From the NCBI RefSeq assembly GCF_010211765.1, contig NZ_PDWO01000003.1:186001-250000 (forward strand): a stretch of 64,000 bases of DNA, read 5' to 3'. The position numbers and the translations under genes are program-made. The DNA comes from Pseudoxanthomonas kaohsiungensis. GTDB lineage: Bacteria > Pseudomonadota > Gammaproteobacteria > Xanthomonadales > Xanthomonadaceae. Of this stretch, positions 1 to 64,000 are shown piece by piece. Every line of letters begins with the position of its first letter. Position 1 is the stretch's first letter. Below the pieces are notes generated by a model. That model did not search any database. It was not told the origin of the DNA and worked only from the letters and a program-made list of their open reading frames with translations.

Positions 1-99
1 GTAGCCGGGCAACGCACCAGCCGGCCAGTCGAGCCACACTGGCGCCTGGCCGGTGAGCTGCTGAACATAAGCCTGAAACTGGGCGACAAGCGGCTGCAT
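1..99 (-). CDS. N-terminus of an unrecognised protein, cut by window edge
   Basis: An open frame begins with ATG at 99 and runs leftwards out of the window. The 33 visible residues start MQPLVAQFQAYVQQLTG and continue with PVWLDWPAGALPGY. The pattern of an amphipathic helix followed by a W/P-rich stretch and an LP motif loosely recalls the start of AbiEi-like antitoxin/regulator proteins, but that is memory-based and weak. It does not look like the start of PglZ. It lies 99 bp downstream of the BrxU-like gene, on the same strand, with a perfect inverted repeat in the gap, so it may be a separately regulated cargo gene rather than part of the BREX operon. No good ribosome binding site is visible. 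Confidence 0.35.
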   Translation of the reverse strand, partial: MQPLVAQFQAYVQQLTGQAPVWLDWPAGALPGY

Positions 100-122
100 G
101 GGCGGGAGACTAAAACTAAATT

Positions 123-147
123 ACACTAAATGCAATTCTTTTAGTGT
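123..147. promoter_or_regulatory. Perfect inverted repeat, possible operator
   Basis: ACACTAAA at 123-130 and TTTAGTGT at 140-147 form a perfect 8-bp inverted repeat with a 9-bp centre, in an AT-rich patch between the BrxU-like gene and the gene at 1-99. Extra ACTAAA half-copies lie just to the left. There is no T-run on either side, so an operator is more likely than a terminator. It sits 24 bp upstream of the leftward ATG at 99, where a repressor would act. Confidence 0.35.
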
Positions 148-198
148 CATAAAGTCTATCGGCGCAGCTTCAAACCTGAATACGCCTCGGGTGGCCCC

Positions 199-2022
199 TC
201 AACTCACACCATGAAAGTCGAACAGCCGGACCGCGCGATCAACAAGCTCCGCTGTGCGCTTTTCGATCTGCTCAACGCTCCAGGCATCCGACTTGGCCAA
301 CTCCTCATTGAGCCGCAGGCCATTCCTGTATCCAACCGGCCGGCCCTGCCTGTCCGTACGATCGCGTTTTTCAGCAAAGCTCTTGTTGCCCAGAGTGCTG
401 TTGAAACCCGAAATGGTCAGGTTGCCCAACCTGTGCACATGCACCTGTTGCAACCCCTTCGCTTTCGTCATGTCGCCGCCTGCAATCATGTCCACCCATG
501 CCTCGGGGATGTTCTCGCCCTGGGGAAAGATGTGTTCAATGGTCCAGACGAACTGCTTGTTCTCGAACCGCCACAGGTCCACCCAGGTTTCCCGGGTCAT
601 ACCTTGTTCCGCCAGTGCGCACAGCACGAAACGCGCAACGCCAGCATTCTCCTCGTAGATGGCACCTTCCAGCTTGCCGCGGAACACGTCGTCGGACGCA
701 GACACCGCAAGCAACGTATCGCGAATCGTGATCACGACCTCATCACCGGCCTTGTCAGAAAGCCTGTCAACAATCGACATGAAAAGTCGTGTCAGATCAC
801 GGGTAGGCGGCGTATCGGTCAGGTTGCGACGAACGAAGAAGCACACAAGCAACCGCACGACGGCACTCAACTGCGTTGAATCCAGTCCCAGTGTCTGGCG
901 CTGCATCAGCAGGTACAGCATCAACAGGTGGGAGGGCGCGCCCTGGATACGATCCAGATCCTGCAACGGCTTGTCCAGGGCAGCCCAGGTCGGATCCTCA
1001 TTGCGCCCCAGCATCAACGCATACAAGCGCCCGGCCTCACGAATGTCCTTGAGGTGCTGCTCGGCATTCTCGTTGATCAACTTCTCATAGATCTGGATCA
1101 AGTTGGAGCGCTTAGCCTCCGGACCCAGAGGATCCTTGCGCTTGTCCTCTTCCTTGCGGAATGGCGCATTCAGCCGATCCTTGAACGCGTTGTAGTAATG
1201 TCGGAAAAAGCGTTCCTGGACGGCATAATCATCGCCAAGATCTTCGAGCAATTTCTTCCAAATATCGAAGTAGCGGTCCACCTTGCCGGGTTCATCGATC
1301 TCCAGCCTTGCCAGCAACTTGTTCTTGATCAGATCGATGGCTGTCAGCGGAACGCCGCGATTGTTCAGCGACTCGAACAAGGTGTAGGCATCCGCATGGC
1401 TGGCGACCTCAATCTTCACTAGGCTGGCCTGACTCACCTTCTCAAGGAAAGTCATGATCGGCGCGATCCGGTCCTCATGGCCGTCAAGCATCGCCCTGAT
1501 GCGGGACTGAAAGTACCGGTATGCCTTGAATATCTTCCGATTGCCGGCATAAGACGGCGTGTCGACGTGACCAATGACGCCCGCCTCTGCCAACACAGCG
1601 CGGTAATCGTCCAGATTCCTGTTCTGGATCTGCGGGATCACCCGAAGCTCGTCATCGCCCTTTTTCAGCACCAGCTTGCGCTTGAGGTTGATCAGCTCCA
1701 CACGCTGGTCGTCATCCAGATCCTTATCCTGCACTCTCAGCGCCTGGTACAGCGCAGCAAACAACAGCGACAGCGTGGTCAGGCGCTGCTGGCCGTCGAC
1801 CACTTCCAGACGCTGGATCGCCAGGGTGTCGGTGGTGTGGTTGATGCAGATGATCGAACCCAGGAAGTAACCGGGATCGTTGTCCAACAGGTCGTCAAAC
1901 AAGGACTCCCACGCTTTCGAGCCCCAGGTGTACTCGCGTTGGTAGCGCGGAATGGCGTAGACCACCCGTGCCTCGATGTCGAACAACTGGGAGATCGGAA
2001 AGTTCTTGACGTCCTTGATCAT
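199..2022 (-). CDS. DUF262/DUF1524 nuclease, GmrSD/BrxU-like
   Basis: This 607-residue protein has the two-domain architecture of fused GmrSD-type, modification-dependent (Type IV) restriction enzymes. The N-terminal DUF262 NTPase-like domain carries the signature DGQQRLTT (residues 76-83). The C-terminal DUF1524 His-Me-finger-like nuclease domain shows EHIFPQ followed by HRLGNLT and a GNKSFAEKRD stretch. Length and layout match BrxU, the GmrSD homologue known from some BREX loci, which cuts DNA with modified cytosines. Its ATG overlaps the pglX stop as ATGA, so the two genes are translationally coupled. A hand-counted 60-bp line (1201-1260) is 47% GC, much lower than pglX outside its own AT-rich patch, which suggests a cargo gene acquired separately. 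The family call is firm; the BrxU role is inference. Confidence 0.8.
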   Translation of the reverse strand: MIKDVKNFPISQLFDIEARVVYAIPRYQREYTWGSKAWESLFDDLLDNDPGYFLGSIICINHTTDTLAIQRLEVVDGQQRLTTLSLLFAALYQALRVQDKDLDDDQRVELINLKRKLVLKKGDDELRVIPQIQNRNLDDYRAVLAEAGVIGHVDTPSYAGNRKIFKAYRYFQSRIRAMLDGHEDRIAPIMTFLEKVSQASLVKIEVASHADAYTLFESLNNRGVPLTAIDLIKNKLLARLEIDEPGKVDRYFDIWKKLLEDLGDDYAVQERFFRHYYNAFKDRLNAPFRKEEDKRKDPLGPEAKRSNLIQIYEKLINENAEQHLKDIREAGRLYALMLGRNEDPTWAALDKPLQDLDRIQGAPSHLLMLYLLMQRQTLGLDSTQLSAVVRLLVCFFVRRNLTDTPPTRDLTRLFMSIVDRLSDKAGDEVVITIRDTLLAVSASDDVFRGKLEGAIYEENAGVARFVLCALAEQGMTRETWVDLWRFENKQFVWTIEHIFPQGENIPEAWVDMIAGGDMTKAKGLQQVHVHRLGNLTISGFNSTLGNKSFAEKRDRTDRQGRPVGYRNGLRLNEELAKSDAWSVEQIEKRTAELVDRAVRLFDFHGVS

Positions 2023-5000
2023 TTCTTGCGCTCCCGCGCTTTCTGCTTCTCGGCCAGGCTGAGGTGGTGGTCATTGATGCGGTCGCCTTGCTTGCCGCCG
2101 TACTGCGGGCCGAGGTGGTACCAGGGGGCGGATTCGACGTCCTTGCCGCGGTCCTTGTCCCACTTCAGCTTGGGGCGCTCGCGCAGGACGCCGGCGCCCT
2201 TCTTGCCGACATCGGGCACGGACAGGAAGGGGCGGATGTTGAGGCGCACGCCGTCGTTGAGGTCGGGGTCCCAGCCGATGGGCTGCTGGTCGAGGGGCTT
2301 CCAGCGCACGAAGATGTCGTAAGGCTGCTCGCCTTTGAGGATCAGCTCCAGCTTCTGCTTCAGGGCCTGGGCGGCGTCGAGCTTTTCCTGCGCGCCTTCT
2401 ACGCCAGCCGCAGCGTCCTGGGTCTGGCGGCTGATCCAGTTGCCCAGATACGTGTAGATCAGGGCTTCCAGGGTCTTGGTGTCCAGGCGGTGATAGTTCA
2501 CCAGCACGGCGAAACCGTCGCGCAGGCCGTCCCAGATGTGCCAGATGAAGGGGCGCTGGTGGAACAGCTCGCAATGCTGGGCGAAGAACTTGTCGCGCAG
2601 CCAGCTCTCCAGCGTCTTGCCGGCATAGTCGGCGCTGGCCAGCAGCTGCGTCAGCACGCTGTTGTTCCAGCTCTCGCCATAGGCGGCGGCCAGCAGGTTC
2701 AGCAGGCGATCGGCGGCGGCCTTCTCGCCGCCCACGGGCGGGATACAGACGATGCCGTCGGTGTCGGCGTGCGACAGCAGCGTCTGGCTTTGCGCGACCA
2801 GGGCGCGAGCCTCGTCGGCCAGCTCCATGTCCGCATCGGTTTCCGCCGGCCAGCGGTGGCCGAGCAGGCGGGCGACGGCGATCTGCAGCACGCTGGCCTC
2901 GATGCGCTGCGGGCCGGGTGCGGTCCACTTGGCGTCCTCCTCGTCCCAGACCACTGAGCCGCAGGGGTGCCCGTGGAAGATCCATTGGGTGGGATCGTCG
3001 GAGTACGGCTTCGGCAGGCCGTTGGGATAGCGCTCGGCGGCCACCTGTTGCCAGCGCTCCAGATCAAACGGCACCTTGACCAAGGTGGCGTTGGTGACGT
3101 TCAGCTTCTGATCAATTCGGCGGACGGCTTCGTTGTACTCGGGGGAGGAGCAGAAGCACCAGATGGCGGGGAGATGCCCTTTTACATCTGCCGTGATAAC
3201 AGCTGTGTTGTTGTCAAAAGCCATACCCGTGTAGAGCGTGACTGGCAAGGCTCGCATTGCACTCACAACTATGCCTTTGCGCAGCCATGCATGGGTTTCA
3301 AGGTTTGTAGCGCCCCTCAACTCCCTAATAGCACCGGTGCCATTGCACCAACGTAAGTAAGTTTCTTTACCCCCAAAATGCTTTGAATCAGTAACCGTTC
3401 CACAGTAATCGATCCAAGTTCCGTTCTTTGCACTGAGCTCCCAGAAGCTGACAGTCATCCTTGGCCGGTCGCCACACACCAAGCCATGGTGACTATGCGA
3501 AATTGCGTTCAATAAGGTACCAGTTGCCTCGCCGTTCAACGCCACCCTTGCATCGGGATTTTTCGCCTGCGCCTTCTGGCTTACCGCCACCAACTCGCCT
3601 TCACGCAGCAGCACCGCCTTCTCCTGCGCAACCTTGGGCGCACTCGCATCCACACCGCACATGAGGAATTCGTCCGCCGCCGGGGTGCGGGTCTGGGTCA
3701 GCAGGATGATGAACGCGCCCGCCGCCTGCGAGCTTTCAAAGCCGCCCTCGCCCAGCCGCGCCAGCAGGTTCCATTGCACCCGTTTGAGCAAGGACTCGCG
3801 CTGCTTCTTGTAGCTGGTCAGGAACAGCCAGTTCTGCGGCATCACGATCTGCACCACGCCGCCGTCACCGCACAGTTCCAGGCAGCGCTCCAGAAACACG
3901 TTGGCCAGATCGTTCTTCGCCGCCGGGTAATGGCGTTCGCAGTAATCCCTGAGCACTTCATCCTGCTTGCCACGGGCCAGATACGGAACGTTGGTGATGA
4001 CCAGCTGGTAACGCGCCTCCAGCAGCCGCGCCGCCTCCAGCAGGCCCAGCGCGCTGAGTGCGGATTCGCGCCGGACCTCGCCGTCCTCGCCGACTTCCTG
4101 TTTCAGCGCCGTTAGCAGCAAGGGCTCCAGCAGCGCGTAATCGGCGCTATATAGATCGCCCTTCTGGCGGCTGGGCGAAAGCAGGCTGCCCAGCAGCGGC
4201 GCCTGCGCAAACTGTTGATGCAGCCGTGCCAGACCTTCGCGCAACTGCCCGGCATTGACCGCACCCTCGGGCACCAGCGCCTGCCAGTCCTCCACCTTCG
4301 CGGCCACCTTCAGACCACAGCAGGCAATACGCGGGTTGGGGATGGGGCGCACGCCCAGCGCATGGCCGCGTTCGTCCGGATAACGCCAGGCTTCCAGCGC
4401 CAGCGCGAACACCGCAATCTCCACGCAGCGGGCGTCCAGCTCCAGTCCGTGCAAATTCTCCGCCAGCACCCGCTCCACGGCATCGTGCGCGCTCAGCCCC
4501 TCGGCCGCCATGCGCATCGGCACCAGCATCAGGAAGGCGGCAACCAGGAAATGGCCCGAGCCACAGCAGGGGTCGAGCAGCTTGAACTCGGCCAGCGAGT
4601 CTGCCCAGCCGTCGAACGTTCCTGCCGCAGGGGTGCCGTCTTCCAGCGTGCGCAGGTAGTCCAAGCTCACCGGGCACGGCGTGTCCGGATGGCGCGTGTT
4701 CCACCACGCGCCCAGCGAGTTATGCAGCAGGAAGGCCACCATGTACGGCTCGGTGAACAACTGGGTGACGGCGGGCAGCTCATCGGCACCGATCTTCACT
4801 TCGGACTTGTTGATGGCGTCCTTGTTGTCGGCCTGCCAGAACTGGTAGACCCAGCCCAGACTGTCGGAAGCAGTGAACACTTCCGGCGGCAGGTCGGCCA
4901 GCAACTTTTCCAGCGGAATCTGCACATCCGCGGGCAAGATAAGTTCGAATACCGGCGAGCCGGACTTGAAGATCTGCGGCAGCATGCGCTCGGCCAGCCG

Positions 5001-5393
5001 CCCGGCCAGCTCCCAGCCGTTGCGTGCGCCTTCGTCCGGCGCCAGTTCCTCGCACTCCTCCAGGGTGACGGCTACGCCGTCGAACATCAGCAGCCCGTTC
5101 TCGGCCAGGAAGCGCGCAAACAGCATGCGGTGCCAGTGCTGGTAGGCCACTTCCTGCACCAGACGGGCGATGGTCTGCACCTTGCCGCCATTGAGCTGGT
5201 CACCGAGCTGGCGGCCATGCGCGCGCAGGCGCCGGCGCAGGGCACGCTGTGGCTCCTGCAGGTGCGCCGGCGGATTGGCCTCGCCCACACCCAGTTCGCC
5301 CAACACGGCGCGGGCGCCGTCCTCAGCGAGGCGCCGTGCCTGCTTGACGGTCGATTCCAGACGGTTACGCAGGCTGCGTTCCAAGGGATCCAT
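2019..5393 (-). CDS. pglX: BREX adenine-specific DNA methyltransferase PglX
   Basis: This is a 1124-residue class I SAM-dependent DNA methyltransferase. PglX methylates adenine in the BREX recognition motif, marking host DNA so that the defence system spares it. The SAM-binding motif LLDPCCGSGHFL is near residue 273. The catalytic motif near residue 466 reads TNVPYL, with NVPY in place of the usual NPPY. The region after it should hold the target-recognition part, and DNA at about 3165-3540 is strikingly AT-rich compared with the rest of the gene. It follows brxC by 12 bp with an AGGGAGAG ribosome binding site and overlaps the BrxU-like gene by 4 bp. Position after brxC and size support PglX over a stand-alone Type IIG enzyme. 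Confidence 0.88.
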   Translation of the reverse strand: MDPLERSLRNRLESTVKQARRLAEDGARAVLGELGVGEANPPAHLQEPQRALRRRLRAHGRQLGDQLNGGKVQTIARLVQEVAYQHWHRMLFARFLAENGLLMFDGVAVTLEECEELAPDEGARNGWELAGRLAERMLPQIFKSGSPVFELILPADVQIPLEKLLADLPPEVFTASDSLGWVYQFWQADNKDAINKSEVKIGADELPAVTQLFTEPYMVAFLLHNSLGAWWNTRHPDTPCPVSLDYLRTLEDGTPAAGTFDGWADSLAEFKLLDPCCGSGHFLVAAFLMLVPMRMAAEGLSAHDAVERVLAENLHGLELDARCVEIAVFALALEAWRYPDERGHALGVRPIPNPRIACCGLKVAAKVEDWQALVPEGAVNAGQLREGLARLHQQFAQAPLLGSLLSPSRQKGDLYSADYALLEPLLLTALKQEVGEDGEVRRESALSALGLLEAARLLEARYQLVITNVPYLARGKQDEVLRDYCERHYPAAKNDLANVFLERCLELCGDGGVVQIVMPQNWLFLTSYKKQRESLLKRVQWNLLARLGEGGFESSQAAGAFIILLTQTRTPAADEFLMCGVDASAPKVAQEKAVLLREGELVAVSQKAQAKNPDARVALNGEATGTLLNAISHSHHGLVCGDRPRMTVSFWELSAKNGTWIDYCGTVTDSKHFGGKETYLRWCNGTGAIRELRGATNLETHAWLRKGIVVSAMRALPVTLYTGMAFDNNTAVITADVKGHLPAIWCFCSSPEYNEAVRRIDQKLNVTNATLVKVPFDLERWQQVAAERYPNGLPKPYSDDPTQWIFHGHPCGSVVWDEEDAKWTAPGPQRIEASVLQIAVARLLGHRWPAETDADMELADEARALVAQSQTLLSHADTDGIVCIPPVGGEKAAADRLLNLLAAAYGESWNNSVLTQLLASADYAGKTLESWLRDKFFAQHCELFHQRPFIWHIWDGLRDGFAVLVNYHRLDTKTLEALIYTYLGNWISRQTQDAAAGVEGAQEKLDAAQALKQKLELILKGEQPYDIFVRWKPLDQQPIGWDPDLNDGVRLNIRPFLSVPDVGKKGAGVLRERPKLKWDKDRGKDVESAPWYHLGPQYGGKQGDRINDHHLSLAEKQKARERKK

Positions 5394-5405
5394 GTCGTGC
5401 TCTCC

Positions 5406-8400
5406 CTATCGCGGCCGCACGGGGCCGTTGGCCAGCGCGGACTTGAGTGCTGCGGCGGCCTCGGCCGCCCAGGCGTCCACCTCGTCGGCATTCTGCAAGG
5501 TGCGCTGCGGCAGCGGGACGAACTGCACCTTGGGCTCGCACAGCAGCGCCGCCTCCTCCGCCACCTGGGCAAAGCGGCCGGGCAAGGCGGCGATGCGGTC
5601 GGCCAGGCCGGGCAGTGGGTGTGCCTGCAAGCTGGCCAGTACGTCCTCGGTGGTCTGCACATTGATGGCAGGCGTGTCCGCGAGCGTCAGCTTCTGCGCG
5701 GCCAGCAAGGCGTTGCGCTGCTCGGGCTCCAGTTTGGCCCAGTTGGGGTCGGCATCCAGCCCGTTCATGCCGGCACCATGCCGTTCCGCATAGTCCGCCG
5801 CGTGTCGGTTGAGCTGTTCACGCAGGGCCTGGGTCAGCTCGTTGGCGAGACCGGGCACCGGATCAGGCTCGGCCAGCAGCTGCCGGCTGGCTTCGATGGC
5901 CGCCACCTGGGCACGGATGGCCTCGGTCGCGTCCAGCGGTTCGGCGTGTCTGGTAAGCTGCTTCAGGTTGAGCCATGCGGGCCAACGCGACTCGATGCGG
6001 GCGGACTGGTCCTTCCACTGCTCGATCAGTTCCGCCAGCGTGTCGCGCTGGTTGTGCAACGCCTGCAGCTGTTCGTTGCCGACGCTGCGGCGCAGGTCGT
6101 CGATCACGCTTACATCCGGTGAGGCCGGCTTGGGTGCCTCGCCGCCGACCCGTTCGGACAGGACGCGCAGCTTTTCCAGGAACCCTGCCACCGAAGCGAG
6201 TTCTTCATTGGGCCTGGCGTTCACTTCAAGCAGCTGCAACAACTTGCGGATCTGGATGCGCTGCGTCGCGGTGATGGTGGTGGCCTCGACCCGGAAGCCG
6301 GTCTTGCCGATGGCCTTGCGTTCCAGCGTCTTGAACTCGACCGGCTGGCCGCGTTCGTCCTGGGCGCGCAGGGCGCCAGCCACCAGCAGGGCGAACAGCG
6401 CACCGTCCACGGCATCGCCGGACCAGCCATAGGGCGCACCTTCAAAGCGGGCACGGACTTCGGCGCCGGTCTTGCCGCCGGCAATGAAGCCCAGCACGGC
6501 CTTGCAGACCGGGTTCTTGTCGGCCTCGCCGTCCTCGCCGACGGCCTTCAGCGCATCCGGCGCGCCCTTGCGGGCGTTGTCGAATACCTTGCTCCAGCCA
6601 GCGTTGTCGGCCAGGCCGAACTGCGGATACAGGCGCAGCAGGGCGCTGTCGGCGGCTTCGCGCAGCATCGCCGCAAGGTCGCTGCCCACCACCTCGGTGC
6701 CGCCACCCTGGTAGACCCGCGCGTCATTGAAGCAGTCGCGCAGGATCGCCTGGATGCGGTTCTCGGCATTGCGCAGGGTGGTCTGCATCGCCTCGAAGGC
6801 TTCGCGCGTATCGGCGGCGGCACTGGCACCCGGCGTGCCACGCTCGTCGATGGTGTTGCGCGCGGCCTTGTACTCCATCAACTGGTTGCGCAGGTCGTCG
6901 CCATGGCGCTTGGGCAGGTACAGGAAAACCGTGGGCGAGGCACTGCCTGCCTGTCGCGCCTCGGCCTTGACGGTGTTCTCATCGGTGCTCCAACCATCAC
7001 GCACCCAGACGTAGATGCGCTGGTCGGCATCCTTGGGCAGCTCGGCATCGAACAGCGGGCTGACCTCGCGCGAAACCTTCGCTGCGCCCTGGGTCAGCGA
7101 CAGGCGGCCGACCGTGTCCGCGAACATCTTGCGGATGCGGGTATCGCGCTCATGCTCCAGCGTATGCGCCTGACTGGCCAGGTTGGCGCGCTGGTTCATG
7201 AAGCTGTCGTTCCAGGCGGCGCTTTCCTCGGTCTGGATGCGGTATTCGGCATCGACCCTGATCAGCAGCTCGCAGGCATCGAGCACCGCGGGCAGGCGAC
7301 TGCGCAGGGCGCTGGAACCAGCGGGAAGGTCCACCACCAGCAGGTCGGCCAGACTGTCTACGGTGGCGCGGACCCCCAGCTCAGTATTGGCCGCAGCCAC
7401 CTTGTTGATCAGGAACACCAGGGCGCAGGCACGGGCCATCAGCTGCTGCTCTTCATTGCCGCGCATCCAGGCACTGGTCTTCTCGTAAACCTTGCGCGGC
7501 AGCTGGCGCATCTGCAGCAGGTTCTCGGCGCTGTCGAAGAACACGAAGTCGGCCGGCACCACCGAGCCCAGCGGCTCGTCCAGGTTGGTCTGGATAACCT
7601 TGTGCACCACCGACAGCTGGTTGCGCAGCTGCGCGGCGGTGCCGGTCTGGTCGAGCACCTTGAGCGCTGCCTCCCAGAAGCGGCGGCGCACGGGTAGCAG
7701 CGGGTAGTCCTGCGGGAAGACGGCCTGGTCTTCCGGCCGGTGGGCGATGGTGGTGCCCTGCAGGTGGCGCGAGATCTCGCCCAGGTTGCGGCCCATGGTG
7801 TCGGCAATCGTCGGAATGGTCTCCGGCTTCTTGGCCAGGATGACCTTGCGGATTACCGCTTCCACATCGGCATCGGACAGCTCGACGAGAACGGTGAAGC
7901 GGCCCTGCAGGCGAGCCAGGTTGGCGGTGCCGGTCACGGCGGTCTGGCCGGTGCCCACGAACAGCAGCTTGCCGCCGATGTTTTTGCTGCAGGCCTCGAC
8001 GGTTTCCTGCACATCCATTGAGCGCTGCGGATCGCTGCCGATGTACTGCTGCACCTCGTCGAGCACCACCAGGGTCAGCGGGAACTTGCCATCCCGGGTG
8101 AGCGACTGACGGATGGTCTTGATCATGTCGTCGCTGGAAACGTCGCTCACGGCCGGGAACATCTGCGTGAGCGTTTCGACACAGGCATTTCGGGAGGCGA
8201 AGCGGTCGGGCCAGACGGCGATCAGCGCATCGGCGATGCCATCGGCCACGTAGAAGTTGTCCAACTCTTCCTGCCAGTCATAGCCGGCGGCTTCGACCGC
8301 ATCGCGCACTTCCTGCAGCCGCCCTTCCTTCATCAGCCACATGACGAAGCGGGCCACCGGGTAGCCTTCCGGGAGACCGGCCGACTTGAAGATGATGCGC

Positions 8401-8852
8401 AGCAGGGCCAGGCGCACGCTGCCGGTGGCGCCTGCACCGAGCGTGCCCGAGGCTGCATGCAGACCGCCATGGCGCTTGCCTTGCGCACTCAGTTCCTTGA
8501 GCGGGTCGGCCACCGAAGCGGGCAGGTCGGCAATCCCGCGGGGCGTGGCGCCGTCGGGGAACGGGGCGTCCTGCCACAGGGCACGCATCATCTTGACCAG
8601 GTGCGATTTACCCGAACCGAAGAACCCGCTGATCCACACGCCGGGCTGTTGCGGCTGGTCGATGTTGCGCAGGAACGTGTCCAGGATATGGGCCAGTCCC
8701 TTCTCGTACTGACCGTCGCAGACGAAGGTCTCCAGCTCATAGCGCAGAACGGCCAGCGCTTCCGCCGAGGCATCATCGTTGACACTGGCCACACCCTGGT
8801 TGACCAGCTTCCGCTCGGCCGGGTCCTTGAGATAGATGTCGCGATTGAGCAT
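5406..8852 (-). CDS. brxC: BREX P-loop ATPase BrxC
   Basis: This 1148-residue AAA-type ATPase is the large BREX core component of the BrxC/PglY family. A Walker A motif, GFFGSGKS, lies at residues 76-83, after the N-terminal stretch MLNRDIYLKDPAERKLVN that is typical of BrxC. A Walker B-like TLVVLDEVQQY follows near residue 265. The C-terminal half is helical and charged, as in the family. It starts 27 bp after brxB with a GGGGGAG ribosome binding site and is followed by pglX after 12 bp, so the genes form one operon. No frameshift or missing motif is seen. The role in sensing or blocking phage DNA replication is family knowledge. Confidence 0.92.
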   Translation of the reverse strand: MLNRDIYLKDPAERKLVNQGVASVNDDASAEALAVLRYELETFVCDGQYEKGLAHILDTFLRNIDQPQQPGVWISGFFGSGKSHLVKMMRALWQDAPFPDGATPRGIADLPASVADPLKELSAQGKRHGGLHAASGTLGAGATGSVRLALLRIIFKSAGLPEGYPVARFVMWLMKEGRLQEVRDAVEAAGYDWQEELDNFYVADGIADALIAVWPDRFASRNACVETLTQMFPAVSDVSSDDMIKTIRQSLTRDGKFPLTLVVLDEVQQYIGSDPQRSMDVQETVEACSKNIGGKLLFVGTGQTAVTGTANLARLQGRFTVLVELSDADVEAVIRKVILAKKPETIPTIADTMGRNLGEISRHLQGTTIAHRPEDQAVFPQDYPLLPVRRRFWEAALKVLDQTGTAAQLRNQLSVVHKVIQTNLDEPLGSVVPADFVFFDSAENLLQMRQLPRKVYEKTSAWMRGNEEQQLMARACALVFLINKVAAANTELGVRATVDSLADLLVVDLPAGSSALRSRLPAVLDACELLIRVDAEYRIQTEESAAWNDSFMNQRANLASQAHTLEHERDTRIRKMFADTVGRLSLTQGAAKVSREVSPLFDAELPKDADQRIYVWVRDGWSTDENTVKAEARQAGSASPTVFLYLPKRHGDDLRNQLMEYKAARNTIDERGTPGASAAADTREAFEAMQTTLRNAENRIQAILRDCFNDARVYQGGGTEVVGSDLAAMLREAADSALLRLYPQFGLADNAGWSKVFDNARKGAPDALKAVGEDGEADKNPVCKAVLGFIAGGKTGAEVRARFEGAPYGWSGDAVDGALFALLVAGALRAQDERGQPVEFKTLERKAIGKTGFRVEATTITATQRIQIRKLLQLLEVNARPNEELASVAGFLEKLRVLSERVGGEAPKPASPDVSVIDDLRRSVGNEQLQALHNQRDTLAELIEQWKDQSARIESRWPAWLNLKQLTRHAEPLDATEAIRAQVAAIEASRQLLAEPDPVPGLANELTQALREQLNRHAADYAERHGAGMNGLDADPNWAKLEPEQRNALLAAQKLTLADTPAINVQTTEDVLASLQAHPLPGLADRIAALPGRFAQVAEEAALLCEPKVQFVPLPQRTLQNADEVDAWAAEAAAALKSALANGPVRPR

Positions 8853-8879
8853 GACTCCCCCTGAGTAATGCGAGGTCGA

Positions 8880-9428
8880 TCAGGATTGATCCGCCGTGAT
8901 GGGTACGGCGAGGTAGTTCCAGCCGTCGTACCCGTCCAGCAGGCGATAGTTGTTGTTCTCGAAGCTGCCCGGGAAGAACACGAGCAGGCGGCCACGGACA
9001 TGCGGCGCAAACGCGTCGACCACATCCTTGACCTTGCACAGGCCGAATACCGATCCCACCCCGCTCACTGCCACCACGCTGTTGCCGTCAGCGCCGGTCT
9101 CTTCAACGAATGCCGCGAACCGCTGGGCAAGGAAGTCCAGGTACTTGGGCAGCAGGGTGCCCAGCAGCTCGGGCTTCTCGAAGTATTTGGGCGCATAGCG
9201 CTGGGAACCCAGCCATTGGGCAAACGTATCGGTCAGGTCGAATTGCTGCCAGGCATGTCCTGCGGCACGGGTGGCCAGCTCGAACTCCTCGACCTTCGCC
9301 CTCAGCGACCTCTCCTCGGCAGGGTCATACACGCAGAAGACCACACGCTGCGCAGCAGCCACGTCGTCCCGCCAGGGCGTGCGGATGAAGCGCTCCCAGG
9401 ATTGCAGCAGGCGCTTAAGCTTGCTCAC
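8880..9428 (-). CDS. brxB: BREX protein BrxB (DUF1788)
   Basis: This 182-residue protein matches the DUF1788/BrxB family in size, in position between a brxA-like gene and brxC, and in sequence features: an N-terminal LLQSWERFIRTPW, a central GVGSVFGLCKV and a C-terminal LLVFFPG followed by NNNYRLLDGYDGWNY. The FPG-NNYRLLDG-WNY block is characteristic of BrxB proteins. The start is GTG, inside the 3' end of the upstream gene (14-bp overlap). BrxB is a core BREX component needed for defence; its biochemical activity is not established. Confidence 0.9.
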   Translation of the reverse strand: MSKLKRLLQSWERFIRTPWRDDVAAAQRVVFCVYDPAEERSLRAKVEEFELATRAAGHAWQQFDLTDTFAQWLGSQRYAPKYFEKPELLGTLLPKYLDFLAQRFAAFVEETGADGNSVVAVSGVGSVFGLCKVKDVVDAFAPHVRGRLLVFFPGSFENNNYRLLDGYDGWNYLAVPITADQS

Positions 9429-10194
9429 GGATCACGGTCTCCTCGCCGGCACGGATCAGACGAGGGAAGGCGACTTCCATCACGTCGGCAACCCGCTTGA
9501 ACTCGATCCAGCCCTTGCGCGCCGCGTCCTCGGCCAGGCCGATGCATACCCCCACGGGGGCATCCTGGGCTTTCATGAAGCGGGTCTGGAACAGCTCGGG
9601 TCCGCGGGCGCCGGAGGCATGTCCCAGGAGCAGGGCGTACGCCACAGACCCGGCAGTGGGCCGGGCTTGCTCGCGCTGCTTCCGGGCCCGGCCAGCGAGG
9701 TGGCCGGCCTGGGTCAGGGAGGCATTGATGTTCTGGGCGACAGATTTCAGGGTCGCCGGGCTGAAGCGGTCCGGGAATTTGCCGGCCATGAAGGTCTCGA
9801 CGGACTCTCGGGACACGGTCGACCCCACCGGCGCAGCCCAGACATGCGGCGCAATCGAGGACAGCAGGCCGTCGCGGGCCAGGGCGGCACTCAGGGCAAT
9901 GAGGGGGCGGCCCTCGGTGTCCTTGGTCCAGAACCAGCGCATGCCGCGGAAGACTAGCTGGTCAGGATTCACCCCATACAGGTCAACCAGGTGCCCCCAG
10001 GTCAGTGCCCGGGTACTGGTCGAGCGCTTGGCCAGGCAATTCAGGTCCACCACGGCTTGGCGATAGTCCGCCTGCCCTGCATCTTCGGGACAGGCATCGA
10101 GCAGGAGGCCCAGCTCGGCCAGCATGATGGTGCGGGACGCGTGAGCGCCCCCAGCGGTGGTCTTGAACCCCAAGTCTGGGAGAAGCATGAGCAT
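9415..10194 (-). CDS. brxA: BrxA-like BREX protein (DUF1819-type)
   Basis: The first gene of the BREX operon encodes 259 residues. BrxA (DUF1819) is a small, helical, DNA-binding-type protein usually found directly upstream of brxB. Here TTAGGAHASRTIMLAEL at the N-terminus, the VDLNCLAKRSTSTRAL stretch and LTWGHLVDLYGV resemble the order of conserved blocks in BrxA-like proteins. It is longer than the ~200 residues usual for BrxA, so it belongs to a longer subgroup or is a functional replacement. ATG is at 10194, with a second possible ATG at 10188; neither has a clear ribosome binding site. It overlaps brxB by 14 bp. Confidence 0.65.
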   Translation of the reverse strand: MLMLLPDLGFKTTAGGAHASRTIMLAELGLLLDACPEDAGQADYRQAVVDLNCLAKRSTSTRALTWGHLVDLYGVNPDQLVFRGMRWFWTKDTEGRPLIALSAALARDGLLSSIAPHVWAAPVGSTVSRESVETFMAGKFPDRFSPATLKSVAQNINASLTQAGHLAGRARKQREQARPTAGSVAYALLLGHASGARGPELFQTRFMKAQDAPVGVCIGLAEDAARKGWIEFKRVADVMEVAFPRLIRAGEETVIREQA

Positions 10195-10412
10195 GAATTC
10201 TGGTCTGCGACCCGGCCTGGAAGGCCTGGAAGTCGCATGGCGACAATCTTCCGGGTAGACAGGGGATGCTAGCTGCTTTGCCGCTCGGCAGTCGATGCGG
10301 CGGGGCCGCCCGCGGGCTTGCAGAGCCTTCGCATGGCGAAGTCAAGGGGGCCAGAGCTCGCCCAGGCGGCCGTATCTCAATGGCTGAGACTGGATGGCGT
10401 GACGATCGGACG

Positions 10413-12062
10413 ATGCGCCAAGCCCAGCCCGACAATGCTGCGACGCTCCGTGTGCCCTTCGGGCTGCGCGACGGGCGGATGTGGTCCCCACGCCAGGTCG
10501 CCAACGGGCTGGCTTGCGGCTGCACCTGCCCAGCCTGCGGCAGCCCGCTCCAGGCCCGGAACCAGGGCACCAAGCGACGGGCCTACTTTGCGCACCATTC
10601 CGATCACACATGCTCGGGCGCCTACGAGTCGGCCATCCACCGCATGGCGAAGCAGCTGATCTGTGAGCGACCGCGCCTCACCCTCCCGGCTTGGAATGGT
10701 ACCGAGGACATGCCAAACCCACCGACCGCAACCGATGTCCGCGGCGGGAAGCTTCTGGGCCACCGCGTGGACTATCCCTCCCGCACCGTGCAGCTCCGGA
10801 AAGCCCGTGCCGAAGCGAGCATTGCAGACTACCGCCCTGATGTCCTGGCCGAGGATGAGGACGGGGAACTCCTGATCGAGATTCGAGTCTCCCACGCGGT
10901 CACTGACCTGAAGACCAGGAACGTCCAGTCTGAAGGCCGCCGGATGGTCGAAATCGACCTGTCCGGCGTGACAGCACAACAGGCTGAGGATCCTGCCGTC
11001 TTCGAGGCGCTGGTTCTGGACACGCCCCGGAACCGGTCCTGGATCTCATGCCCACCTGCGACTGAGGCCTGGCGTGCTGCCCGCGATGCCCTTGCCGTCA
11101 GACTGGCGGCAAGGAACCGGAAGATCGCGGACAACCAGGAGCGGCGCAACGAACTGGCCAGGCTCAAGGCGCAGAAGGAGCAGGAACGGGAGATCTGGCT
11201 TGACCAGAAGAAGGCGGAGCTCCGCGAACCTCATGTCGATGACCTGCGCTACCTGCTACGGGTCACCAGGCCCGAGTCCATCACCGAAAAGTACGCGGCG
11301 CTCCAGCAACGGGACGAGGGCAAGGCTGACACCCTCTTGGCAATGATCCCGGAAATCCTTCACCCAGTGCTGAGGAGCTCCGGCGGCCCTGCCTGGGCCT
11401 ACCAGGCCCACTACCTGCTCTGGCAAGCGGCCATGTACCTACACTTCATCGACGGCAAGCCCGTTGGCCACCCTGTCAGCCGCATGGAGCTTGGACGCTG
11501 GCTGAGAGCGACCTATGGCGTCGATCCAACCCTGTGGCGCCTGTTCATGACTCAATGGCAAGGGCGTAAGGAAGCGCAGCGGCTGGGGCGCAAGAAGTGG
11601 TCCCTTTTCGTCTGGTACTTCACCGAAGCAGAGAACCGGGCGATCCCGAACTTCTTCAAATGCGTGGACGGATTTGTAACCAGGCTCGTGGGAACAGGCG
11701 TCTTGGAGCTTGATCCCGAGCCTGGCGGCGATCTCGTTGTTGCCGCCACACCGGGAGATGGCTCGCCGACCCGTGATCGGAAGCTCCTCCCGACACCGCC
11801 GCATATCGACCCCCTGCTGGCTACAGGGGTGGATTCCTACATCGACCGCTGGATCTCACACTCGAAACTTGGAGTGGGCATTGTCCGCGAGAGAGTCGCT
11901 AAAGGGAGCCCGACGTACCGAGTCTGGTTCAACGATGCGAGATGGCGGACCGTCTGGCTGGGAAATCCAGAAAGCGGGGAATGGAAGCTTCTTGGCGAAC
12001 GAGACACTTCCGATCAAGCGCCCAGCTTTCCGGACCTCGGCGGACCGCAATCAGGTCGATAG
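10413..12062 (+). CDS. CoiA-like nuclease-domain protein
   Basis: From the ATG at 10413 this is about 549 residues. The N-terminal part holds a zinc-ribbon-like CGCTCPACGSPL, then RRAYFAHHSDHTC and an ESAIHRMAKQLI helix. A PD-(D/E)xK-like core follows, with YRPDVLAEDEDGELLIEIRVSH, where D and E-x-R are candidate catalytic residues. This order is that of CoiA-family competence/nuclease proteins. A charged coiled segment with LKAQKEQEREIWLDQKK comes next, then an unrecognised C-terminal domain. The gene is divergent from brxA across about 220 bp, so it could share BREX regulation. The open frame extends upstream to 10266, but the residues before 10413 are low in character. Function in defence is inference. 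Confidence 0.6.
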   Translation: MRQAQPDNAATLRVPFGLRDGRMWSPRQVANGLACGCTCPACGSPLQARNQGTKRRAYFAHHSDHTCSGAYESAIHRMAKQLICERPRLTLPAWNGTEDMPNPPTATDVRGGKLLGHRVDYPSRTVQLRKARAEASIADYRPDVLAEDEDGELLIEIRVSHAVTDLKTRNVQSEGRRMVEIDLSGVTAQQAEDPAVFEALVLDTPRNRSWISCPPATEAWRAARDALAVRLAARNRKIADNQERRNELARLKAQKEQEREIWLDQKKAELREPHVDDLRYLLRVTRPESITEKYAALQQRDEGKADTLLAMIPEILHPVLRSSGGPAWAYQAHYLLWQAAMYLHFIDGKPVGHPVSRMELGRWLRATYGVDPTLWRLFMTQWQGRKEAQRLGRKKWSLFVWYFTEAENRAIPNFFKCVDGFVTRLVGTGVLELDPEPGGDLVVAATPGDGSPTRDRKLLPTPPHIDPLLATGVDSYIDRWISHSKLGVGIVRERVAKGSPTYRVWFNDARWRTVWLGNPESGEWKLLGERDTSDQAPSFPDLGGPQSGR

Positions 12063-12301
12063 ACGTGATGCTCATCGCGCTGGGATACCAGGCCCAAAGA
12101 GTCGAGCAATCCACGCTCCCAGCTTCCCGGTCGACGGGATCCATCCGCGACTGCCGTCATGACGTAGTTGCACAGCTCATCGATGCTGGCCGGCGCTGCT
12201 CCATATGGATCGTCCGACAACAGATCCACGAGGTAACGGAGTTCCGCAGCCACGCCCTGCGGGAGCGCGATCTCGATCCGCTCGACAGAATCGGTCATCA
12301 C
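12014..12301 (-). CDS. Small hypothetical protein
   Basis: This gene encodes up to 95 acidic residues with VERIEIALPQGVAAELRYLV near the start and no recognised domain. GTG at 12301 overlaps the stop of the upstream gene as GTGA; ATG at 12298 is the alternative. Its 3' end overlaps the convergent CoiA-like gene by 49 bp. Coupling to the preceding gene supports a real coding frame. It is the last gene of the leftward mobility module. Function unknown. Confidence 0.5.
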   Translation of the reverse strand: MMTDSVERIEIALPQGVAAELRYLVDLLSDDPYGAAPASIDELCNYVMTAVADGSRRPGSWERGLLDSLGLVSQRDEHHVYRPDCGPPRSGKLGA

Positions 12302-12648
12302 GGGAGCCTCCCAGGAAGATGACCCTCGGCCTTGAGCTCTGCCTCAATCCTGGCCAGCGACTCGATCCAAAACGGATTGATGCGCTCCATCGCCTGGAGG
12401 ATCGTATAGCCATGACGGGAAAGAACATCCTGCCTGTTGAGGATCAAGGCCACTGCCAGCACGTCGCCCACTCCCCAGCTGTTTGACCAGCCGCCATCGT
12501 TGCCGCTGGAGAGCGCCTGAAGTGCCCGCTTCTTGATCCTGGTACGACGATAGGCTGCCTGGGCGGCATGCCACATGACCTCCTCGCCTTCATCAAGCGA
12601 CTGGAAGGATGCAACCTTCTGAATTACTCGCTCTATCACCGTCTGCAC
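12298..12648 (-). CDS. Hypothetical protein of the mobility module
   Basis: This gene encodes 116 residues with no recognised family. It contains an Arg/Lys-rich stretch (AYRRTRIKKRALQAL) and a GDVLAVALILNRQDVL helix. The start is GTG at 12648, preceded by a GGAGAG ribosome binding site. It lies 16 bp after the MobI-like gene and is coupled to the next gene by a GTGA overlap. The context suggests an accessory gene of the integrative element. Confidence 0.55.
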   Translation of the reverse strand: MQTVIERVIQKVASFQSLDEGEEVMWHAAQAAYRRTRIKKRALQALSSGNDGGWSNSWGVGDVLAVALILNRQDVLSRHGYTILQAMERINPFWIESLARIEAELKAEGHLPGRLP

Positions 12649-12664
12649 AGGGCTCTCTCCTCGT

Positions 12665-13171
12665 TTACTGATTCATGCGGCGAAGGCGCTTCATCAGGGC
12701 GCCCTCGGCACCATTCGCGTCGGCCATCTGGACGAGGTCCCGCCTCAAACGGATGAACTGCGCCCAGCGCAGCCTCTGGATCTGCGCGTCCTCTTCGTAC
12801 TCGGCAACCAGGTCACGCTCAAACGACTTGGCATGTGCGAGAAGCCGGCGAAGGTCGTAGCCGCCCGTCTTCTTCTTGGCGAGGTGCTTGTACCCAACGG
12901 ACTTCGTGGTGCGATCCCGATAAACAAGCTGCCAGTAGATCTGCAGCGATCCGTTGTGCAGTCGGGCAAACAGATTCAGGGGGCACCAGGCCTCGATGTT
13001 GTGGCGTCCTCGCGGCCGCCCTCTGCTTGCTGCTTCACGGAACCACTCGGCTTGGCGGGCAATCCGCTCCTGGCGGAAGTTCTTCACCAGCGTCTCTGCC
13101 TGCCTGATCAACGCCTCATCCCAGGCATTCACCGATTCACTGACCTCAAGAATCTGCCTTGCCAATGTCAT
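12665..13171 (-). CDS. MobI-like conjugative transfer protein (tentative)
   Basis: This is a basic 168-residue protein. The central part, NIEAWCPLNLFARLHNGSLQ followed by IYWQLVYR and a Lys-rich loop, resembles the MobI(A/C) family of SXT-type integrative elements, which act at the origin of transfer. That match is from memory. An N-terminal helix contains RQAETLVKNFRQERIARQAE. ATG at 13171 has an AAAGGA ribosome binding site. It lies between the RepA-like helicase and the small genes, all on one strand. If correct, the element would be mobilisable in trans, since no relaxase or mating-pore genes are seen here. Confidence 0.5.
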   Translation of the reverse strand: MTLARQILEVSESVNAWDEALIRQAETLVKNFRQERIARQAEWFREAASRGRPRGRHNIEAWCPLNLFARLHNGSLQIYWQLVYRDRTTKSVGYKHLAKKKTGGYDLRRLLAHAKSFERDLVAEYEEDAQIQRLRWAQFIRLRRDLVQMADANGAEGALMKRLRRMNQ

Positions 13172-13257
13172 GACCCAATCCTTTGCACTCTATCTCTCAG
13201 GAGGCCACATTCAGATCCACTGCAATGGAGCCGATCTGAAAGTCTCGCTCGATCCAG

Positions 13258-14373
13258 CTAGGTGCCGGCCCCGTCAATACCGCCAAGGCCGCCACCCTGT
13301 GACTGGCGGTCTTGGCGGTCTTCGGTCGGCAGCGACCAGCGCCAACCACCTTCTTTCCCGTCCTTTCGCGAGCGGATCCCGAGCGAGTTCTTCACGCGCT
13401 CGACGGTCCGCCAGCTGTGGCCGAGCATCTGCGCCTCTCTCCGAAGATCAGCAACGTCACGAGGCCCTGCGCCAAGGACTTCCCGGAGCCAATCGGTGAC
13501 GGCCTCGGAGGCGCCTTCGCCTTGATAGCCAGGCTGGTCTCCCAACAGATCGCGGGCGGCACCTTCTAGAGCAGAGCCCCAGGCCACGTAGGAGGCCTGC
13601 GGCGGTCCCTCTGCCAGCGCAATGCGGTACGCGAACCCGCCGTCATCTGGGCCGATGTTCGACTTTGCACGCGCCAGGATCCTGTCGTCGCCATCGCGGG
13701 GCTTACCCGCCACGAGCACCACCCGCGAAGTGGCGCCGAAGGCGATCGACCCGGTCACCCGGAGCAAGGGGTCGATTCCACCACCGCCCTTGGAAAAATG
13801 ACTGATGCCGAGCACAGCACAGTCGAGAATGGCGCCTAGCTCAACAAGTGGCTGAAGTGACCTTCGGACCTCGGTGTTCTTGTGGCTGTCGCCCAGGACC
13901 GCGGACACCACCGGATCAACGATCAGCAGGGAGATCTTGCCGATCCTCTCCGCCTCAGCTGCGAGCATGTCCAGATCCTGCGACGGATCGAATGGCCGAG
14001 ACCTGTGCCCTTGGAGCACGTCACCAACGAGGTAGACGTTCTCAAGATTCGCGCCCGCCGCCGCGAGCCGCGGAACGAGCGTGTCGGCAATGTCATCCTC
14101 CCCGCTCCACACCAAGACGTTGCCTGCGGCTGCGCGGGTCTCGTCCGGCCACTGACCACCGCGACTGATCGTCGAGGCCATCGCCAGCGCCAAGGTCGTT
14201 TTGCCTGTGCCACCATCACCCGCAAGCAGATGGAGCTTTCCGCGAGCCAGCCAGCCAGGCCACAACCAGTTGATCTCTTCCATCGCCACGTCGGCGGCCC
14301 GCAGCATGTCCACCCGTTCCTGGCCCTCCCGCAGAACTGATACAGCGCGTTGCTCAAGCGTTCCGGTGCCCAC
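13258..14373 (-). CDS. RepA-like AAA ATPase / replicative helicase
   Basis: This 371-residue RecA-fold ATPase is of the type found in plasmid RepA helicases and satellite elements. Walker A is LLAGDGGTGKTTLALAMA; a Walker B-like LLIVDPVV and a sensor segment AVLGISHFSKGGG follow. A variable C-terminal helical part contains a DWLREVLGAGPRDVADLRRE stretch that could be winged-helix-like. The start is GTG at 14373, with a strong GGGAGG ribosome binding site lying inside the 3' end of the upstream gene (20-bp overlap). With the neighbouring CHC2 protein it probably forms the replication module of the integrative element. Confidence 0.78.
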   Translation of the reverse strand: MGTGTLEQRAVSVLREGQERVDMLRAADVAMEEINWLWPGWLARGKLHLLAGDGGTGKTTLALAMASTISRGGQWPDETRAAAGNVLVWSGEDDIADTLVPRLAAAGANLENVYLVGDVLQGHRSRPFDPSQDLDMLAAEAERIGKISLLIVDPVVSAVLGDSHKNTEVRRSLQPLVELGAILDCAVLGISHFSKGGGGIDPLLRVTGSIAFGATSRVVLVAGKPRDGDDRILARAKSNIGPDDGGFAYRIALAEGPPQASYVAWGSALEGAARDLLGDQPGYQGEGASEAVTDWLREVLGAGPRDVADLRREAQMLGHSWRTVERVKNSLGIRSRKDGKEGGWRWSLPTEDRQDRQSQGGGLGGIDGAGT

Positions 14374-14821
14374 GCAGCACCTCCCATGCCTGATGAATGC
14401 GCTCCACGGCCTCGATCAAGCGTTGACGGTCCTCCTCGGACAGGGTTGCTCGCTTCGCAAGATCGGATGCCGCGACTTCAATGATCGTTGCCTCATGCAA
14501 GACCGTTGAGAATGCAGCGCGAAAACGCGCTTCGGCGGAGATCCTGTTCCTGGTGCGCGGCCCGCCAAGACCCCGCGGCCTCGGGAACAGATCAGCAAGC
14601 GTAAGACCGATCGAGTGCACAACGTCGCTTGCTGCACATCCTGCAAAGCAGTGCAGAAGTACGACATCCGCGTCACCGCTCGCGATCGCCAAAGACGGAC
14701 TGCGGTCGTCATGAGCCGGGCAGAGTGCAATCCAATCACGCCCCGCACGACGTACTCCGTCCAGTCGATCCAACACCGCCTGCACGGGCCTGGTAGGATC
14801 GCAATCGAAGCTCGCTCGCAT
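14354..14821 (-). CDS. CHC2 zinc-finger primase-like protein, short
   Basis: From ATG 14821 this is about 155 residues. It carries the primase-type zinc-binding pattern WIALCPAHDDRSPSLAI followed by VLLHCFAGCAASDVV, i.e. C-x2-H then C-x3-C. No TOPRIM catalytic domain follows; the rest is helical and charged. Stand-alone CHC2 proteins beside a RepA-type helicase are common in integrative elements and satellites. The open frame extends to 14881, but the added residues are not convincing. It overlaps the AlpA-side intergenic region upstream and the helicase gene downstream. Confidence 0.72.
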   Translation of the reverse strand: MRASFDCDPTRPVQAVLDRLDGVRRAGRDWIALCPAHDDRSPSLAIASGDADVVLLHCFAGCAASDVVHSIGLTLADLFPRPRGLGGPRTRNRISAEARFRAAFSTVLHEATIIEVAASDLAKRATLSEEDRQRLIEAVERIHQAWEVLRGHRNA

Positions 14822-14868
14822 AGTGCTTCTACCCCTGCCGTCGCCCGCCAGCGCTGCAGGGGTTCTCT

Positions 14869-15090
14869 TTATCTGACGCATGCCGCACCCCCAGGCACGG
14901 CCCGAGACTCGGCGATACGGCGCCGAATGAAGTCAGAGATCTCCGCCTCCACCCAGCCAGCGGTGCGGCGCCCGATCCGCACCGGCGGAGGCAGGACGCC
15001 CTCCGCGACCAGCTCATAGATGGTCGACCTGGAAAGCCCCGTCCGCTCGCGCACTTGGTGGATCCTCAGGATCCGGACGCTGTCAGTCAT
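14869..15090 (-). CDS. AlpA-family regulator / excisionase-like
   Basis: This is a 73-residue protein with the MerR-like winged helix of AlpA regulators: RIHQVRERTGLSRSTIYELV followed by PPVRIGRRTAGWVEAEI. AlpA proteins control integrase and excision genes in satellites and islands. ATG 15090 has an AGGAG site seven bases upstream, which is why it is preferred over the earlier ATG codons at 15126 and 15111. A palindromic operator-like sequence lies 61 bp upstream. It is followed by the CHC2 and helicase genes, as is usual in such modules. Confidence 0.85.
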   Translation of the reverse strand: MTDSVRILRIHQVRERTGLSRSTIYELVAEGVLPPPVRIGRRTAGWVEAEISDFIRRRIAESRAVPGGAACVR

Positions 15091-15150
15091 TTGCGTTTCT
15101 CCTCGCACCATGTGTGCAAGGAGCATCAGCAGTCATGAACGCGCTAGAAA

Positions 15151-15175
15151 GGGGTGAAAACTACGCTTTTACCCC
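15151..15175. promoter_or_regulatory. Operator-like inverted repeat upstream of alpA gene
   Basis: GGGGTGAAAA (15151-15160) and TTTTACCCC (15167-15175) flank a CTACGC centre, giving a near-perfect inverted repeat (one bulged G) in the 139-bp gap between the AlpA gene and the membrane-protein gene. The right arm runs into a C8 tract. It lies where a promoter/operator for the leftward alpA-primase-helicase operon would be. It could instead end the upstream operon, but no T-run follows. Confidence 0.4.
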
Positions 15176-15229
15176 CCCCGCCCAGGAACAGGCATCTACT
15201 GCAATTGGTCGCTTATGGTCCGGCCTGAT

Positions 15230-15457
15230 TCAATCTCTGTCGCGGAAGACGTCATCCAACGTGACGCCTGCGTCCGTATTGATCAGATAGCCACCGAAGT
15301 CCTGGTTCGATTCAGCGAAATCCACAGGAACAGCAGGCTCGGCCTCTGCCGGCGTTGGCATCTCCTGCTTCTCCGTGCGTCGGAAATACAGAAACGCAAC
15401 GACTACGAGCCCAGCTTGAGCGAGGATCAGGATTCCGATCAGCAGAATGGCATTCAT
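15230..15457 (-). CDS. Small single-span membrane protein, unknown
   Basis: This gene encodes 75 residues: a hydrophobic N-terminal segment (LLIGILILAQAGLVVVAFLY) then an RRTEK positive cluster and an acidic, soluble tail. This predicts one membrane helix. ATG 15457 overlaps the stop of the upstream gene as ATGA, which sets the start. It is the last of three coupled unknown genes between the integrase and alpA. Function unknown. Confidence 0.6.
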   Translation of the reverse strand: MNAILLIGILILAQAGLVVVAFLYFRRTEKQEMPTPAEAEPAVPVDFAESNQDFGGYLINTDAGVTLDDVFRDRD

Positions 15458-16161
15458 GGCTGACGCCTGTAGGGAATGCCTTTCATCAAAGAATCTACGT
15501 GGTCGAAGGAAAGGTGATACTTCCCCGCCAATGCCTCGATCGCACTCGCTCTCGATCTCCACATGCCGCTTTCAAACTCCTCTCGCATTCTGGCGTTCCG
15601 CTCTTGCGTGGCCGGGCGAGGACTGCTTCCCGCCTTCCTAGCCCTCTCCGTCCGCGCAGCCCTCTCGTGGTTCTCCACAACAGACCGACCACCCTCACCG
15701 AAGCAGTGCGCAAGGCAGATTGACGCCTGGATGACCAGACGGTTGACCTCGTCCAGTTCGGCGACGAGCAGAGCGGCTCGTGCTTCGACCATCAACCAAA
15801 CGGCCATGGCCGCATGGAGTTCGCAAGCCGGATAGTGAGATCTCGAATCAAACTCACCGAGCACGGAAGCAGTCAGCCCAGGATGCTCCTCAGGAATCAC
15901 CCAACAGCCGTACAGCCATTCCCCCTCCCCTGCAAACCGAGCGCCTTCCAAGGCGCTGTCAACAGCAGTCTGCACGGCCTGAAGCCGCCCGTTCAGCTCG
16001 TCGAGGTTCGTTGCTCCACTGGTAATCAGGGCGGCCGTATAGATGTACTGGGCTGAAGGATTCCCCCACTCAACCCTATCAACGAACGGATCAGCTTCAA
16101 CGCTGACGTGGAGATCAGGAAACCGATCCTCGGAAAGATCGTTGATCAAGGGATCAATCAT
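15454..16161 (-). CDS. Hypothetical protein of the integrative element
   Basis: This is a 235-residue soluble, acidic protein with no recognised domain. The middle is predicted helical (ELHAAMAVWLMVEARAALLV). The C-terminal part is basic, with ARTERARKAG and a terminal ALAGKYHLSFDHVDSLMKG that could be a small helix-turn-helix. ATG 16161 overlaps the preceding stop as ATGA, and its own stop overlaps the next ATG in the same way. The tight triple coupling suggests the three products act together. Confidence 0.55.
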   Translation of the reverse strand: MIDPLINDLSEDRFPDLHVSVEADPFVDRVEWGNPSAQYIYTAALITSGATNLDELNGRLQAVQTAVDSALEGARFAGEGEWLYGCWVIPEEHPGLTASVLGEFDSRSHYPACELHAAMAVWLMVEARAALLVAELDEVNRLVIQASICLAHCFGEGGRSVVENHERAARTERARKAGSSPRPATQERNARMREEFESGMWRSRASAIEALAGKYHLSFDHVDSLMKGIPYRRQP

Positions 16162-16484
16162 TTCCCAGCCCTGTCGCGAGGGGATTTCTCAGAGTCGATC
16201 AACCAAGCGACTCGTCTCCGAACAAGCCCCATAGCCTGCGCCGCAGCCAAGGCATGTCCTTCTGAGAAGAATCTTCTTGACCTTGGCATGCCCGCCGAGG
16301 AGGGGCGATGCAGGTTTCCCGAGCAGAGCACTTCATCCTGAAGCAAGCGAGTAAACCCGCGCCCCTGGATCAGAAGCACCCAGTCTCGGCTCCGGCCTGA
16401 AAGCCGTACCGGCCTCACTTCTTTGATCAGAAACAGCGCTCTGGATAGCTGCACTAGCAGCGGGTCGATCAGCTTGTACTTCAT
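16158..16484 (-). CDS. Hypothetical basic protein downstream of integrase
   Basis: From ATG 16484 this is 108 residues, beginning MKYKLIDPLLVQLSRALFLI, with several Arg-rich stretches. No family is recognised. The ATG has a GAGAGG ribosome binding site eight bases upstream; the open frame continues to 16589, but that part lacks a good site. It begins the three-gene coupled cluster, about 60 bp after the integrase frame ends. Confidence 0.5.
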   Translation of the reverse strand: MKYKLIDPLLVQLSRALFLIKEVRPVRLSGRSRDWVLLIQGRGFTRLLQDEVLCSGNLHRPSSAGMPRSRRFFSEGHALAAAQAMGLVRRRVAWLIDSEKSPRDRAGK

Positions 16485-16545
16485 GGCTACCTCTCTCGCC
16501 TTGCACTCCTCATCAGTACTATCACCATGTCGAAAGCGACCAAAA

Positions 16546-17786
16546 TCAGGATGAGATCCGGCGGAGTACAGGCCTGATTGGGACAACATTGCTGTTGCCC
16601 GACAGGGAATCCAGATAATCCGCCCACGCCTGCATCATCTCGGTGCGCTCCGGCAGGTATTCAGCATGGTTGTAGCTCGCACGAACCTTGTTCCCCCCTG
16701 GTGGGACAGCTGCCGCTCCACGACATCCTTTCGCCACCCGACCGAGTTAAAGTGGGTCGATGCGGTGGCCCGGAACCCGTGCGCGGAGAAGTAACCGGCG
16801 TATCCCATGCGCTCCAGGCATCGATTCAGTGTCGTCGGGCTCATCGGCCGATGGGGATCGCGCTCGTTCGGAAAGAGCAGCGGCCGTTTCCCCGTGAGTT
16901 CCTTGAGCTGAGTGAGCAGTTGGACGGCTTGACGACTCAGCGGTACGACATGCGCAATGCCCCGCTTCATCCTGCGATCGGGGATTTCCCACAGCGCCCC
17001 GTCCAAGTCAAATTCAACCCACTGCGCCTCCCTCAGCTCCTTCGGCCGCACGAAGGTTAGGAGGAGAAGCTTGAGCGCAGTCTTCACCTGCGTACCGCTG
17101 CGCGATGCCTCAACCTTCTCGACAAGGCCGGGAAGTTCACTCTGGGCCAAGGCTCGCTTGTGCCTTGTCTTCGGCTTGGTAACAGCACCCTTGAGCGCCG
17201 CAGCCGGATCATGATCTGCTCGCAGGGTAACCACTGCGTAGCGAAAGATCGCGGAAGACCACTGCCGGATCAGAATCGCGATGGTTGGCGCACCCCGCTT
17301 CTCGACCCTCTTCAGGATTGCGAGCAAATGCGCCGCCTGAACCGCCCTGACTGGAAGCCTTCCCACGTCCGGATAGACGTCCTGCGCCAGCACCGTTTCG
17401 ACTTGTGACAGGTAGTAGGCCGACCAGCCTTCCTTGTTTTCTTCAACCCATTCCTTGGCGACCGCTTCGAATGTGTCAGCAGCTTGCTTCGCCACCACCA
17501 ATCGCTGCGCTTTTCGATGGGCAGCTGGATGTATTCCCTTCTTGACCAGCTCGCGCGCAGCGTCCCGCTGGGCACGCGCCTGCTGAAGGCTGATTGCCGG
17601 ATATTCGCCCAGGGCAAAGAGGTTCTCGCGTCCGTCGATGCGGTACCTGTAGCGCCAACACTTGGATCCAGTTGGCTGCACCGCCAGGAACAGGCCAGCT
17701 CCATCCGTCAGCTTGTAGGGCTTGTCAGCACGCTTCGCATTGCGAATGCGCGTGTCAGTCAGTTGCGCAGAAGATCGGGCGGCCAT
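16546..17786 (-). pseudogene. Tyrosine integrase with a frameshift in a G6 run
   Basis: This is an integrase of the DUF4102 plus phage-integrase family, the usual enzyme of genomic islands. The first frame (ATG 17786) gives the N-terminal arm-binding domain with KLTDGAGLFLAVQPTGSKCW, then the catalytic domain with RPKELREAQW and HGFRATASTHFN, up to VVERQLSHQGG. It then reads into out-of-family residues and stops at 16635. The expected ending, NKVRASYNHAEYLPER with the catalytic Tyr, lies in another frame and stops at 16546. One extra G in the run at 16693-16698 would restore a ~413-residue protein of normal length. This may be a true mutation, slippage or a sequencing error. As read, the tyrosine nucleophile is lost. 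Confidence 0.85.
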
Positions 17787-17791
17787 AAAGC

Positions 17792-17824
17792 GGGTATCCA
17801 GTCTCGATACCCCTCACGATACCC
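17792..17824. repeat. GGGTATC repeats upstream of the integrase
   Basis: Three copies of a GGGTATC/GATACCC heptamer stand at 17792-17798 (one orientation), 17806-17812 and 17818-17824 (the other), spaced 7 and 5 bp, immediately upstream of the integrase ATG. Clustered short repeats at the int end of an island are typical of arm-type integrase sites or int autoregulation. The rest of 17825-17973, up to trpE, holds no gene and no tRNA. The element end must lie in this gap, but the exact attachment core cannot be fixed from one end. Confidence 0.4.
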
Positions 17825-17973
17825 CCTTTTCTCTCGGCTGCGAGCAAACAACACAAGACGCCTTCGGACTACAAATGGCTGTAGTCAAAGGACATTTTGA
17901 ATCACTTCGGAGTAGCTCGGAACCCGTCGGACATCGATGCTAGTTATCGATCATCAGCAGCATGGCATTCCCC

Positions 17974-19482
17974 TCACAGCCCCTTCGCCGCCTGCGCCAC
18001 CGCGCGGAACAGCGCGCGGCCCTTGTTCATGGTCTCGTCCCATTCCTTCTGCGGGTCGGAGTCGTAGACGATGCCGGCGCCCGCCTGCACGTGCAGGCGG
18101 CCGTCCTTGATCACCGCCGTGCGGATGGCGATCGCGGTATCGGCGTCGCCATGCCAGCCGATGTAGCCGATGCTGCCGGCATAGACATTGCGCTTGATCG
18201 GCTCCAGCTCGCGGATCACTTCCAGCGCGCGGATCTTCGGCGCGCCGCTGACCGTGCCGGCCGGGAAGGTCGCGCGCAGCACGTCGGCATAGCTCAGGCC
18301 CGGCAGCAGCTTGCCGGTGACCTCGCTGACGATGTGCATGACGTGGCTGTAGCGCTCGATCACGAAGCGCTCGCCCACCTCCACGCTGCCGGCTTCCGAC
18401 ACCCGGCCGACATCATTGCGGCCGAGGTCGATCAGCATCAGGTGCTCGGCGCGCTCCTTGGGGTCGGCCAGCAGGTCCTGTTCCAGCGCCAGGTCCTCGG
18501 CCGGGGTCGCGCCGCGCGGGCGGGTGCCGGCGATCGGGCGCACGGTCACCTCGTCGCCCTGCTGGCGCACCAGGATTTCGGGCGAGGAGCCGACCACCTG
18601 CACCTCGCCGGTATCGAGGAAGTACATGTAGGGCGACGGGTTCAGCGCGCGCAGGGCGCGGTACACGTCCACCGGCCGCGCGTTGAACGGCACGCTCAGG
18701 CGCTGGCTCAGCACGACCTGGAACACGTCGCCGGAGCGGATGTATTCCTTGGACTTCTCCACCGCCTCGATGAAACCCTCGCGGGTGAAGCCGGACACGA
18801 AGTGGCTCTCGTCGAGCACGTCGCGGCTCAGCGGTACCGGGTAGCTGCCCGGCTGGCGCAGCTTGTCGACCAGCCCGTCCAGCCGCGCCTGCGCGGCATC
18901 CCATGAGCCGGCATCGCGCGGATCGGCATGCACCACCAGGTACAGGCGGCCCTTGAGGTTGTCGAACACCGCCAGCTCTTCGGACAGCATCAGGTAGATG
19001 TCCGGGGTGCCGAGCTCGTCGCGCTTGTCGCCGCCGGCCAGGCGCGGCTCGATGTAGCCGATGCATTCGAAGCCGAACCAGCCCACCAGGCCGCCGGTGA
19101 AACCGGGCAGGCCTTCCAGCCTGGGCACCGAGTACGACGCGCGCAGCGCCTCGACCTCGGCGAACGGATCGGCGACCTCGCGCCGCTCCACGAGCTGGCC
19201 GTGCTCGCGCACTTCCATCTGCTGGCCGCGGAACGCGACGGTGCGGCGCGCGGGCAGGCCGATGATCGAATAGCGGCCGAAGCGTTCGCCGCCCTCGACC
19301 GATTCCAGCAGGTAGGTGTGCGGGGCGTCGGCGAGTTTCAGGTAGACCGACAGCGGCGTGTCCAGGTCGGACAGCACCTCGCGGACGACGGGGACACGCG
19401 GATTGGGACTGGAGCGGTGGACGTCAGCAGCGTGCTGCCGGAACTGTTCGGGCGTGACCAAGGCGGGATTCCTTGCGGGCAT
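17974..19482 (-). CDS. trpE: Anthranilate synthase component I
   Basis: This 502-residue enzyme makes anthranilate from chorismate with the TrpG glutaminase, the first step of tryptophan synthesis. The chorismate-binding domain shows GDVFQVVLSQRLSVPF, DPKERAEHLMLIDLGRND, FPAGTVSGAPKIRALE and IGWHGDADTAIAIRT, all expected. The N-terminal regulatory part contains SVYLKLADAP and LLESVEGGERFGRYS, the Trp-feedback element. ATG 19482 is chosen because upstream residues have no homology; TTG nine residues in is an alternative. No trpG follows: the mobile island begins directly downstream. Confidence 0.95.
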   Translation of the reverse strand: MPARNPALVTPEQFRQHAADVHRSSPNPRVPVVREVLSDLDTPLSVYLKLADAPHTYLLESVEGGERFGRYSIIGLPARRTVAFRGQQMEVREHGQLVERREVADPFAEVEALRASYSVPRLEGLPGFTGGLVGWFGFECIGYIEPRLAGGDKRDELGTPDIYLMLSEELAVFDNLKGRLYLVVHADPRDAGSWDAAQARLDGLVDKLRQPGSYPVPLSRDVLDESHFVSGFTREGFIEAVEKSKEYIRSGDVFQVVLSQRLSVPFNARPVDVYRALRALNPSPYMYFLDTGEVQVVGSSPEILVRQQGDEVTVRPIAGTRPRGATPAEDLALEQDLLADPKERAEHLMLIDLGRNDVGRVSEAGSVEVGERFVIERYSHVMHIVSEVTGKLLPGLSYADVLRATFPAGTVSGAPKIRALEVIRELEPIKRNVYAGSIGYIGWHGDADTAIAIRTAVIKDGRLHVQAGAGIVYDSDPQKEWDETMNKGRALFRAVAQAAKGL

Positions 19483-19586
19483 TCGGGGCGTGGCGCGGGA
19501 CGAGGACGGCTGAAGGCCGCCATCGCCGGCACCGGCGCGCGGAAGCAAGGGAAAGCCTGGTCGTCTGGCCGAACATGGCCGCAACT

Positions 19587-20567
19587 TTAACCGGATTGGC
19601 CGTCGCCGCGCAGCCGCCCGGACGGTTGCCCCAGCAACGGACTGTCCGCCGGCAGGTGCATGCGCACGCGACCGGGCACGCATTCGATCCGGAACCGGCG
19701 TGCCTGCACCGGCTCGCCGTCGAGGTTGAGGGTCATCGCGCCTTCGCCCGACTCCAGCTCCACCCAGGGCAGGCGCGCGCGCACGGCGCTGCGCTCCAGC
19801 GCGGCGCGCTGGCCCTCCTTCACCAGGGTACCGACGGTGGCCAGCAACTCGCCGGACAGTTCCGGAATCACGGTGAGGTCGAGCAGGCCGTCGTCGACCA
19901 GCGCGTCGGGGCACAGCGCCTGCCCGCCGCCGGCCTGGCGCCCGTTGCCCAGGCCCAGCGCGATCAGGCCGCCGTCCCACGCGAAGTCCGGGCCGCGCAC
20001 GCGCACCGGCAGCGGCTCGATCCGGCCCAGCCGGGCGATGCCGGTGACCAGGTAGGCCAGGCCGCCGAGCAGCTTCTTCAGGCCTTCGTCGGTTTCCACG
20101 GTGACCTCGGTGCCGAAGCCACCGCTGGCCAGGTTGGCGCACCAGTGCCGCCGGCCATCGGCGTCGATCCGCAGCAGGTCGAGCGCATGGGCGGCGCCGG
20201 AAGCGGCCAGGGCCAGGGCTTGCATCGGATCCAGGGGAACACCGGCGGCCGTGGCGAAGTCGTTGGCCGTGCCCAGCGGCAGCAGGCCCAGCGCCGGCAG
20301 GCGCGCCGCCGGCAGGTCGTGCGCGGCCAGGGCGGCGGCCACTTCGCTCAGCGTGCCGTCGCCGCCGGCGGCAACCACGCTGGACGCGCCGGCTTCGATC
20401 GCGTCGGCGACCCAGCGCGCGGCATCGCCGCTTTCCCAGGTCACCCGCACCGCCAGCGCCTGGCCGCGACCACGCATTTCCGCCACCGCCTCGCGTACGG
20501 CGTCGTCGCCGGCGGACTTGCCGTTGAGGATCAGCCAGCAGACGGCGGGTTCGGCTGCAGCGCTCAT
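19587..20567 (-). CDS. YegS-type lipid kinase
   Basis: This 326-residue protein is of the diacylglycerol-kinase catalytic family. [16 protein letters not shown] gives the N-terminal phosphate-binding motif; [17 protein letters not shown] is the catalytic GGDGT motif, and [15 protein letters not shown] the second nucleotide loop. YegS-like enzymes phosphorylate phosphatidylglycerol or related lipids at the membrane. ATG 20567 (MSAAAEPAV) is preferred; the frame extends to 20609 without family-like sequence. It lies 104 bp upstream of trpE on the same strand. Confidence 0.88.
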
Positions 20568-20816
20568 GCGCGGTTCCGGAGCAGGGCGGCGCAGCGTAGC
20601 AACCGCCATGGCGCGGACGCGTGAACCGGCTGCGGCCGGAACGCGGGCGGCGGCCCATCCGCGCTGGCATGCAGCGTCATCATGCTGTCACCGGCGGTGG
20701 CCAGCATCGAAGGCCATGGCAGGGACGACGGGCGGAGGCGGGATTGCCTCCACGTGGGTGAAGGGGCCGGCGGCGCGTGGAGGCGTCGCCGGCCGGCCGG
20801 CAAGCGCCCGCCCTGC

Positions 20817-21503
20817 TCAGCCGCGGACCGCGTCCACTGCCGCTTTCATCTTCCCCACCACGCCGGCGTAGTGCTCGCGCGTGCGCGGCGCGCCGAAGAT
20901 CGCCGAGCCGGCCACGAAGGTGTCGGCGCCGGCGGCGGCGATCTCGCCGATGTTGTCCGCCTTGACCCCGCCATCGATCTCCAGCCGGATCGGCTTGCCG
21001 GTCTTGTCGATCATCGCCCGCACCGCCCGCAGCTTGTCCAGCGTCGAGGGGATGAAGGCCTGGCCGCCGAAGCCGGGGTTGACCGACATCAGCAGGACCA
21101 TGTCCAGGTCCTCCAGCACCCAGTCCAGCACTTCCACCGGCGTTGCCGGGTTGAGGACCAGGCCGGCCTGGCAGCCATGCGACCGGATCAGCTGCACGGT
21201 GCGGTGCACGTGGCGGCTGGCCTCGGGATGGAAGCTGATCAGGCTGGCGCCGGCCTCGGCGAAGTCCGGCACGATCCGGTCCACCGGCTCGACCATCAGG
21301 TGCACGTCGATCGGCGCGGTGACGCCATGCCTGCGCAGCGCCTGGCAGACCATCGGGCCGATGGTCAGGTTGGGCACGTAATGGTTGTCCATCACGTCGA
21401 AGTGGACCCAGTCGGCGCCGGCGGCGAGGACGTTGTCCACTTCCTCGCCCAGGCGGGCGAAGTCGGCCGAGAGGATGGACGGGGCGATGACGGTGGGTTG
21501 CAT
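20817..21503 (-). CDS. rpe: Ribulose-phosphate 3-epimerase
   Basis: This 228-residue TIM-barrel enzyme interconverts ribulose 5-phosphate and xylulose 5-phosphate in the pentose phosphate pathway. Clear motifs are [16 protein letters not shown], the metal-binding [45 protein letters not shown], and [11 protein letters not shown] near the C-terminus. ATG 21503 gives the standard length; the longer open frame upstream is not coding. The adjoining order with the lipid kinase and trpE is a conserved-looking block. Confidence 0.96.
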
Positions 21504-21550
21504 GGTCGGCTCGGGGAAGCGGTGGGAATCGGATGGCGCCCGCGCGCGGT

Positions 21551-21886
21551 TCAGCGCCGGCGCAGGGTGCGGATGCGGTCGTAGGCGGCGTTGATGGCGC
21601 GTGCGCGCTTCTCGGCCTGGTCGCGCAGTTCCGGCGCGGCGCCGGCGACCTTGTCGGGGTGGTACTGGGACATCAGCCGGCGGTACGCCTGGTCGATTTC
21701 CGCATCGCTGGCCTCGGCCGTCAGGCCGAGCTCGGCGTACGGGTTCTCCCGCGCGCGCAGGCGGAACCAGTCGCGGTCGAAGGCATGGCCGACCAGCAGG
21801 CCCACCACCGCGCCGAACAGCGGGTTGGGCCGGAACAGCAGCGCGCCGGCGATCAGGCCCAGCAGTTTTCCGTACCAGCGGTTCAT
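21551..21886 (-). CDS. J-domain membrane-anchored cochaperone-like protein
   Basis: This 111-residue protein has an N-terminal glycine-rich hydrophobic segment ([13 protein letters not shown] and [12 protein letters not shown]) and a C-terminal J domain with [20 protein letters not shown] and the HPD tripeptide in [10 protein letters not shown]. It resembles DjlA without the central TerB domain, so it probably recruits DnaK near the inner membrane. ATG 21886 is chosen from the domain start. It is separated from purC by a short divergent gap. Confidence 0.85.
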
Positions 21887-22029
21887 TCGACGGCGGCACC
21901 GTGCGGGCGGAGCGCAAATTCTACGGCACAGCCGCCCCGGGTCGCCGTACACTGTGCGGCCGGCCGCCGCGCGCTCCACTGCCGGCGCGGCCCCGGGAGC
22001 CCCGCACTGAGCCCTGCCCGGAGACTGCG

Positions 22030-22974
22030 TTGTCCACGACCCTGCTCCAGTCCGACCTGCCCGGCCTGCCGCTGCGCCACCGCGGCAAGGTGCGCGACGT
22101 CTTCGACCTCCCCCGCGGGAACATCCCCGCCGCGGCGCTGGCCGCGGCCGAAGGCTACGACGGCGAGTTCCTGCTGATGGTGGCGACCGACCGCCTGTCG
22201 GCATTCGACGTGGTCCTGCCCGACCCGATCCCCGGCAAGGGCGAGATGCTCTGCCAGATCTCCAATTTCTGGTTCGGCAAGACCGCCCACCTGATCCCCA
22301 ACCATCTGACCGGCATAGATGTCGCCGCGGTGCTGCCCGGGGGCGTGGACCCGGCGCTGTACGCCCGGCGCGCGGTGGTGACGCGCAAGCTCAAGCCGGT
22401 GCCGGTGGAGGCCATCGCCCGCGGCTACCTGATCGGCAGCGGCTGGAAGGACTACCAGCGCACCGGCCAGGTCAGCGGGATCGCCCTGCCCGACGGCCTG
22501 CGCCAGGCCGAACAGCTGCCCGAGCCGATCTTCACCCCCTCGACCAAGGCGGCCGTCGGCGACCACGACGAAAACATCGATTTCGATGCGATGGTGCGAA
22601 CGGTCGGCGGCGAGCTGGCCGAGCGCGTGCGCGATGCGACCCTGCGCCTGTACCGCTTCGCCGCCGCCTATGCGGCCGAGCGCGGCATCCTGCTGGCCGA
22701 CACCAAGTTCGAGTTCGGCACCGACGCCGACGGCCGCCTGTACATCATGGACGAGATGCTGACCCCGGACTCCTCGCGCTACTGGCCGGCCGACGAGTAC
22801 CAGGTCGGCACCAGCCCGCCCAGCTACGACAAGCAGATCGTGCGCGACTACCTGGAGACGCTGGACTGGGACAAGACCCCGCCGGGTCCGTCGCTGCCGG
22901 CCTGGGTGATCGAGCGCACCCGGGCCCGCTACGCCGAGGCGCTGCAGAAGCTGGCCGGGATCGACATCGACTGA
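22030..22974 (+). CDS. purC: SAICAR synthetase
   Basis: This 314-residue phosphoribosylaminoimidazole-succinocarboxamide synthase carries out step 7 of purine synthesis. It has the longer form also found in yeast. Motifs include [12 protein letters not shown], the nucleotide loop [53 protein letters not shown] and LADTKFEFG. The start is TTG at 22030, with GGAGA upstream; no ATG fits the N-terminus. It is divergent from the J-domain gene. Confidence 0.96.
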
Positions 22975-23094
22975 GTGGCGGCATCCGGGCGGCGGGCAGC
23001 CGGGCAAGCCCGGCCCTACCCGAGGCTCCCGGGGTCCCGACGCCCGCGCTATGCTCCATACCCGAGCGCACAGAGTCCCCGGGAGGGGTGTGGG

Positions 23095-23574
23095 ATGGAC
23101 GCAACCCTGCAGCGGCCGATCGACCGCTACTTCGCCAGCTATTCCGACGACCACCGCAACGCACTGAACCAGCGCATCCACGTGGTCGCGGTGCCGGCGA
23201 TCCTGTGGTCGGTGGTGGCCCTGATCTGGTGCATCCCGACCTTCGGCACCTGGATGAAGACCGGCATCTGGGCCGCCCTGGCCATGTTCTTCGCGTGGAT
23301 GTTCTATTACCGGCTCTCGCGCAGCCTGGGACTGGGCATGCTGGCGGCGTTCTTCGTCTGCGGCTGCCTGTGCCGGCTGATCGAAACGCGCTTCGGCCTG
23401 CCGGCCTTGCTGTGGTCGGCAGTGACCGTGTTCGTCGTCGCCTGGATCGCGCAGTTCATCGGCCACAAGTTCGAGGGCCGCAAGCCCAGCTTCCTGACCG
23501 ACCTGGTCTACCTGCTGATCGGCCCGGCCTGGGTGCTGGCCAAGCTGTACCGCCGCCTGGGCTGGAGGTACTGA
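23095..23574 (+). CDS. Mpo1-like (DUF962) membrane protein
   Basis: This is a 159-residue integral membrane protein with about four hydrophobic spans. An N-terminal RPIDRYFASYSDDHRNALNQ runs into RIHVVAVPAI, and a second His region is IAQFIGHKFEGRKPSFLTD. H-(x)-P and GHKFEGR-KPS are the DUF962 signature. The yeast relative Mpo1 is a dioxygenase acting on 2-hydroxy fatty acids. ATG 23095 follows a GGGAGGGG stretch. The bacterial substrate is not established. Confidence 0.82.
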   Translation: MDATLQRPIDRYFASYSDDHRNALNQRIHVVAVPAILWSVVALIWCIPTFGTWMKTGIWAALAMFFAWMFYYRLSRSLGLGMLAAFFVCGCLCRLIETRFGLPALLWSAVTVFVVAWIAQFIGHKFEGRKPSFLTDLVYLLIGPAWVLAKLYRRLGWRY

Positions 23575-23589
23575 GCGGCATCCGCTGGC

Positions 23590-24471
23590 TCAGCGCGGCG
23601 GCGCGTCGAACATCGCCGCGTCGGGCAGGAACGGGCGGGGCGCGTAGCCCAGCGCTTCGCGCGCCGGGCCGGCATCGAATGCCAGGTCCTGGCGCATGCG
23701 CGCCAGTACCGCCGCGCCGGCATCGTGCAGGCCGGTGACGCGCGCCAGCCGCGCGGCCAGCGCGAACACCGGTCCTGGCAGCACCAGCAGCCGCGGCGGT
23801 GGCTGCAGCGCGGCCAGCACCCGCGCGACCATCTCGCGGTAGGCCAGGGTTTCGCCCCCGGGCAGGTCGTAGGCGCGCAGGCCGGGCCCGCGCAACGACA
23901 GCGCCGCCACCGCCGCCGCCGCCAGGTCGTCCACGTGCACCGGCTGGCGCAGCCCGCGCGCATCGTGCGGCAGGATGAAGAAGCCATGCCGGCGCGCGAG
24001 CGCGGCGATGCGGGTCAGGTTGCGGTCGCTGCCGGCGCCGTAGACCAGGGTCGGACGCAACAGCGTGGCCGCCGCGCCGCGCGCGGGCGCGGCATCGGCC
24101 AGTCGCGTTTCGGCCAGGCGCAGCCGCGCGGCGACGTCGCGTTCGCCGGGATCGGAGGAGTCGGCCTTGACGTGGACGCTGGTCGAACCGAAGGCGACCA
24201 CGCGCGCATCGCCGGTGGGCGTGCGGGCATACCAGTGCGAGAACAGGTCCAGTGGACCGCAGCTGATGATCGCGTCGAAGCCGTCGCCGGGACCGGCGGA
24301 ATCGGGCAACACGCCGCGCCGCCATTCCACGCCGGCCATCGCCGGCCGCTCCTCGCGCGACAGCGCCACCACCCGCCAGCCGCGCGCGCGCAGGTCGGCC
24401 AGCACGCGCCGGCCGATCTGCCCACTGGCGCCGTGCAGCAGCGCGCGCGGCGGATGGCCAGGAGTCGTCAT
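23590..24471 (-). CDS. NAD(P)-dependent epimerase/reductase-like protein
   Basis: This 293-residue Rossmann-fold protein has the glycine motif LLHGASGQIGRRVLADL near the N-terminus, a VAFGSTSVHVKADSSDP strand and a RPTLVYGAGSDRNLTRIAAL block as in extended short-chain dehydrogenases (NAD-dependent epimerase type). The YxxxK active-site pair is not clear, so it may be an atypical member. ATG 24471 is chosen; the frame extends to 24624. Convergent with the Mpo1-like gene and divergent from phaAB. Confidence 0.75.
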   Translation of the reverse strand: MTTPGHPPRALLHGASGQIGRRVLADLRARGWRVVALSREERPAMAGVEWRRGVLPDSAGPGDGFDAIISCGPLDLFSHWYARTPTGDARVVAFGSTSVHVKADSSDPGERDVAARLRLAETRLADAAPARGAAATLLRPTLVYGAGSDRNLTRIAALARRHGFFILPHDARGLRQPVHVDDLAAAAVAALSLRGPGLRAYDLPGGETLAYREMVARVLAALQPPPRLLVLPGPVFALAARLARVTGLHDAGAAVLARMRQDLAFDAGPAREALGYAPRPFLPDAAMFDAPPR

Positions 24472-24756
24472 CGAAGTGCGGAGGCCTGCATGCGCGACAG
24501 GATAGCGGGATCGAGGCATCCCCTGTCCGGCGCAGGCGGGCGTGCCCGGCGACGGCTCGCGGGTGGCCGCACATCCACGACGGCCGCGAAGTACCGGCGG
24601 GCGCGCCGCGCCGGCAGGGTGCACGACCGGGCACGCGCGATGGATGCCCGACGCGTAGCCCGGGACATGGTGCGTTCCGGTGCTACACCGGTTACGGCGT
24701 CGTGGAACCGGCTGCTACACTCGAACCTGTTCCACGCAGATCGATCCTGTTCGCGG

Positions 24757-27588
<2,832 letters not shown>

Positions 27589-27601
27589 TGGAGGCGTCCT
27601 G

Positions 27602-28045
27602 ATGGAGCTGGCGATGGCGAGCGCGATCGGCATCCTCACCGCGGCCGGGGTGTACCTGCTGCTGCGCGCGCGCAGTTTCGACGTGATCCTGGGCCTGACC
27701 CTGCTCTCGTACGCGACCAACCTGCTGATCTTCGCCGGCGGCCGGCTGGTGGCGGGCAAGCCCCCGGTGCTGCGCGACGGGGTGACGCCTACCCTGTCGC
27801 ACTACAGCGATCCGCTGCCGCAGGCGCTGGTGCTGACCGCGATCGTGATCGCCTTCGCCATGACCGCGGTCAGCATCGTGGTCGCCATCCGCAGCCGCGC
27901 CGACAACGACAGCGACCACGTCGACGGCAGTCGCGCCGAGCGCGAGTTCCTGCTGGCCGAGCAGCGCCGCCACGAGGAAGCACGCGAGGAAGCGCGGACC
28001 GCGGCGCAGGCGGCCGAGGCTGGCGCCAAGGCGGGTGGCGCATGA
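27602..28045 (+). CDS. phaC: Cation/proton antiporter subunit C
   Basis: This 147-residue NuoK-like subunit has three membrane spans, with LLRARSFDVILGLTLLSYAT, NLLIFAGGR and DPLPQALVLTAIVIAFAMT. The DPLPQALVLTAIVI block is diagnostic of MrpC/PhaC. The C-terminal ~45 residues are a highly charged, alanine-rich tail that is longer than usual. The stop overlaps the phaD start as ATGA. Confidence 0.93.
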   Translation: MELAMASAIGILTAAGVYLLLRARSFDVILGLTLLSYATNLLIFAGGRLVAGKPPVLRDGVTPTLSHYSDPLPQALVLTAIVIAFAMTAVSIVVAIRSRADNDSDHVDGSRAEREFLLAEQRRHEEAREEARTAAQAAEAGAKAGGA

Positions 28046-29607
28046 CCCACCTGCCGCTGCTGCCGGTCCTGGTGCCGCTGTTCGCCGCGGCGCTGGTCCT
28101 GTTCTTCGAGAACCGCCGCTTCGGCATGGCGCCGCAGCGGATCGTGGCCTGGATCTCGATGGCGGTGATGCTGGGGGTGTCGGTGGCGTTGGCCATCGAA
28201 GCCTCCAGCGGCCGGATCCCGGTCTACCTGGTCGGCGACTGGCCGGCGCGGCTGGGCATCGTGCTGATGGTGGACCGCCTCTCCGCGTTGATGCTGCTGG
28301 TCGGCCAGCTGCTCGGCGCGGCCAGCCTGCTGCACGCCTGCGCCGGCTGGGACCGGCGCGCGCCGCATTTCCACGCGTTCTTCCAGTTCCAGATGATGGG
28401 CCTCAATGGCGCCTTCCTCACCGGCGACGCGTTCAACCTGTTCGTGTTCTTCGAGGTGCTGCTGATCGCCTCCTATGGGCTGATGCTCAGCGGTGGACGC
28501 GGCGAGCGCATGCGCGCGGGGCTGCACTACGTCGCCTTCAACATCGCCGCCTCGGCATTGTTCCTGATCGCACTGGGGCTGCTGTACGGCCTGCTGGGCA
28601 CGCTGAACATGGCCGAGATGGCGCTGCGCGTGGCCCAGGCCCCGCCGCAGGACCTGGCGCTGGTCCAGTCGGCGGCCGGCCTGCTGGTGGTGGTGTTCTG
28701 CGCCAAGGCCGCGCTGCTGCCCATGTACTTCTGGCTGCCGCAGACCTACACCCATGCCCCGGCGGCCGTCGCCGCGCTGTTCGCGGTGATGACCAAGGTC
28801 GGCCTGTACGCGGTATTGCGGGTGGCGATGCTGAGTTTCGGCGCGGCGGGGGCGTTGGAGGGCTTCGCCTGGCCGGCGCTGCTGGCGCTGGGCGGGGTCA
28901 CGCTGACCCTGTCCGCGCTCGGCGTGCTGGCATCGCGCCAGCTGCGCTCGCTGGCCGCCTACCTGGTGCTGGGTTCGGCGGCGACGCTGTTCCTGGCCTT
29001 CGCCCTGTCCACCACCGGCACGATCGCGGCCGGCCTGTATTACCTCGTGCACAGCACGTTCGCCGGCGCGGCGCTGTTCCTGCTCGCCGACCTGATCCGC
29101 CGCCGGCGTGGCAGCGCGGGCGACCGCAAGGACCTGGTGGCCGCATTGCCGGGCCGCATGATCCCGGGCGTGCTGTTCCTGGTCACGGCGGTCTCGCTGG
29201 CCGGGCTGCCGCCGCTGTCCGGCTTCATCGGCAAGCTGCTGCTGCTCGAGGCGGTGCCGTCCGGCGCCTCCACGGCATGGGTATGGGCGCTGGTGCTGGG
29301 CAGCAGCTTCATGATGATCGTCGGCCTGGCCCGCGCCGGCACGCGCCTGTTCTGGCGCGTGGAGCCGTGGCCGGATGCCTCGCCGGAACGGCTGGCCGCC
29401 TACACCCCGCTGGACGAGATGCGCGCAGCCCCGGGCCGCCCGCTCGAGACCGCGGCCACGGTCCTGCTGCTCGCGTACGGCATCGCCATGGTGGTCGCCG
29501 CCGCGCCGCTGCTGGATTACACCCGCGCCACCGCCGCCCAGCTGCAGTCCCCCGGCGACTACGTGCAGCAGGTGCGCGCGGCGACGCCGGCGCTGAGGGA
29601 GCCCTGA
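28042..29607 (+). CDS. phaD: Cation/proton antiporter subunit D
   Basis: This 521-residue NuoN/MrpD-type proton-translocating subunit has about 14 spans. Key segments are FNLFVFFEVLLIASYGLMLS with the conserved Glu, CAKAALLPMYFWLPQTYTHA with the conserved Lys, and SLAGLPPLSGFIGKLLLL. These charged residues are the expected proton path. It is translationally coupled to phaC and is followed by phaE after 2 bp. Confidence 0.95.
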   Translation: MTHLPLLPVLVPLFAAALVLFFENRRFGMAPQRIVAWISMAVMLGVSVALAIEASSGRIPVYLVGDWPARLGIVLMVDRLSALMLLVGQLLGAASLLHACAGWDRRAPHFHAFFQFQMMGLNGAFLTGDAFNLFVFFEVLLIASYGLMLSGGRGERMRAGLHYVAFNIAASALFLIALGLLYGLLGTLNMAEMALRVAQAPPQDLALVQSAAGLLVVVFCAKAALLPMYFWLPQTYTHAPAAVAALFAVMTKVGLYAVLRVAMLSFGAAGALEGFAWPALLALGGVTLTLSALGVLASRQLRSLAAYLVLGSAATLFLAFALSTTGTIAAGLYYLVHSTFAGAALFLLADLIRRRRGSAGDRKDLVAALPGRMIPGVLFLVTAVSLAGLPPLSGFIGKLLLLEAVPSGASTAWVWALVLGSSFMMIVGLARAGTRLFWRVEPWPDASPERLAAYTPLDEMRAAPGRPLETAATVLLLAYGIAMVVAAAPLLDYTRATAAQLQSPGDYVQQVRAATPALREP

Positions 29608-29609
29608 GC

Positions 29610-30122
29610 ATGGCGACGAAACGCTTCTCCGAATGGCGCAAGCGCTGGCTGCCGTCGCTGCCGCTGGCGGCGGCGGTGTTCTGCTTCTGGCTGCTGATGA
29701 ACGACCAGGTCACCCGCGGCCACGTGCTCATGGCCCTGGTGCTGGCCCTGCTGATCCCCCCGTTCGCCGCGCGCCTGGACCGCGAGTTCGCCCGCATCGG
29801 CAACCTGCGCGGGGCACCGCGGATGCTGGGCATCCTGCTGCTGGACATCGTGCGGTCGAACGTCACCGTCGCGCTGCAGGTGCTCGGCCCGGAGGCGAAG
29901 ATCCGCCCCGGCTTCATCTGGGTGCCGCTGGACATCGCCAACATCCACGGCATCGCCGCCTTGACCAGCATCATCACCCTGACCCCGGGCACGGTGTCGT
30001 CGGCGCTGTCCGACGACCGCCGCTACCTGCTGGTGCACGTGCTCAACCTGGACGACGCCGACCGGGTGGTGCGCCAGATCAAGACCCGCTACGAGGCGCC
30101 GCTGATGGAGATCTTCCCGTGA
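29610..30122 (+). CDS. phaE: Cation/proton antiporter subunit E
   Basis: This 170-residue subunit has two N-terminal membrane spans (LAAAVFCFWLLMNDQVTRG) and the MrpE cytoplasmic domain with RPGFIWVPLDI, LTSIITLTPGTVSSALSDD and LLVHVLNLDD. The ITLTPGT block is the family signature. ATG 29610 is used. Its TGA overlaps the GTG start of phaF. Confidence 0.93.
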   Translation: MATKRFSEWRKRWLPSLPLAAAVFCFWLLMNDQVTRGHVLMALVLALLIPPFAARLDREFARIGNLRGAPRMLGILLLDIVRSNVTVALQVLGPEAKIRPGFIWVPLDIANIHGIAALTSIITLTPGTVSSALSDDRRYLLVHVLNLDDADRVVRQIKTRYEAPLMEIFP

Positions 30123-30403
30123 CCCCGCACGCGCTGGTGGCCTGGGCCGTGGTCGGCTCGATGCACGTGGTCGGCGTGGCACTGCTGCTGGCGCTGTACC
30201 GGCTGTTGAAGGGACCCAGCGTCCCCGACCGGATCCTCGCCCTGGACACGATGTTCGTGTGCGCCATCGCCCTGCTGGTGCTGTTCGGCATGCACCTGGG
30301 CACCGCGGTCTACTTCGAGGCCGCGCTGGTCATCGCCATGCTCGGCTTCGTCGGTACCGTCGTATTGAGCAAGTACGTGATGCGCCGGGACATCGTCGAA
30401 TGA
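30119..30403 (+). CDS. phaF: Cation/proton antiporter subunit F
   Basis: This 94-residue subunit has three membrane spans and the MrpF signature RLLKGPSVPDRILALDTM. It begins with GTG at 30119, overlapping the phaE stop as GTGA, and ends overlapping the phaG ATG. MrpF is needed for complex assembly and ion transport. Confidence 0.9.
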   Translation: MTPHALVAWAVVGSMHVVGVALLLALYRLLKGPSVPDRILALDTMFVCAIALLVLFGMHLGTAVYFEAALVIAMLGFVGTVVLSKYVMRRDIVE

Positions 30404-30753
30404 GCTGGCTGGTCGCCATCGCGCTGGTGCTGCTGCTGGCCTCCAGCTGTTTCTTCATCCTGGTCGGATCGCTCGGCCTGGTGAAGCTGTCGGAGTTCTT
30501 CAAGCGCCTGCACGCACCGACCAAGGCCAGCACGCTGGGCGTCGGCTGCGTGCTGCTGGCCTCGGTCGGCTACCACTGGTTCTCCGATACCGATCCGCAG
30601 CCGCGCGAACTGCTGATCACCGCGTTCCTGTTCATCACCGCGCCGATCAGCGCGCACCTGATGGCCAAGGCCGCGCTGTCGCTGCACATGGCCGAGCCGC
30701 CGCGGCAGCCGGGGATGGATGCGGAGAACGACGGGGACGCAGGCTCCTTGTAG
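30400..30753 (+). CDS. phaG: Cation/proton antiporter subunit G
   Basis: This 117-residue final subunit has three spans, with LVGSLGLVKLSEFFKRLHAP and TKASTLGVGCVLLAS, the MrpG signature, and ITAPISAHLMAKAAL. The C-terminal tail ends GSL and its TAG stop lies inside a REP-like element: the last bases TTGTAG belong to the repeat head. The native end of the protein may therefore have been altered by the element. Confidence 0.92.
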   Translation: MSWLVAIALVLLLASSCFFILVGSLGLVKLSEFFKRLHAPTKASTLGVGCVLLASVGYHWFSDTDPQPRELLITAFLFITAPISAHLMAKAALSLHMAEPPRQPGMDAENDGDAGSL

Positions 30754-30863
30754 GAGCCCATCCTCATGGGCGACCCGACACCGTCGGCACAGGCGACGGA
30801 ACCGTAGTCCCGACGCCCGTGTCGCCGATGAACATGCCCCTGAAAAACGGCAGCGCTCCTACA
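30749..30863. repeat. REP-like palindromic element between phaG and the exchanger gene
   Basis: The left arm TGTAGGAGCCCATCCTCATG continues GGCGAC and contains a GCCCAT/ATGGGC hairpin. The right end is the inverted head GCTCCTACA, with a degenerate inner arm. Both flanking convergent genes take their stop codon TAG from the two heads (30751-30753 on +, 30861-30859 on -). It fills the whole intergenic space and may also act as a bidirectional hairpin terminator. Confidence 0.8.
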
Positions 30864-31815
30864 GGAACAGCAGCAGTTCCAGCACCACCCAGGCCAGGAA
30901 GGCCAGGCAGAGGATCCCGCCTTCCTGCTGGCTGATCCGGCGGCCGCTGCGCAGCAGCGGATAGACCAGCAGGGTCAGCACCAGCACCGCCGGCAGCTCG
31001 AACCGGACGAACGAGGCAGGCAGCGCCAGCGGCTGCAGCACCGCCATGCCGCCGACGATCGCCAGCAGGTTGAACAGGCTCGAGCCGATGACGTGGCCGG
31101 CGACCATGTCGCCCTGCCCGCGCCGCGCCGCGGCGATCGCGGCCGCGACCTCCGGCAGCGCCGTGCCGATGGCCACCGGCAGCAGGCCGGCCATCAGCGG
31201 AGTCATGCCGAGCGCCTGGCCGAGGCCGAGGCCGCCGTCGACCACCCAGCGCGCGCCGAACCACAGCAGCGCGATCGCGATGGCGAGCCGGAACAGATTC
31301 AGGCCCAGCCCGGTGCGGGTGGTGGCGAAGGCGGCGATCTCCGCCTGCACTTCGTCCGCCTCGCGGCGTCCCTGCCGCAACAGGAACGCGGTGCTGGCGA
31401 CGAAGCCCAGCAGCAGCACTGCCCCCTCGATGCGGTTGACGTAGCCGTCGAGCCCGAACGCCATCAGCGCGAACGTGGCCACCGCCAGCAGCACCAGCAG
31501 CGGGACGCCCATGCGGGCGCGCAGCAGCAGCGGCGCCGCCAGCGCGGCCAGGCCCAGGGTCAGGCCGAGGTTGACCACGTTGCTGCCGACGGCATTGCCC
31601 AGGGCCAGGTGCGATTGCCCCTCGAACACCGCGCGTGCGTTGACCGCCAGCTCCGGCACCGACGTGCCGAACGCGACCAGCAGGAGCCCGGCCACGAATG
31701 GCCGCACGCCCAGGTGCTGGGCCAAGCCAGACACCCCCTTGACCACCGAATCCCCACCCAGCGCCAGCAGCAGCAGGCCGAGCGCGAACAGTCCCAACGC
31801 TTCCGCCATCGCCAT
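30859..31815 (-). CDS. Na+/Ca2+ exchanger family protein (CaxA/YrbG-like)
   Basis: This 318-residue membrane protein has the two inverted alpha-repeats of the cation/Ca2+ exchanger superfamily: GTSVPELAVNARAVFEGQS with GNAVGSNVVNLGLTLGL, and GTALPEVAAAIAAARRGQGD with GHVIGSSLFNLLAIVGG. Each repeat has the G-T-x-x-P-E and G-S-x-x-x-N cores that bind cation. About ten spans. Its TAG stop is in the REP-like head. The pairing with a Pha antiporter suggests a cation-homeostasis neighbourhood. Confidence 0.9.
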   Translation of the reverse strand: MAMAEALGLFALGLLLLALGGDSVVKGVSGLAQHLGVRPFVAGLLLVAFGTSVPELAVNARAVFEGQSHLALGNAVGSNVVNLGLTLGLAALAAPLLLRARMGVPLLVLLAVATFALMAFGLDGYVNRIEGAVLLLGFVASTAFLLRQGRREADEVQAEIAAFATTRTGLGLNLFRLAIAIALLWFGARWVVDGGLGLGQALGMTPLMAGLLPVAIGTALPEVAAAIAAARRGQGDMVAGHVIGSSLFNLLAIVGGMAVLQPLALPASFVRFELPAVLVLTLLVYPLLRSGRRISQQEGGILCLAFLAWVVLELLLFL

Positions 31816-31870
31816 ACCCTCCCGAGTCCCGCGCTGATTCTATGCCGGCACCAGGCCGCCGCGGGCAGGA

Positions 31871-32515
31871 TCAGCCGCAGCCTTCGACGTAGTCGACCTG
31901 CGGCGGCAGGCCGATGCGCCATTCCTCGACCCGGCCCTGCGCGTCGGTTTCGAACAGCAGCACCGCCTCGCTGCCGTCGCGGGTCACCCGCAGGTACTTC
32001 GCCCCGTCCACGTACTTGTGCGGGCGCTCCTCGATCCGCCCCGGGTACATTGCTGCGATCTCGCTGGCGGCCATGCCGATGCGCCCGCCGCCCGGCGCGG
32101 TGGCGGCCGGATCGTCCACGTCCACGCGCACGAAGCGGCCGCCCTCGACCATGAAGCCGGTGCCGTAACCGTGCGCCGGCCGCGGTTGCGGGAACAGGTA
32201 GTGGCACGCGTCCGCGTCGCCCTGCGCCTCGCCGCCGCCCTCCAGCGGCCCACCCCACGCCAGCCGCAACGCCTGCGCGTCGCTGCCGAACGGAACCGGT
32301 CCGAACCCGGAGAAGTCGGCGGCCAACGGCGCCAGCGCCCTGGCCGCGCCGGGCACGGTGGCCGGGGGCACCTCTTCCTGCGGCGCATCCAGGGCCGGAT
32401 CCACCCCGGCCTCGTGCACGACGGCCGATTGCGCCGCGTCGCCCGGCGCCTGCGCGCACGAGACCAGCAGCAATGCGAAGGTCAGGAGGCAGGCATCGAG
32501 CATCCTGGACGACAT
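31871..32515 (-). CDS. Predicted lipoprotein, unknown function
   Basis: From ATG 32515 this is 214 residues with a type II signal peptide: a hydrophobic LLTFALLLVSCAQ with lipobox LVSC. The mature part is acidic and Ala/Pro-rich at first, then a folded domain ending DYVEGCG. It contains IGMAASEIAAMYPG and VLLFETDAQGRVEEWRIGLP, which resembles small beta-rich outer-envelope domains. No named family is recognised. An upstream ATG at 32566 adds residues before the signal peptide and is less likely. Confidence 0.7.
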   Translation of the reverse strand: MSSRMLDACLLTFALLLVSCAQAPGDAAQSAVVHEAGVDPALDAPQEEVPPATVPGAARALAPLAADFSGFGPVPFGSDAQALRLAWGGPLEGGGEAQGDADACHYLFPQPRPAHGYGTGFMVEGGRFVRVDVDDPAATAPGGGRIGMAASEIAAMYPGRIEERPHKYVDGAKYLRVTRDGSEAVLLFETDAQGRVEEWRIGLPPQVDYVEGCG

Positions 32516-32680
32516 CGGTTTCCCCTGCGTGGACGACGGCGGCGAGGTTGGCAGGCGCTGCGTCAACGCCGGGCGAAGGCTCCGGCAAGCGCGCGCCTGT
32601 TCCGGGCGCGCCTCGACGGCACGGCCGTGGGCGGTAGGGTGCCTGCCTGCAGGAGGCCCCTTCCCCGCGCCGTCCGGCCG

Positions 32681-33982
32681 TTACGCCGGTGGCTGGAAGT
32701 TGCGCCGCAGGCCGGCCCAGCAGCCCTGGTAACCGCGCTGCCGGTGCCCGGCCGCCAGCGCCTGGGCGCAAGGCCGTATCACCGCGCGGGTCTCGAACAT
32801 GAAGGCCATGGTGTCGGCGATCACGTCGGGCCGGGACAGGTCGGCGGCCGACGCCTTGTCGAAGGTGGCCGCGTCCGGGCCGTGCCCGCTCATGCAGTTG
32901 TGCAGCGATGCGCCGCCGGGCACGAAGCCCTCCGCCTTGGCGTCGTAGGCGCCGTGCACCAGGCCCATGAACTCGCTGGCCACGTTGCGGTGGAACCAGG
33001 GCGGCCGGAAGGTGTGCTGCGCCACCAGCCAGCGCGGCGGGAAGATCGCGAAGTCGACGTTGGCCGTGCCCGGGGTGTCGCTGGGCGCGGTCAGCACGGT
33101 GAAGATCGACGGATCGGGGTGGTCGAAGCTGATCGAGCCGATCGCGTTGAAGCGGCGCAGGTCGTAGCGGTACGGCGCGTAGTTGCCGTGCCAGGCGACC
33201 ACGTCCAGCGGGCTGTGGCCGATGTCGGCGCGCCACAGGTGCCCCTGGAACTTCGCCACCAGCTCGAACCGGCCCTCGACATCCTCGTAGGCCGCCACCG
33301 GCGTCTCGAAATCGCGCGGGTTGGCCAGGCCATTGGCGCCGATCGGTCCCAGCTCCGGGAGCCGCAACGGCGCGCCGAAGTTCTCCAGCACGTAACCGCG
33401 CGAAGGACCATCGGGCAGTTCGACGCGGAAGCGGATCCCGCGCGGCACCACCGCGACCTGCTGCGGCTCGACGTCCAGCACGCCGAGCTCGGTGGCGATG
33501 CGCAGCCGGCCCAGCTGCGGCACCAGCAACAGCTCGCCATCGGCGTCGTAGAAGAAGCGGCCGGCCATGTCGCGGTCGGCGGCGTACAGGTGGATGCCCA
33601 CGCCCTGCTGCGCGGCCGGCGACCCGTTGCCCGCCATCGTGTACAGGCCTTCGACGAAATCGACGGAGGTGGATGGCAGCGGCAGCGGATCCCAGCGCAA
33701 CTGGTCCGGGGTCACCGGGCCGTCGCCGAAGTCGTTGTGGAACCGCGGCTGCGCGAACGGGGAAAAGGTCCCGTGCATCGCCGCCGGCCGGATCCGGTAC
33801 AGCCAGCTGCGCCGGTTCTGCCCGCGCGGCGCGGTGAACGCGCTGCCGGACAGCTGCTCGGCGTACAGCCCGTGGGCCACGCGCTGCGGCGAGTTCTGCC
33901 CGACCGGCAGCGTGCCGGGCAGCGCTTCGGTGGCGAATTCGTTGCCGAAGCCGGTCATGTAGGCGGAACGGTCGGTGCTCAT
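32681..33982 (-). CDS. hmgA: Homogentisate 1,2-dioxygenase
   Basis: This 433-residue non-haem iron enzyme opens the ring of homogentisate in tyrosine catabolism. It begins with the typical [19 protein letters not shown]. The iron-binding C-terminal region includes [19 protein letters not shown] and [16 protein letters not shown]. Full length, ATG 33982. It lies 80 bp downstream of hpd, which makes its substrate, on the same strand. Confidence 0.97.
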
Positions 33983-34062
33983 CTCGATCTCGTCCTTGCG
34001 GTGGGGGCGCACCCGGCGCGCGCCCGGCCCTCCCGCCGTCGCACGCCGGGCCATCGGCCGGG

Positions 34063-35187
34063 TCAGAGCACGCCGCGGCGCATCTGGTCGCGTTCGATGC
34101 TTTCGAACAGGGCCTGGAAGTTGCCTTCGCCGAACCCTTCGTTGCCCTTGCGCTGGATGATCTCGAAGAAGATCGGGCCGATCGCGTTCTGGGTGAATAT
34201 CTGCAGCAGCTTGCGCTGCTTGGTCTCCGGGTCGGCGTCGATCAGGATCTTGTTGCGGCGCAGCCGCTCCACGTCCTCGCCATTGTCCGGGATGCGCTGG
34301 TCGATCACGTCGAAGTAGGTGTCGGGCGTGTCGAGGAACTCGACGCCGGCCTCGCGCATCTTCTCCACCGTCACGTAGATGTCGTCGGTGAAGCAGGCGA
34401 TGTGCTGGATGCCCTCGCCGCCGTAGGCATCGAGGTATTCGTTGATCTGCGACTTCGGGTCGGAGGATTCGTTGAGGGGGATCCGGACCATGCCGTCGGG
34501 CGCGGTCATCGCCTTGGACAGCAGGCCGGTCTTGGCGCCCTTGATGTCGAAGTAGCGGATCTCGCGGAAGTTGAACAGCCGCTCGTAGTAGTCGGCCCAC
34601 TTGGCCATGTTGCCGTGGTACAGGTTGTGGGTCAGGTGGTCGATGAAGGTCAGGCCGAAACCCTTGGGCATCAGCTCCACGCCCGGCAGGTATTCGTAGT
34701 CCGGGTCATGGATGGTGCCCTTGTCGTCGTAGCGGTCGACGATGTAGAGCATGCAGTCGCCGATCCCCTTGATCACCGGCGCGGCCACCGCCTTGCTCAG
34801 TTCGTCGCGACCGTCGAAAGCCTCGGCGCCGTTCTTCAGCGCCTGGGTGCGCGCCCAGTCGGCCAGCTTCTTCACCCGGATGGCGAAGCCGCAGGCGCTG
34901 GGTCCGTGCTGCTGCGCGAAGCGCGCGGCGAAGGAGTCCGGATCCTCGTTGATCAGGAACGTGCAGTCGCCCTGGCGGTAGGTGCTGATCGGACGGGTCT
35001 TGTGCCGCGCGACCTGGACGAAGCCGAGCTTGCGGAAATAGTCGTGCAGCTGGTGCGCCTGCCCGGCCGGGGCGGCGAATTCGACGAATTCGAAGCCGTC
35101 GATCCCCATCGGGTTCTCGAACTGGCTCACGGCCATGCCGGCGTTGGCGGGCGACGTGCTGGGGAGGGCTTGCGATTGCGCGCTCAT
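34063..35187 (-). CDS. hpd: 4-Hydroxyphenylpyruvate dioxygenase
   Basis: This 374-residue enzyme converts 4-hydroxyphenylpyruvate to homogentisate. It has two VOC-fold halves. The iron ligands are visible as His in [13 protein letters not shown], His in [15 protein letters not shown] and Glu in [23 protein letters not shown] 35187. It is divergent from a marR gene with a palindrome in the shared 90-bp promoter region, and is followed by hmgA, forming a tyrosine-degradation operon. Confidence 0.97.
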
Positions 35188-35236
35188 GATGGCTTCCTGA
35201 ACACCCGCGGGGGAGCGGTCCGTTTCGACCCCCTTT

Positions 35237-35258
35237 TATAGTTACTCCTGCAACCATA
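35237..35258. promoter_or_regulatory. MarR-type operator candidate between hpd and marR
   Basis: TATAGTTAC (35237-35245) and GCAACCATA (35250-35258) form an inverted repeat with 7 of 9 positions matching around a TCCT centre, in the 90-bp gap between divergent hpd and the marR gene. Spacing and symmetry fit a winged-helix dimer site, so the regulator could repress both genes until an aromatic ligand is present. Confidence 0.5.
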
Positions 35259-35277
35259 AGCAAGGTGTCCTGCCGCA

Positions 35278-35790
35278 ATGACCGTTCCGAACGCTTCCGA
35301 CGCCACCGGTGCCGCGCCTGCCGCGGATGCCACCCGCCACGCCCAGCTGGAGCTGGAGAACTTCCTGCCCTATCGCCTCAGCGTGCTCTCCAACCGGGTT
35401 AGCCAGACCATCGCCGACCTCTACCAGAAGCGGTTCGGGCTGGCGATCACCGAATGGCGGGTGATGGCGGTCCTGGGCCGTTTCCCCGACCTGTCCGCCA
35501 ACGAGGTCGCCGACCGCACCGCGATGGACAAGGTGGCCGTCAGCCGTGCGGTGGCGCGCCTGCTGGAGCGGAGCCTGATCAAGCGCGAGATCCACAGCGA
35601 CGACCGGCGCCGTTCGGTGCTGGCGCTGTCGGAGGTGGGCTATTCGGTCTACGACGAGATCGCGCCGATGGCGCTGGGCTGCGAGCAACGGCTGGTCGCC
35701 ACCCTCGACGACGAGGAGAAGGCCATGCTCGACCGCCTGCTGCGCAAGCTCTCCGGCCCGGGCCTGGCGGCCCTGCGCGACGGCGGCTGA
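35278..35790 (+). CDS. MarR-family regulator of tyrosine catabolism
   Basis: This 170-residue winged-helix protein contains ITEWRVMAVLGRFPDLSANE, then VADRTAMDKVAVSRAVARL (the recognition helix) and the wing HSDDRRRSVLALSEVG. An extra Ala-rich N-terminal ~25 residues precede the dimerisation helix. Its placement back to back with hpd-hmgA suggests it controls them, as related MarR proteins do. ATG 35278. Confidence 0.88.
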   Translation: MTVPNASDATGAAPAADATRHAQLELENFLPYRLSVLSNRVSQTIADLYQKRFGLAITEWRVMAVLGRFPDLSANEVADRTAMDKVAVSRAVARLLERSLIKREIHSDDRRRSVLALSEVGYSVYDEIAPMALGCEQRLVATLDDEEKAMLDRLLRKLSGPGLAALRDGG

Positions 35791-35899
35791 CGCCCGCCGC
35801 CGTAGTCCGGGGATTCACCGGGAGGGTTGAGGGACCAGGACGGGCGCGTTGCCACGCGCCACGTCCATGCAGGCCGGTGCTCCGCCCGCCTGTCGCGGA

Positions 35900-36529
35900 T
35901 CAGGGCTGCGCGGGCGCCTCCGGCGGCGCCCACTCCTCCAGGAATGCCTCGATCCGGCGACGGTCCGGCTTGCCCTTGCGCAGCAGGTCGTGGCCTGACT
36001 GCGCGTGCAGGACCTGGCCGTCGGCATCCAGCACCAGCAGGTGCGGTGCGTGGGCCTCGGCGCTGCCCGGGTAGGCGGCCAGGAACGCGACGTTGCCCGG
36101 CGCGCTGCGATCGACCTTGACCCAGATGAAGCCGGCGTCGCGCCGGTGGCGCAACGGGGCTTCGCCCTCGATGCGCTCGTCGAGCACCGCGCACTCGGCG
36201 CAGGCCGCGTCGCCCAGTTCCAGCACGATGCGCTTGCCGCCGCGCTTGGCTTCGACCTTCGCAGTTTCCAGGTCGTTGGCGGCGCTGCGGTTCGGGTCGA
36301 ACGACGCGCCGAGCGCGGCGATCGCGGCGATGTCGGCCGCCGCGCGCGTGTTGCCGGAGGCGACCGGCTCGCGGACGTCGGCCACCGGCGGCTTCTGCGG
36401 AGTGGTGTCCACCGGCAGCGGCGGCCCGGACGTCGCCGGCGGCTCCTGCCCGCTGCATGCGGACAGGAACGCCACCACTAGCAGCGCCAGCGCGGAAGCC
36501 ATGCCGGTACCGCCACGCAGGTCCGCCAT
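35900..36529 (-). CDS. Thioredoxin-fold lipoprotein
   Basis: This is up to 209 residues. A lipoprotein signal, LALLVVAFLSACSGQ, lies near the N-terminus (lipobox LSAC), followed by a Pro/Thr-rich linker and a thioredoxin-like domain with VLELGDAACAECAVLDERI, a C-x-x-C pair, and HLLVLDADGQVLHAQSG. It resembles the periplasmic thioredoxin part of DsbD-like proteins. ATG 36529 is 2 bp after the transporter stop; ATG 36502 starts directly at the signal peptide and is the alternative. Confidence 0.75.
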   Translation of the reverse strand: MADLRGGTGMASALALLVVAFLSACSGQEPPATSGPPLPVDTTPQKPPVADVREPVASGNTRAAADIAAIAALGASFDPNRSAANDLETAKVEAKRGGKRIVLELGDAACAECAVLDERIEGEAPLRHRRDAGFIWVKVDRSAPGNVAFLAAYPGSAEAHAPHLLVLDADGQVLHAQSGHDLLRKGKPDRRRIEAFLEEWAPPEAPAQP

Positions 36530-36531
36530 GC

Positions 36532-38055
36532 TCACTTGACCCCGTGCATGAGCCGGTTGACCAGCGGCGCCAGCAGGAACAGCAGCACGCCCGAGCCCAG
36601 CAGCGCCCAGAAGCCGAAGGTGTAGCCGGCATGCGCCGAGGCCACGGTCATGCCGCCCTCGCCGCTGACGCTGGAGGCGAAGATGCCCGAGAGGTTGTTG
36701 CCGATGGCGATCGACAGGAACCAGCCGCCCATCGCCAGGCCGGTCAGGCGCACCGGCGCCAGCTTGGTGGTCATCGACAGGCCGATCGGCGACAGGCACA
36801 GCTCGCCCACCGACTGGATCACGTAGACCATGAACAGGGTCCAGAACGGGATCTTCAGCGACTGCGGGTCGACCAGGCTGGACAGGGCGAACATCAGCAG
36901 CAGGAACGCCAGGCCGTTGAAGATCAGGCCCAGGCCGAACTTGCGCGGGATCGAGGGGTTCTTCGAGCCCATCTTCACCCAGATCCAGGCCATGATCGGG
37001 GCCAGGGTGATGATCGCGATCGAGTTCACCGACTGGAACCAGCCGACCGGGAACTCCCAGCCCCACAGGTCGCGGTTGACGATGTTCTGGGCCAGGAAGT
37101 TGAACGAGCTGCCGGCCTGTTCGAAGAACATCCAGAACAGCACGTTGAAGCCGAAGATGATCAGCATGGCGATCACCATGTCGCGCTGCACCGCGCCCTC
37201 GCGCATGCCCTCCACCAGCAGCATCAGCGCCGGCGCGACGAACAGCGCGATCAGGATCCAGTTCAGGACCCCGGCATCGATGGTCAGCAGGAAGTAGAAC
37301 CCGGGCACCGCCAGCATCGCGCCGAGCACCACCAGCAGCAGCCGGCCGGTGCCGGCCATCGCGCCGGTAGCCGCGCCGATGCCCTTGAGCTGGCCGCGGC
37401 CGAACCAGAACCACACCAGGCTCAGCACCATGCCGATGCCCGAGGCGATGAACACGACCTTGTACGACGGCATCTCCGGCGTGCCGAACACCTTGTCGGC
37501 GAGCAGGCCGGTCAGGATCGGGGCGATGAACGCGCCCAGGTTGATGCCCATGTAGAAGATGGTGAAGCCCGAGTCGCGGCGGCCGTCGCCGGTGGCGTAG
37601 AGCTTGCCGACCACGGTGGAGATGATCGGCTTGAACATGCCGTTGCCGACGATCACCGTGGCCAGGCCGAGCTTGAGCATCGCCTCGCTGGGCAGGGTGA
37701 TCAGGAACAGGCCGGCGGCCATGAACGCGGCGCCGACCAGGATCGATCGCTGGTAGCCGATCAGTTTGTCGGCGACGTAGCCGCCGAAGATCGCCGCGGC
37801 GTAGACCAGCGCCAGGTAGGCGCCGTAGAGCATGCTCGCCGGCGCCTCGCCGGCGCTGTCGCCGCCGTGGAACTGGGCGACGATGTACAGGGCCAGGGCC
37901 CAGCGCATGCCGTAGAAGGCGAAGCGCTCCCAGAACTCGGTCATGAACAGCATCCACAGCGGACGCGGATGGCCCATGACCTGGGCGAACTCGGGCAGGG
38001 TGGGCGGCGGCGCGGGCGGGGCCGCGACCTTGGGCTCGACGACGTCGGCGCTCAT
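36532..38055 (-). CDS. POT-family proton-dependent peptide transporter
   Basis: This 507-residue MFS protein has about 14 spans. It shows the POT signatures MTEFWERFAFYGMRWALALY in helix 1 (the ExxER-type proton motif appears as FWERF) and SGFTIFYMGINLGAFIAPIL, plus VGELCLSPIGLSMTTKLAP. It imports di- and tripeptides with protons. ATG 38055 is chosen. The gene is followed by the lipoprotein gene within 2 bp, so they are likely co-transcribed. Confidence 0.93.
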   Translation of the reverse strand: MSADVVEPKVAAPPAPPPTLPEFAQVMGHPRPLWMLFMTEFWERFAFYGMRWALALYIVAQFHGGDSAGEAPASMLYGAYLALVYAAAIFGGYVADKLIGYQRSILVGAAFMAAGLFLITLPSEAMLKLGLATVIVGNGMFKPIISTVVGKLYATGDGRRDSGFTIFYMGINLGAFIAPILTGLLADKVFGTPEMPSYKVVFIASGIGMVLSLVWFWFGRGQLKGIGAATGAMAGTGRLLLVVLGAMLAVPGFYFLLTIDAGVLNWILIALFVAPALMLLVEGMREGAVQRDMVIAMLIIFGFNVLFWMFFEQAGSSFNFLAQNIVNRDLWGWEFPVGWFQSVNSIAIITLAPIMAWIWVKMGSKNPSIPRKFGLGLIFNGLAFLLLMFALSSLVDPQSLKIPFWTLFMVYVIQSVGELCLSPIGLSMTTKLAPVRLTGLAMGGWFLSIAIGNNLSGIFASSVSGEGGMTVASAHAGYTFGFWALLGSGVLLFLLAPLVNRLMHGVK

Positions 38056-38300
38056 GAAGATCCTTGCGTACTGATGGGATACAAAGGGGCGTCGCCCCCG
38101 GAGTGGGCCGAGAATCACCGACGACGGCGCCGGGCGTCAATGCGAGTGCGCCGCGCACCCCGCCCCCGCAAGCCGGTTTTTCCCTTGCCTGGCAGCCACT
38201 TGCGTCCGCAACGAACGGGCGCCTCCCAGTCCCCGGTCGGCCCGTGGGCGGGCCGGCCAGCCCCGTGCGGGCCCTGCGGGGCCCGTGCAGTGAGCCCGGT

Positions 38301-39164
38301 TCAGGCCGGACCGATGCTCGTCCGCACCTCGAACAGCTCGGGGAAGAAGGTCAGCTCCAGCGCATCCTTGAGGAAGCCCACGCCGCTGGATCCGCCGGTG
38401 CCGCGCTTGAAGCCGATGATCCGCATGACCGTGCGCATGTGCCGGAAGCGCCAGAGCTGGAACTGGGTCTCCAGGTCGACCAGGTCCTCGCACAACGAGT
38501 ACTCGCGCCAGTAGCGGTCGGTGTCCTCGTAGATCCGCTCGAACACCGGCCGCAGCACCGGGTCGGAGACGTGCGCGGCGCTCCAGTCGCGGCCCGGGTC
38601 CAGGTAGGCAGCCGGGATCGGATGGCCGAAGCGGGCCAGGTAGCGCAGGAATTCCTCGTACAGGCTGGGCAGTTCCAGCTCGGCGCGCAGCGCCGCCTGG
38701 CCGTCCGGGTCGTGGGCGAACACCTTGACCATGCCGGGGTTCTTGTTGCCGAGCAGGAACTCCACCGCCCGGTACTGCAGCGACTGGAAGCCCGACGAGG
38801 GCCCCAGCAGGTGGCGGAAGCCCATGTATTCGGACGGCGTCAGCGTCTCCAGCACCGACCACTGTTCGGTCAGCTGGCGCAGCACCTGCTTGCTGCGCGC
38901 CAGCACCTTGCGGCACTGCCAGACCTGGTCGGCCTTGAGGAATTCGCGCGCGGCATGCAGTTCGTGCATCAGCAGCTTCAGCCACAGCTCCGAGACCTGG
39001 TGCTGGACGATGAACAGCATCTCGTCGTGGTGCGGCGGGTCGGACAGCGGCTGCTGCGCCGAGAGCAGGCGCTCCAGGTGCAGGTAACCGGCATAGGTCA
39101 TCCGCCCCTGCAGGTCGGTGTGGATGCCCGGTTCGAGCGGACGCTGGTTCTTGTCGAGGGTCAT
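38301..39164 (-). CDS. kynA: Tryptophan 2,3-dioxygenase
   Basis: This 287-residue haem enzyme makes N-formylkynurenine from tryptophan. Motifs are [36 protein letters not shown], and [20 protein letters not shown], where the His is the haem ligand and the GTGGSSG loop closes over substrate. ATG 39164 gives the family length. It is divergent from the 2-oxoacid dehydrogenase operon. No kynB or kynU is in the window. Confidence 0.96.
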
Positions 39165-39378
39165 CGGCAGGTGGCGGGGACACGGGGGGCCGCAAGGGTA
39201 ACCCAGCGTGGCCGGGGGGCGTCTGGCCACCGCTGTCATGCGTCCGTACCTGGCTGAACGGCCCGGCGCAAGTATTGGGAAAACAAGCGTTGTTGCGCTG
39301 CACGGCGGGTTTTCTCCGGGCATTCCGTACCATATGCAACTTTCCTGCACCGCATTCGGGCCCACGCCCGCACACGCA

Positions 39379-40461
39379 ATGACCCAAGCCGCAAGCTTCC
39401 AGATCGACTACCTGCAATACCTGGGCGCGGACGGGCGACCGGTCCGCGAGTTCCCCGTCGCGCTGCGTGATCCGGCCACGCTGGTGCCGCTGTTCAAGCA
39501 GATGCTGTTCGTGCGCGCCTTCGACACCAAGGCGATCGCCCTGCAGCGCACCGGCAAGCTCGGCACCTACGCGCCCTGCCTGGGCCACGAGGCCACCCAC
39601 GTCGGCATTGGCGCGGCGATGGCCGAGGGCGACGTCTACGCGCCCAGCTACCGCGAGTACGGCGTGCTGTTCATGCGCGGCGTGCGCCCGCGCGAGGTGC
39701 TGCTGTACTGGGGCGGCGACGAGCGCGGCAACGACTTCCAGGAAGGCGGCGCGCGCCACGATTTCCCGTTCTGCGTGCCGATCTCGACCCAGTGCCTGCA
39801 CGCGGCCGGCGCGGCGCTGGCGTTCAAGCTGCGCGGCGAGCCGCACATGGCGGTCGCCACCTGCGGCGACGGCGGCACCTCCAAGACCGATTTCTACGCC
39901 GCGCTGAACTCGGCCGGCGCCTACGAGCTGCCGCTGGTGCTGGGCGTGGTCAACAACGGCTGGGCGATCTCGGTGCCGCGTTCGGCGCAAACCGGCGCGC
40001 AGACCCTGGCGCAGAAGGGCATCGCCGGCGGCCTGTTCTGCCTGCAGGTGGACGGCAACGACCTGGTCGCCGTCCTCGAGGCGATGCGCATCGCCAGCGA
40101 ACGCGCGCGCAGCGGCCAGGGCGGCAGCGTGATCGAGTTCATGACCTACCGCCTGTCCGACCACACCACCGCCGACGACGCGCGCCGCTACCGCGACGAC
40201 GCCGAGGTCAAGGCCGCGTGGGAACGCGAGCCGATGACCCGCCTGCGGACCTGGCTGACCGCGCAGGGCGCGTGGAGCGAGGCCGAGGAAGCGGCCTGGA
40301 AGCAGGAATGCGACCGCCTGGTGAACATCGAGGTCGACGCGTACCTGGCCACGCCGGTACAGCCGGTGGAGGCGATGTTCGACTACCTTTACGCCGATCC
40401 GCCGCCGGAGCTGCTGGCCCAGCGCGCGGCCGCGGTGGCCCTGGAGCAGCGCCATGGATGA
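39379..40461 (+). CDS. 2-Oxoacid dehydrogenase E1 alpha subunit
   Basis: This 360-residue thiamine-diphosphate enzyme subunit has the TPP/Mg motif [19 protein letters not shown] running to VVNNGWAIS, and [17 protein letters not shown] as in E1 alpha of the heterotetrameric pyruvate or branched-chain 2-oxoacid dehydrogenases. A phosphorylation-loop-like [16 protein letters not shown] follows. ATG 39379; ATG 39334 is possible. E1 alpha, E1 beta and E2 are adjacent and overlapping. Whether pyruvate or branched-chain oxoacids are preferred cannot be told from sequence reading. Confidence 0.9.
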
Positions 40462-40546
40462 CATCCGTTCGCCCTCGCGCGACGCCCACAACGCCGCCCA
40501 CGGCGATGCCGCCGCATCGAACGACGCCATCCGCGGAGGACAGCCG

Positions 40547-41545
40547 ATGACCGCGACCCCGACCGCCGCTCCGATCACCCTGATCGAAGCGATCACCCAG
40601 GCCCTGGCCTGGGAGCTGGAACACGATCCGTCGGTGCTGGTCCTGGGCGAGGACGTGGGCGTGAACGGCGGCGTGTTCCGCGCCACCGCCGGCCTGCAGC
40701 AGACCTTCGGCGCGCAGCGCGTGCTGGACACCCCGCTGGACGAGACCACCATCGCCGGCCTGTCGGTCGGCCTGGCCGCGCAGGGCATGAAGCCGGTGGC
40801 CGAGGCGCAGTTCGACGGCTTCGTCTACCCGATGGTCGACCACCTGATCTGCCATGCCGCGCGCCTGCGCAACCGCACCCGCGGCCGCATGCACTGCCCG
40901 ATGGTGCTGCGCGTGCCGTGGGGCGGCGGGATCCGCGCGCCCGAGCACCACAGCGAGGCCAACGAGGCGATCTTCACCAACGTGCCGGGCCTGCGCGTGG
41001 TCATGCCGTCCTCGCCGCAGCGCGCCTACGGCCTGCTGCTGGCCGCGATCCGCGACCCGGATCCGGTGATCTACATGGAGCCCAAGCGGCTCTACCGCCA
41101 GTACAAGGAACTGGTCGCCAACGACGGCGAGGCGTTGCCGCTGGACGTGTGCTTCGTCCTGCGCGAAGGCACCGATGTCACCCTGGTCGCGTGGGGCGCG
41201 CAGGTGAAGGAGGCGCTGGAGGCGGCCGACGCGCTGGCGAAGGACGGCATCAGCGCCGAGGTGGTGGACGTGGCCACCCTGCGCCCCCTGGACTTCGACA
41301 CCATCGCCGAATCGGTCTCGCGCACCGGCCGCTGCGTGATCGTGCAGGAAGCCCCGCGCACCGCCGGTTTCGGCGCCGAGATCGCCGCGCGCCTGGCCGA
41401 GCAGTCTATGTACGACCTGCTCGCCCCGGTCGAACGCGTCACCGGCTGGGATACGCACATCCCGCTGTTCCGCCTGGAGATGAAGTACCTGCCCAGCGTG
41501 GAGCGTATCGTGGCCGCTGCCCGGCGCGCGGTGGCGCACGGCTGA
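40547..41545 (+). CDS. 2-Oxoacid dehydrogenase E1 beta subunit
   Basis: From ATG 40547 this is 332 residues. Motifs include VLVLGEDVGVNGGVFRATAG, LDTPLDETTIAGLSVGLAAQ, and the conserved RVPWGGGIRAPEHHSEANEA; a transketolase C-terminal domain follows. ATG 40547 has a strong GGAGGA site seven bases upstream and begins at the family's usual N-terminus. ATG 40454 would overlap the E1 alpha gene and add a low-complexity stretch, so it is less likely. Confidence 0.9.
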   Translation: MTATPTAAPITLIEAITQALAWELEHDPSVLVLGEDVGVNGGVFRATAGLQQTFGAQRVLDTPLDETTIAGLSVGLAAQGMKPVAEAQFDGFVYPMVDHLICHAARLRNRTRGRMHCPMVLRVPWGGGIRAPEHHSEANEAIFTNVPGLRVVMPSSPQRAYGLLLAAIRDPDPVIYMEPKRLYRQYKELVANDGEALPLDVCFVLREGTDVTLVAWGAQVKEALEAADALAKDGISAEVVDVATLRPLDFDTIAESVSRTGRCVIVQEAPRTAGFGAEIAARLAEQSMYDLLAPVERVTGWDTHIPLFRLEMKYLPSVERIVAAARRAVAHG

Positions 41546-41639
41546 ATCGCGGCGCCGCCGGCGATGCCGCGGCGCCGCTACCCGACCTTTCCGGCGTGGC
41601 CCGCGGCCGCGCCCGCAACGACCTGCCAGGAACATCCGC

Positions 41640-43037
41640 ATGAGCCAGAGCAAGACCTTCCACCTGCCCGACCTGGGCGAGGGCCTGCCGGACGCGACCA
41701 TCGTCGAGTGGTACGTCAAGGAGGGCGATGTCGCCCGCCTGGATGAGCCGCTGGTGTCGATGGAGACGGCCAAGGCCGTGGTCGAGGTGCCGTCGCCGGT
41801 CTCGGGCAAGGTGCTCAAGCTGGCCGGTGCGGCCGGCGACGTGATCGCCACCGGCGCGATGCTGGCGGTGTTCGAGCCCGACCCGAACCTGCCGCAGCGC
41901 GCCGAAGGCCAGGACACCGGCCACCACCATGGCGGCGGCCACGCCGCGCCGGCCAAGGCCGCGGCCAGCGACGACGGCGGCGAACCGCCGACGCAGCCGG
42001 CGCCGTCCGAGGCGCGCGGCGGCGACGCCGGCACCGTGGTCGGCGCGATGCAGTCCTCCGATGCCGTGCACAGCGAGACGGCGATCTCCGTCGGGGGCGT
42101 GAAGGCGATGCCGGCGGTGCGCGCGCTGGCGAAGAAGCTCGGCGTCGACCTGGCGCGCGTGCGCGCCACCGGCGCCGACGGCACCGTCAGCCTGGCCGAC
42201 GTGAAGAACGCGGCCGCCTCGCCCTCCAGCCTGCTTCCCGCCGCTTCCGGCCGCACGGGCCCGGCACCTGCCGCCGCGCAGTCCGCCGCGCCGGTTGCGT
42301 CGCGTGGCGTCAGCCGCGACGACGCACCGCAGCGCACCCCGATGTCCGCCGCCGGCAAGCCGATGCGCACCCGTCCGCCGGGCGCGACGGCCGCCGCCAG
42401 CGGCCAGCCCGAGCAACTCAAGGGCGTGCGCCGCAACATGGCCCGGGTCATGGCCGATGCGCACAGCAAGGTGGTACCGACCACGCTGGTCGACGATGCC
42501 GACCTGCACGGCTGGATCGGCAAGCAGGACATCACCGCGCGCCTGGTCCGCGCGATCACGGTCGCCTGCAAGACGGTGCCCGCGCTCAACGCCTGGTTCG
42601 ATGGCGACGCGCTGGCGGTGACGCGCCACCCGCACGTGGACGTGGGCATCGCGGTGGACACCGACGACGGCCTGTTCGTGCCGGCCCTGCGCAACGCCGA
42701 CATGCTCGATGCGCGCGGCATCCGCGAGGGCATCAACCGCCTGCGCCTGCAGGTGGAGGAACGCTCCATCGCCGCCAGCGAGCTGTCGGGCTACACCATC
42801 TCGCTGTCCAACTTCGGCATGTTCGCCGGCCGCTACGCCACGCCGGTCGTGGTGCCGCCGTGCGTGGCGATCGTCGGTGCCGGCAAGCTCAGCCACGACG
42901 TGGTGGCGGTGATCGGCGGCATCGAGGTCCACCGCCGCCTGCCGATCTCCCTGACCTTCGACCACCGCGCCGCTACCGGCGGCGAGGCCGCGCGCTTCCT
43001 CAAGGCGCTGCTCGACGACATGGCGCTGCCGCAGTAA
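41640..43037 (+). CDS. 2-Oxoacid dehydrogenase E2 acyltransferase
   Basis: This is a 465-residue E2 subunit. One N-terminal lipoyl domain has the lipoyl-lysine in VSMETAKAVVEVPSPVSG. A His/Ala/Pro-rich linker is followed by the E3-binding domain (MPAVRALAKKLGVDLARVRA) and another linker. The catalytic domain ends with ISLTFDHRAATGGEAARFLK. The catalytic His is present, but the usual DHRxxDG reads DHRAATGG, so the Asp that normally follows is Thr. No E3 gene follows in the window. Confidence 0.9.
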   Translation: MSQSKTFHLPDLGEGLPDATIVEWYVKEGDVARLDEPLVSMETAKAVVEVPSPVSGKVLKLAGAAGDVIATGAMLAVFEPDPNLPQRAEGQDTGHHHGGGHAAPAKAAASDDGGEPPTQPAPSEARGGDAGTVVGAMQSSDAVHSETAISVGGVKAMPAVRALAKKLGVDLARVRATGADGTVSLADVKNAAASPSSLLPAASGRTGPAPAAAQSAAPVASRGVSRDDAPQRTPMSAAGKPMRTRPPGATAAASGQPEQLKGVRRNMARVMADAHSKVVPTTLVDDADLHGWIGKQDITARLVRAITVACKTVPALNAWFDGDALAVTRHPHVDVGIAVDTDDGLFVPALRNADMLDARGIREGINRLRLQVEERSIAASELSGYTISLSNFGMFAGRYATPVVVPPCVAIVGAGKLSHDVVAVIGGIEVHRRLPISLTFDHRAATGGEAARFLKALLDDMALPQ

Positions 43038-43127
43038 TGCCAGGGCGGTGAGCGTAGGCGCCGCCGTCACATGCGCTGCGACGGCGGCGGCGTACCGTCG
43101 GAATCCCCTTCCCTACGGAGCAGCGCC

Positions 43128-43511
43128 ATGCCACACCACAGCCGCCTGAGCACCCTGGTCCTCGACTGCAAGGTCGACGACCTCGCCGCATCGACCGAGT
43201 TCTGGAGCCGGGCCTTGGGCAAGCCGGTCGCCAGCCCGGACCAGGACGGCGACGGCAGGTACGCCGAACTGGAAACCGCCGAGGACGAGCCGATCATCCT
43301 GCTGCAGAAGGTCGGGCACGATGCGCGGGTGCACCTGGACATCGAGACCGACGACGTCGAGGCCGAAGCCGAACGGCTGGTCGCGCTGGGGGCGAAGAAG
43401 ATCGCCTTCATCAAGCGCTGGTGGGTGATGGAAGCACCCAGCGGCCATCGCTTCTGCGTGGTGCGGCAGCAGCGCGAGCCGTTCGGGCCGCACGCCAACC
43501 GCTGGGAGTGA
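43128..43511 (+). CDS. VOC-fold glyoxalase-like protein
   Basis: This 127-residue protein has the two beta-alpha-beta-beta-beta repeats of the glyoxalase/bleomycin-resistance superfamily. It contains LVLDCKVDDLAASTEFWSRA at the start and VMEAPSGHRFCVVR at the end. A Glu-like metal ligand is not certain. ATG 43128 has an ACGGAGC site. Substrate unknown. Confidence 0.8.
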   Translation: MPHHSRLSTLVLDCKVDDLAASTEFWSRALGKPVASPDQDGDGRYAELETAEDEPIILLQKVGHDARVHLDIETDDVEAEAERLVALGAKKIAFIKRWWVMEAPSGHRFCVVRQQREPFGPHANRWE

Positions 43512-43547
43512 TGCCGCGCGGCGGATCCAACCTGCCGCCGCGGTTGT

Positions 43548-43645
43548 TGTAGGAGCCCATCTTCATGGGCGACCCGAGATGGTCGGGACAGGCGACCTCC
43601 TCGTCACCCCGACACCCGTGTCGCCCATGAGGATGGGCTCCTACA
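43548..43645. repeat. REP-like palindromic element after the MBL-hydrolase gene
   Basis: Two inverted arms of the same type: TGTAGGAGCCCATCTTCATG at the left and its complement ending GGGCTCCTACA at the right, with a short centre. Each arm carries its own GCCCAT/ATGGGC hairpin. The right head gives the TAG stop (43643-43641) of the leftward MBL gene. The rightward VOC gene ends earlier at 43511 and is untouched. Confidence 0.8.
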
Positions 43646-44570
43646 GCCGCGAACGCTCCAGCCAGGTTTCCAGGCCCTGGGCGTTGAGCTCGATGTCCAT
43701 CGCCAGCAGCTGCAACACCGCTGCGTCGTCCAGGGCGACGCCATGCGCGCGGGCGCGCTCAAGGTAGTACTCCGACAGCGCGGCCACCAGCGCGCGGTGG
43801 CGATCCGGCTGGCCATCGCAGGCCTGCGCCAGCGAGACCATCGCATCGATCTGCTCGTGCATTTCCGCGGCCAGCCGCGCCACGTCCCCGACGCGACCGT
43901 AGTGGGTCAGGTACATGGCCTGCGGCGACTGCGCCATCATCCGCTCGATCGATGCCTGCATCGCCTCGGGCTCGAACTGCACCGGCGAGGACGTGGGCAG
44001 GATGAAGGCACCGTGCGCGCCGTCCAGTTCGCGGTACGAAAGGCCGAAGGTGTCGCCGGTGAACCAGCTGCGGCTGCGCGCGTCCCACACGCACTGGTGG
44101 TGGCGCGCGTGGCCGGGCGTGTCGATGCAACGCAGCGCCCTGCCCGCTAGGTCGACCTCGTGGCCATCGGCGGCCACCACCACCCGTCCGGACGGCACCG
44201 GCACCAGCTCCCCGTAATGCCGCGCGAATTCGGCTTCGCCGTACACGGCCGTCGCGCCGGCGGCCAGACGCGCCGGATCGATCATGTGCGGCGCCGCGCG
44301 CGGATGCGCGACCAGCCGAGCGTTCGGCAGTTGCCGCATCAGGGTGCCGGCACCACCTGCATGGTCGAGGTGGACGTGGGTCAGGATCAGCCAGTCCACG
44401 TCGGCGGGCACGAGCCCGGCCTGTTCCAGCGCCGCCAGCAGCACCGGGACGCTGTGGTTGGTGCCGCAGTCGATGAAGGCACCGCGCCCTTCTTCCACGA
44501 CCAGGTACGCCGCGTCGAAGCGCGGCCGCACATAGCCGGTATCGATCGTATGGATGCCGTGTTCGGGCAT
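43641..44570 (-). CDS. Metallo-beta-lactamase-fold hydrolase
   Basis: This 309-residue protein has the metal-binding motif ILTHVHLDHAGG (HxHxDH), a further His in DTPGHARHHQCVWD and the Asp in WFTGDTFGLSYREL. This fits glyoxalase II-like MBL hydrolases; the substrate cannot be inferred. The C-terminal helical region ends RSRL and its TAG stop comes from the adjacent REP-like head. ATG 44570. Confidence 0.85.
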   Translation of the reverse strand: MPEHGIHTIDTGYVRPRFDAAYLVVEEGRGAFIDCGTNHSVPVLLAALEQAGLVPADVDWLILTHVHLDHAGGAGTLMRQLPNARLVAHPRAAPHMIDPARLAAGATAVYGEAEFARHYGELVPVPSGRVVVAADGHEVDLAGRALRCIDTPGHARHHQCVWDARSRSWFTGDTFGLSYRELDGAHGAFILPTSSPVQFEPEAMQASIERMMAQSPQAMYLTHYGRVGDVARLAAEMHEQIDAMVSLAQACDGQPDRHRALVAALSEYYLERARAHGVALDDAAVLQLLAMDIELNAQGLETWLERSRL

Positions 44571-44671
44571 GTCGGCCTCCTTGCTGGCTGTCTTCCGTGG
44601 CGCGGGACCATCCTAGTCAGGGCAGGCGGTGCCTGCGATCCGGCTTTGGTCGTAGACCGGACGCCCCCATT

Positions 44672-44764
44672 TGCAGGAGCCGATTCATCGGCGACACGGG
44701 CGTCGGGGTGCCGAGGATGTCGCCTGCGCCGGCGCGTCGGGTCGCCGATGAATCGGCTCCTACA
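44672..44764. repeat. REP-like palindromic element after a small membrane-protein gene
   Basis: The B-type arm GCAGGAGCCGATTCATCGGC at the left and the inverted ATGAATCGGCTCCTACA at the right enclose a GC-rich centre. Hairpins GCCGAT/ATCGGC are present in both arms. The right head supplies the TAG stop (44762-44760) of the leftward membrane-protein gene. The remaining gap to 44571 shows no gene. Confidence 0.8.
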
Positions 44765-45074
44765 AGGGCCTTTGGCGCCACGCATCCATCAACCGCATGC
44801 GCAGGGGAATCGCCAGCGCCAGCACCGCCAGGAACGCGCCGTAGGCGTACAGCACCGCGAGCACCTGGCGCCAGATCGGCCCGCTGCGCGCGTCGGCCAC
44901 GCCTTCGCTGTAGCCCCAGAGCATGCCGGCGATGCTCAGCACGAGCGCCAGCATCAGCACCGCGGTGTCGAATGCACGCCGCGCCAGCGGCCGGGGCGTG
45001 CGCGGATACACCCAGTACAGGGCGCCCAGCAACGCGAACCAGGGCAGGAACAGCAGCAGGGACAACCAGGCCAT
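44760..45074 (-). CDS. Small integral membrane protein
   Basis: This 104-residue protein has three predicted spans: MAWLSLLLFLPWFALLGALY, an AVLMLALVLSIAGMLWGY segment and LAVLYAYGAFLAVLALAIPL. No family is recognised. ATG 45074 is preferred over a longer frame to 45122 because hydrophobic sequence starts there. It sits 13 bp downstream of trpS. It ends RPL-TAG within the REP-like head. Confidence 0.65.
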   Translation of the reverse strand: MAWLSLLLFLPWFALLGALYWVYPRTPRPLARRAFDTAVLMLALVLSIAGMLWGYSEGVADARSGPIWRQVLAVLYAYGAFLAVLALAIPLRMRLMDAWRQRPL

Positions 45075-45087
45075 CAGCGCCGCGCCC

Positions 45088-46449
45088 TCATGCCTCGGCC
45101 TCGGCCAGCTGCCGCAGCGCATCGAGGACCTCGTCCACGCCGGCCAGGCCCTCGCCGAGCGTGCCGATCTTCTCGCCCAGCAGGCCGACCGCGCGCAACT
45201 CCATCTCGTGCAGCGCGTCGAGGCCCTCGCGCTTGAGCCGCGCGATCACCTCGCCGGCTTCGCGCGGCGACTGGTGGCCATCCCCCTGCAGCAGCAGGCG
45301 TCCGTCCGCGTCGACCAGCTTGAAGTGGAAGCGGCCGTCGGCTTCGCGGTACTGCTTGATCTGCGGGAGCCTGGCCGCTGCCGACTTCTTCGCGCGGGCA
45401 CCGGCCGCGGCCGCCCGGAACGGGCCAAGGCCGACGGCACGCTGCAGGCCGTCGAGCAGCGGCACGGTGACGTCGCGCGCCTTGCGTGCGCCTTCCAGCA
45501 GGATGTCCTCCAGGTGCGCGGGCTTGGCGATCAGTTGTGCGTACTGCTCGCGCATCGGCGCCACCGCTTCGTCGACCAGCGCGAACAGCCGCTGCTTGGC
45601 GTCGCCCCAGCCGATGCCGTCGGCGAAGGCATGGCGCATCTCTTCGGCCTGCGCCGGCGTGGCAAAGGCCTGGTAAAGCTGGAACAGGGCCGAGCCCTCG
45701 GTGTCCTTGGCTTCGCCGGGCGCGCGCGAGTCGGTCACGATCGACATCACCAGCTTCTTCAGTTCGGCCGGCGGCGCGAACAGCGGGATCGTGTTGTCGT
45801 AGCTCTTGGACATCTTGCGCCCGTCCAGGCCGGGCAGCGTGGCCACGTTCTCGTCGATCTGCACCTCCGGCAGCACCAGCGGCTCGCCAGTGTTGCCCGT
45901 GGCCTGGCGCCAGGCCTCGCCGTAGAGGTGGTTGAAGCGTTGGCCGATATCGCGCGCCATCTCGATGTGCTGGATCTGGTCGCGACCCACCGGCACCTTG
46001 TGCGCGCCGAAGGCCAGGATGTCGGCGGCCATCAGCACCGGGTACATGTACAGGCCGGCGTTGACGCCCGCGTCGGGGTCTTCGCCGGCGGCGACGTTCT
46101 TGTCCACCGCCGCCTTGTAGGCGTGCGCGCGGTTGAGCAGGCCCTTGGCCGCCACGCAGGTCAGCAGCCAGGTGAGCTGGGGGATCTCGACGATGTCCGA
46201 TTGCCGGTAGAAGGTCACCTTCCGCGGATCCAGGCCGCAGGCCAGCCAGGTCGCGGCGATCTCCTGGCGCGAGCGGGCGACGCGTTGCGGATCGTCGGCC
46301 TTGATCAGCGCGTGGTAGTCGGCCAGGAAGAAGAAGCTCTCCACCCCGGGCGCGCGACTGGCGGCGATCGCCGGCCGGATGGCGCCGGCGTAGTTGCCCA
46401 GGTGCGGGGTACCGGTGGTGGTGATGCCGGTGAGGACTCGGACGGTCAT
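45088..46449 (-). CDS. trpS: Tryptophanyl-tRNA synthetase with C-terminal extension
   Basis: This 453-residue class I synthetase charges tRNA-Trp. The HIGH-like motif is TTGTPHLGNYAG and the KMSKS motif GRKMSKSYDN; VGRDQIQHIEMARDIGQRFN is also typical. The catalytic and anticodon parts end near residue 340. A further ~110 residues follow an Ala-rich linker, including RFHFKLVDADGRLLLQGDGH, which resembles the small DUF1508/YegP fold. Standard bacterial TrpS is ~330 residues, so this is an added domain. ATG 46449. Confidence 0.94.
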   Translation of the reverse strand: MTVRVLTGITTTGTPHLGNYAGAIRPAIAASRAPGVESFFFLADYHALIKADDPQRVARSRQEIAATWLACGLDPRKVTFYRQSDIVEIPQLTWLLTCVAAKGLLNRAHAYKAAVDKNVAAGEDPDAGVNAGLYMYPVLMAADILAFGAHKVPVGRDQIQHIEMARDIGQRFNHLYGEAWRQATGNTGEPLVLPEVQIDENVATLPGLDGRKMSKSYDNTIPLFAPPAELKKLVMSIVTDSRAPGEAKDTEGSALFQLYQAFATPAQAEEMRHAFADGIGWGDAKQRLFALVDEAVAPMREQYAQLIAKPAHLEDILLEGARKARDVTVPLLDGLQRAVGLGPFRAAAAGARAKKSAAARLPQIKQYREADGRFHFKLVDADGRLLLQGDGHQSPREAGEVIARLKREGLDALHEMELRAVGLLGEKIGTLGEGLAGVDEVLDALRQLAEAEA

Positions 46450-46575
46450 GGCGGATGCGCGGTTGAGACCGGTCGATTCTACCTTGGACGGCCGTCGGGC
46501 CCGGCGACAGACGAAGAAAACCCCATTGCCGCCCGTGGCGCGTTCATCGCAGGCAACCTCCCAGCGGCCACTGCC

Positions 46576-47466
46576 ATGACCACCCCGAGCAACGCGATCG
46601 CGACCGCATTGGCGTCTTTCGCACGGTTTCTCTTGCTGGCGCTGGCGATGGCCGCGCCGGCACACGCCCACCGGCCCAGCCCCTCGCCGGCGCTGGTGGA
46701 ACTGGAAATCGTCGACCGCGACAGCGGCCGGCGCCTGCAGTCCTGGCACCACCAGGGCCAGGCGTGGGTGGCCGGCGAGCCTGGCCGGCCCTACGCGATC
46801 GGCCTGCGCAACCTCACCGGCAGCCGCGTCCTGGTGGTGCTGTCGGTCGACGGTCTCAACGCCATCGACGGGCGCTCGGCAGCCTTCGGCCAGGCCGGTT
46901 ACGTGCTTGGCCCCTGGCAGGCGCTGGAGGTCACCGGCTGGCGCAAGTCGCTCGGCACCGTGGCCCGGTTCGTGTTCGACGACCCGTCGCGCAGCTACGC
47001 CGCGCGGACCGGCCGCCCGGCGAACATCGGCGTGATCGGCGTGGCCGTGTTCCGCGAGCACGCGCCCGCCTATCTCCCTCCCCCGATCGGCATCGGCAGC
47101 GCCCGCGAAGCGCATGGCAGCGAACCATCGCCCGGCCGTCAGGCCAGGGCGATCCAGCGGACGACCGATGGCGTCCACGGCCCGCATCGAGCAGGCGTGC
47201 ATTCCGAGGCCCGTGCCATCGCCTCGGGCGCGCCAGCCCCGGGCCTGGGCACCGGCCATGGCGCCGTGGAGGGATCGCGGGCCTATTACACCGGCTTCGA
47301 GCGCGAAGCCGTGCCCTCACAGGTCAGCGAGGTGCGCTACGACACACGGGCCGGGCTGCTCGCGCGCGGCGTGCGCATGCCGACCCTGCATCGACCGGGC
47401 AGGCACCGGCCGCCCCTGCACGAGCCACATCCATTCCCTGGTGAGTTCGTCCCCGATCCGCGCTGA
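46576..47466 (+). CDS. Secreted protein of unknown function
   Basis: This is 296 residues with a signal peptide (FARFLLLALAMAAPAHAHR). An N-terminal beta-rich domain has LVELEIVDRDSGRRLQSWHH and GWRKSLGTVARFVFDDP. The C-terminal half is low-complexity, rich in His, Arg and Pro. The N-terminal domain with YVLGPWQALEVTGWRKS recalls small exported proteins with a conserved G-W-R-K-S; no enzymatic family is clear. It is divergent from trpS. Confidence 0.65.
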   Translation: MTTPSNAIATALASFARFLLLALAMAAPAHAHRPSPSPALVELEIVDRDSGRRLQSWHHQGQAWVAGEPGRPYAIGLRNLTGSRVLVVLSVDGLNAIDGRSAAFGQAGYVLGPWQALEVTGWRKSLGTVARFVFDDPSRSYAARTGRPANIGVIGVAVFREHAPAYLPPPIGIGSAREAHGSEPSPGRQARAIQRTTDGVHGPHRAGVHSEARAIASGAPAPGLGTGHGAVEGSRAYYTGFEREAVPSQVSEVRYDTRAGLLARGVRMPTLHRPGRHRPPLHEPHPFPGEFVPDPR

Positions 47467-47611
47467 GCGCGGCGGGACCACACCCGCCTTTCCCTTTCGA
47501 GGGAGAAGCAAAACCGGCTTGCACGACCGCGCTGGCGGCGCAGGCGGGCAACGCCTCCGGTCCGATCGACGTCGCACCCGTCGACCGGGAGCGACGAGCC
47601 ACAGACACGGA

Positions 47612-47635
47612 AAAGGGCGGCTTGCGCCGCCCTTT
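47612..47635 (-). terminator. Rho-independent terminator of the CsbD-like gene
   Basis: On the minus strand a 10-bp perfect stem (AAAGGGCGGC with GCCGCCCTTT) and a 4-base loop end in a short T-run. It lies 24 bp beyond the CsbD-like stop. The rest of 47467-47659 shows no gene. Confidence 0.8.
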
Positions 47636-47659
47636 CCCCCTGTCGAGGCAGTCGCCCCG

Positions 47660-47875
47660 TCAGTGGCGGTAACGCTCGTCCAGGCTGCTCTCGAACTCGC
47701 GCACTTCCTTCTCGGCGCGATCCTTCTCCCAGCCATAACGTTCCTGCAGCTTGCCGGCAAGGTACTTGGCGTTGCCTTCGGCCACGTCGAAATCGTCATT
47801 GGTCAGGTCGCCCCACTTGGCCTGCATCTGACCCTTGAGCTGCTTCCAGTTGCCACCGATGATGTCGCGATTCAT
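47660..47875 (-). CDS. CsbD-family stress-response protein
   Basis: This 71-residue hydrophilic protein has the CsbD pattern: [20 protein letters not shown], a [14 protein letters not shown] stretch and [19 protein letters not shown]. CsbD proteins accumulate in general stress; their biochemical function is unknown. ATG 47875 with an AGGAG-like site (CAGGAGCATCAC). The terminator follows directly. It is adjacent to an entericidin-like gene on the same strand. Confidence 0.92.
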
Positions 47876-48048
47876 GTGATGCTCCTGCTTGTGCGTGTCG
47901 GGGGACGGCCACTTCGCTTCGTTGCTCGGTTGACCGTGGCGCCAGTGTCCCGCGTACGCCGTTGGGCGCCGATCCATCCCGCGTCAATGCGAAGTTATCC
48001 GGCTGAACCGCTCATCACCGCCGCACGCGCGCGCCGCCGCGAAAAAGA

Positions 48049-48072
48049 AAAGGGCCGGATGTCCGGCCCTTT
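48049..48072 (-). terminator. Rho-independent terminator of the entericidin-like gene
   Basis: A perfect 11-bp stem, AAAGGGCCGGA paired with TCCGGCCCTTT, has a 2-base centre and is followed on the minus strand by TTTCTTTTTC. This is the best terminator in the window. It lies 25 bp beyond the entericidin-like stop. Confidence 0.88.
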
Positions 48073-48097
48073 CCCGCGACGCGATGTGGATCGGCGA

Positions 48098-48250
48098 TCA
48101 GCACTTGCCGTCCTTGCAGTCCTGCGCCTTGTCGTCGATCTTGTCGCCGGCCGCTTCGATGTCCTTGCCTGCACCGGAAACGGTGTTGCAGGCCGACAGC
48201 ATGGACACGGAGAACAGGCTCAGCAGGGTCAGGGTGATGATGCGCTTCAT
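48098..48250 (-). CDS. Entericidin-like lipoprotein
   Basis: This 50-residue protein is an entericidin A/B-type small lipoprotein: signal MKRIITLTLLSLFSVSMLSA with lipobox LSAC, then NTVSGAGKDIEAAGDKIDD and a Cys-containing tail. Entericidins are membrane-associated and stress-regulated. ATG 48250 has GAGGAGCCC upstream. Its own terminator follows. Confidence 0.9.
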   Translation of the reverse strand: MKRIITLTLLSLFSVSMLSACNTVSGAGKDIEAAGDKIDDKAQDCKDGKC

Positions 48251-48348
48251 TTCGGGCTCCTCGTGACGGTTCGACCGCAACCTGTGCGGGTTGGCGGCCA
48301 ATCTGGAGGGGGCACCGTGGAACCGGCGTGAATGCGTGCCGGGGATGT

Positions 48349-49272
48349 TCAGTCGCGCATCAGCGTGGATTTGCCGAACAGGCTCTCGACCAGGTCCACG
48401 GCCAGCTCGGCGGTGATGTTGTGGTCGTCCAGCACCGGGTTGAGCTCGACGATATCCAGCGAGCCCATCCGCCCGGTGTCGGCGATCATCTCCATCACCA
48501 GCTGCGCCTCGCGGTAGTTGGGGCCGCCGGGCACGGTGGTACCCACGCCCGGCGCGATCCCCGGATCGAGGAAGTCGACATCGAAGCTGACGTGCAGGTG
48601 GGTGTCGGCGTCCACCCCGTCGAGCGCCTGCGCCATCACCCGCTTCATACCGACCTCGTCGATGTAGCGCATGTCGTAGATGTCCAGGCGGTGCTGCTTG
48701 ACCAGCCGCTTCTCCTCCGGATCCACCGAGCGGATGCCGATCTGGCGGATCTGCCCGGGCTGCAGCGCCGGCGCCTCCCCGCCCAGGCGGGTGAGCGCCT
48801 CCGGCCCGAGTCCGCACAGGCACGCCACCGGCATGCCGTGGACGTTGCCCGACGGCGTGACGTCGCTGGTGTTGAAGTCGGCGTGCGCGTCCAGCCACAG
48901 CACGCGCAGCTTCTTGCCGGTCTCGCGGCAGTGGCGCGCCACCGCGGTGATCGAGCCGATCGCCAGGCAATGGTCGCCGCCGAGCATCACCGGCATCCGG
49001 CCGGCGCGCAGCTCGCGCAGGCTGGCTTCCATCAGCGCGCCGTTCCAGGCCACGACCTGGTCCAGGTGCCGGTAGCCGGCCTCGGGCGGCAGCCAGGGAT
49101 TGGCCGGGCCGGCCAGGTTGCCGCAGTCGCGCACGTCGATGCCGCGCCCGGCCAAGGCCTCGGCCAGGCCGGCGATGCGCAGGGCCTCGGGCCCCAGCGA
49201 GGCGCCGCGATGGCCGGCGCCGATGTCGGTCGGCACGCCGATGAAGGAAACAGGGGGATAGCTGCGGGGCAT
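48349..49272 (-). CDS. rocF: Arginase
   Basis: This 307-residue ureohydrolase has the binuclear Mn ligands in MLGGDHCLAIGS, LWLDAHADFNTSD and HVSFDVDFLDPGIAPGVGT. These match arginase rather than agmatinase, with a GNVHGMPVA loop that positions the guanidino group. It cleaves arginine to ornithine and urea. ATG 49272. No arginine-catabolic partner is adjacent. Confidence 0.93.
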   Translation of the reverse strand: MPRSYPPVSFIGVPTDIGAGHRGASLGPEALRIAGLAEALAGRGIDVRDCGNLAGPANPWLPPEAGYRHLDQVVAWNGALMEASLRELRAGRMPVMLGGDHCLAIGSITAVARHCRETGKKLRVLWLDAHADFNTSDVTPSGNVHGMPVACLCGLGPEALTRLGGEAPALQPGQIRQIGIRSVDPEEKRLVKQHRLDIYDMRYIDEVGMKRVMAQALDGVDADTHLHVSFDVDFLDPGIAPGVGTTVPGGPNYREAQLVMEMIADTGRMGSLDIVELNPVLDDHNITAELAVDLVESLFGKSTLMRD

Positions 49273-49391
49273 GGATCGTCTGCAGGTGGATTGCGGACGT
49301 CCATTCTAGGCAAGGGCGCCGACGCTGGCCCGCCGCAACGCAGCGACGAGCGGCTCGCGCAGATGCCTTCGCGCCCCGACCGGACGCGATG

Positions 49392-49467
49392 TGGTGCCGC
49401 CTATCCGGATCGAACGGATGACCTACCGCTTACAAGGCGGTTGCTCTACCAGCTGAGCTAAGGCGGC
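49392..49467 (-). tRNA. tRNA-Thr (TGT)
   Basis: This 76-nt gene includes the encoded CCA. The acceptor stem is GCCGCCT with AGGCGGC (7 bp); the D-arm begins TAGCTCAGCTGGTAGAGC; the anticodon stem ACCGC/GCGGT holds the loop CTTGTAA, so the anticodon is TGT reading ACA; the T arm is ATCCG-TTCGATC-CGGAT. It lies in the 213-bp gap between the arginase and SPOR-type genes, with nothing else recognised there. Confidence 0.97.
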
Positions 49468-49485
49468 GTCGTGGCGCGTCGGATT

Positions 49486-50160
49486 CTAGCGCAGCGTGCC
49501 GACAGGCAGCGTCGCGCAGTCGCGCTCCTGCGCGGCGGGGAACGTCGCGCGCACGGAATCGGCATCGGCGCTGGCACCGTCGAGCCACCAGCGCGACGGT
49601 CCAGCCGCGCCCTGCGCGCGCAGCTGCGCCGGGAACCCGGCCGCGCGCAAGGCCGCGACGCGGCGCTCGGCGGTCTCGCGCCCGCGATAGGCACCCAGGG
49701 CGATGCCGTTGGCATCCTCGCCCTGGTTGAGCAGCAGGAAATCCTGGAAGCCTGCGGCCGCGATGCGATCGGCGGTCGCCTGCGCCTCGGCGCGACTGGC
49801 GGCCGGCGGCAGCAGCACGCGATAGCCGCTCGCCGCGCCGGGTTCCTCGCGGATCTCCGCCTCGCGCAGCAGCGTGCCCAGCCCCGCCTGCGCGACCTCG
49901 GCCGCGCCCCGGTCGGGGAACGGCCCCACGCTCAGGCAGGTGGCGGGCGCGGGGCCGGCAGCCTGCGGCCCGACGTCTTCGTTGCCGCTTGCGGTCGCAG
50001 GCGAGGTCGTCGCCGCCTGCGCCGGCAGCAGGACCAGCGCGACGCCGCCCTTGTCCGACGCTGGCAGCGGCCGCGGCGCGGGCGACGGCCGCGTCAGCCA
50101 CCAGGCGGCGACACCGAGGTTGAGGGCGACCAGGACGACGATCAGGGCACGGACTCGCAT
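49486..50160 (-). CDS. SPOR-domain-like membrane-anchored protein
   Basis: This is 224 residues. An N-terminal membrane anchor (ALIVVLVALNLGVAAWWLTR) is followed by an Ala/Pro-rich linker and a C-terminal region with CLSVGPFPDRGAAEVAQAGL and GYRVLLPPAASRAEAQATAD, then DANGIALGAYRGRETAERRV. These repeats of V-GPF and GAYR fit a SPOR domain, which binds denuded peptidoglycan at the division site. ATG 50160. Next to coaX and birA. Confidence 0.75.
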   Translation of the reverse strand: MRVRALIVVLVALNLGVAAWWLTRPSPAPRPLPASDKGGVALVLLPAQAATTSPATASGNEDVGPQAAGPAPATCLSVGPFPDRGAAEVAQAGLGTLLREAEIREEPGAASGYRVLLPPAASRAEAQATADRIAAAGFQDFLLLNQGEDANGIALGAYRGRETAERRVAALRAAGFPAQLRAQGAAGPSRWWLDGASADADSVRATFPAAQERDCATLPVGTLR

Positions 50161-50171
50161 GGACGGCGATT

Positions 50172-50948
50172 CTAGCGGGACGGCAGCGGCGCCGGCCCAT
50201 CGGCTTCGTCCGGCGCGTGCAGCTGCGCCCATGCCGCCAGGCCCTCCAGGACCAGGGCCACGCGCAGCTGCGCCGCCGGCATCAGCGGCAGCAACGCCTC
50301 CGCCCCGCCACCGTGGAGCAGCAGCGCCGGCTCGCGGCCGAGCCGTTCGCGCGCGTGCCGCAGGGAGCGCTCGACCAGCGCGACCGCCGCGCCGTCGCAG
50401 CCGGATGCCAGCGCATCCTCGGTGTCGTCGGCGAACTCGCGGTAGTGCCCCCCGGAGGCGGGCAACTGCACCGCACGCTGCTGCAGCGCCTGGCGCATCA
50501 GCGTCGGCGAGGCCGCGATCCGCCCCCCATGGTGGATGCCATCGGCGGCGAGCAGGTCGATCGTCAGCGCGGTGCCGACACCGGCGACGAGCACGTCGCC
50601 ACCGCCCGCGCGCGCGGCGAGCATGGCGAGGAAGCGGTCCACGCCCATCCGCTGCGGTTGCGGATAAGCCACGCGCAGGCCGCCGCATTCGGCCAGGGTG
50701 CGGGCGACCTGCACCTCCTCGAAGCGTTCGCGCAGCAGCGCCATCACCCGCGTGGTCAACGCCGTTGCGGCCACGCTCGCGACCCAGGCGCGGCGACCGC
50801 GGGGCAGCGGGACCTGGCCGGCATCGTCGCCGCTGGCCATCGCCTCGGCGCTGTGCGGCCAGGCCAGCACCTCGCCGATGCCACCGTCCGGCCGCCTGCG
50901 CGCGGCCTTGAAGCGCGAGTTCCCCAGGTCGAACAGCCAGTCGCTCAT
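50172..50948 (-). CDS. coaX: Type III pantothenate kinase
   Basis: This 258-residue ASKHA-fold enzyme phosphorylates pantothenate in coenzyme A synthesis. DLGNSRFKAAR is the phosphate-1 motif; GVDRFLAMLAAR and VAGVGTALTIDLLAADG carry the substrate and phosphate-2 segments; GGRIAASPTLMRQAL and LLLHGGGAEALL follow. It lacks nothing expected. ATG 50948 overlaps the birA stop as ATGA, so coaX and birA are coupled. Confidence 0.92.
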   Translation of the reverse strand: MSDWLFDLGNSRFKAARRRPDGGIGEVLAWPHSAEAMASGDDAGQVPLPRGRRAWVASVAATALTTRVMALLRERFEEVQVARTLAECGGLRVAYPQPQRMGVDRFLAMLAARAGGGDVLVAGVGTALTIDLLAADGIHHGGRIAASPTLMRQALQQRAVQLPASGGHYREFADDTEDALASGCDGAAVALVERSLRHARERLGREPALLLHGGGAEALLPLMPAAQLRVALVLEGLAAWAQLHAPDEADGPAPLPSR

Positions 50949-51913
50949 CGCGGCCTCACGCTCACTTCGCCCGCATGGAAGATCCGGTCGCCCTCGCCGG
51001 TGCGCACGCGCAGGCCGCCGTCGACGGCCAGGCCGATGGCCTGGCCGTCGACCACCTCGCGCCCCGCGAGCACGCGTACCGGGCGCCCGGCGAGTACGTC
51101 CAGCGTTTCGTAACGAGGCAGGAACGGCGCCAGCCCGTCGCGATCGAACGCATCGAGCGCCGGCAGCAGCCGCTGCAGCACCGTCGCCGCGACGGTATTG
51201 CGCGAGGGTGGTCCGCCGTCGGGCGCGAGCCCGGCCAGGTCGGTCCAGGGCTGGTCGATCGCGGCGGCGACGGCCGCCGGCAGGCGCACGTTGATCCCGA
51301 TCCCGACCACCGCCTGCACCGGGCCGGCGTACTCGCCACCGCCCTCGACCAGCAGGCCGGCGAGCTTGCGATCGCCCGCCACCAGGTCATTGGGCCACTT
51401 CAGGCCGACCGATGCGAAGCCCAGCGCGCGCAGCGCCTCGGCCACCGCGACCCCGGCCACCAGGCTGAGCCCACCGAGGCGGGCCAGGCCGCCGTCGAAG
51501 CCGCGCCGTACCGACAGGCAGACCTGGCCGGCCAGCGGCGTATTCCAGGCCCGCCCCAGGCGTCCGCGCCCGGCGGTCTGGCGCTCGGCCAGCAGCACCA
51601 GCGTGCCGGCCGGCGGCGGGCGGCGCAGCAGTTCGCTGTTGGTCGAATCCAGGCTCCAGGCCAGTTCGAGCGAATCGCGGCCGGCCACCAGCACGCCGGC
51701 CAGGGCCGCCTGCAGCCCGGCCAGGTCGAGCAGGTCCGGCGGATGCGCCAGGACGTAACCCTGACCGGGGCGGGCCTCGATCTCGACGCCCGCCGACCGC
51801 AACGCCTCGATCCGCTTCCACACCGCCGCGCGGGTCACCCCGGCCTCGCGCGCCAGCGCGTCGCCGGACACCGCACCGGTCCCGAGCCTGACCAGCAATT
51901 GGCGATCGTCCAC
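50945..51913 (-). CDS. birA: Biotin ligase / biotin operon repressor
   Basis: This 322-residue protein has an N-terminal winged helix with LAREAGVTRAAVWKRIEAL and the ligase domain with WSLDSTNSELLRR, AERQTAGRGRLGRAWNTPL and VGLKWPNDLVAGDRKLAG. The DNA-binding domain implies it both biotinylates carboxylase subunits and represses biotin genes. The start is GTG 51913, with GGGGAG upstream; the frame extends to 51970 without a good site. Confidence 0.93.
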   Translation of the reverse strand: MDDRQLLVRLGTGAVSGDALAREAGVTRAAVWKRIEALRSAGVEIEARPGQGYVLAHPPDLLDLAGLQAALAGVLVAGRDSLELAWSLDSTNSELLRRPPPAGTLVLLAERQTAGRGRLGRAWNTPLAGQVCLSVRRGFDGGLARLGGLSLVAGVAVAEALRALGFASVGLKWPNDLVAGDRKLAGLLVEGGGEYAGPVQAVVGIGINVRLPAAVAAAIDQPWTDLAGLAPDGGPPSRNTVAATVLQRLLPALDAFDRDGLAPFLPRYETLDVLAGRPVRVLAGREVVDGQAIGLAVDGGLRVRTGEGDRIFHAGEVSVRPR

Positions 51914-52029
51914 GCAGACTCCCCGGCCGGGCGGCCACTTCCGACCGGCGATTATCACCCCTGGCGCCACGCCCCAGGCACATGCCGGGCGGCGCCGGCC
52001 GCGCTATAGTCGGGCCCTCCGCCCGGTCG

Positions 52030-52335
52030 ATGGATCCGCCGATGCGCCGCCTGCTCCCGTTCCTGTTGCTGCTCGCCGCCCCGGCGATGTGCTGGGCGGC
52101 GCCTGCCGAGTCCGAGCCGGCCGCGAAGAACGGCGCCTGCGTGTACGCACGCCCCGCAACGACGGTGGCGGTGGCCGAGGGCGATGCACCGCAGGCCCGC
52201 CCGGCCACGCCGCCCGCGGCCAGGAGCACGCCGAAGCCGGCCGCGACCGGCGGTGGCGGCGGCGATGGCGAAAGCGCGGTCCCGCGCGTGCGCGGCAATC
52301 GCTGGCACAGTTTCCTGCCGGGCATGTTCCGCTGA
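52030..52335 (+). CDS. Small exported protein, unknown
   Basis: This is 101 residues. A signal peptide (MRRLLPFLLLLAAPAMCWAA) is followed by a low-complexity Ala/Pro/Gly mature part and an ending GNRWHSFLPGMFR. ATG 52030 or the in-frame ATG 52042 may start it. No family is recognised. It is divergent from birA and directly precedes the MtfA-like gene. Confidence 0.5.
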   Translation: MDPPMRRLLPFLLLLAAPAMCWAAPAESEPAAKNGACVYARPATTVAVAEGDAPQARPATPPAARSTPKPAATGGGGGDGESAVPRVRGNRWHSFLPGMFR

Positions 52336-52346
52336 TAGCCACGCTG

Positions 52347-53084
52347 TTGCGCTGGCTGCGGCCGCGCCCTGGATCCCTCGACGACACCCTCTGGCACGCG
52401 GCCTGCGCGCGCCTGCCGTGGGTGGCCGCGCTCGAACCGGAACGCCGCGAGCGCCTGCGCGCGCTTGCCGCCCGCTTCCTGCACGAGAAGACCATCACCC
52501 CGCTGGCAGGCCTGCAGCTGGACGACGGCGAGCGGGTGCTGCTGGCCGCGCTGTGCTGCCTGCCGCTGCTGGAGTTCGGCCCTGCCGGCCTGCGCGGCTG
52601 GTCGCAATTGCTGGTGTACCCGGACGCCTTCCGGGTGCGCCGCAGCCATGTCGATGCGGCCGGGGTGCTGCACGAATGGGACGACGACCTGGCCGGGGAG
52701 GCCTGGGACCACGGCCCGCTGATCCTGTCATGGGCCGACGTGCGGGCCGACCTGGAAGACCCGGCGGCCGGCTACTGCGTGGCCGTCCATGAGATGGCGC
52801 ACAAGCTGGACGTGCTCGACGGCGAACTCGACGGCACCCCGCCCCTGCCGGCCCGCTGGCATCGCGAATGGGCCCGCGACTTCCAGTGCGCCTACGAGGC
52901 GTTCTGCGCACAGGTGGACGCCGGCCGCGAGACCGCCATCGATCCCTACGCGGCGGAGGCACCCGAGGAATTCTTCGCGGTCGCCACCGAGTACCACTTC
53001 TCGGCCCCGTCGCTGCTGGCCGAAGCGATGCCCGAGGTGGCCGCGCACCTGGCGCGCTTTTACGGCCCGCCCCCGGCCCTGTAG
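52347..53084 (+). CDS. MtfA-like zinc peptidase
   Basis: About 245 residues from TTG 52347; the exact start (TTG, or an upstream CTG) is uncertain because no ATG is in frame near the N-terminus. The motif AVHEMAHKLDVLDG is the HExxH zinc site of MtfA, a peptidase that in E. coli controls Mlc and glucose uptake. LLPLLEFG-like (CLPLLEFGPAGLRGW) and EFFAVATEYHFSAPSLL are family blocks. It ends PPAL-TAG inside a REP-like head. Its 5' end closely follows the small exported-protein gene. Confidence 0.88.
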   Translation: MRWLRPRPGSLDDTLWHAACARLPWVAALEPERRERLRALAARFLHEKTITPLAGLQLDDGERVLLAALCCLPLLEFGPAGLRGWSQLLVYPDAFRVRRSHVDAAGVLHEWDDDLAGEAWDHGPLILSWADVRADLEDPAAGYCVAVHEMAHKLDVLDGELDGTPPLPARWHREWARDFQCAYEAFCAQVDAGRETAIDPYAAEAPEEFFAVATEYHFSAPSLLAEAMPEVAAHLARFYGPPPAL

Positions 53085-53620
53085 GACCCATCCTCATGGG
53101 CGGCACGCGGGTATCCATGGCGCGACTTTGAACGCTGCGCCACGAACGCCCTCGCGTCGCCGATGAATCGGCTCCTACAAAAGCCGCCCGCACCTGCAGC
53201 TCGTCGATGTTCGGTGCGCCCCCCTGTAGGAGCCCATCCTCATGGGCGACACGAGGGCATCCATGGGGCGACGTTGAACGCTGCGCCCCGAACGCCCTCG
53301 CGTCGCCGATGAATCGGCTCCTGCAAAAGCCGCCCGCACCTGCAGCTCGTCGATGTTCGGTGCGCCCCTCTGTAGGAGCCCATCCTCATGGGCGACACGA
53401 GGGCGTCAATGGGGGCGACGTTGAACGCTGCGCCCCGAGCGCCCTCGCGTCGCCGATGAATCGGCTCCTGCAAAAGCCGCCCGCACCTGCAGCTCGTCGA
53501 TGTTCGGTGCGCCCCTCTGTAGGAGCCCATCCTCATGGGCGACACGAGGGCGTCAATGGGGGCGACGTTGAACGCTGCGCCCCGACTGCGCTCGCGTCGC
53601 CGATGAATCGGCTCCTGTAG
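53080..53620. repeat. Tandem array of REP-like pairs, ~146-bp unit, nearly four copies
   Basis: Four units begin with TGTAGGA(G)CCCATCCTCA at 53080, 53225, 53371 and 53518, spaced 145, 146 and 147 bp. Each has the A arm, a conserved ~50-bp centre (CGTTGAACGCTGCGCCCCGA), the inverted B arm GTCGCCGATGAATCGGCTCC, then a constant ~45-bp spacer with CTGCAGCTCGTCGATGTTCG. The fourth unit stops after its B arm. Units differ by few substitutions. The first unit gives the MtfA-like gene its TAG. Up to the kinase gene at 53674 nothing else is seen. Confidence 0.92.
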
Positions 53621-53673
53621 GAAAGCGATGCCGGGCGGCTGGTTCGACGCTGCCCCAAGCGCGGACAGCGAGG

Positions 53674-55101
53674 TCACAGCCCCGGCGGCAGGGTCACCTC
53701 GAAGCGGGCGCCACCCAGTTCGGGCGAGCGGCTGACCTGCAGCTCGCCGCGGTAGTCGCGGACCAGGTCCTGCACGATCGCCAGGCCGATGCCGTGTCCC
53801 TGCACGCGTTCGTCGCCGCGCACGCCGCGCTGCAACACCTTGGCCACGTCTTCCGGCGCGATGCCGGGGCCGTCGTCGTCCACCGCCAGCTGCAGGCCGG
53901 CGCGGCGGTTGGGCGCGCCCGGGCCCGGGCGCGCGGTCAGCAGCACGCGGTGGCGCGCCCACTTGAAGCCGTTCTCGAGCAGGTTGCCCAGCAGCTCCTG
54001 CAGGTCGCCGGCCTCGCCGTAGAACTGCACCCCGGGCGCCACGTCGAATTCGCACAGCACGTTCTTGGCCGCGTACACCTTCTCCAGCCCGCGCACGATC
54101 TCCTCGGCGGTGGACTCGATCGGCACCGGCGCCGAGAACAGCTTGTGGCCGCCCGAGGCCGCGCGCGCGAGCTGGTAGGAGACCAGGTCGTTCATGCGCT
54201 TGAGCTGGACGTCCAGCTCTTGTCGAAGCACGGCCTCGCGCGGCCCCTTGCCCTCGCCCGCATCCAGCTGGGTGCGCAGCACCGCCAGCGGCGTCTTCAG
54301 GCTGTGGGCCAGGTCGGCCAGGGTGTTGCGCTGGCGGTCCAGGTGTTCGCGTTCGCTGTCGATCAGCGCGTTGATGCTCTCGGTCAGCGGCTCGAGCTCG
54401 CGCGGGTGGCGCTCGCTCATGCGCTGCAGCTGGCCGCGCTGCACCCGGACCAGCTCGGCGATCACGCGCTGCAGCGGCCGCAGGCTCCAGTTGAGGATCA
54501 CCACCTGCAGCAGCAGGATCAGGCCGGCGCCGCCGAGGTAGACCCACAGCGCGGCGCGGAACACGCGCACCTGCGCCGCCAGCGTCTGCGCGTCCTCCAT
54601 CACGAAGATCGAGTACGGGAACTCGTTGTCGGGCCCGCGCTCGGCCCAGACCAGGCCGATGCCATAGCGGTACACCTCGCCCTCGCTGCCATCGACCTGG
54701 GTCATCGCCAGCGGCCCGTCGAAGCGCTCCTGGCGCGGTTCCAGCTGGCCGGCCACTTCCGGCAGCAGCGGCCCTTCGGCCGACAGCGAGGCCCAGTGCG
54801 CGTTGGGCATGACCACTTCGGCGTACAGGCCGCTGCCGGGGCGGTGGAAGCGCGGGTCGGGACCCAGCTCCGGCGTGTACAGGGATCCGTCGCGGCCGAA
54901 GTCGATGTTGTCCGCGTACGCCATCGCGTAGCTCTTCAGGCGCTGGCGCAGGTTGGCCTCCGCCGTCTCGGCGAAGGCGCGGTCCAGGGCGAAGCCGGCC
55001 AGCATCAGGAACGCGACCAGGCTGATGCTGGCCGCGGTGAGCTGTCGTGCCTTGAGCGAGCGCGGCCGCCACGGCCGGAACCCCAGTCGGCTGCGCTCCA
55101 C
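53674..55101 (-). CDS. PhoQ-like sensor histidine kinase
   Basis: This is a 475-residue membrane sensor kinase. Two spans (ISLVAFLMLAGFALDRAF and LWVYLGGAGLILLLQVVILN) flank a ~150-residue periplasmic domain. A HAMP-like linker leads to the H-box LADLAHSLKTPLAVLRTQLD, the N-box LQELLGNLLENGFKWARH and the G-boxes VDDDGPGIAPED and GHGIGLAIVQDLV. The layout matches PhoQ. The start is GTG 55101 with GGGAG upstream, 50 bp after the response-regulator stop. They form an operon. Confidence 0.9.
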   Translation of the reverse strand: MERSRLGFRPWRPRSLKARQLTAASISLVAFLMLAGFALDRAFAETAEANLRQRLKSYAMAYADNIDFGRDGSLYTPELGPDPRFHRPGSGLYAEVVMPNAHWASLSAEGPLLPEVAGQLEPRQERFDGPLAMTQVDGSEGEVYRYGIGLVWAERGPDNEFPYSIFVMEDAQTLAAQVRVFRAALWVYLGGAGLILLLQVVILNWSLRPLQRVIAELVRVQRGQLQRMSERHPRELEPLTESINALIDSEREHLDRQRNTLADLAHSLKTPLAVLRTQLDAGEGKGPREAVLRQELDVQLKRMNDLVSYQLARAASGGHKLFSAPVPIESTAEEIVRGLEKVYAAKNVLCEFDVAPGVQFYGEAGDLQELLGNLLENGFKWARHRVLLTARPGPGAPNRRAGLQLAVDDDGPGIAPEDVAKVLQRGVRGDERVQGHGIGLAIVQDLVRDYRGELQVSRSPELGGARFEVTLPPGL

Positions 55102-55150
55102 GGAAGCTCCCGGCGTCTGGCCCTGTTTCAGGCGGCCCGTCCCGGCCGGC

Positions 55151-55834
55151 TCAGCCGTCGGTGCGCGGAATGGCGAAGCGGTAGCCGCGGCCGCGCACGG
55201 TCTCGATCGGCTTGAGCTCGCCGTCCGGATCCAGCTTCTTGCGCAGGCGGCCGATGAAGACCTCCAGCACATTGGAGTCGCGGTCGAAGTCCTGCTGGTA
55301 GATGTGCTCGGTGAGGTCGGCCTTCGACACCAGTTCGCCGGCGTGCATCATCAGGTACTCGAGCACCTTGTACTCGTAGCTGGTCAGGTCGACGTTGCTG
55401 CCCGACACGCTGACGGTCTGCGCCGCCAGGTCCAGCGCGACCGGTCCGCACTCGAGCACCGGCTTGCTCCAGCCTGCGGCGCGGCGCACCAGCGCGTTGA
55501 GCCGGGCCAGCAGTTCCTCGACGTGGAACGGCTTGACCAGGTAGTCGTCGGCGCCCTGCTTGAGCCCTTCCACCTTGTCCTGCCAGCTCGAGCGCGCGGT
55601 CAGGATCAGCACCGGGAAGTTCTTGCCTTCGTCGCGCAGGGCCTTGACCAGCTCCATGCCCGACATCTTGGGCAGGCCCAGGTCGATGATCGCCACGTCG
55701 AACGGCACCTCGCGGCCCATGTACAGGCCTTCCTCGCCATCCTGCGCGGCATCGACCGCGAAGCCTTCGCGCTTGAGCCGCGCTGCCAGCGTTTCCCGCA
55801 GCGGCGCTTCGTCTTCGACCAGAAGGATACGCAT
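55151..55834 (-). CDS. PhoP-like OmpR-family response regulator
   Basis: This is a 227-residue regulator. The receiver has the acidic pair in ILLVEDEAPLRETL, the phosphorylated Asp in DVAIIDLGLPKMSGMELV and Lys in DYLVKPFHVEELLAR. The OmpR winged helix includes LTSYEYKVLEYLMMHAGELV and RDSNVLEVFIGRLRKKLDPD. It is followed by the kinase gene. ATG 55834. Confidence 0.95.
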   Translation of the reverse strand: MRILLVEDEAPLRETLAARLKREGFAVDAAQDGEEGLYMGREVPFDVAIIDLGLPKMSGMELVKALRDEGKNFPVLILTARSSWQDKVEGLKQGADDYLVKPFHVEELLARLNALVRRAAGWSKPVLECGPVALDLAAQTVSVSGSNVDLTSYEYKVLEYLMMHAGELVSKADLTEHIYQQDFDRDSNVLEVFIGRLRKKLDPDGELKPIETVRGRGYRFAIPRTDG

Positions 55835-55893
55835 GCACTCTCCCTGAGTTGCAGTGTCTGATGGGGCCGGCCTCCGGGCCGGGTGCCCATTGT

Positions 55894-56334
55894 CTAGCGT
55901 TCGTCGTTATCGGCGCGTCGCGGCTGCCCGCGCTGCGCCGTGCCCGGGTCCCCGGTGTAATCCATGTAGCGGACCCGGCCACGGTCGTCCATGTACTTGA
56001 CCCGGGTGATGTTGCGTCCCTCGAACGGCACCTGCTCGGCGCCCAGGATCTGGCCGCCGGTGGTGCGCTGCACCCGGCGCACGGCATCGGAGATCGAACG
56101 GCTGTCCTGGGCCGGCGGGCGCGCCGGCTCCCGGTCGGGCCGGGAGGCCTGCGGCATCTCGCGCTCGCTGCGGCCGCGCTGCATCAGGGATTCGCGGGGA
56201 CGTACCTCGCGCGGTCCGCCCATGCGCGGGCCGGACTCCGGGCCGCGCTGCCGCGGCGCCTCCTGCGCGCCAGCCGCGGCCGTGCCCAGGGCGAGCGGCA
56301 GCAGGGCGATGGCAAGGCGGAGCAGGCGGGTCAT
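55894..56334 (-). CDS. Exported PepSY-like protein
   Basis: From ATG 56334 this is 146 residues with a signal peptide (LLRLAIALLPLALGTAAAGA), an Arg/Pro/Gln-rich middle and a C-terminal PepSY-like module (SISDAVRRVQRTTGGQILGA then ITRVKYMDDRGRVRYMD). PepSY proteins upstream of PhoP-type pairs may act as periplasmic modulators. ATG 56334 has AGGAAG upstream; GTG 56337 is possible. 59 bp before the regulator gene. Confidence 0.72.
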   Translation of the reverse strand: MTRLLRLAIALLPLALGTAAAGAQEAPRQRGPESGPRMGGPREVRPRESLMQRGRSEREMPQASRPDREPARPPAQDSRSISDAVRRVQRTTGGQILGAEQVPFEGRNITRVKYMDDRGRVRYMDYTGDPGTAQRGQPRRADNDER

Positions 56335-56492
56335 CACAACTTCCTAACGGACTCGGGCGGGAATGGCAAATCCCGCCGCATACGGGCAGGGGGGCCAATG
56401 GCGCTGTTGGACGACGATGTTCGTTAGAAAGCGGTGAATCCGATCTGAACTTATCCACATGCGGGCAGCATCCGGTTCAGCCGGCGACCGGC

Positions 56493-57434
56493 TCAGAACA
56501 CTTCGGCCACGCAGCAGCGCAGCGAACCGCCGCCGGCCTCGATCGCCGCCAGCGGCACCTGCCCGAGCGCGAAGCCGGCCGTGGCCAGCACCTGCCGCTG
56601 CCCGTGATCGAGCGAGTCGGCGGCGGCCTGGCTCATCCATGCGCGCCCCGGCGCCAGGGCGATGGCATTGCCGGCGAACGCCGCCTGCTGCCCGGCCCGC
56701 AGCCGCACCACGTGCGGCGCATAGAACCCGGCGATCGCCTCGGCGATGACCGGGTCGGCGAACCCGGCCGGGCTGACCAGCACCGCGCGCCCGGCCAGCA
56801 CCGCCAGCACGACGTTGGCGTGGTACTCGCCCGGCGCCAGGTCGAACACCAGCGTCGCGCGCAGGCCGAAGGCCTCGTGCACCAGGCGCGCGCCGGTCTC
56901 GTCGCAGCGTTCGGACAGGCCGCAGTAGCCGAGGCCACGGGCGCGGTCGACCACCATCGATCCGGTCAGTTCGCACGGGTGCGGCTGCTGCGACAGGTCG
57001 ATCTCCCCGGTGCCGGCCAGCGCGCGGAAGAAGCCGCGGATGTCGGCGCGGTCGGCCTCGCCGCGCCGTACCGGGTGGCGCATGCGCCCCACCACCAGCC
57101 GCAGTCGGCCGTGCGGGTCGACCCGCGCATCCGGCCGCGCGGTGGCGAAGACGTTGTTCGGGAACACCGCGTCCGGCGTGGCCGGGTCGCCGGGGAAGGC
57201 GAACACCGGCAGGTCCGCGGCCAGCGCGCGTTGCAGCGCGCGATGCTCGGCCAGCGCCGCTTCGCAGTGGTAGCCCCCGGCCGCGGCCATGTAGCGGTTG
57301 TCGAGGGCCGACTGCTCGGCCCGGGCGAAGCCCTCGGGCGTGACCAGGAACGCGGCGCGCGCGGTGGCCGGGCCGAAGTCCGGCGCCATGCCGCGCGCCA
57401 CCGCCAGGAACGCCTGCGGATCGCGGGTGATCAC
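56493..57434 (-). CDS. Amidinotransferase / deiminase-fold hydrolase
   Basis: This is a 313-residue pentein-fold enzyme of the amidinotransferase/CtlX type. VFPNNVFATARPDARVDPHG carries the substrate Asn region; GEYHANVVLAVLAGRAVLVS has the catalytic His, and the C-terminal AAIEAGGGSLRCCVAEVF gives the nucleophile Cys. It may hydrolyse an arginine- or citrulline-derived guanidino compound. The start is GTG 57434, overlapping the dusA stop as GTGA, so the two are coupled. Confidence 0.82.
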   Translation of the reverse strand: MITRDPQAFLAVARGMAPDFGPATARAAFLVTPEGFARAEQSALDNRYMAAAGGYHCEAALAEHRALQRALAADLPVFAFPGDPATPDAVFPNNVFATARPDARVDPHGRLRLVVGRMRHPVRRGEADRADIRGFFRALAGTGEIDLSQQPHPCELTGSMVVDRARGLGYCGLSERCDETGARLVHEAFGLRATLVFDLAPGEYHANVVLAVLAGRAVLVSPAGFADPVIAEAIAGFYAPHVVRLRAGQQAAFAGNAIALAPGRAWMSQAAADSLDHGQRQVLATAGFALGQVPLAAIEAGGGSLRCCVAEVF

Positions 57435-58444
57435 GCCGCCACGCGCCGCTGCGCGGTCGCGTCCAGCGCCTGTTCCAGCAGCGTCCAGCCGGCGCCGTCG
57501 CGATGCGCGCCCTCGCTCAGCACCTGGCGGAACGCGCGACCGCCGGGCTGGCCATGGAACAGGCCGAGCACGTGGCGGGTGATGTGCTTGAGCGCCACGC
57601 CGGCGGCCAGCTGCGCCTCCACGTACGGGCGCAGCGCGCGCAGCAGGCCGGCGCGGTCGCGCAGCGGGCCGCCGTACAGGGCGACGTCGAGCCGGTGCAA
57701 CAGGTAGGGGTCGTGGTAGGCCGCGCGGCCCAGCATCACGCCGTCCGCATGCGCCAGTTGCGCCTCGACCGCCTCCGGCGAGGCGATGCCGCCGTTCACC
57801 AGCACCTGCAGGCCGGGCCGGTCGCGCTTGAGCTGCCAGGCCCATTCGTAGCGCAGTGGCGGCACCTCCCGGTTCTCTTTCGGCGACAGGCCCTGCAGCC
57901 AGGCGTTGCGGGCATGGACCACGAAGGTCGCGCAGCCGGCCGCGGCGACCGTGTCGATGAAGGCGAGGAAGCGCTCGTAGTCCTGGTCGTCGTCCACGCC
58001 CAGCCGGCACTTCACCGTGACCGGGACCGGCGTAGCCGCGCGCATCGCCGCCACGCCCTCGGCCACCAGTGCCGGCTCGCGCATCAGGCAGGCGCCGAAG
58101 CGCCCGGCCTGGACGCGGTCGGAGGGGCAGCCGCAGTTGAGGTTGATCTCGGCGTAGCCCCATTCGCCGCCGATCCGCGCCGCCTGGGCCAGCAGCGCGG
58201 GCTCGCTGCCGCCGAGCTGCAGCGCCACCGGCTGCTCGACCGGATCGAAGCCCAGCAGGCGTTCGCGGTCGCCCAGGACCACCGCATTGGCATGCACCAT
58301 CTCGGTGTACAGGCGCGCATGCGGGGCCAGCAGCCGGTGGAGGACCCGGCAATGGCGGTCGGTCCAGTCCATCATCGGCGCGACGGACAGGCGCGCGGAT
58401 GCCGCGTAGCGAGGGTCCGGGGAGTTGGCGGCGGTGTCAGGCAT
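57431..58444 (-). CDS. dusA: tRNA-dihydrouridine(20/20a) synthase
   Basis: From ATG 58444 this is 337 residues. The TIM barrel binds FMN with LSVAPMMDWTDRHCRVLHRL; the active-site Cys is in INLNCGCPSDRVQAGRFGACL, with VTVKCRLGVDDDQDYERF and VLVNGGIASPEAVEAQL also typical. It reduces U20/U20a in tRNA. ATG 58450 is equally possible; the frame reaches 58528 with no homology. Confidence 0.93.
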   Translation of the reverse strand: MPDTAANSPDPRYAASARLSVAPMMDWTDRHCRVLHRLLAPHARLYTEMVHANAVVLGDRERLLGFDPVEQPVALQLGGSEPALLAQAARIGGEWGYAEINLNCGCPSDRVQAGRFGACLMREPALVAEGVAAMRAATPVPVTVKCRLGVDDDQDYERFLAFIDTVAAAGCATFVVHARNAWLQGLSPKENREVPPLRYEWAWQLKRDRPGLQVLVNGGIASPEAVEAQLAHADGVMLGRAAYHDPYLLHRLDVALYGGPLRDRAGLLRALRPYVEAQLAAGVALKHITRHVLGLFHGQPGGRAFRQVLSEGAHRDGAGWTLLEQALDATAQRRVAA

Positions 58445-58587
58445 GGGCATGGGCTTCCGGAATCCGGGGCTCCGGGCATCCGGCGGGGGCAAGGGGTGAA
58501 TGCTACAGGCGGCCCGCGCCCGAGGCATGCCCGGCGCGGTCGCCGTTCGGGCACGGTTGCGGCGCGCGGGGGTCGCGCGGCCGGCGA

Positions 58588-58728
58588 TCAGCCGCCCAGC
58601 GCGATGGTCAGGGCCACGAGGACCACGCCCAGCGCGATCGCGTTGGAGGCGCGCATCGCCGGCGCGCCCTGCTCCATCAGTAGGAACGGCAGCGCCAGCG
58701 GGAAGGTGGTGGCCACCACAGCAGGCAT
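58588..58728 (-). pseudogene. C-terminal remnant of a VIT/CCC1-like membrane protein
   Basis: This frame of 46 residues on the minus strand reads VVATTFPLALPFLLMEQGAP then AMRASNAIALGVVLVALTIA and ends at 58588. The S-N-A-I-A-L segment after a proline-rich hydrophobic span resembles the last two helices of VIT1/CCC1-type iron/manganese transporters, from memory. The rest of the gene is missing: at ~58730 it meets a remnant in the opposite direction. No start of the right kind is present, so this is a truncated relic. Confidence 0.45.
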
Positions 58729-58740
58729 ACGGCCAGCGCG

Positions 58741-58903
58741 CCGAGCCCGATCGTGCTACTCGGCGCGCTGTCCGGCGCGCAGACGTTCACCGCCGCGCTG
58801 GCCGCACTGCAGGATCGCGGTGATCGGCTACTCCGGCTCGGTGGCGATCGCGCACGTGTTCCTGACCACGTGGGGCACGGTGATCGTGCTGCTGATGGTG
58901 TAG
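58741..58903 (+). pseudogene. C-terminal remnant of an AspT/YidE-like transporter, frameshifted
   Basis: Plus-strand sequence from 58741 encodes IVLLGALSGAQTFTAALAAL and, after a shift at about 58810, RIAVIGYSGSVAIAHVFLTT with WGTVIVLLMV and TAG at 58903. The G-x-L-(S/A)-G-A-x-T then Y-x-x-x-x-x-x-A-x-x-x-L-T-x-W-G-x-x-I-V order is that of the last helices of AspT/YidE-type exchangers, from memory. A few codons are missing at the shift and the N-terminal part is absent. The flanking 58451-58587 and 58904-59057 show no gene. Confidence 0.45.
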
Positions 58904-59057
58904 CGCGGTCGATCCGGCCCACGGGTGGTTCGCGAACCCGGCCTCGCCGCGGCGCGTTGACGCCACCCGCACGCCCCGGCGTGGCAGCCTTTCCTGCATG
59001 CCAGCCACACGGGAAAACCCGATTGAAGATGCCGCGCGGAGACGCGAAGGCGCCCGG

Positions 59058-59801
59058 ATGCGCAAGGTCGTGGTCGGATGCGCAGGCTGGTCGATACCAG
59101 GACGGTATCGCGACCTGTTCGCGGACGGTGACAGCGTACTCGCGCGGTATGCGTCGCGGTTCCCGATCGTCGAGATCAACTCCTCGTTCTATCGCCCGCA
59201 CCAGCAGGCTACCTATGCACGCTGGGCCGGCAGCGTGCCGCGCGGCTTCCGGTTCTCGGTGAAGATGCCCCGGCTGATCTCGCACGAACTGGCGCTGCGC
59301 GGCTGCGGCCCGGCACTGGATGCGTTCCTCGCGCAGGCGTCGGGACTGGGCGCCCGGCTGGGCGGTTACCTGCTGCAGTTGCCCCCCAGCCATGTGCTGG
59401 ACCCGCGCGCGGCTTCGGTGTTTTTCCGCATGTTCCGCCACCGCAGCGATGCGCCGCTGGTATGCGAGCCCAGGCACGCCAGCTGGTTCTCGCCGCGCGC
59501 CAGTGCGCTGCTGGCGCGGTACGGCGTGGGCCGGGTCAACGCCGATCCGGCGGTGGGCCCGTCCAGCGACCAGGCCGACGAGGCGGGCGCCCATGTCGAG
59601 TCGATCTGGCCGTACTGGCGGCTACACGGCTCGCCGCGGATGTACTACAGCGACTACCCCGACACGCGGCTGCGGCAGCTGGCCACGCGCCTCGCCGCCC
59701 TTCGCGACGCGGGCATGCCCGCCTGGGTGGTCTTCGACAACACCGCGCATGGTTTTGCCACCGCCAACGCGGCGCGGCTGCAGGAGCTGCTCTCGCGCTA
59801 G
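59058..59801 (+). CDS. DUF72 family protein
   Basis: This 247-residue TIM-barrel-like protein of the DUF72 (YecE-like) family begins VVVGCAGWSIPGRYRDLF and has YASRFPIVEINSSFYRPHQQ, FRFSVKMPRLISHELAL and the ending AWVVFDNTAHGFATANA. The biochemical role of DUF72 is not established, though the motifs are fully conserved. ATG 59058 starts at the family N-terminus; an upstream ATG at 58998 is less likely. Confidence 0.88.
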   Translation: MRKVVVGCAGWSIPGRYRDLFADGDSVLARYASRFPIVEINSSFYRPHQQATYARWAGSVPRGFRFSVKMPRLISHELALRGCGPALDAFLAQASGLGARLGGYLLQLPPSHVLDPRAASVFFRMFRHRSDAPLVCEPRHASWFSPRASALLARYGVGRVNADPAVGPSSDQADEAGAHVESIWPYWRLHGSPRMYYSDYPDTRLRQLATRLAALRDAGMPAWVVFDNTAHGFATANAARLQELLSR

Positions 59802-60374
59802 TGGCGGTCGCGCTTCGCGGCCTCGGATTCGTCCTGCGCACGCGCGCGCAGGGCGCGCGACAGCGCCGCATCCGGCTCCAGCGGGCGCGACCAGCGCCGG
59901 TAGCTGTCGGCCAGTGCCAGCCGCATGGCCAGCCAGGCCTGCGATCCGGGACGCGCGTCGAAGCCCTCGGCGACCTGCTCCCAGTCCGCATCCGCACCCG
60001 CCATGGTGTGGGCGCGGACCACGCTGCGGCAGGTGGCCTCGGTGGCGCGGGCGAGGAAACAGGCGAACCAGGCATCGCCGCCGCCCCAGCCGGGCTGGGC
60101 GAGCAGGCCATGCACGTATCCGCGCGGTACGCCGGCGTAGCGCTCCAGCTCGGCGGCAAACGCTTCCGGATAGCGCGCGGCGTACTGGTCGATGTCGGCG
60201 AGCCGGCCATCAAGCCAGGCATCGCCGGTGGCGCGCGCGCGATGGCATTCCGGTGGCCGTGTCCGGCGCCGCGGCTGCCGGCTGCTGCGCCGTCGCACCG
60301 GGCGCAACCGTGGCCACTGCCGCCGCTGTGGCGAAGCCCATGACCAGGCGGAGGGGACGCGATGCGAGGATCAT
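59798..60374 (-). pseudogene. Exported hypothetical protein broken in a GC-repeat run
   Basis: The first frame from ATG 60374 gives a signal peptide, MILASRPLRLVMGFATAAAV, and a Gln/Ala/Pro stretch up to ATGMPSRAR, then leaves the family-like frame. The body, DAWLDGRLADIDQYAARYPE with RPGSQAWLAMRLALADSYRR, is in another frame and ends at 59798. The shift is at a GCGCGCGC run (about 60231-60241); two more bases there would join the frames. Either a true mutation or an assembly error in a dinucleotide run. The function is unknown. It converges with the DUF72 gene by a 4-bp overlap. Confidence 0.6.
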
Positions 60375-60448
60375 CGGACGATTCTGCCCCAGGCCCGTGT
60401 GCCTGTCAGGACGGCCTGCGCGCAGGCTGCCCGCTCGCGCAACAAGAA

Positions 60449-60475
60449 AGCCGGCTCCCATGACGGGAACCGGCT
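60449..60475 (-). terminator. Hairpin terminator after the His/Tyr-rich exported gene
   Basis: AGCCGG and CCGGCT (60449-60454 and 60470-60475) plus inner TCCC/GGGA give an 11-bp stem with one mismatch; on the minus strand it is followed by TTTCTTGTT. It lies 31 bp past the stop of the gene ending at 60507. Confidence 0.65.
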
Positions 60476-60506
60476 CCGGTAGGGCATGGCAGGCAGGCGT
60501 AGGCGC

Positions 60507-60956
60507 TCAGTCGTCCCAGCCGCGGCCGCGGTGCCTGTCATGGCCACGGCCCTTCTTGCCGTGGTGGCCATGGTGGTGCCGGTCGCGGTCGTAATGGCGG
60601 CGGTCGTCGTAGCTGACGCGATAGTGCGGCGGCGGCGGCGCGTAGTGGTACCGCGGCGCCGGGCGGTACACCACCACCGGCCGCGGCGGCGGTCCGTAGC
60701 GGTAGTAGACCGGGCGGTGCCAGCGGTCGTACTCGACCACCACCGGCTGGTAGTAGCCGCGATCGTAGTAGTAGGGCCGGCCACTGCGGAAGATCAGGTC
60801 GGCGACGTCGACCAGCACGCGCACCTGCACGTCGCTGGCCTGGGCCTTGCCGGCAGGCAACAGCGTGGCGGCGCCGGCGAGCGCGGCGGCGAGCAAGGCG
60901 CCGCGCATCCAGGCGCCGCGCGGGCTGGAGCGGTGGGTGTGCGTGACGGCATTCAT
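60507..60956 (-). CDS. Exported His/Tyr/Arg-rich protein, 5' end altered by IS
   Basis: This 149-residue protein has a signal peptide (MRGALLAAALAGAATLLPAG with AQA cleavage) and a mature domain with VRVLVDVADLIFRSGRPYYY, then many YYxRY and PPPRPVVVYRP stretches, and a terminal His/Arg/Gly-rich tail (DRDRHHHGHHGKKG). This resembles small cell-envelope proteins of unknown role. The ATG (60956-60954) lies in the 8-bp target duplication of the ISL3 element, so its own promoter and ribosome site are now 1.46 kb away beyond the IS. The IS end offers an in-frame upstream ATG. Confidence 0.75.
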   Translation of the reverse strand: MNAVTHTHRSSPRGAWMRGALLAAALAGAATLLPAGKAQASDVQVRVLVDVADLIFRSGRPYYYDRGYYQPVVVEYDRWHRPVYYRYGPPPRPVVVYRPAPRYHYAPPPPHYRVSYDDRRHYDRDRHHHGHHGKKGRGHDRHRGRGWDD

Positions 60957-60957
60957 G

Positions 60958-62415
60958 GGCTCTTCGTCATTTCCCATGGAACTTGACTTCACACACACCG
61001 AACCACAAGACGGGCATCGCGTGGCATGGCCGGCGCGAAGGGTGAGGTGGGCAAGTGCGTGAGCTTGCCCATGCGCAGGTAGGCGATGCTGATGAAGGTC
61101 TTGGCGCTCCTGAAGCCCCGGGCGGCGCGCTTGGCCTGCTGCAGCAGGCCGTTCATGGCTTCGACGAAGGCGTTGCTGCGGTGCTCGAACATGCCGCGCA
61201 CAACCGCCTCGAAGTGGCCCGCCAGCGTGGCCCCCAGCCGTTTGAAGGCGTCCAGTCGGCTGCGCCGCGCCCAGCCGATCCAGCGCTTGAGGTCGGCCGC
61301 TGCGGTGGTCGGATCGCCGTGCAGCCGGGCCTGCGCGTAGACCTGGCGCAGTGCCATCTTCAGCCGCCAGGCCCGCGTGCTCTTGAGGTTGGCGCGCTGC
61401 AGCCAGTGCATGGCCCGGCTCTGCGCCGCGTTCCAGCCCGAGGGGTTGCGCCGCATGGCCCACAGCACCGAGCGGCGCTCGCGCGCGCCCAGCGGCCCGA
61501 GCTTTTGCTTGACCTGCGCGGCCTCGTGCTTCCACTCGGCGCTGCGCACTTCGTCCATCGCCGCGTTGCCCAGCGCCACCACGTGGAAGCGGTCGTAGCT
61601 GACCTGGGCCTGCGGCAGCGACGTGGCCACGCCCAGCGCGTAGGCCGCGCTCATGTCCATGCACACGTGCTCGATCTGCTGGGGCTTGCCACCGTGCGCC
61701 GCCAGGTCCTGGGCGAAGCGCTGCACGGTACTGTGGTCCCGCCCTGGCGTGGCGAACAGCAGCCGCTTGGCATCGAGGTCGTGCACCACGGTGATGTACT
61801 GCTGGCCGCGCCGCACGCTGGTCTCGTCCACGCCGACGACACGCACCGCGCTCATGTCCTGGCGCGCACGGGCCTGCTGAACGTAGTGCTCGATGCGCCG
61901 CCACAGCAGCTTGTCGCGCACGCGCAGCATCTGCGCGGCCTGGCGCACCGGCAGCTCTTGGCACAGCGAGATGGCCAGTGCTTCGAACAACATGGTGAAA
62001 CCACTGCCCTCGCGCGCCCAGGGCACCGGCACCTGGCTGGTCTTGCCGCACGCCGTGCAGCCCACGCGCGGGATCGACGCATGCAGCCACGCCTCGAACT
62101 GAAAGAAGTCCAGATGGCGCCAGGACCGGCGCACCCGCTCGTGCACAGCCTGGCCCTGCGTGCCGCACGCCGGGCAGGCCATGCGCCCACCGGTGTTGAC
62201 CACCTCGAAGTCGATGCGCCGCTTGGCCGTGTTCAGCTCGACCTTGTCCACCTTCCACGGTTCGGCAAGTCCCAGCGCCGCCGTGAACAAACCTTCAACT
62301 TCCAATCCCGCCACTTCCCATCACTCCGCTACACAACAAGGGCCGCAAGCGTACCGCCACCGTCTTGTGGTTCGGTGTGTGTGAAGTCAAGTTCCATGGG
62401 AAATGACGAAGAGCC
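60958..62415 (-). mobile_element. ISL3-family insertion sequence, complete, 1458 bp
   Basis: Perfect 56-bp terminal inverted repeats (60958-61013 and 62360-62415) begin GGCTCTTCGTCATTTCCCAT. An 8-bp target duplication CATTCATG lies at 60950-60957 and 62416-62423. One transposase gene, transcribed leftwards, runs almost end to end, with its stop inside the left repeat. The IS is intact and appears recent, because repeats and target duplication are exact. GGCTCTT ends and 8-bp duplications are typical of ISL3. Confidence 0.95.
60989..62314 (-). CDS. ISL3-family transposase
   Basis: This 441-residue transposase has an N-terminal zinc-binding region (MACPACGTQGQAVHERVRRS then HASIPRVGCTACGKTSQVPV) and a DDE catalytic core, with Asp in RVVGVDETSVRRGQQYITVV, Asp in HVCMDMSAAYALGV and the Glu in HRSNAFVEAMNGLLQQAKRA. 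The start is GTG 62314. The last ~10 residues are encoded by the terminal repeat. The protein looks intact. Confidence 0.95.
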   Translation of the reverse strand: MAGLEVEGLFTAALGLAEPWKVDKVELNTAKRRIDFEVVNTGGRMACPACGTQGQAVHERVRRSWRHLDFFQFEAWLHASIPRVGCTACGKTSQVPVPWAREGSGFTMLFEALAISLCQELPVRQAAQMLRVRDKLLWRRIEHYVQQARARQDMSAVRVVGVDETSVRRGQQYITVVHDLDAKRLLFATPGRDHSTVQRFAQDLAAHGGKPQQIEHVCMDMSAAYALGVATSLPQAQVSYDRFHVVALGNAAMDEVRSAEWKHEAAQVKQKLGPLGARERRSVLWAMRRNPSGWNAAQSRAMHWLQRANLKSTRAWRLKMALRQVYAQARLHGDPTTAAADLKRWIGWARRSRLDAFKRLGATLAGHFEAVVRGMFEHRSNAFVEAMNGLLQQAKRAARGFRSAKTFISIAYLRMGKLTHLPTSPFAPAMPRDARLVVRCV

Positions 62416-62534
62416 CATTCATGGCAACGCTCCTGTCGTGGTTCGTGACCGAGACGTTGCTGCCGGCGCAGTGAACAGCGATTTAACCGGAATGGCTGTA
62501 ACCGTTACCGGGTCGGCGCCGCCGCCGCGTGCGT

Positions 62535-62879
62535 TCAGGAGCCGTTGCGAACGCGCGTCACGATTTCGCGCACCGCCCGCGGCAGCTCCGACGCGGCGGC
62601 CACCGACAGCACGCGCGGATGCGCTTCGGCCAGGCCATGCTCGGCCTCGTGCGCCCAGGTCAGCGCGTAGGGAACATGCACGCCCCAGCCGCCCAGCCGC
62701 ACCACCGGCTCGATGTCCGAACGCAGCGAATTGCCCACCATCACGAACTGCGTCGCGTCGATGCCGAATTCCGCCAGCACCCGCGCATAGGTCGGCGGAT
62801 CCTTCTCCGACACGATCTCGATCCGCGGGAACAGGTCGGCCAGGCCGGAGGCGGCGATCTTGGACTCCTGGTGGAACAT
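62535..62879 (-). pseudogene. C-terminal part of a HAD-family hydrolase, cut by an integrative element
   Basis: About 115 residues remain: FHQESKIAASGLADLFPRIE, then VMVGNSLRSDIEPVVRLGGW (HAD motif IV region) and ALTWAHEAEHGLAEAHPRVL. The N-terminal half with the DxD nucleophile is absent. Upstream of residue FHQ the frame continues to 63032 but is non-homologous and lies inside the integrase gene. The break falls at ~62880, next to the AT-rich integrase upstream region, so the element probably inserted into this gene. Its ATG at 62879 is fortuitous. Confidence 0.7.
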
Positions 62880-62897
62880 GCATGTCTTGTATCTTGC

Positions 62898-62952
62898 TGA
62901 TTTTGAAATCATTTTAAAGTACAGTTCCGTAATCGGGGCAAATTTGGGGCAA
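62898..62952. promoter_or_regulatory. Palindrome and direct repeats upstream of the second integrase
   Basis: TGATTT-TG-AAATCA (62898-62911) is an inverted repeat in a 37% GC patch (hand count of 62881-62940). Further right, GGGGCAAATTTGGGGCAA (62935-62952) holds two GGGGCAA copies just before the integrase ATG. These may be operator or arm-type integrase sites. The left part probably contains the attachment site. Confidence 0.4.
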
Positions 62953-62956
62953 TACC

Positions 62957-64000
62957 ATGGCACGTCCTTCCAAAGCCGTGATGGCCGCCAAGGCCAAGTC
63001 CAAGGCGCTACTGGCTTCTGACTGGCAGTCATCCGTTCCCGGCGTGTTCTTTATAGCGGTTGGCGAGCCTCGATGGGCCGCCCGCATCCGGTGGCAGAAA
63101 GACAATGCGGTCTATCGCGACAAGACCCATGTCTGGAAGCTGTCGATCAGCCCCAAGACCGGTGGCTATACCGAGAAGGATCTGCTCCATTGGCAGAAGC
63201 AGGCGGAAGCCTGGGCCGAAGCCGAATGGCTTGCGTTGGAGAAGTCCAAAAAGCAGTTCTCACGAAGCGCACAAGCCAGCTCATGGACGCTGGAAATGCT
63301 GCTGACGAAGTACCTGGAAGGCCTGGACGACGAGTCGATCAAGTATCGCTCGTGCGCCTCGGATCGCTCGCGCGTTCGCGTGCTGCTGGGGATCGCCGAG
63401 AAAGGCGCCAACGCCCACAACAAGGCGTTCGCTCCCGTGCTGGGTAAGACGATGGACGAGCTGGCGCCCACAGACTTCTATACGGAGCGTCCGAAATCCC
63501 ATCCCCGGGCCATCCTGCTCCACTACAAGGGCCGCAACGGAAAGCCTCCCAAGAACAACGCCTGCATCAAACTCATTCAGACCATCCGCACGGTGATGGG
63601 CCATGCCATCCGTGAGTGGGGGCTGGACTTGGACCTGACCAAGGTGCCTTTGCCACCGATCGCCAAGGATCCCGGTCGGGACGAGACCCTAACCGAAGAA
63701 GAGTTCGGCTGGATCATGGACGAGATGAAAGAATGCGACCAAGCCACGCGGGACGTGGTGGTGATCAACCGCCACTCGGCCATGCGCCGTAGTGAGGCGG
63801 TCAAGCTGGACTGGGAACGCGTGACTGCGGACAACACTGCGGCGAAGCTCACGAACACCAAGAGCCGACGGGTCAAGGGCAAAGATCTGCTGCGTGAGCG
63901 CACAGTCCCTTTCGCCCCTGCCGTGGTCGAGATGCTGGCGCGTCGCCGAGAAGCCAGCGATACCCAGGCTGGCGCCGTGTTCCTGACGGCTGCCGGCAAT
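62957..64000 (+). CDS. Tyrosine recombinase/integrase, cut by window edge
   Basis: An uninterrupted frame from ATG 62957 to the window end encodes at least 348 residues. The N-terminus is basic (MARPSKAVMAAKAKSKALL), a middle SAM-like core-binding part includes TLEMLLTKYLEGLDDESIKY, and the catalytic domain begins with ETLTEEEFGWIMDEMKECDQ and the catalytic Arg in RHSAMRRSEAVKLDWERV. The later H-x-x-R and Tyr motifs lie beyond the window. It points rightwards, away from the HAD fragment, and defines the left end of a second integrated element. Confidence 0.85.
   Translation, partial: MARPSKAVMAAKAKSKALLASDWQSSVPGVFFIAVGEPRWAARIRWQKDNAVYRDKTHVWKLSISPKTGGYTEKDLLHWQKQAEAWAEAEWLALEKSKKQFSRSAQASSWTLEMLLTKYLEGLDDESIKYRSCASDRSRVRVLLGIAEKGANAHNKAFAPVLGKTMDELAPTDFYTERPKSHPRAILLHYKGRNGKPPKNNACIKLIQTIRTVMGHAIREWGLDLDLTKVPLPPIAKDPGRDETLTEEEFGWIMDEMKECDQATRDVVVINRHSAMRRSEAVKLDWERVTADNTAAKLTNTKSRRVKGKDLLRERTVPFAPAVVEMLARRREASDTQAGAVFLTAAGN

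Follow-up and report, generated by a model that had tools for sequence, protein, structure and literature searches.

In the BREX family of defence systems, PglX marks host DNA, and phage DNA lacking the mark is blocked by BrxA, BrxB, BrxC, PglZ and BrxL. Type 1 BREX is characterized by N6-adenine methylation at specific sites together with phage exclusion. The type 1 BREX (PglZ type B) of the Pseudomonas veronii 1YdBTEX2 plasmid (locus L011) agrees with the locus described here in its six core genes and in their order. It also carries a GmrSD-type gene in the slot between pglX and pglZ, and the encoded protein is 56% identical to ours. It has a DUF932 gene instead of the pair of wHTH and nucleotidyltransferase (NTase) genes described below, and an upstream gene for a WYL-domain (BrxR-like) protein, whereas no WYL match was obtained among the island proteins that we scanned.

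The presence of a GmrSD-type enzyme inside BREX is already known from BrxU. The type 1 BREX operon of the pEFER island likewise includes the gene of a single-chain DUF262/DUF1524 enzyme, and complementary protection by BREX and BrxU has been demonstrated there (PMC8565348). According to the same source, brxU lies between brxC and pglX and PglZ is of type A, whereas in our locus the nuclease gene follows pglX and PglZ is of type B. Effectors of the GmrSD/HNH, OLD-ABC (PARIS-like), Schlafen and HEPN types have been described inside or beside BREX core loci (Rakesh and Krishnan 2026, PMC12839542), and the slot contents that we found fit this picture of auxiliary effectors. In the main text of that study, the term 'AbiE' does not occur and 'Nucleotidyltransferase' appears once, for minimal NTases fused to HEPN.

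The MenAT and AbiE toxin-antitoxin systems, as presented in PMC10435456, have in common with our pair an NTase fold, a wHTH-bearing partner and upstream inverted repeats. Going by the titles of the references on them, MenA4-type antitoxins and AbiEi autoregulate via inverted repeats or an operator. A similar layout, with a toxin-antitoxin system in a defence operon, is that of the RptR island, in which DarTG2 lies within a type I restriction-modification system and a repressor acts on a promoter (PMC12255303). The repressor, the toxin and the host system are different from those considered here, and RptR controls the promoter of the island.

A type 1 BREX operon on a genomic island at trpG

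The window that we analysed is a stretch of 64,000 nucleotides of Pseudoxanthomonas kaohsiungensis (contig positions 186001-250000). Positions beyond its left edge are given in the coordinates of the extended locus L001, which equal window coordinates plus 19000. A sequence-only reading of the window had recognized five leftward genes, brxA-like, brxB, brxC, pglX and a DUF262/DUF1524 gene, overlapping or spaced by less than 30 bp. We found all five on the minus strand; four match PADLOC models, and the fifth has GmrSD Pfam domains. The first is brxA (9415..10194, 259 aa; PADLOC BrxA PDLC02450, 318 bits), which overlaps by 14 bp with brxB (8880..9428, 182 aa; PF08747, 28.6 bits for a cut-off of 26.8; PADLOC BrxB, 260 bits). 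After a 27-bp gap comes brxC (5406..8852, 1148 aa; NF033441, 909 bits; PADLOC BrxC, 1561 bits), with the Walker A motif GFFGSGKS, and 12 bp further pglX (2019..5393, 1124 aa), with motif I DPCCGSGHF and motif IV NVPY. The start codon of the nuclease gene lies inside the stop codon of pglX, and the coupling of the two genes by a shared ATGA (2019-2022) was correctly described in the earlier reading.

Leftward beyond the window follow, in order, the wHTH gene, the NTase gene, a type-B pglZ, brxL and then trpG. The pglZ gene (L001 14998-17352, minus strand, 784 aa) scores 914 bits with the BREX-1 PglZ type B model NF033450, for a cut-off of 400. The product of brxL (L001 12953-15001, minus strand, 682 aa) matches PF13337 (433 bits) and TIGR02688 (440 bits; cut-off 329.3), and its score with TIGR02653, 617 bits, is slightly below the cut-off of 628. 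As read from the sequence, the six core genes brxA, brxB, brxC, pglX, pglZ and brxL form a single operon-like run, in which pglX and pglZ are kept apart by a three-gene insert composed of the gmrSD, wHTH and NTase genes.

PglX remains under the cut-off of the NCBIfam BREX-1 PglX model (352.7 bits versus 500). Since it obtains 1698 bits with the PADLOC PglX model and the NVP[YF] motif is common to all 20 relatives examined, we nevertheless read it as a member of a putative divergent PglX subfamily. Decay as the cause of the NVPY motif was dismissed on the basis of the same 20 relatives. Judged by its genes, the locus probably represents a complete type 1 BREX with a type-B PglZ.

The BREX operon belongs to an island of 24,157 bp that adjoins the 5' end of trpG and is bounded by 18-bp direct repeats. 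The right attachment repeat, TCGATCATCAGCAGCATG, lies at 17947..17964 (no strand assigned), and the left one, at the trpG 5' end, is located outside the window (L001 12790-12807). The island codes for a tyrosine integrase (16635..17786, minus strand, 383 aa; PF00589, PF13356 and PF22022), and an empty insertion site is present in a same-genus genome. From these features, we consider it an integrative, mobile island.

A GmrSD-type nuclease follows pglX

The first gene of the insert (199..2022, minus strand) encodes a 607-aa protein that combines DUF262 (GmrSD_N; PF03235, 130.7 bits) and DUF1524 (GmrSD_C; PF07510, 56.6 bits) in one chain, with a DGQQR motif at residues 76-80 and a (D/E)H motif, EHIFP, at residues 496-500. 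The roles of these motifs were assigned from the BrxU mutants Q101, R102, D474 and H475 (PMC8565348). Part of the key BrxU/GmrSD motifs is present in the nuclease described here. Its top PADLOC labels are Orf5 (253 bits) and HEC-06 (231 bits), and the GC content of the gene is 0.569, lower than in the eight remaining operon genes (0.63-0.67).

The sequence-only reading had proposed an embedded BrxU/GmrSD-like nuclease. The GmrSD architecture was indeed found, but the likeness to BrxU does not go further: the protein shares 30% identity with pEFER BrxU across 102 aa, and the genes occupy different operon positions. BrxU is absent from all five PDB matches of the protein at E <= 0.01, and orthology with BrxU was dropped on the basis of these matches and of the low identity. 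The essential Ser42 of BrxU is aligned with Asp44 of our protein. As the S42D substitution in BrxU abolished phage resistance (PMC8565348), the chemistry or the specificity of the nuclease may differ from that of BrxU. It is best read as a putative type IV restriction enzyme, distant from BrxU.

The slot between pglX and pglZ is frequently occupied. Among 19 type-B BREX loci in which both genes are readable, it is filled in 15, four of them with a GmrSD gene; PglZ type-B matches scoring below the model cut-off were left out of this set, and one fragment (G885) was also met.

A wHTH-NTase pair precedes pglZ

The other two genes of the insert encode a 329-aa wHTH protein, a putative antitoxin and autorepressor (L001 18110-19099, minus strand), and a 255-aa NTase, a putative toxin (L001 17349-18116, minus strand). 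Window positions 1..99, which the earlier reading took as a leftward gene that is not PglZ-like, are the 5' end (33 codons) of the wHTH gene. The NTase gene overlaps with both of its neighbours, by 7 bp with the wHTH gene and by 4 bp with pglZ. The pair is the less expected part of the locus, and the module is sparsely annotated.

The wHTH protein matches MarR_2 with 27.0 bits, right at the cut-off. In the predicted model of a relative of 340 residues (locus L086), a MarR/ArsR-like wHTH occupies residues 142-225 and is thus central. A structure search with the outer two parts, which were barely probed, yielded nothing clear.

Residues G23, T41, D43, D45, E98 and K162 are invariant in 57 NTase relatives, and G23, D43, D45 and E98 are present in our own sequence, which therefore contains the hallmark of the NTase fold (G...D-x-D with an extra conserved carboxylate). 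The predicted model of the L086 NTase superimposes on MenT3 with a Z score of 10.7 (202 aligned residues, 4.1 A), and on MenT1, JHP933 and MenT4 with Z scores of 10.6, 9.1 and 8.3, respectively. The highest Z score, 11.8, was obtained with 5uvd, an NTase-like protein of fungal origin; for aminoglycoside NTases, the scores go up to 9.2. The comparison of the same model with the AbiEi antitoxin 6y8q gave a Z score of 7.5 over 130 aligned residues, below the meaningful level. The AbiEii Pfam family PF08843 gives weak matches in 44 of the 57 (E <= 0.5), the best of them with an E value of 2.4e-6, and our own NTase has no match to it at E <= 0.1. From the structural model, the NTase is predicted to have a MenT/AbiEii-type fold.

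The wHTH gene is directly upstream of the NTase gene in all 80 loci of the best 80 of 304 NTase relatives, and no NTase gene without an adjoining wHTH gene was found among them. Conversely, of 12 loci with members of the wHTH family, 4 lack an NTase gene at a distance of up to 1.5 kb; two of these 4 represent one and the same locus in related species. This asymmetry is as expected of a toxin and its antitoxin. NTase relatives are found on plasmids (49 records) and on viral contigs (20). Our best reading is that the pair represents a divergent AbiE/MenAT-like module. We call it AbiE-like rather than AbiE because the predicted wHTH of the partner protein is central and not N-terminal as in the AbiEi/COG5340 layout. 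It also differs from the MenAT/AbiE systems of PMC10435456 by the ~330-aa length of this partner and by the weakness of the AbiEii match.

An inverted repeat upstream of the pair

The sequence-only reading had attributed a palindrome of its own to the next leftward gene, which proved to be its most informative detail. This palindrome, ACACTAAA-N9-TTTAGTGT, is located at 123..147 (no strand assigned), and further TTTAGT runs are found between it and the wHTH gene. Only 0.01 chance matches with up to three mismatches are expected in the window. A search of the window and of the whole genome with the operator pattern, allowing up to three mismatches, gave no further copy, and there is hence no sign that the wHTH protein controls the brxA promoter. 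Between gmrSD and the start of pglZ, including the surroundings of the palindrome, we found no consensus promoter or terminator.

We analysed the corresponding regions of the best 80 of 304 NTase relatives, from which five loci were dropped, their upstream sequences being too short or masked. A palindrome with perfect 9-bp arms and a 9-bp spacer is present in 40 of the 75 remaining regions; it arose once in 1500 base shuffles and twice in 1500 shuffles that preserve dinucleotides. Three of these 40 palindromes (L070, L072 and L087) differ in sequence. The family operator pattern is found in 47 of the 80 loci, a descriptive rather than independent count, since the pattern was built from the same loci. 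The family palindrome is kept in the BREX-linked copies of L032 (9/9), L086 (8/9) and L097 (8/9). Our own palindrome has the arm spacing of the family, but its sequence differs from the consensus; the match is by spacing alone. As in AbiE and MenAT systems, the partner gene is thus preceded by an inverted repeat, a putative binding site, and the 123-147 palindrome is a putative operator.

Repeated association of the pair with BREX

The pair is a rare partner of BREX. In the type-B set, it was found in 1 of 19 loci, our own. It adjoins pglZ in 4 loci among the best 80 of 304 NTase relatives, a lower bound, as some contigs are short and the queries were our own BREX proteins alone. The other recurrent neighbour families occur in <=6 of these loci each; hence, the pair has no dominant partner. 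It mostly occurs without BREX.

Four other BREX-linked pairs were considered; those of L032 and L033 adjoin a broken or fragmentary pglZ. The pglX gene of L097 was matched piecewise in two frames, and pglZ of L086 has in-frame starts at 10743 and 10749, both overlapping the NTase gene, and at 10767, 1 bp past it. The pairs of L023 and L094, which have beside them no more than pieces of pglX (49 residues) and gmrSD (50 residues), were rejected as BREX-embedded and excluded from the counts; they may be relics.

We mapped BREX linkage on an NTase tree, from which L033 was excluded because of a stop codon within its NTase frame. With our own locus, L032, L086 and L097 scored as linked, four changes were obtained, at least three of them forced. 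The analysis was repeated with our own locus, L086 and L097, given that L032 has a pglZ fragment only, and yielded three changes, at least two of them forced. In both runs, 500 of 500 shuffles scored as low, which says only that the few linked rows are not clustered. The places of our own NTase and that of L086 in the tree are unsure, as both are long branches. A single clade of our own locus, L086 and L097 was rejected (p-AU 0.02), and a common origin of the BREX-linked pairs was discarded on the basis of this result and of the forced changes. Counting only loci in which both pglX and pglZ adjoin, the pair thus appears to have reached the slot between them on at least two occasions. A wHTH-NTase module with a conserved palindrome would therefore have entered BREX operons more than once, exactly before pglZ.

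Proposed functions and alternative explanations

The explanation that we favour, and hold to be probable, is that of a complete type 1 BREX on a trpG island, with a GmrSD-type enzyme and an AbiE/MenAT-like module in the pglX-pglZ slot. By analogy with other BREX systems, PglX would mark host DNA, and BrxA, BrxB, BrxC, PglZ and BrxL would block phage DNA without the mark. The GmrSD-type enzyme, combining NTP hydrolysis by its DUF262 domain with its DUF1524 nuclease domain, would cleave cytosine-modified phage DNA that may escape BREX. We infer the toxin and antitoxin roles from the fold, the catalytic-type residues and the asymmetric dependence of the two genes. The NTase would arrest growth through nucleotide addition, with tRNA ends as the likeliest substrate; the wHTH protein would neutralise it and, bound to the 123-147 palindrome, repress the pair. 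The module would work in two ways, as an addiction element for the island and, in the last resort, as an abortive response.

The pair might nonetheless have no functional tie to BREX and be a stand-alone selfish toxin-antitoxin system in a permissive slot, a view to which we give a marginally better than even chance. The NTase family occurs on plasmids and viral contigs, at least 4 of the best 80 of its 304 members adjoin pglZ, the BREX-linked copies are scattered over the tree, and our locus is the sole carrier among 19 type-B loci. On the other hand, the same slot appears to have been entered at least twice, each time in the direction of reading; in our locus the NTase gene overlaps pglZ by 4 bp, and a palindrome is kept upstream of the four testable copies (our own, L032, L086 and L097).

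A rather unlikely possibility, put forward tentatively, is that the pair is a switch wired into BREX. An internal promoter at 123-147, repressed by the wHTH protein, would drive the pair as well as pglZ and brxL, which are coupled to it in translation. On depletion or inactivation of this protein by a phage, the BREX effector would rise and the toxin be freed at the same time, and the repeated insertions in the pglX-pglZ slot would reflect selection for such wiring. Should the promoter of the module indeed drive pglZ and brxL, the locus would offer an example, open to testing, of modification-based defence under the control of a toxin-antitoxin regulator.

We find it improbable that the two proteins are a regulator and a signalling or modifying NTase forming an induction switch, and not a toxin-antitoxin system. 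The strong conservation of the palindrome, the occurrence of some wHTH family members alone and the fact that aminoglycoside NTases and poly(A) polymerases have this NTase fold too agree with such a switch. However, many of the top fold matches are MenT toxins, 44 of 57 members weakly match AbiEii, and the partner-first order, the short overlap and the lack of wHTH-less NTase genes among the best 80 of 304 relatives suit a toxin-antitoxin system.

Decay of a BREX locus wrecked by insertions is very unlikely: three genes are inserted, and breaks or splits are evident in some relatives (L129, L032 and L033), but our six core genes are open, of normal length and with the expected motifs, and the spacing is tight or overlapping except for 99 bp ahead of the wHTH gene.

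The apparent absence of pglZ

The sequence-only reading saw no pglZ, which is correct for the window but not for the contig, on which pglZ begins 1.6 kb past the left edge; the missing pglZ is a window-edge artefact. Its suggestion of a reduced BREX variant, with the nuclease in place of pglZ, has next to no probability left: the window shows no pglZ, and a whole-genome search with PF08665 gave no match at E <= 0.001, but type-B pglZ and brxL start 1.6 and 4 kb past the edge on the same strand and contig, after the three-gene insert and in the usual type 1 order, with pglZ joined to the preceding gene by an ATGA overlap. The genome search is a false negative, since the PglZ protein scores just 17.4 bits with PF08665, for a cut-off of 25. 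The other option of that reading, that pglZ follows further left, was verified by extending the sequence, which revealed brxL as well. One suspected reduced BREX can thus be struck off the list, and a window edge together with a Pfam model blind to a PglZ type can mimic gene loss.

A complete BREX operon with a three-gene insert

The five operon genes proposed in the sequence-only reading were recovered in the window at the same positions, on the minus strand and with the same spacings. PADLOC models identify four of the five; of these, BrxC is also matched by NCBIfam and BrxB by Pfam. The 607-residue protein harbours both GmrSD domains (PF03235, 130.7 bits; PF07510, 56.6 bits).

That reading placed the nuclease where pglZ is expected and left two alternatives, a pglZ further to the left or a reduced variant; the first of them holds. 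The window corresponds to G000:C33:186001-250000, so contig sequence exists on its left. There (locus L001, whose coordinates are window coordinates plus 19000), the operon goes on, on the same strand throughout, up to brxL. The wHTH gene (L001 18110-19099, minus strand, 329 aa) starts 99 bp past gmrSD and is followed by the NTase gene (17349-18116, minus strand, 255 aa; 7-bp overlap), pglZ (14998-17352, minus strand, 784 aa; 4-bp ATGA overlap with the NTase gene) and brxL (12953-15001, minus strand, 682 aa; 4-bp overlap with pglZ), the latter a clear model match; trpG (12228-12806) comes next. PglZ is of type B (914 bits versus a cut-off of 400). The Pfam PglZ model scores 17.4 bits on this protein, under its 25-bit cut-off, and a genome search with that model was negative for this reason.

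PglZ type B and BrxL complete the core gene set, and the genes therefore follow the standard type 1 BREX order, interrupted by a three-gene insert that separates pglX from pglZ. Within this insert, the wHTH and NTase genes lie between gmrSD and pglZ. All motifs examined in BrxC, PglX, PglZ and BrxL are present. PglX (window 2019-5393) has the NVP[YF] motif common to 20/20 type-B loci examined, whereas the type-A PglX of pEFER has NPPY at this position. No match to a WYL (BrxR-like) domain was found among the island proteins scanned. Divergent from brxA, window 10266-12062 codes for a 598-residue protein that matches CoiA_N weakly, at 26.2 bits versus a cut-off of 26.3.

Overall, the system is a type 1 BREX of the ordinary kind, complete and carried by a mobile island. 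No gene is missing, and its interest lies in the repeated place of the wHTH-NTase pair before pglZ.

A genomic island at trpG

Homology near trpG stops at the 5' end of this gene in all 12 other genomes of the genus that were searched. In one of these 12, G222, the left flank joins directly to the right flank of our locus, at window ~17,941. The 24,157-bp island is bounded on either side by an 18-bp direct repeat (L001 12790-12807 and window 17947-17964), which is present as a single copy in the G222 stretch shown. Besides BREX, the island encodes a tyrosine integrase, a MobI-family protein, an AAA_25 ATPase and a CHC2 zinc-finger protein. The integration site is the 5' end of the protein-coding trpG, whose start codon lies inside the repeat, and not a tRNA gene.

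The GmrSD-type nuclease

The accessory nuclease (window 199-2022) is of a known kind. Its closest plasmid relative (L011 18001-19794; 56% identity, 98% coverage) is encoded between pglX and pglZ in a Pseudomonas veronii BREX locus, where a DUF932 gene (L011 17027-18004) precedes gmrSD. The likeness to BrxU of the pEFER BREX island stood in part. The GmrSD domains are shared, and the DGQQR and EHIFP motifs align with Q101, R102, D474 and H475, which matter for BrxU function according to PMC8565348. However, the two proteins are distant, with 30% identity over 102 aa, and brxU occupies another operon position in pEFER. The same source reports that Ser42 is essential and that S42D inactivates BrxU; both our nuclease and the P. 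veronii enzyme have Asp at this position. Cleavage of modified DNA is therefore likely, judging by the family. The GC content of gmrSD (0.569 versus 0.63-0.67 in the other eight operon genes) suggests a later arrival in the operon.

Contents of the pglX-pglZ slot

We collected matches above the cut-off of the type-B PglZ model from three genome searches (369, 398 and 398 genomes, in overlapping sets), one plasmid search (6 records) and our own locus. This yielded 19 loci with both pglX and pglZ readable; L128, L132 and L148, with pglZ and no readable pglX, were left out. The slot is filled in 15 of the 19 and measures at most 201 bp in the other four. GmrSD proteins occupy it in four loci (our own, L011, L130 and L144), and the wHTH-NTase pair in our own only. 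Other occupants are an AAA ATPase together with a Schlafen-domain gene, AIPR, an Hsp70-containing set, a TOTE-like helicase set, McrBC (L149), by annotation an AAA ATPase and a 'restriction endonuclease' (L150), and an AAA_21/AAA_15 ATPase accompanied by a ~200-aa gene, which we read as PARIS-like. These contents agree with the auxiliary effectors already described in BREX loci (PMC12839542). Open-licence titles and abstract openings yielded no description of a wHTH-NTase pair within BREX, which is weak evidence of absence.

The wHTH-NTase pair and its candidate operator

The NTase occurs in 8/398 genomes of the order, once as a fragment only, and adjoins a wHTH gene in all eight. Among the best 80 of 304 NTase relatives from a genome-contig search, a wHTH gene lies directly upstream in 80/80 loci, mostly with a 4-7 bp overlap. 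Conversely, a wHTH profile search gave 17 matches in 15/398 genomes; of the 12 loci examined, eight have the NTase alongside and four have none within 1.5 kb, two of the latter being one locus in related species. Orphan wHTH members thus exist (L186-L189). NTase relatives are also found on 20 IMG/VR viral contigs (L153-L172).

Residues G23, T41, D43, D45, E98 and K162 are invariant in 57 NTase sequences. The model of the NTase of Kineobactrum sediminis (L086; pLDDT 83.3) best matches a fungal NTase-like protein (Z 11.8), and its other matches include MenT3 (Z 10.7, 202 aligned, 4.1 Å), MenT1 (10.6), JHP933 (9.1) and MenT4 (8.3); Foldseek alone puts viral poly(A) polymerases first. The wHTH protein model (pLDDT 91.5) matches MarR/ArsR winged helices, chiefly over residues ~142-225. 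We take the pair to be a divergent AbiE/MenAT-like module in the accessory slot.

A perfect 9-bp palindrome with a 9-bp spacer precedes the wHTH gene in 40/75 loci, compared with 1/1500 base shuffles and 2/1500 dinucleotide-preserving shuffles. Its usual form is CACGATAAC-N9-GTTATCGTG, and such a pattern occurs once each in 47/80 loci, most of them with an outer GTTA 8-10 bp beyond it. The palindrome is kept in the three other BREX-linked copies compared (L032, 9/9; L086 and L097, 8/9 each). The palindrome noticed earlier before the next leftward gene is indeed ahead of our wHTH gene (window 123-147); this ACACTAAA-N9-TTTAGTGT has the family spacing and a different sequence, and a search allowing up to three mismatches finds it nowhere else in the genome. 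The palindrome would be an operator overlapping a promoter, and the pair is probably self-regulated. Both pglZ and brxL lie downstream of our copy.

Repeated recruitment into BREX

Two further loci carry the pair between pglX and pglZ: that of K. sediminis (L086) and that of an Opitutales MAG (L097), where it comes after an AAA+Schlafen set. In two MAG contigs (L032 and L033) it precedes a pglZ that is broken or a fragment. On a maximum likelihood tree of 66 NTases, our locus, L086 and L097 imply three changes, at least two of them forced by well-supported branches, and a single clade of the three is rejected (p-AU 0.02). Adding L032 gives four changes, at least three forced. Our NTase and that of L086 form long branches, and their placement is unsure. 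L032 and L030 are near-identical MAG contigs in which the pair is flanked by ~0.4-0.8 kb repeats that share about 95% identity; a further 1.2 kb, which holds the pglZ fragment, is present in L032. The repeats and the extra piece could be related to assembly or to a mobile element.
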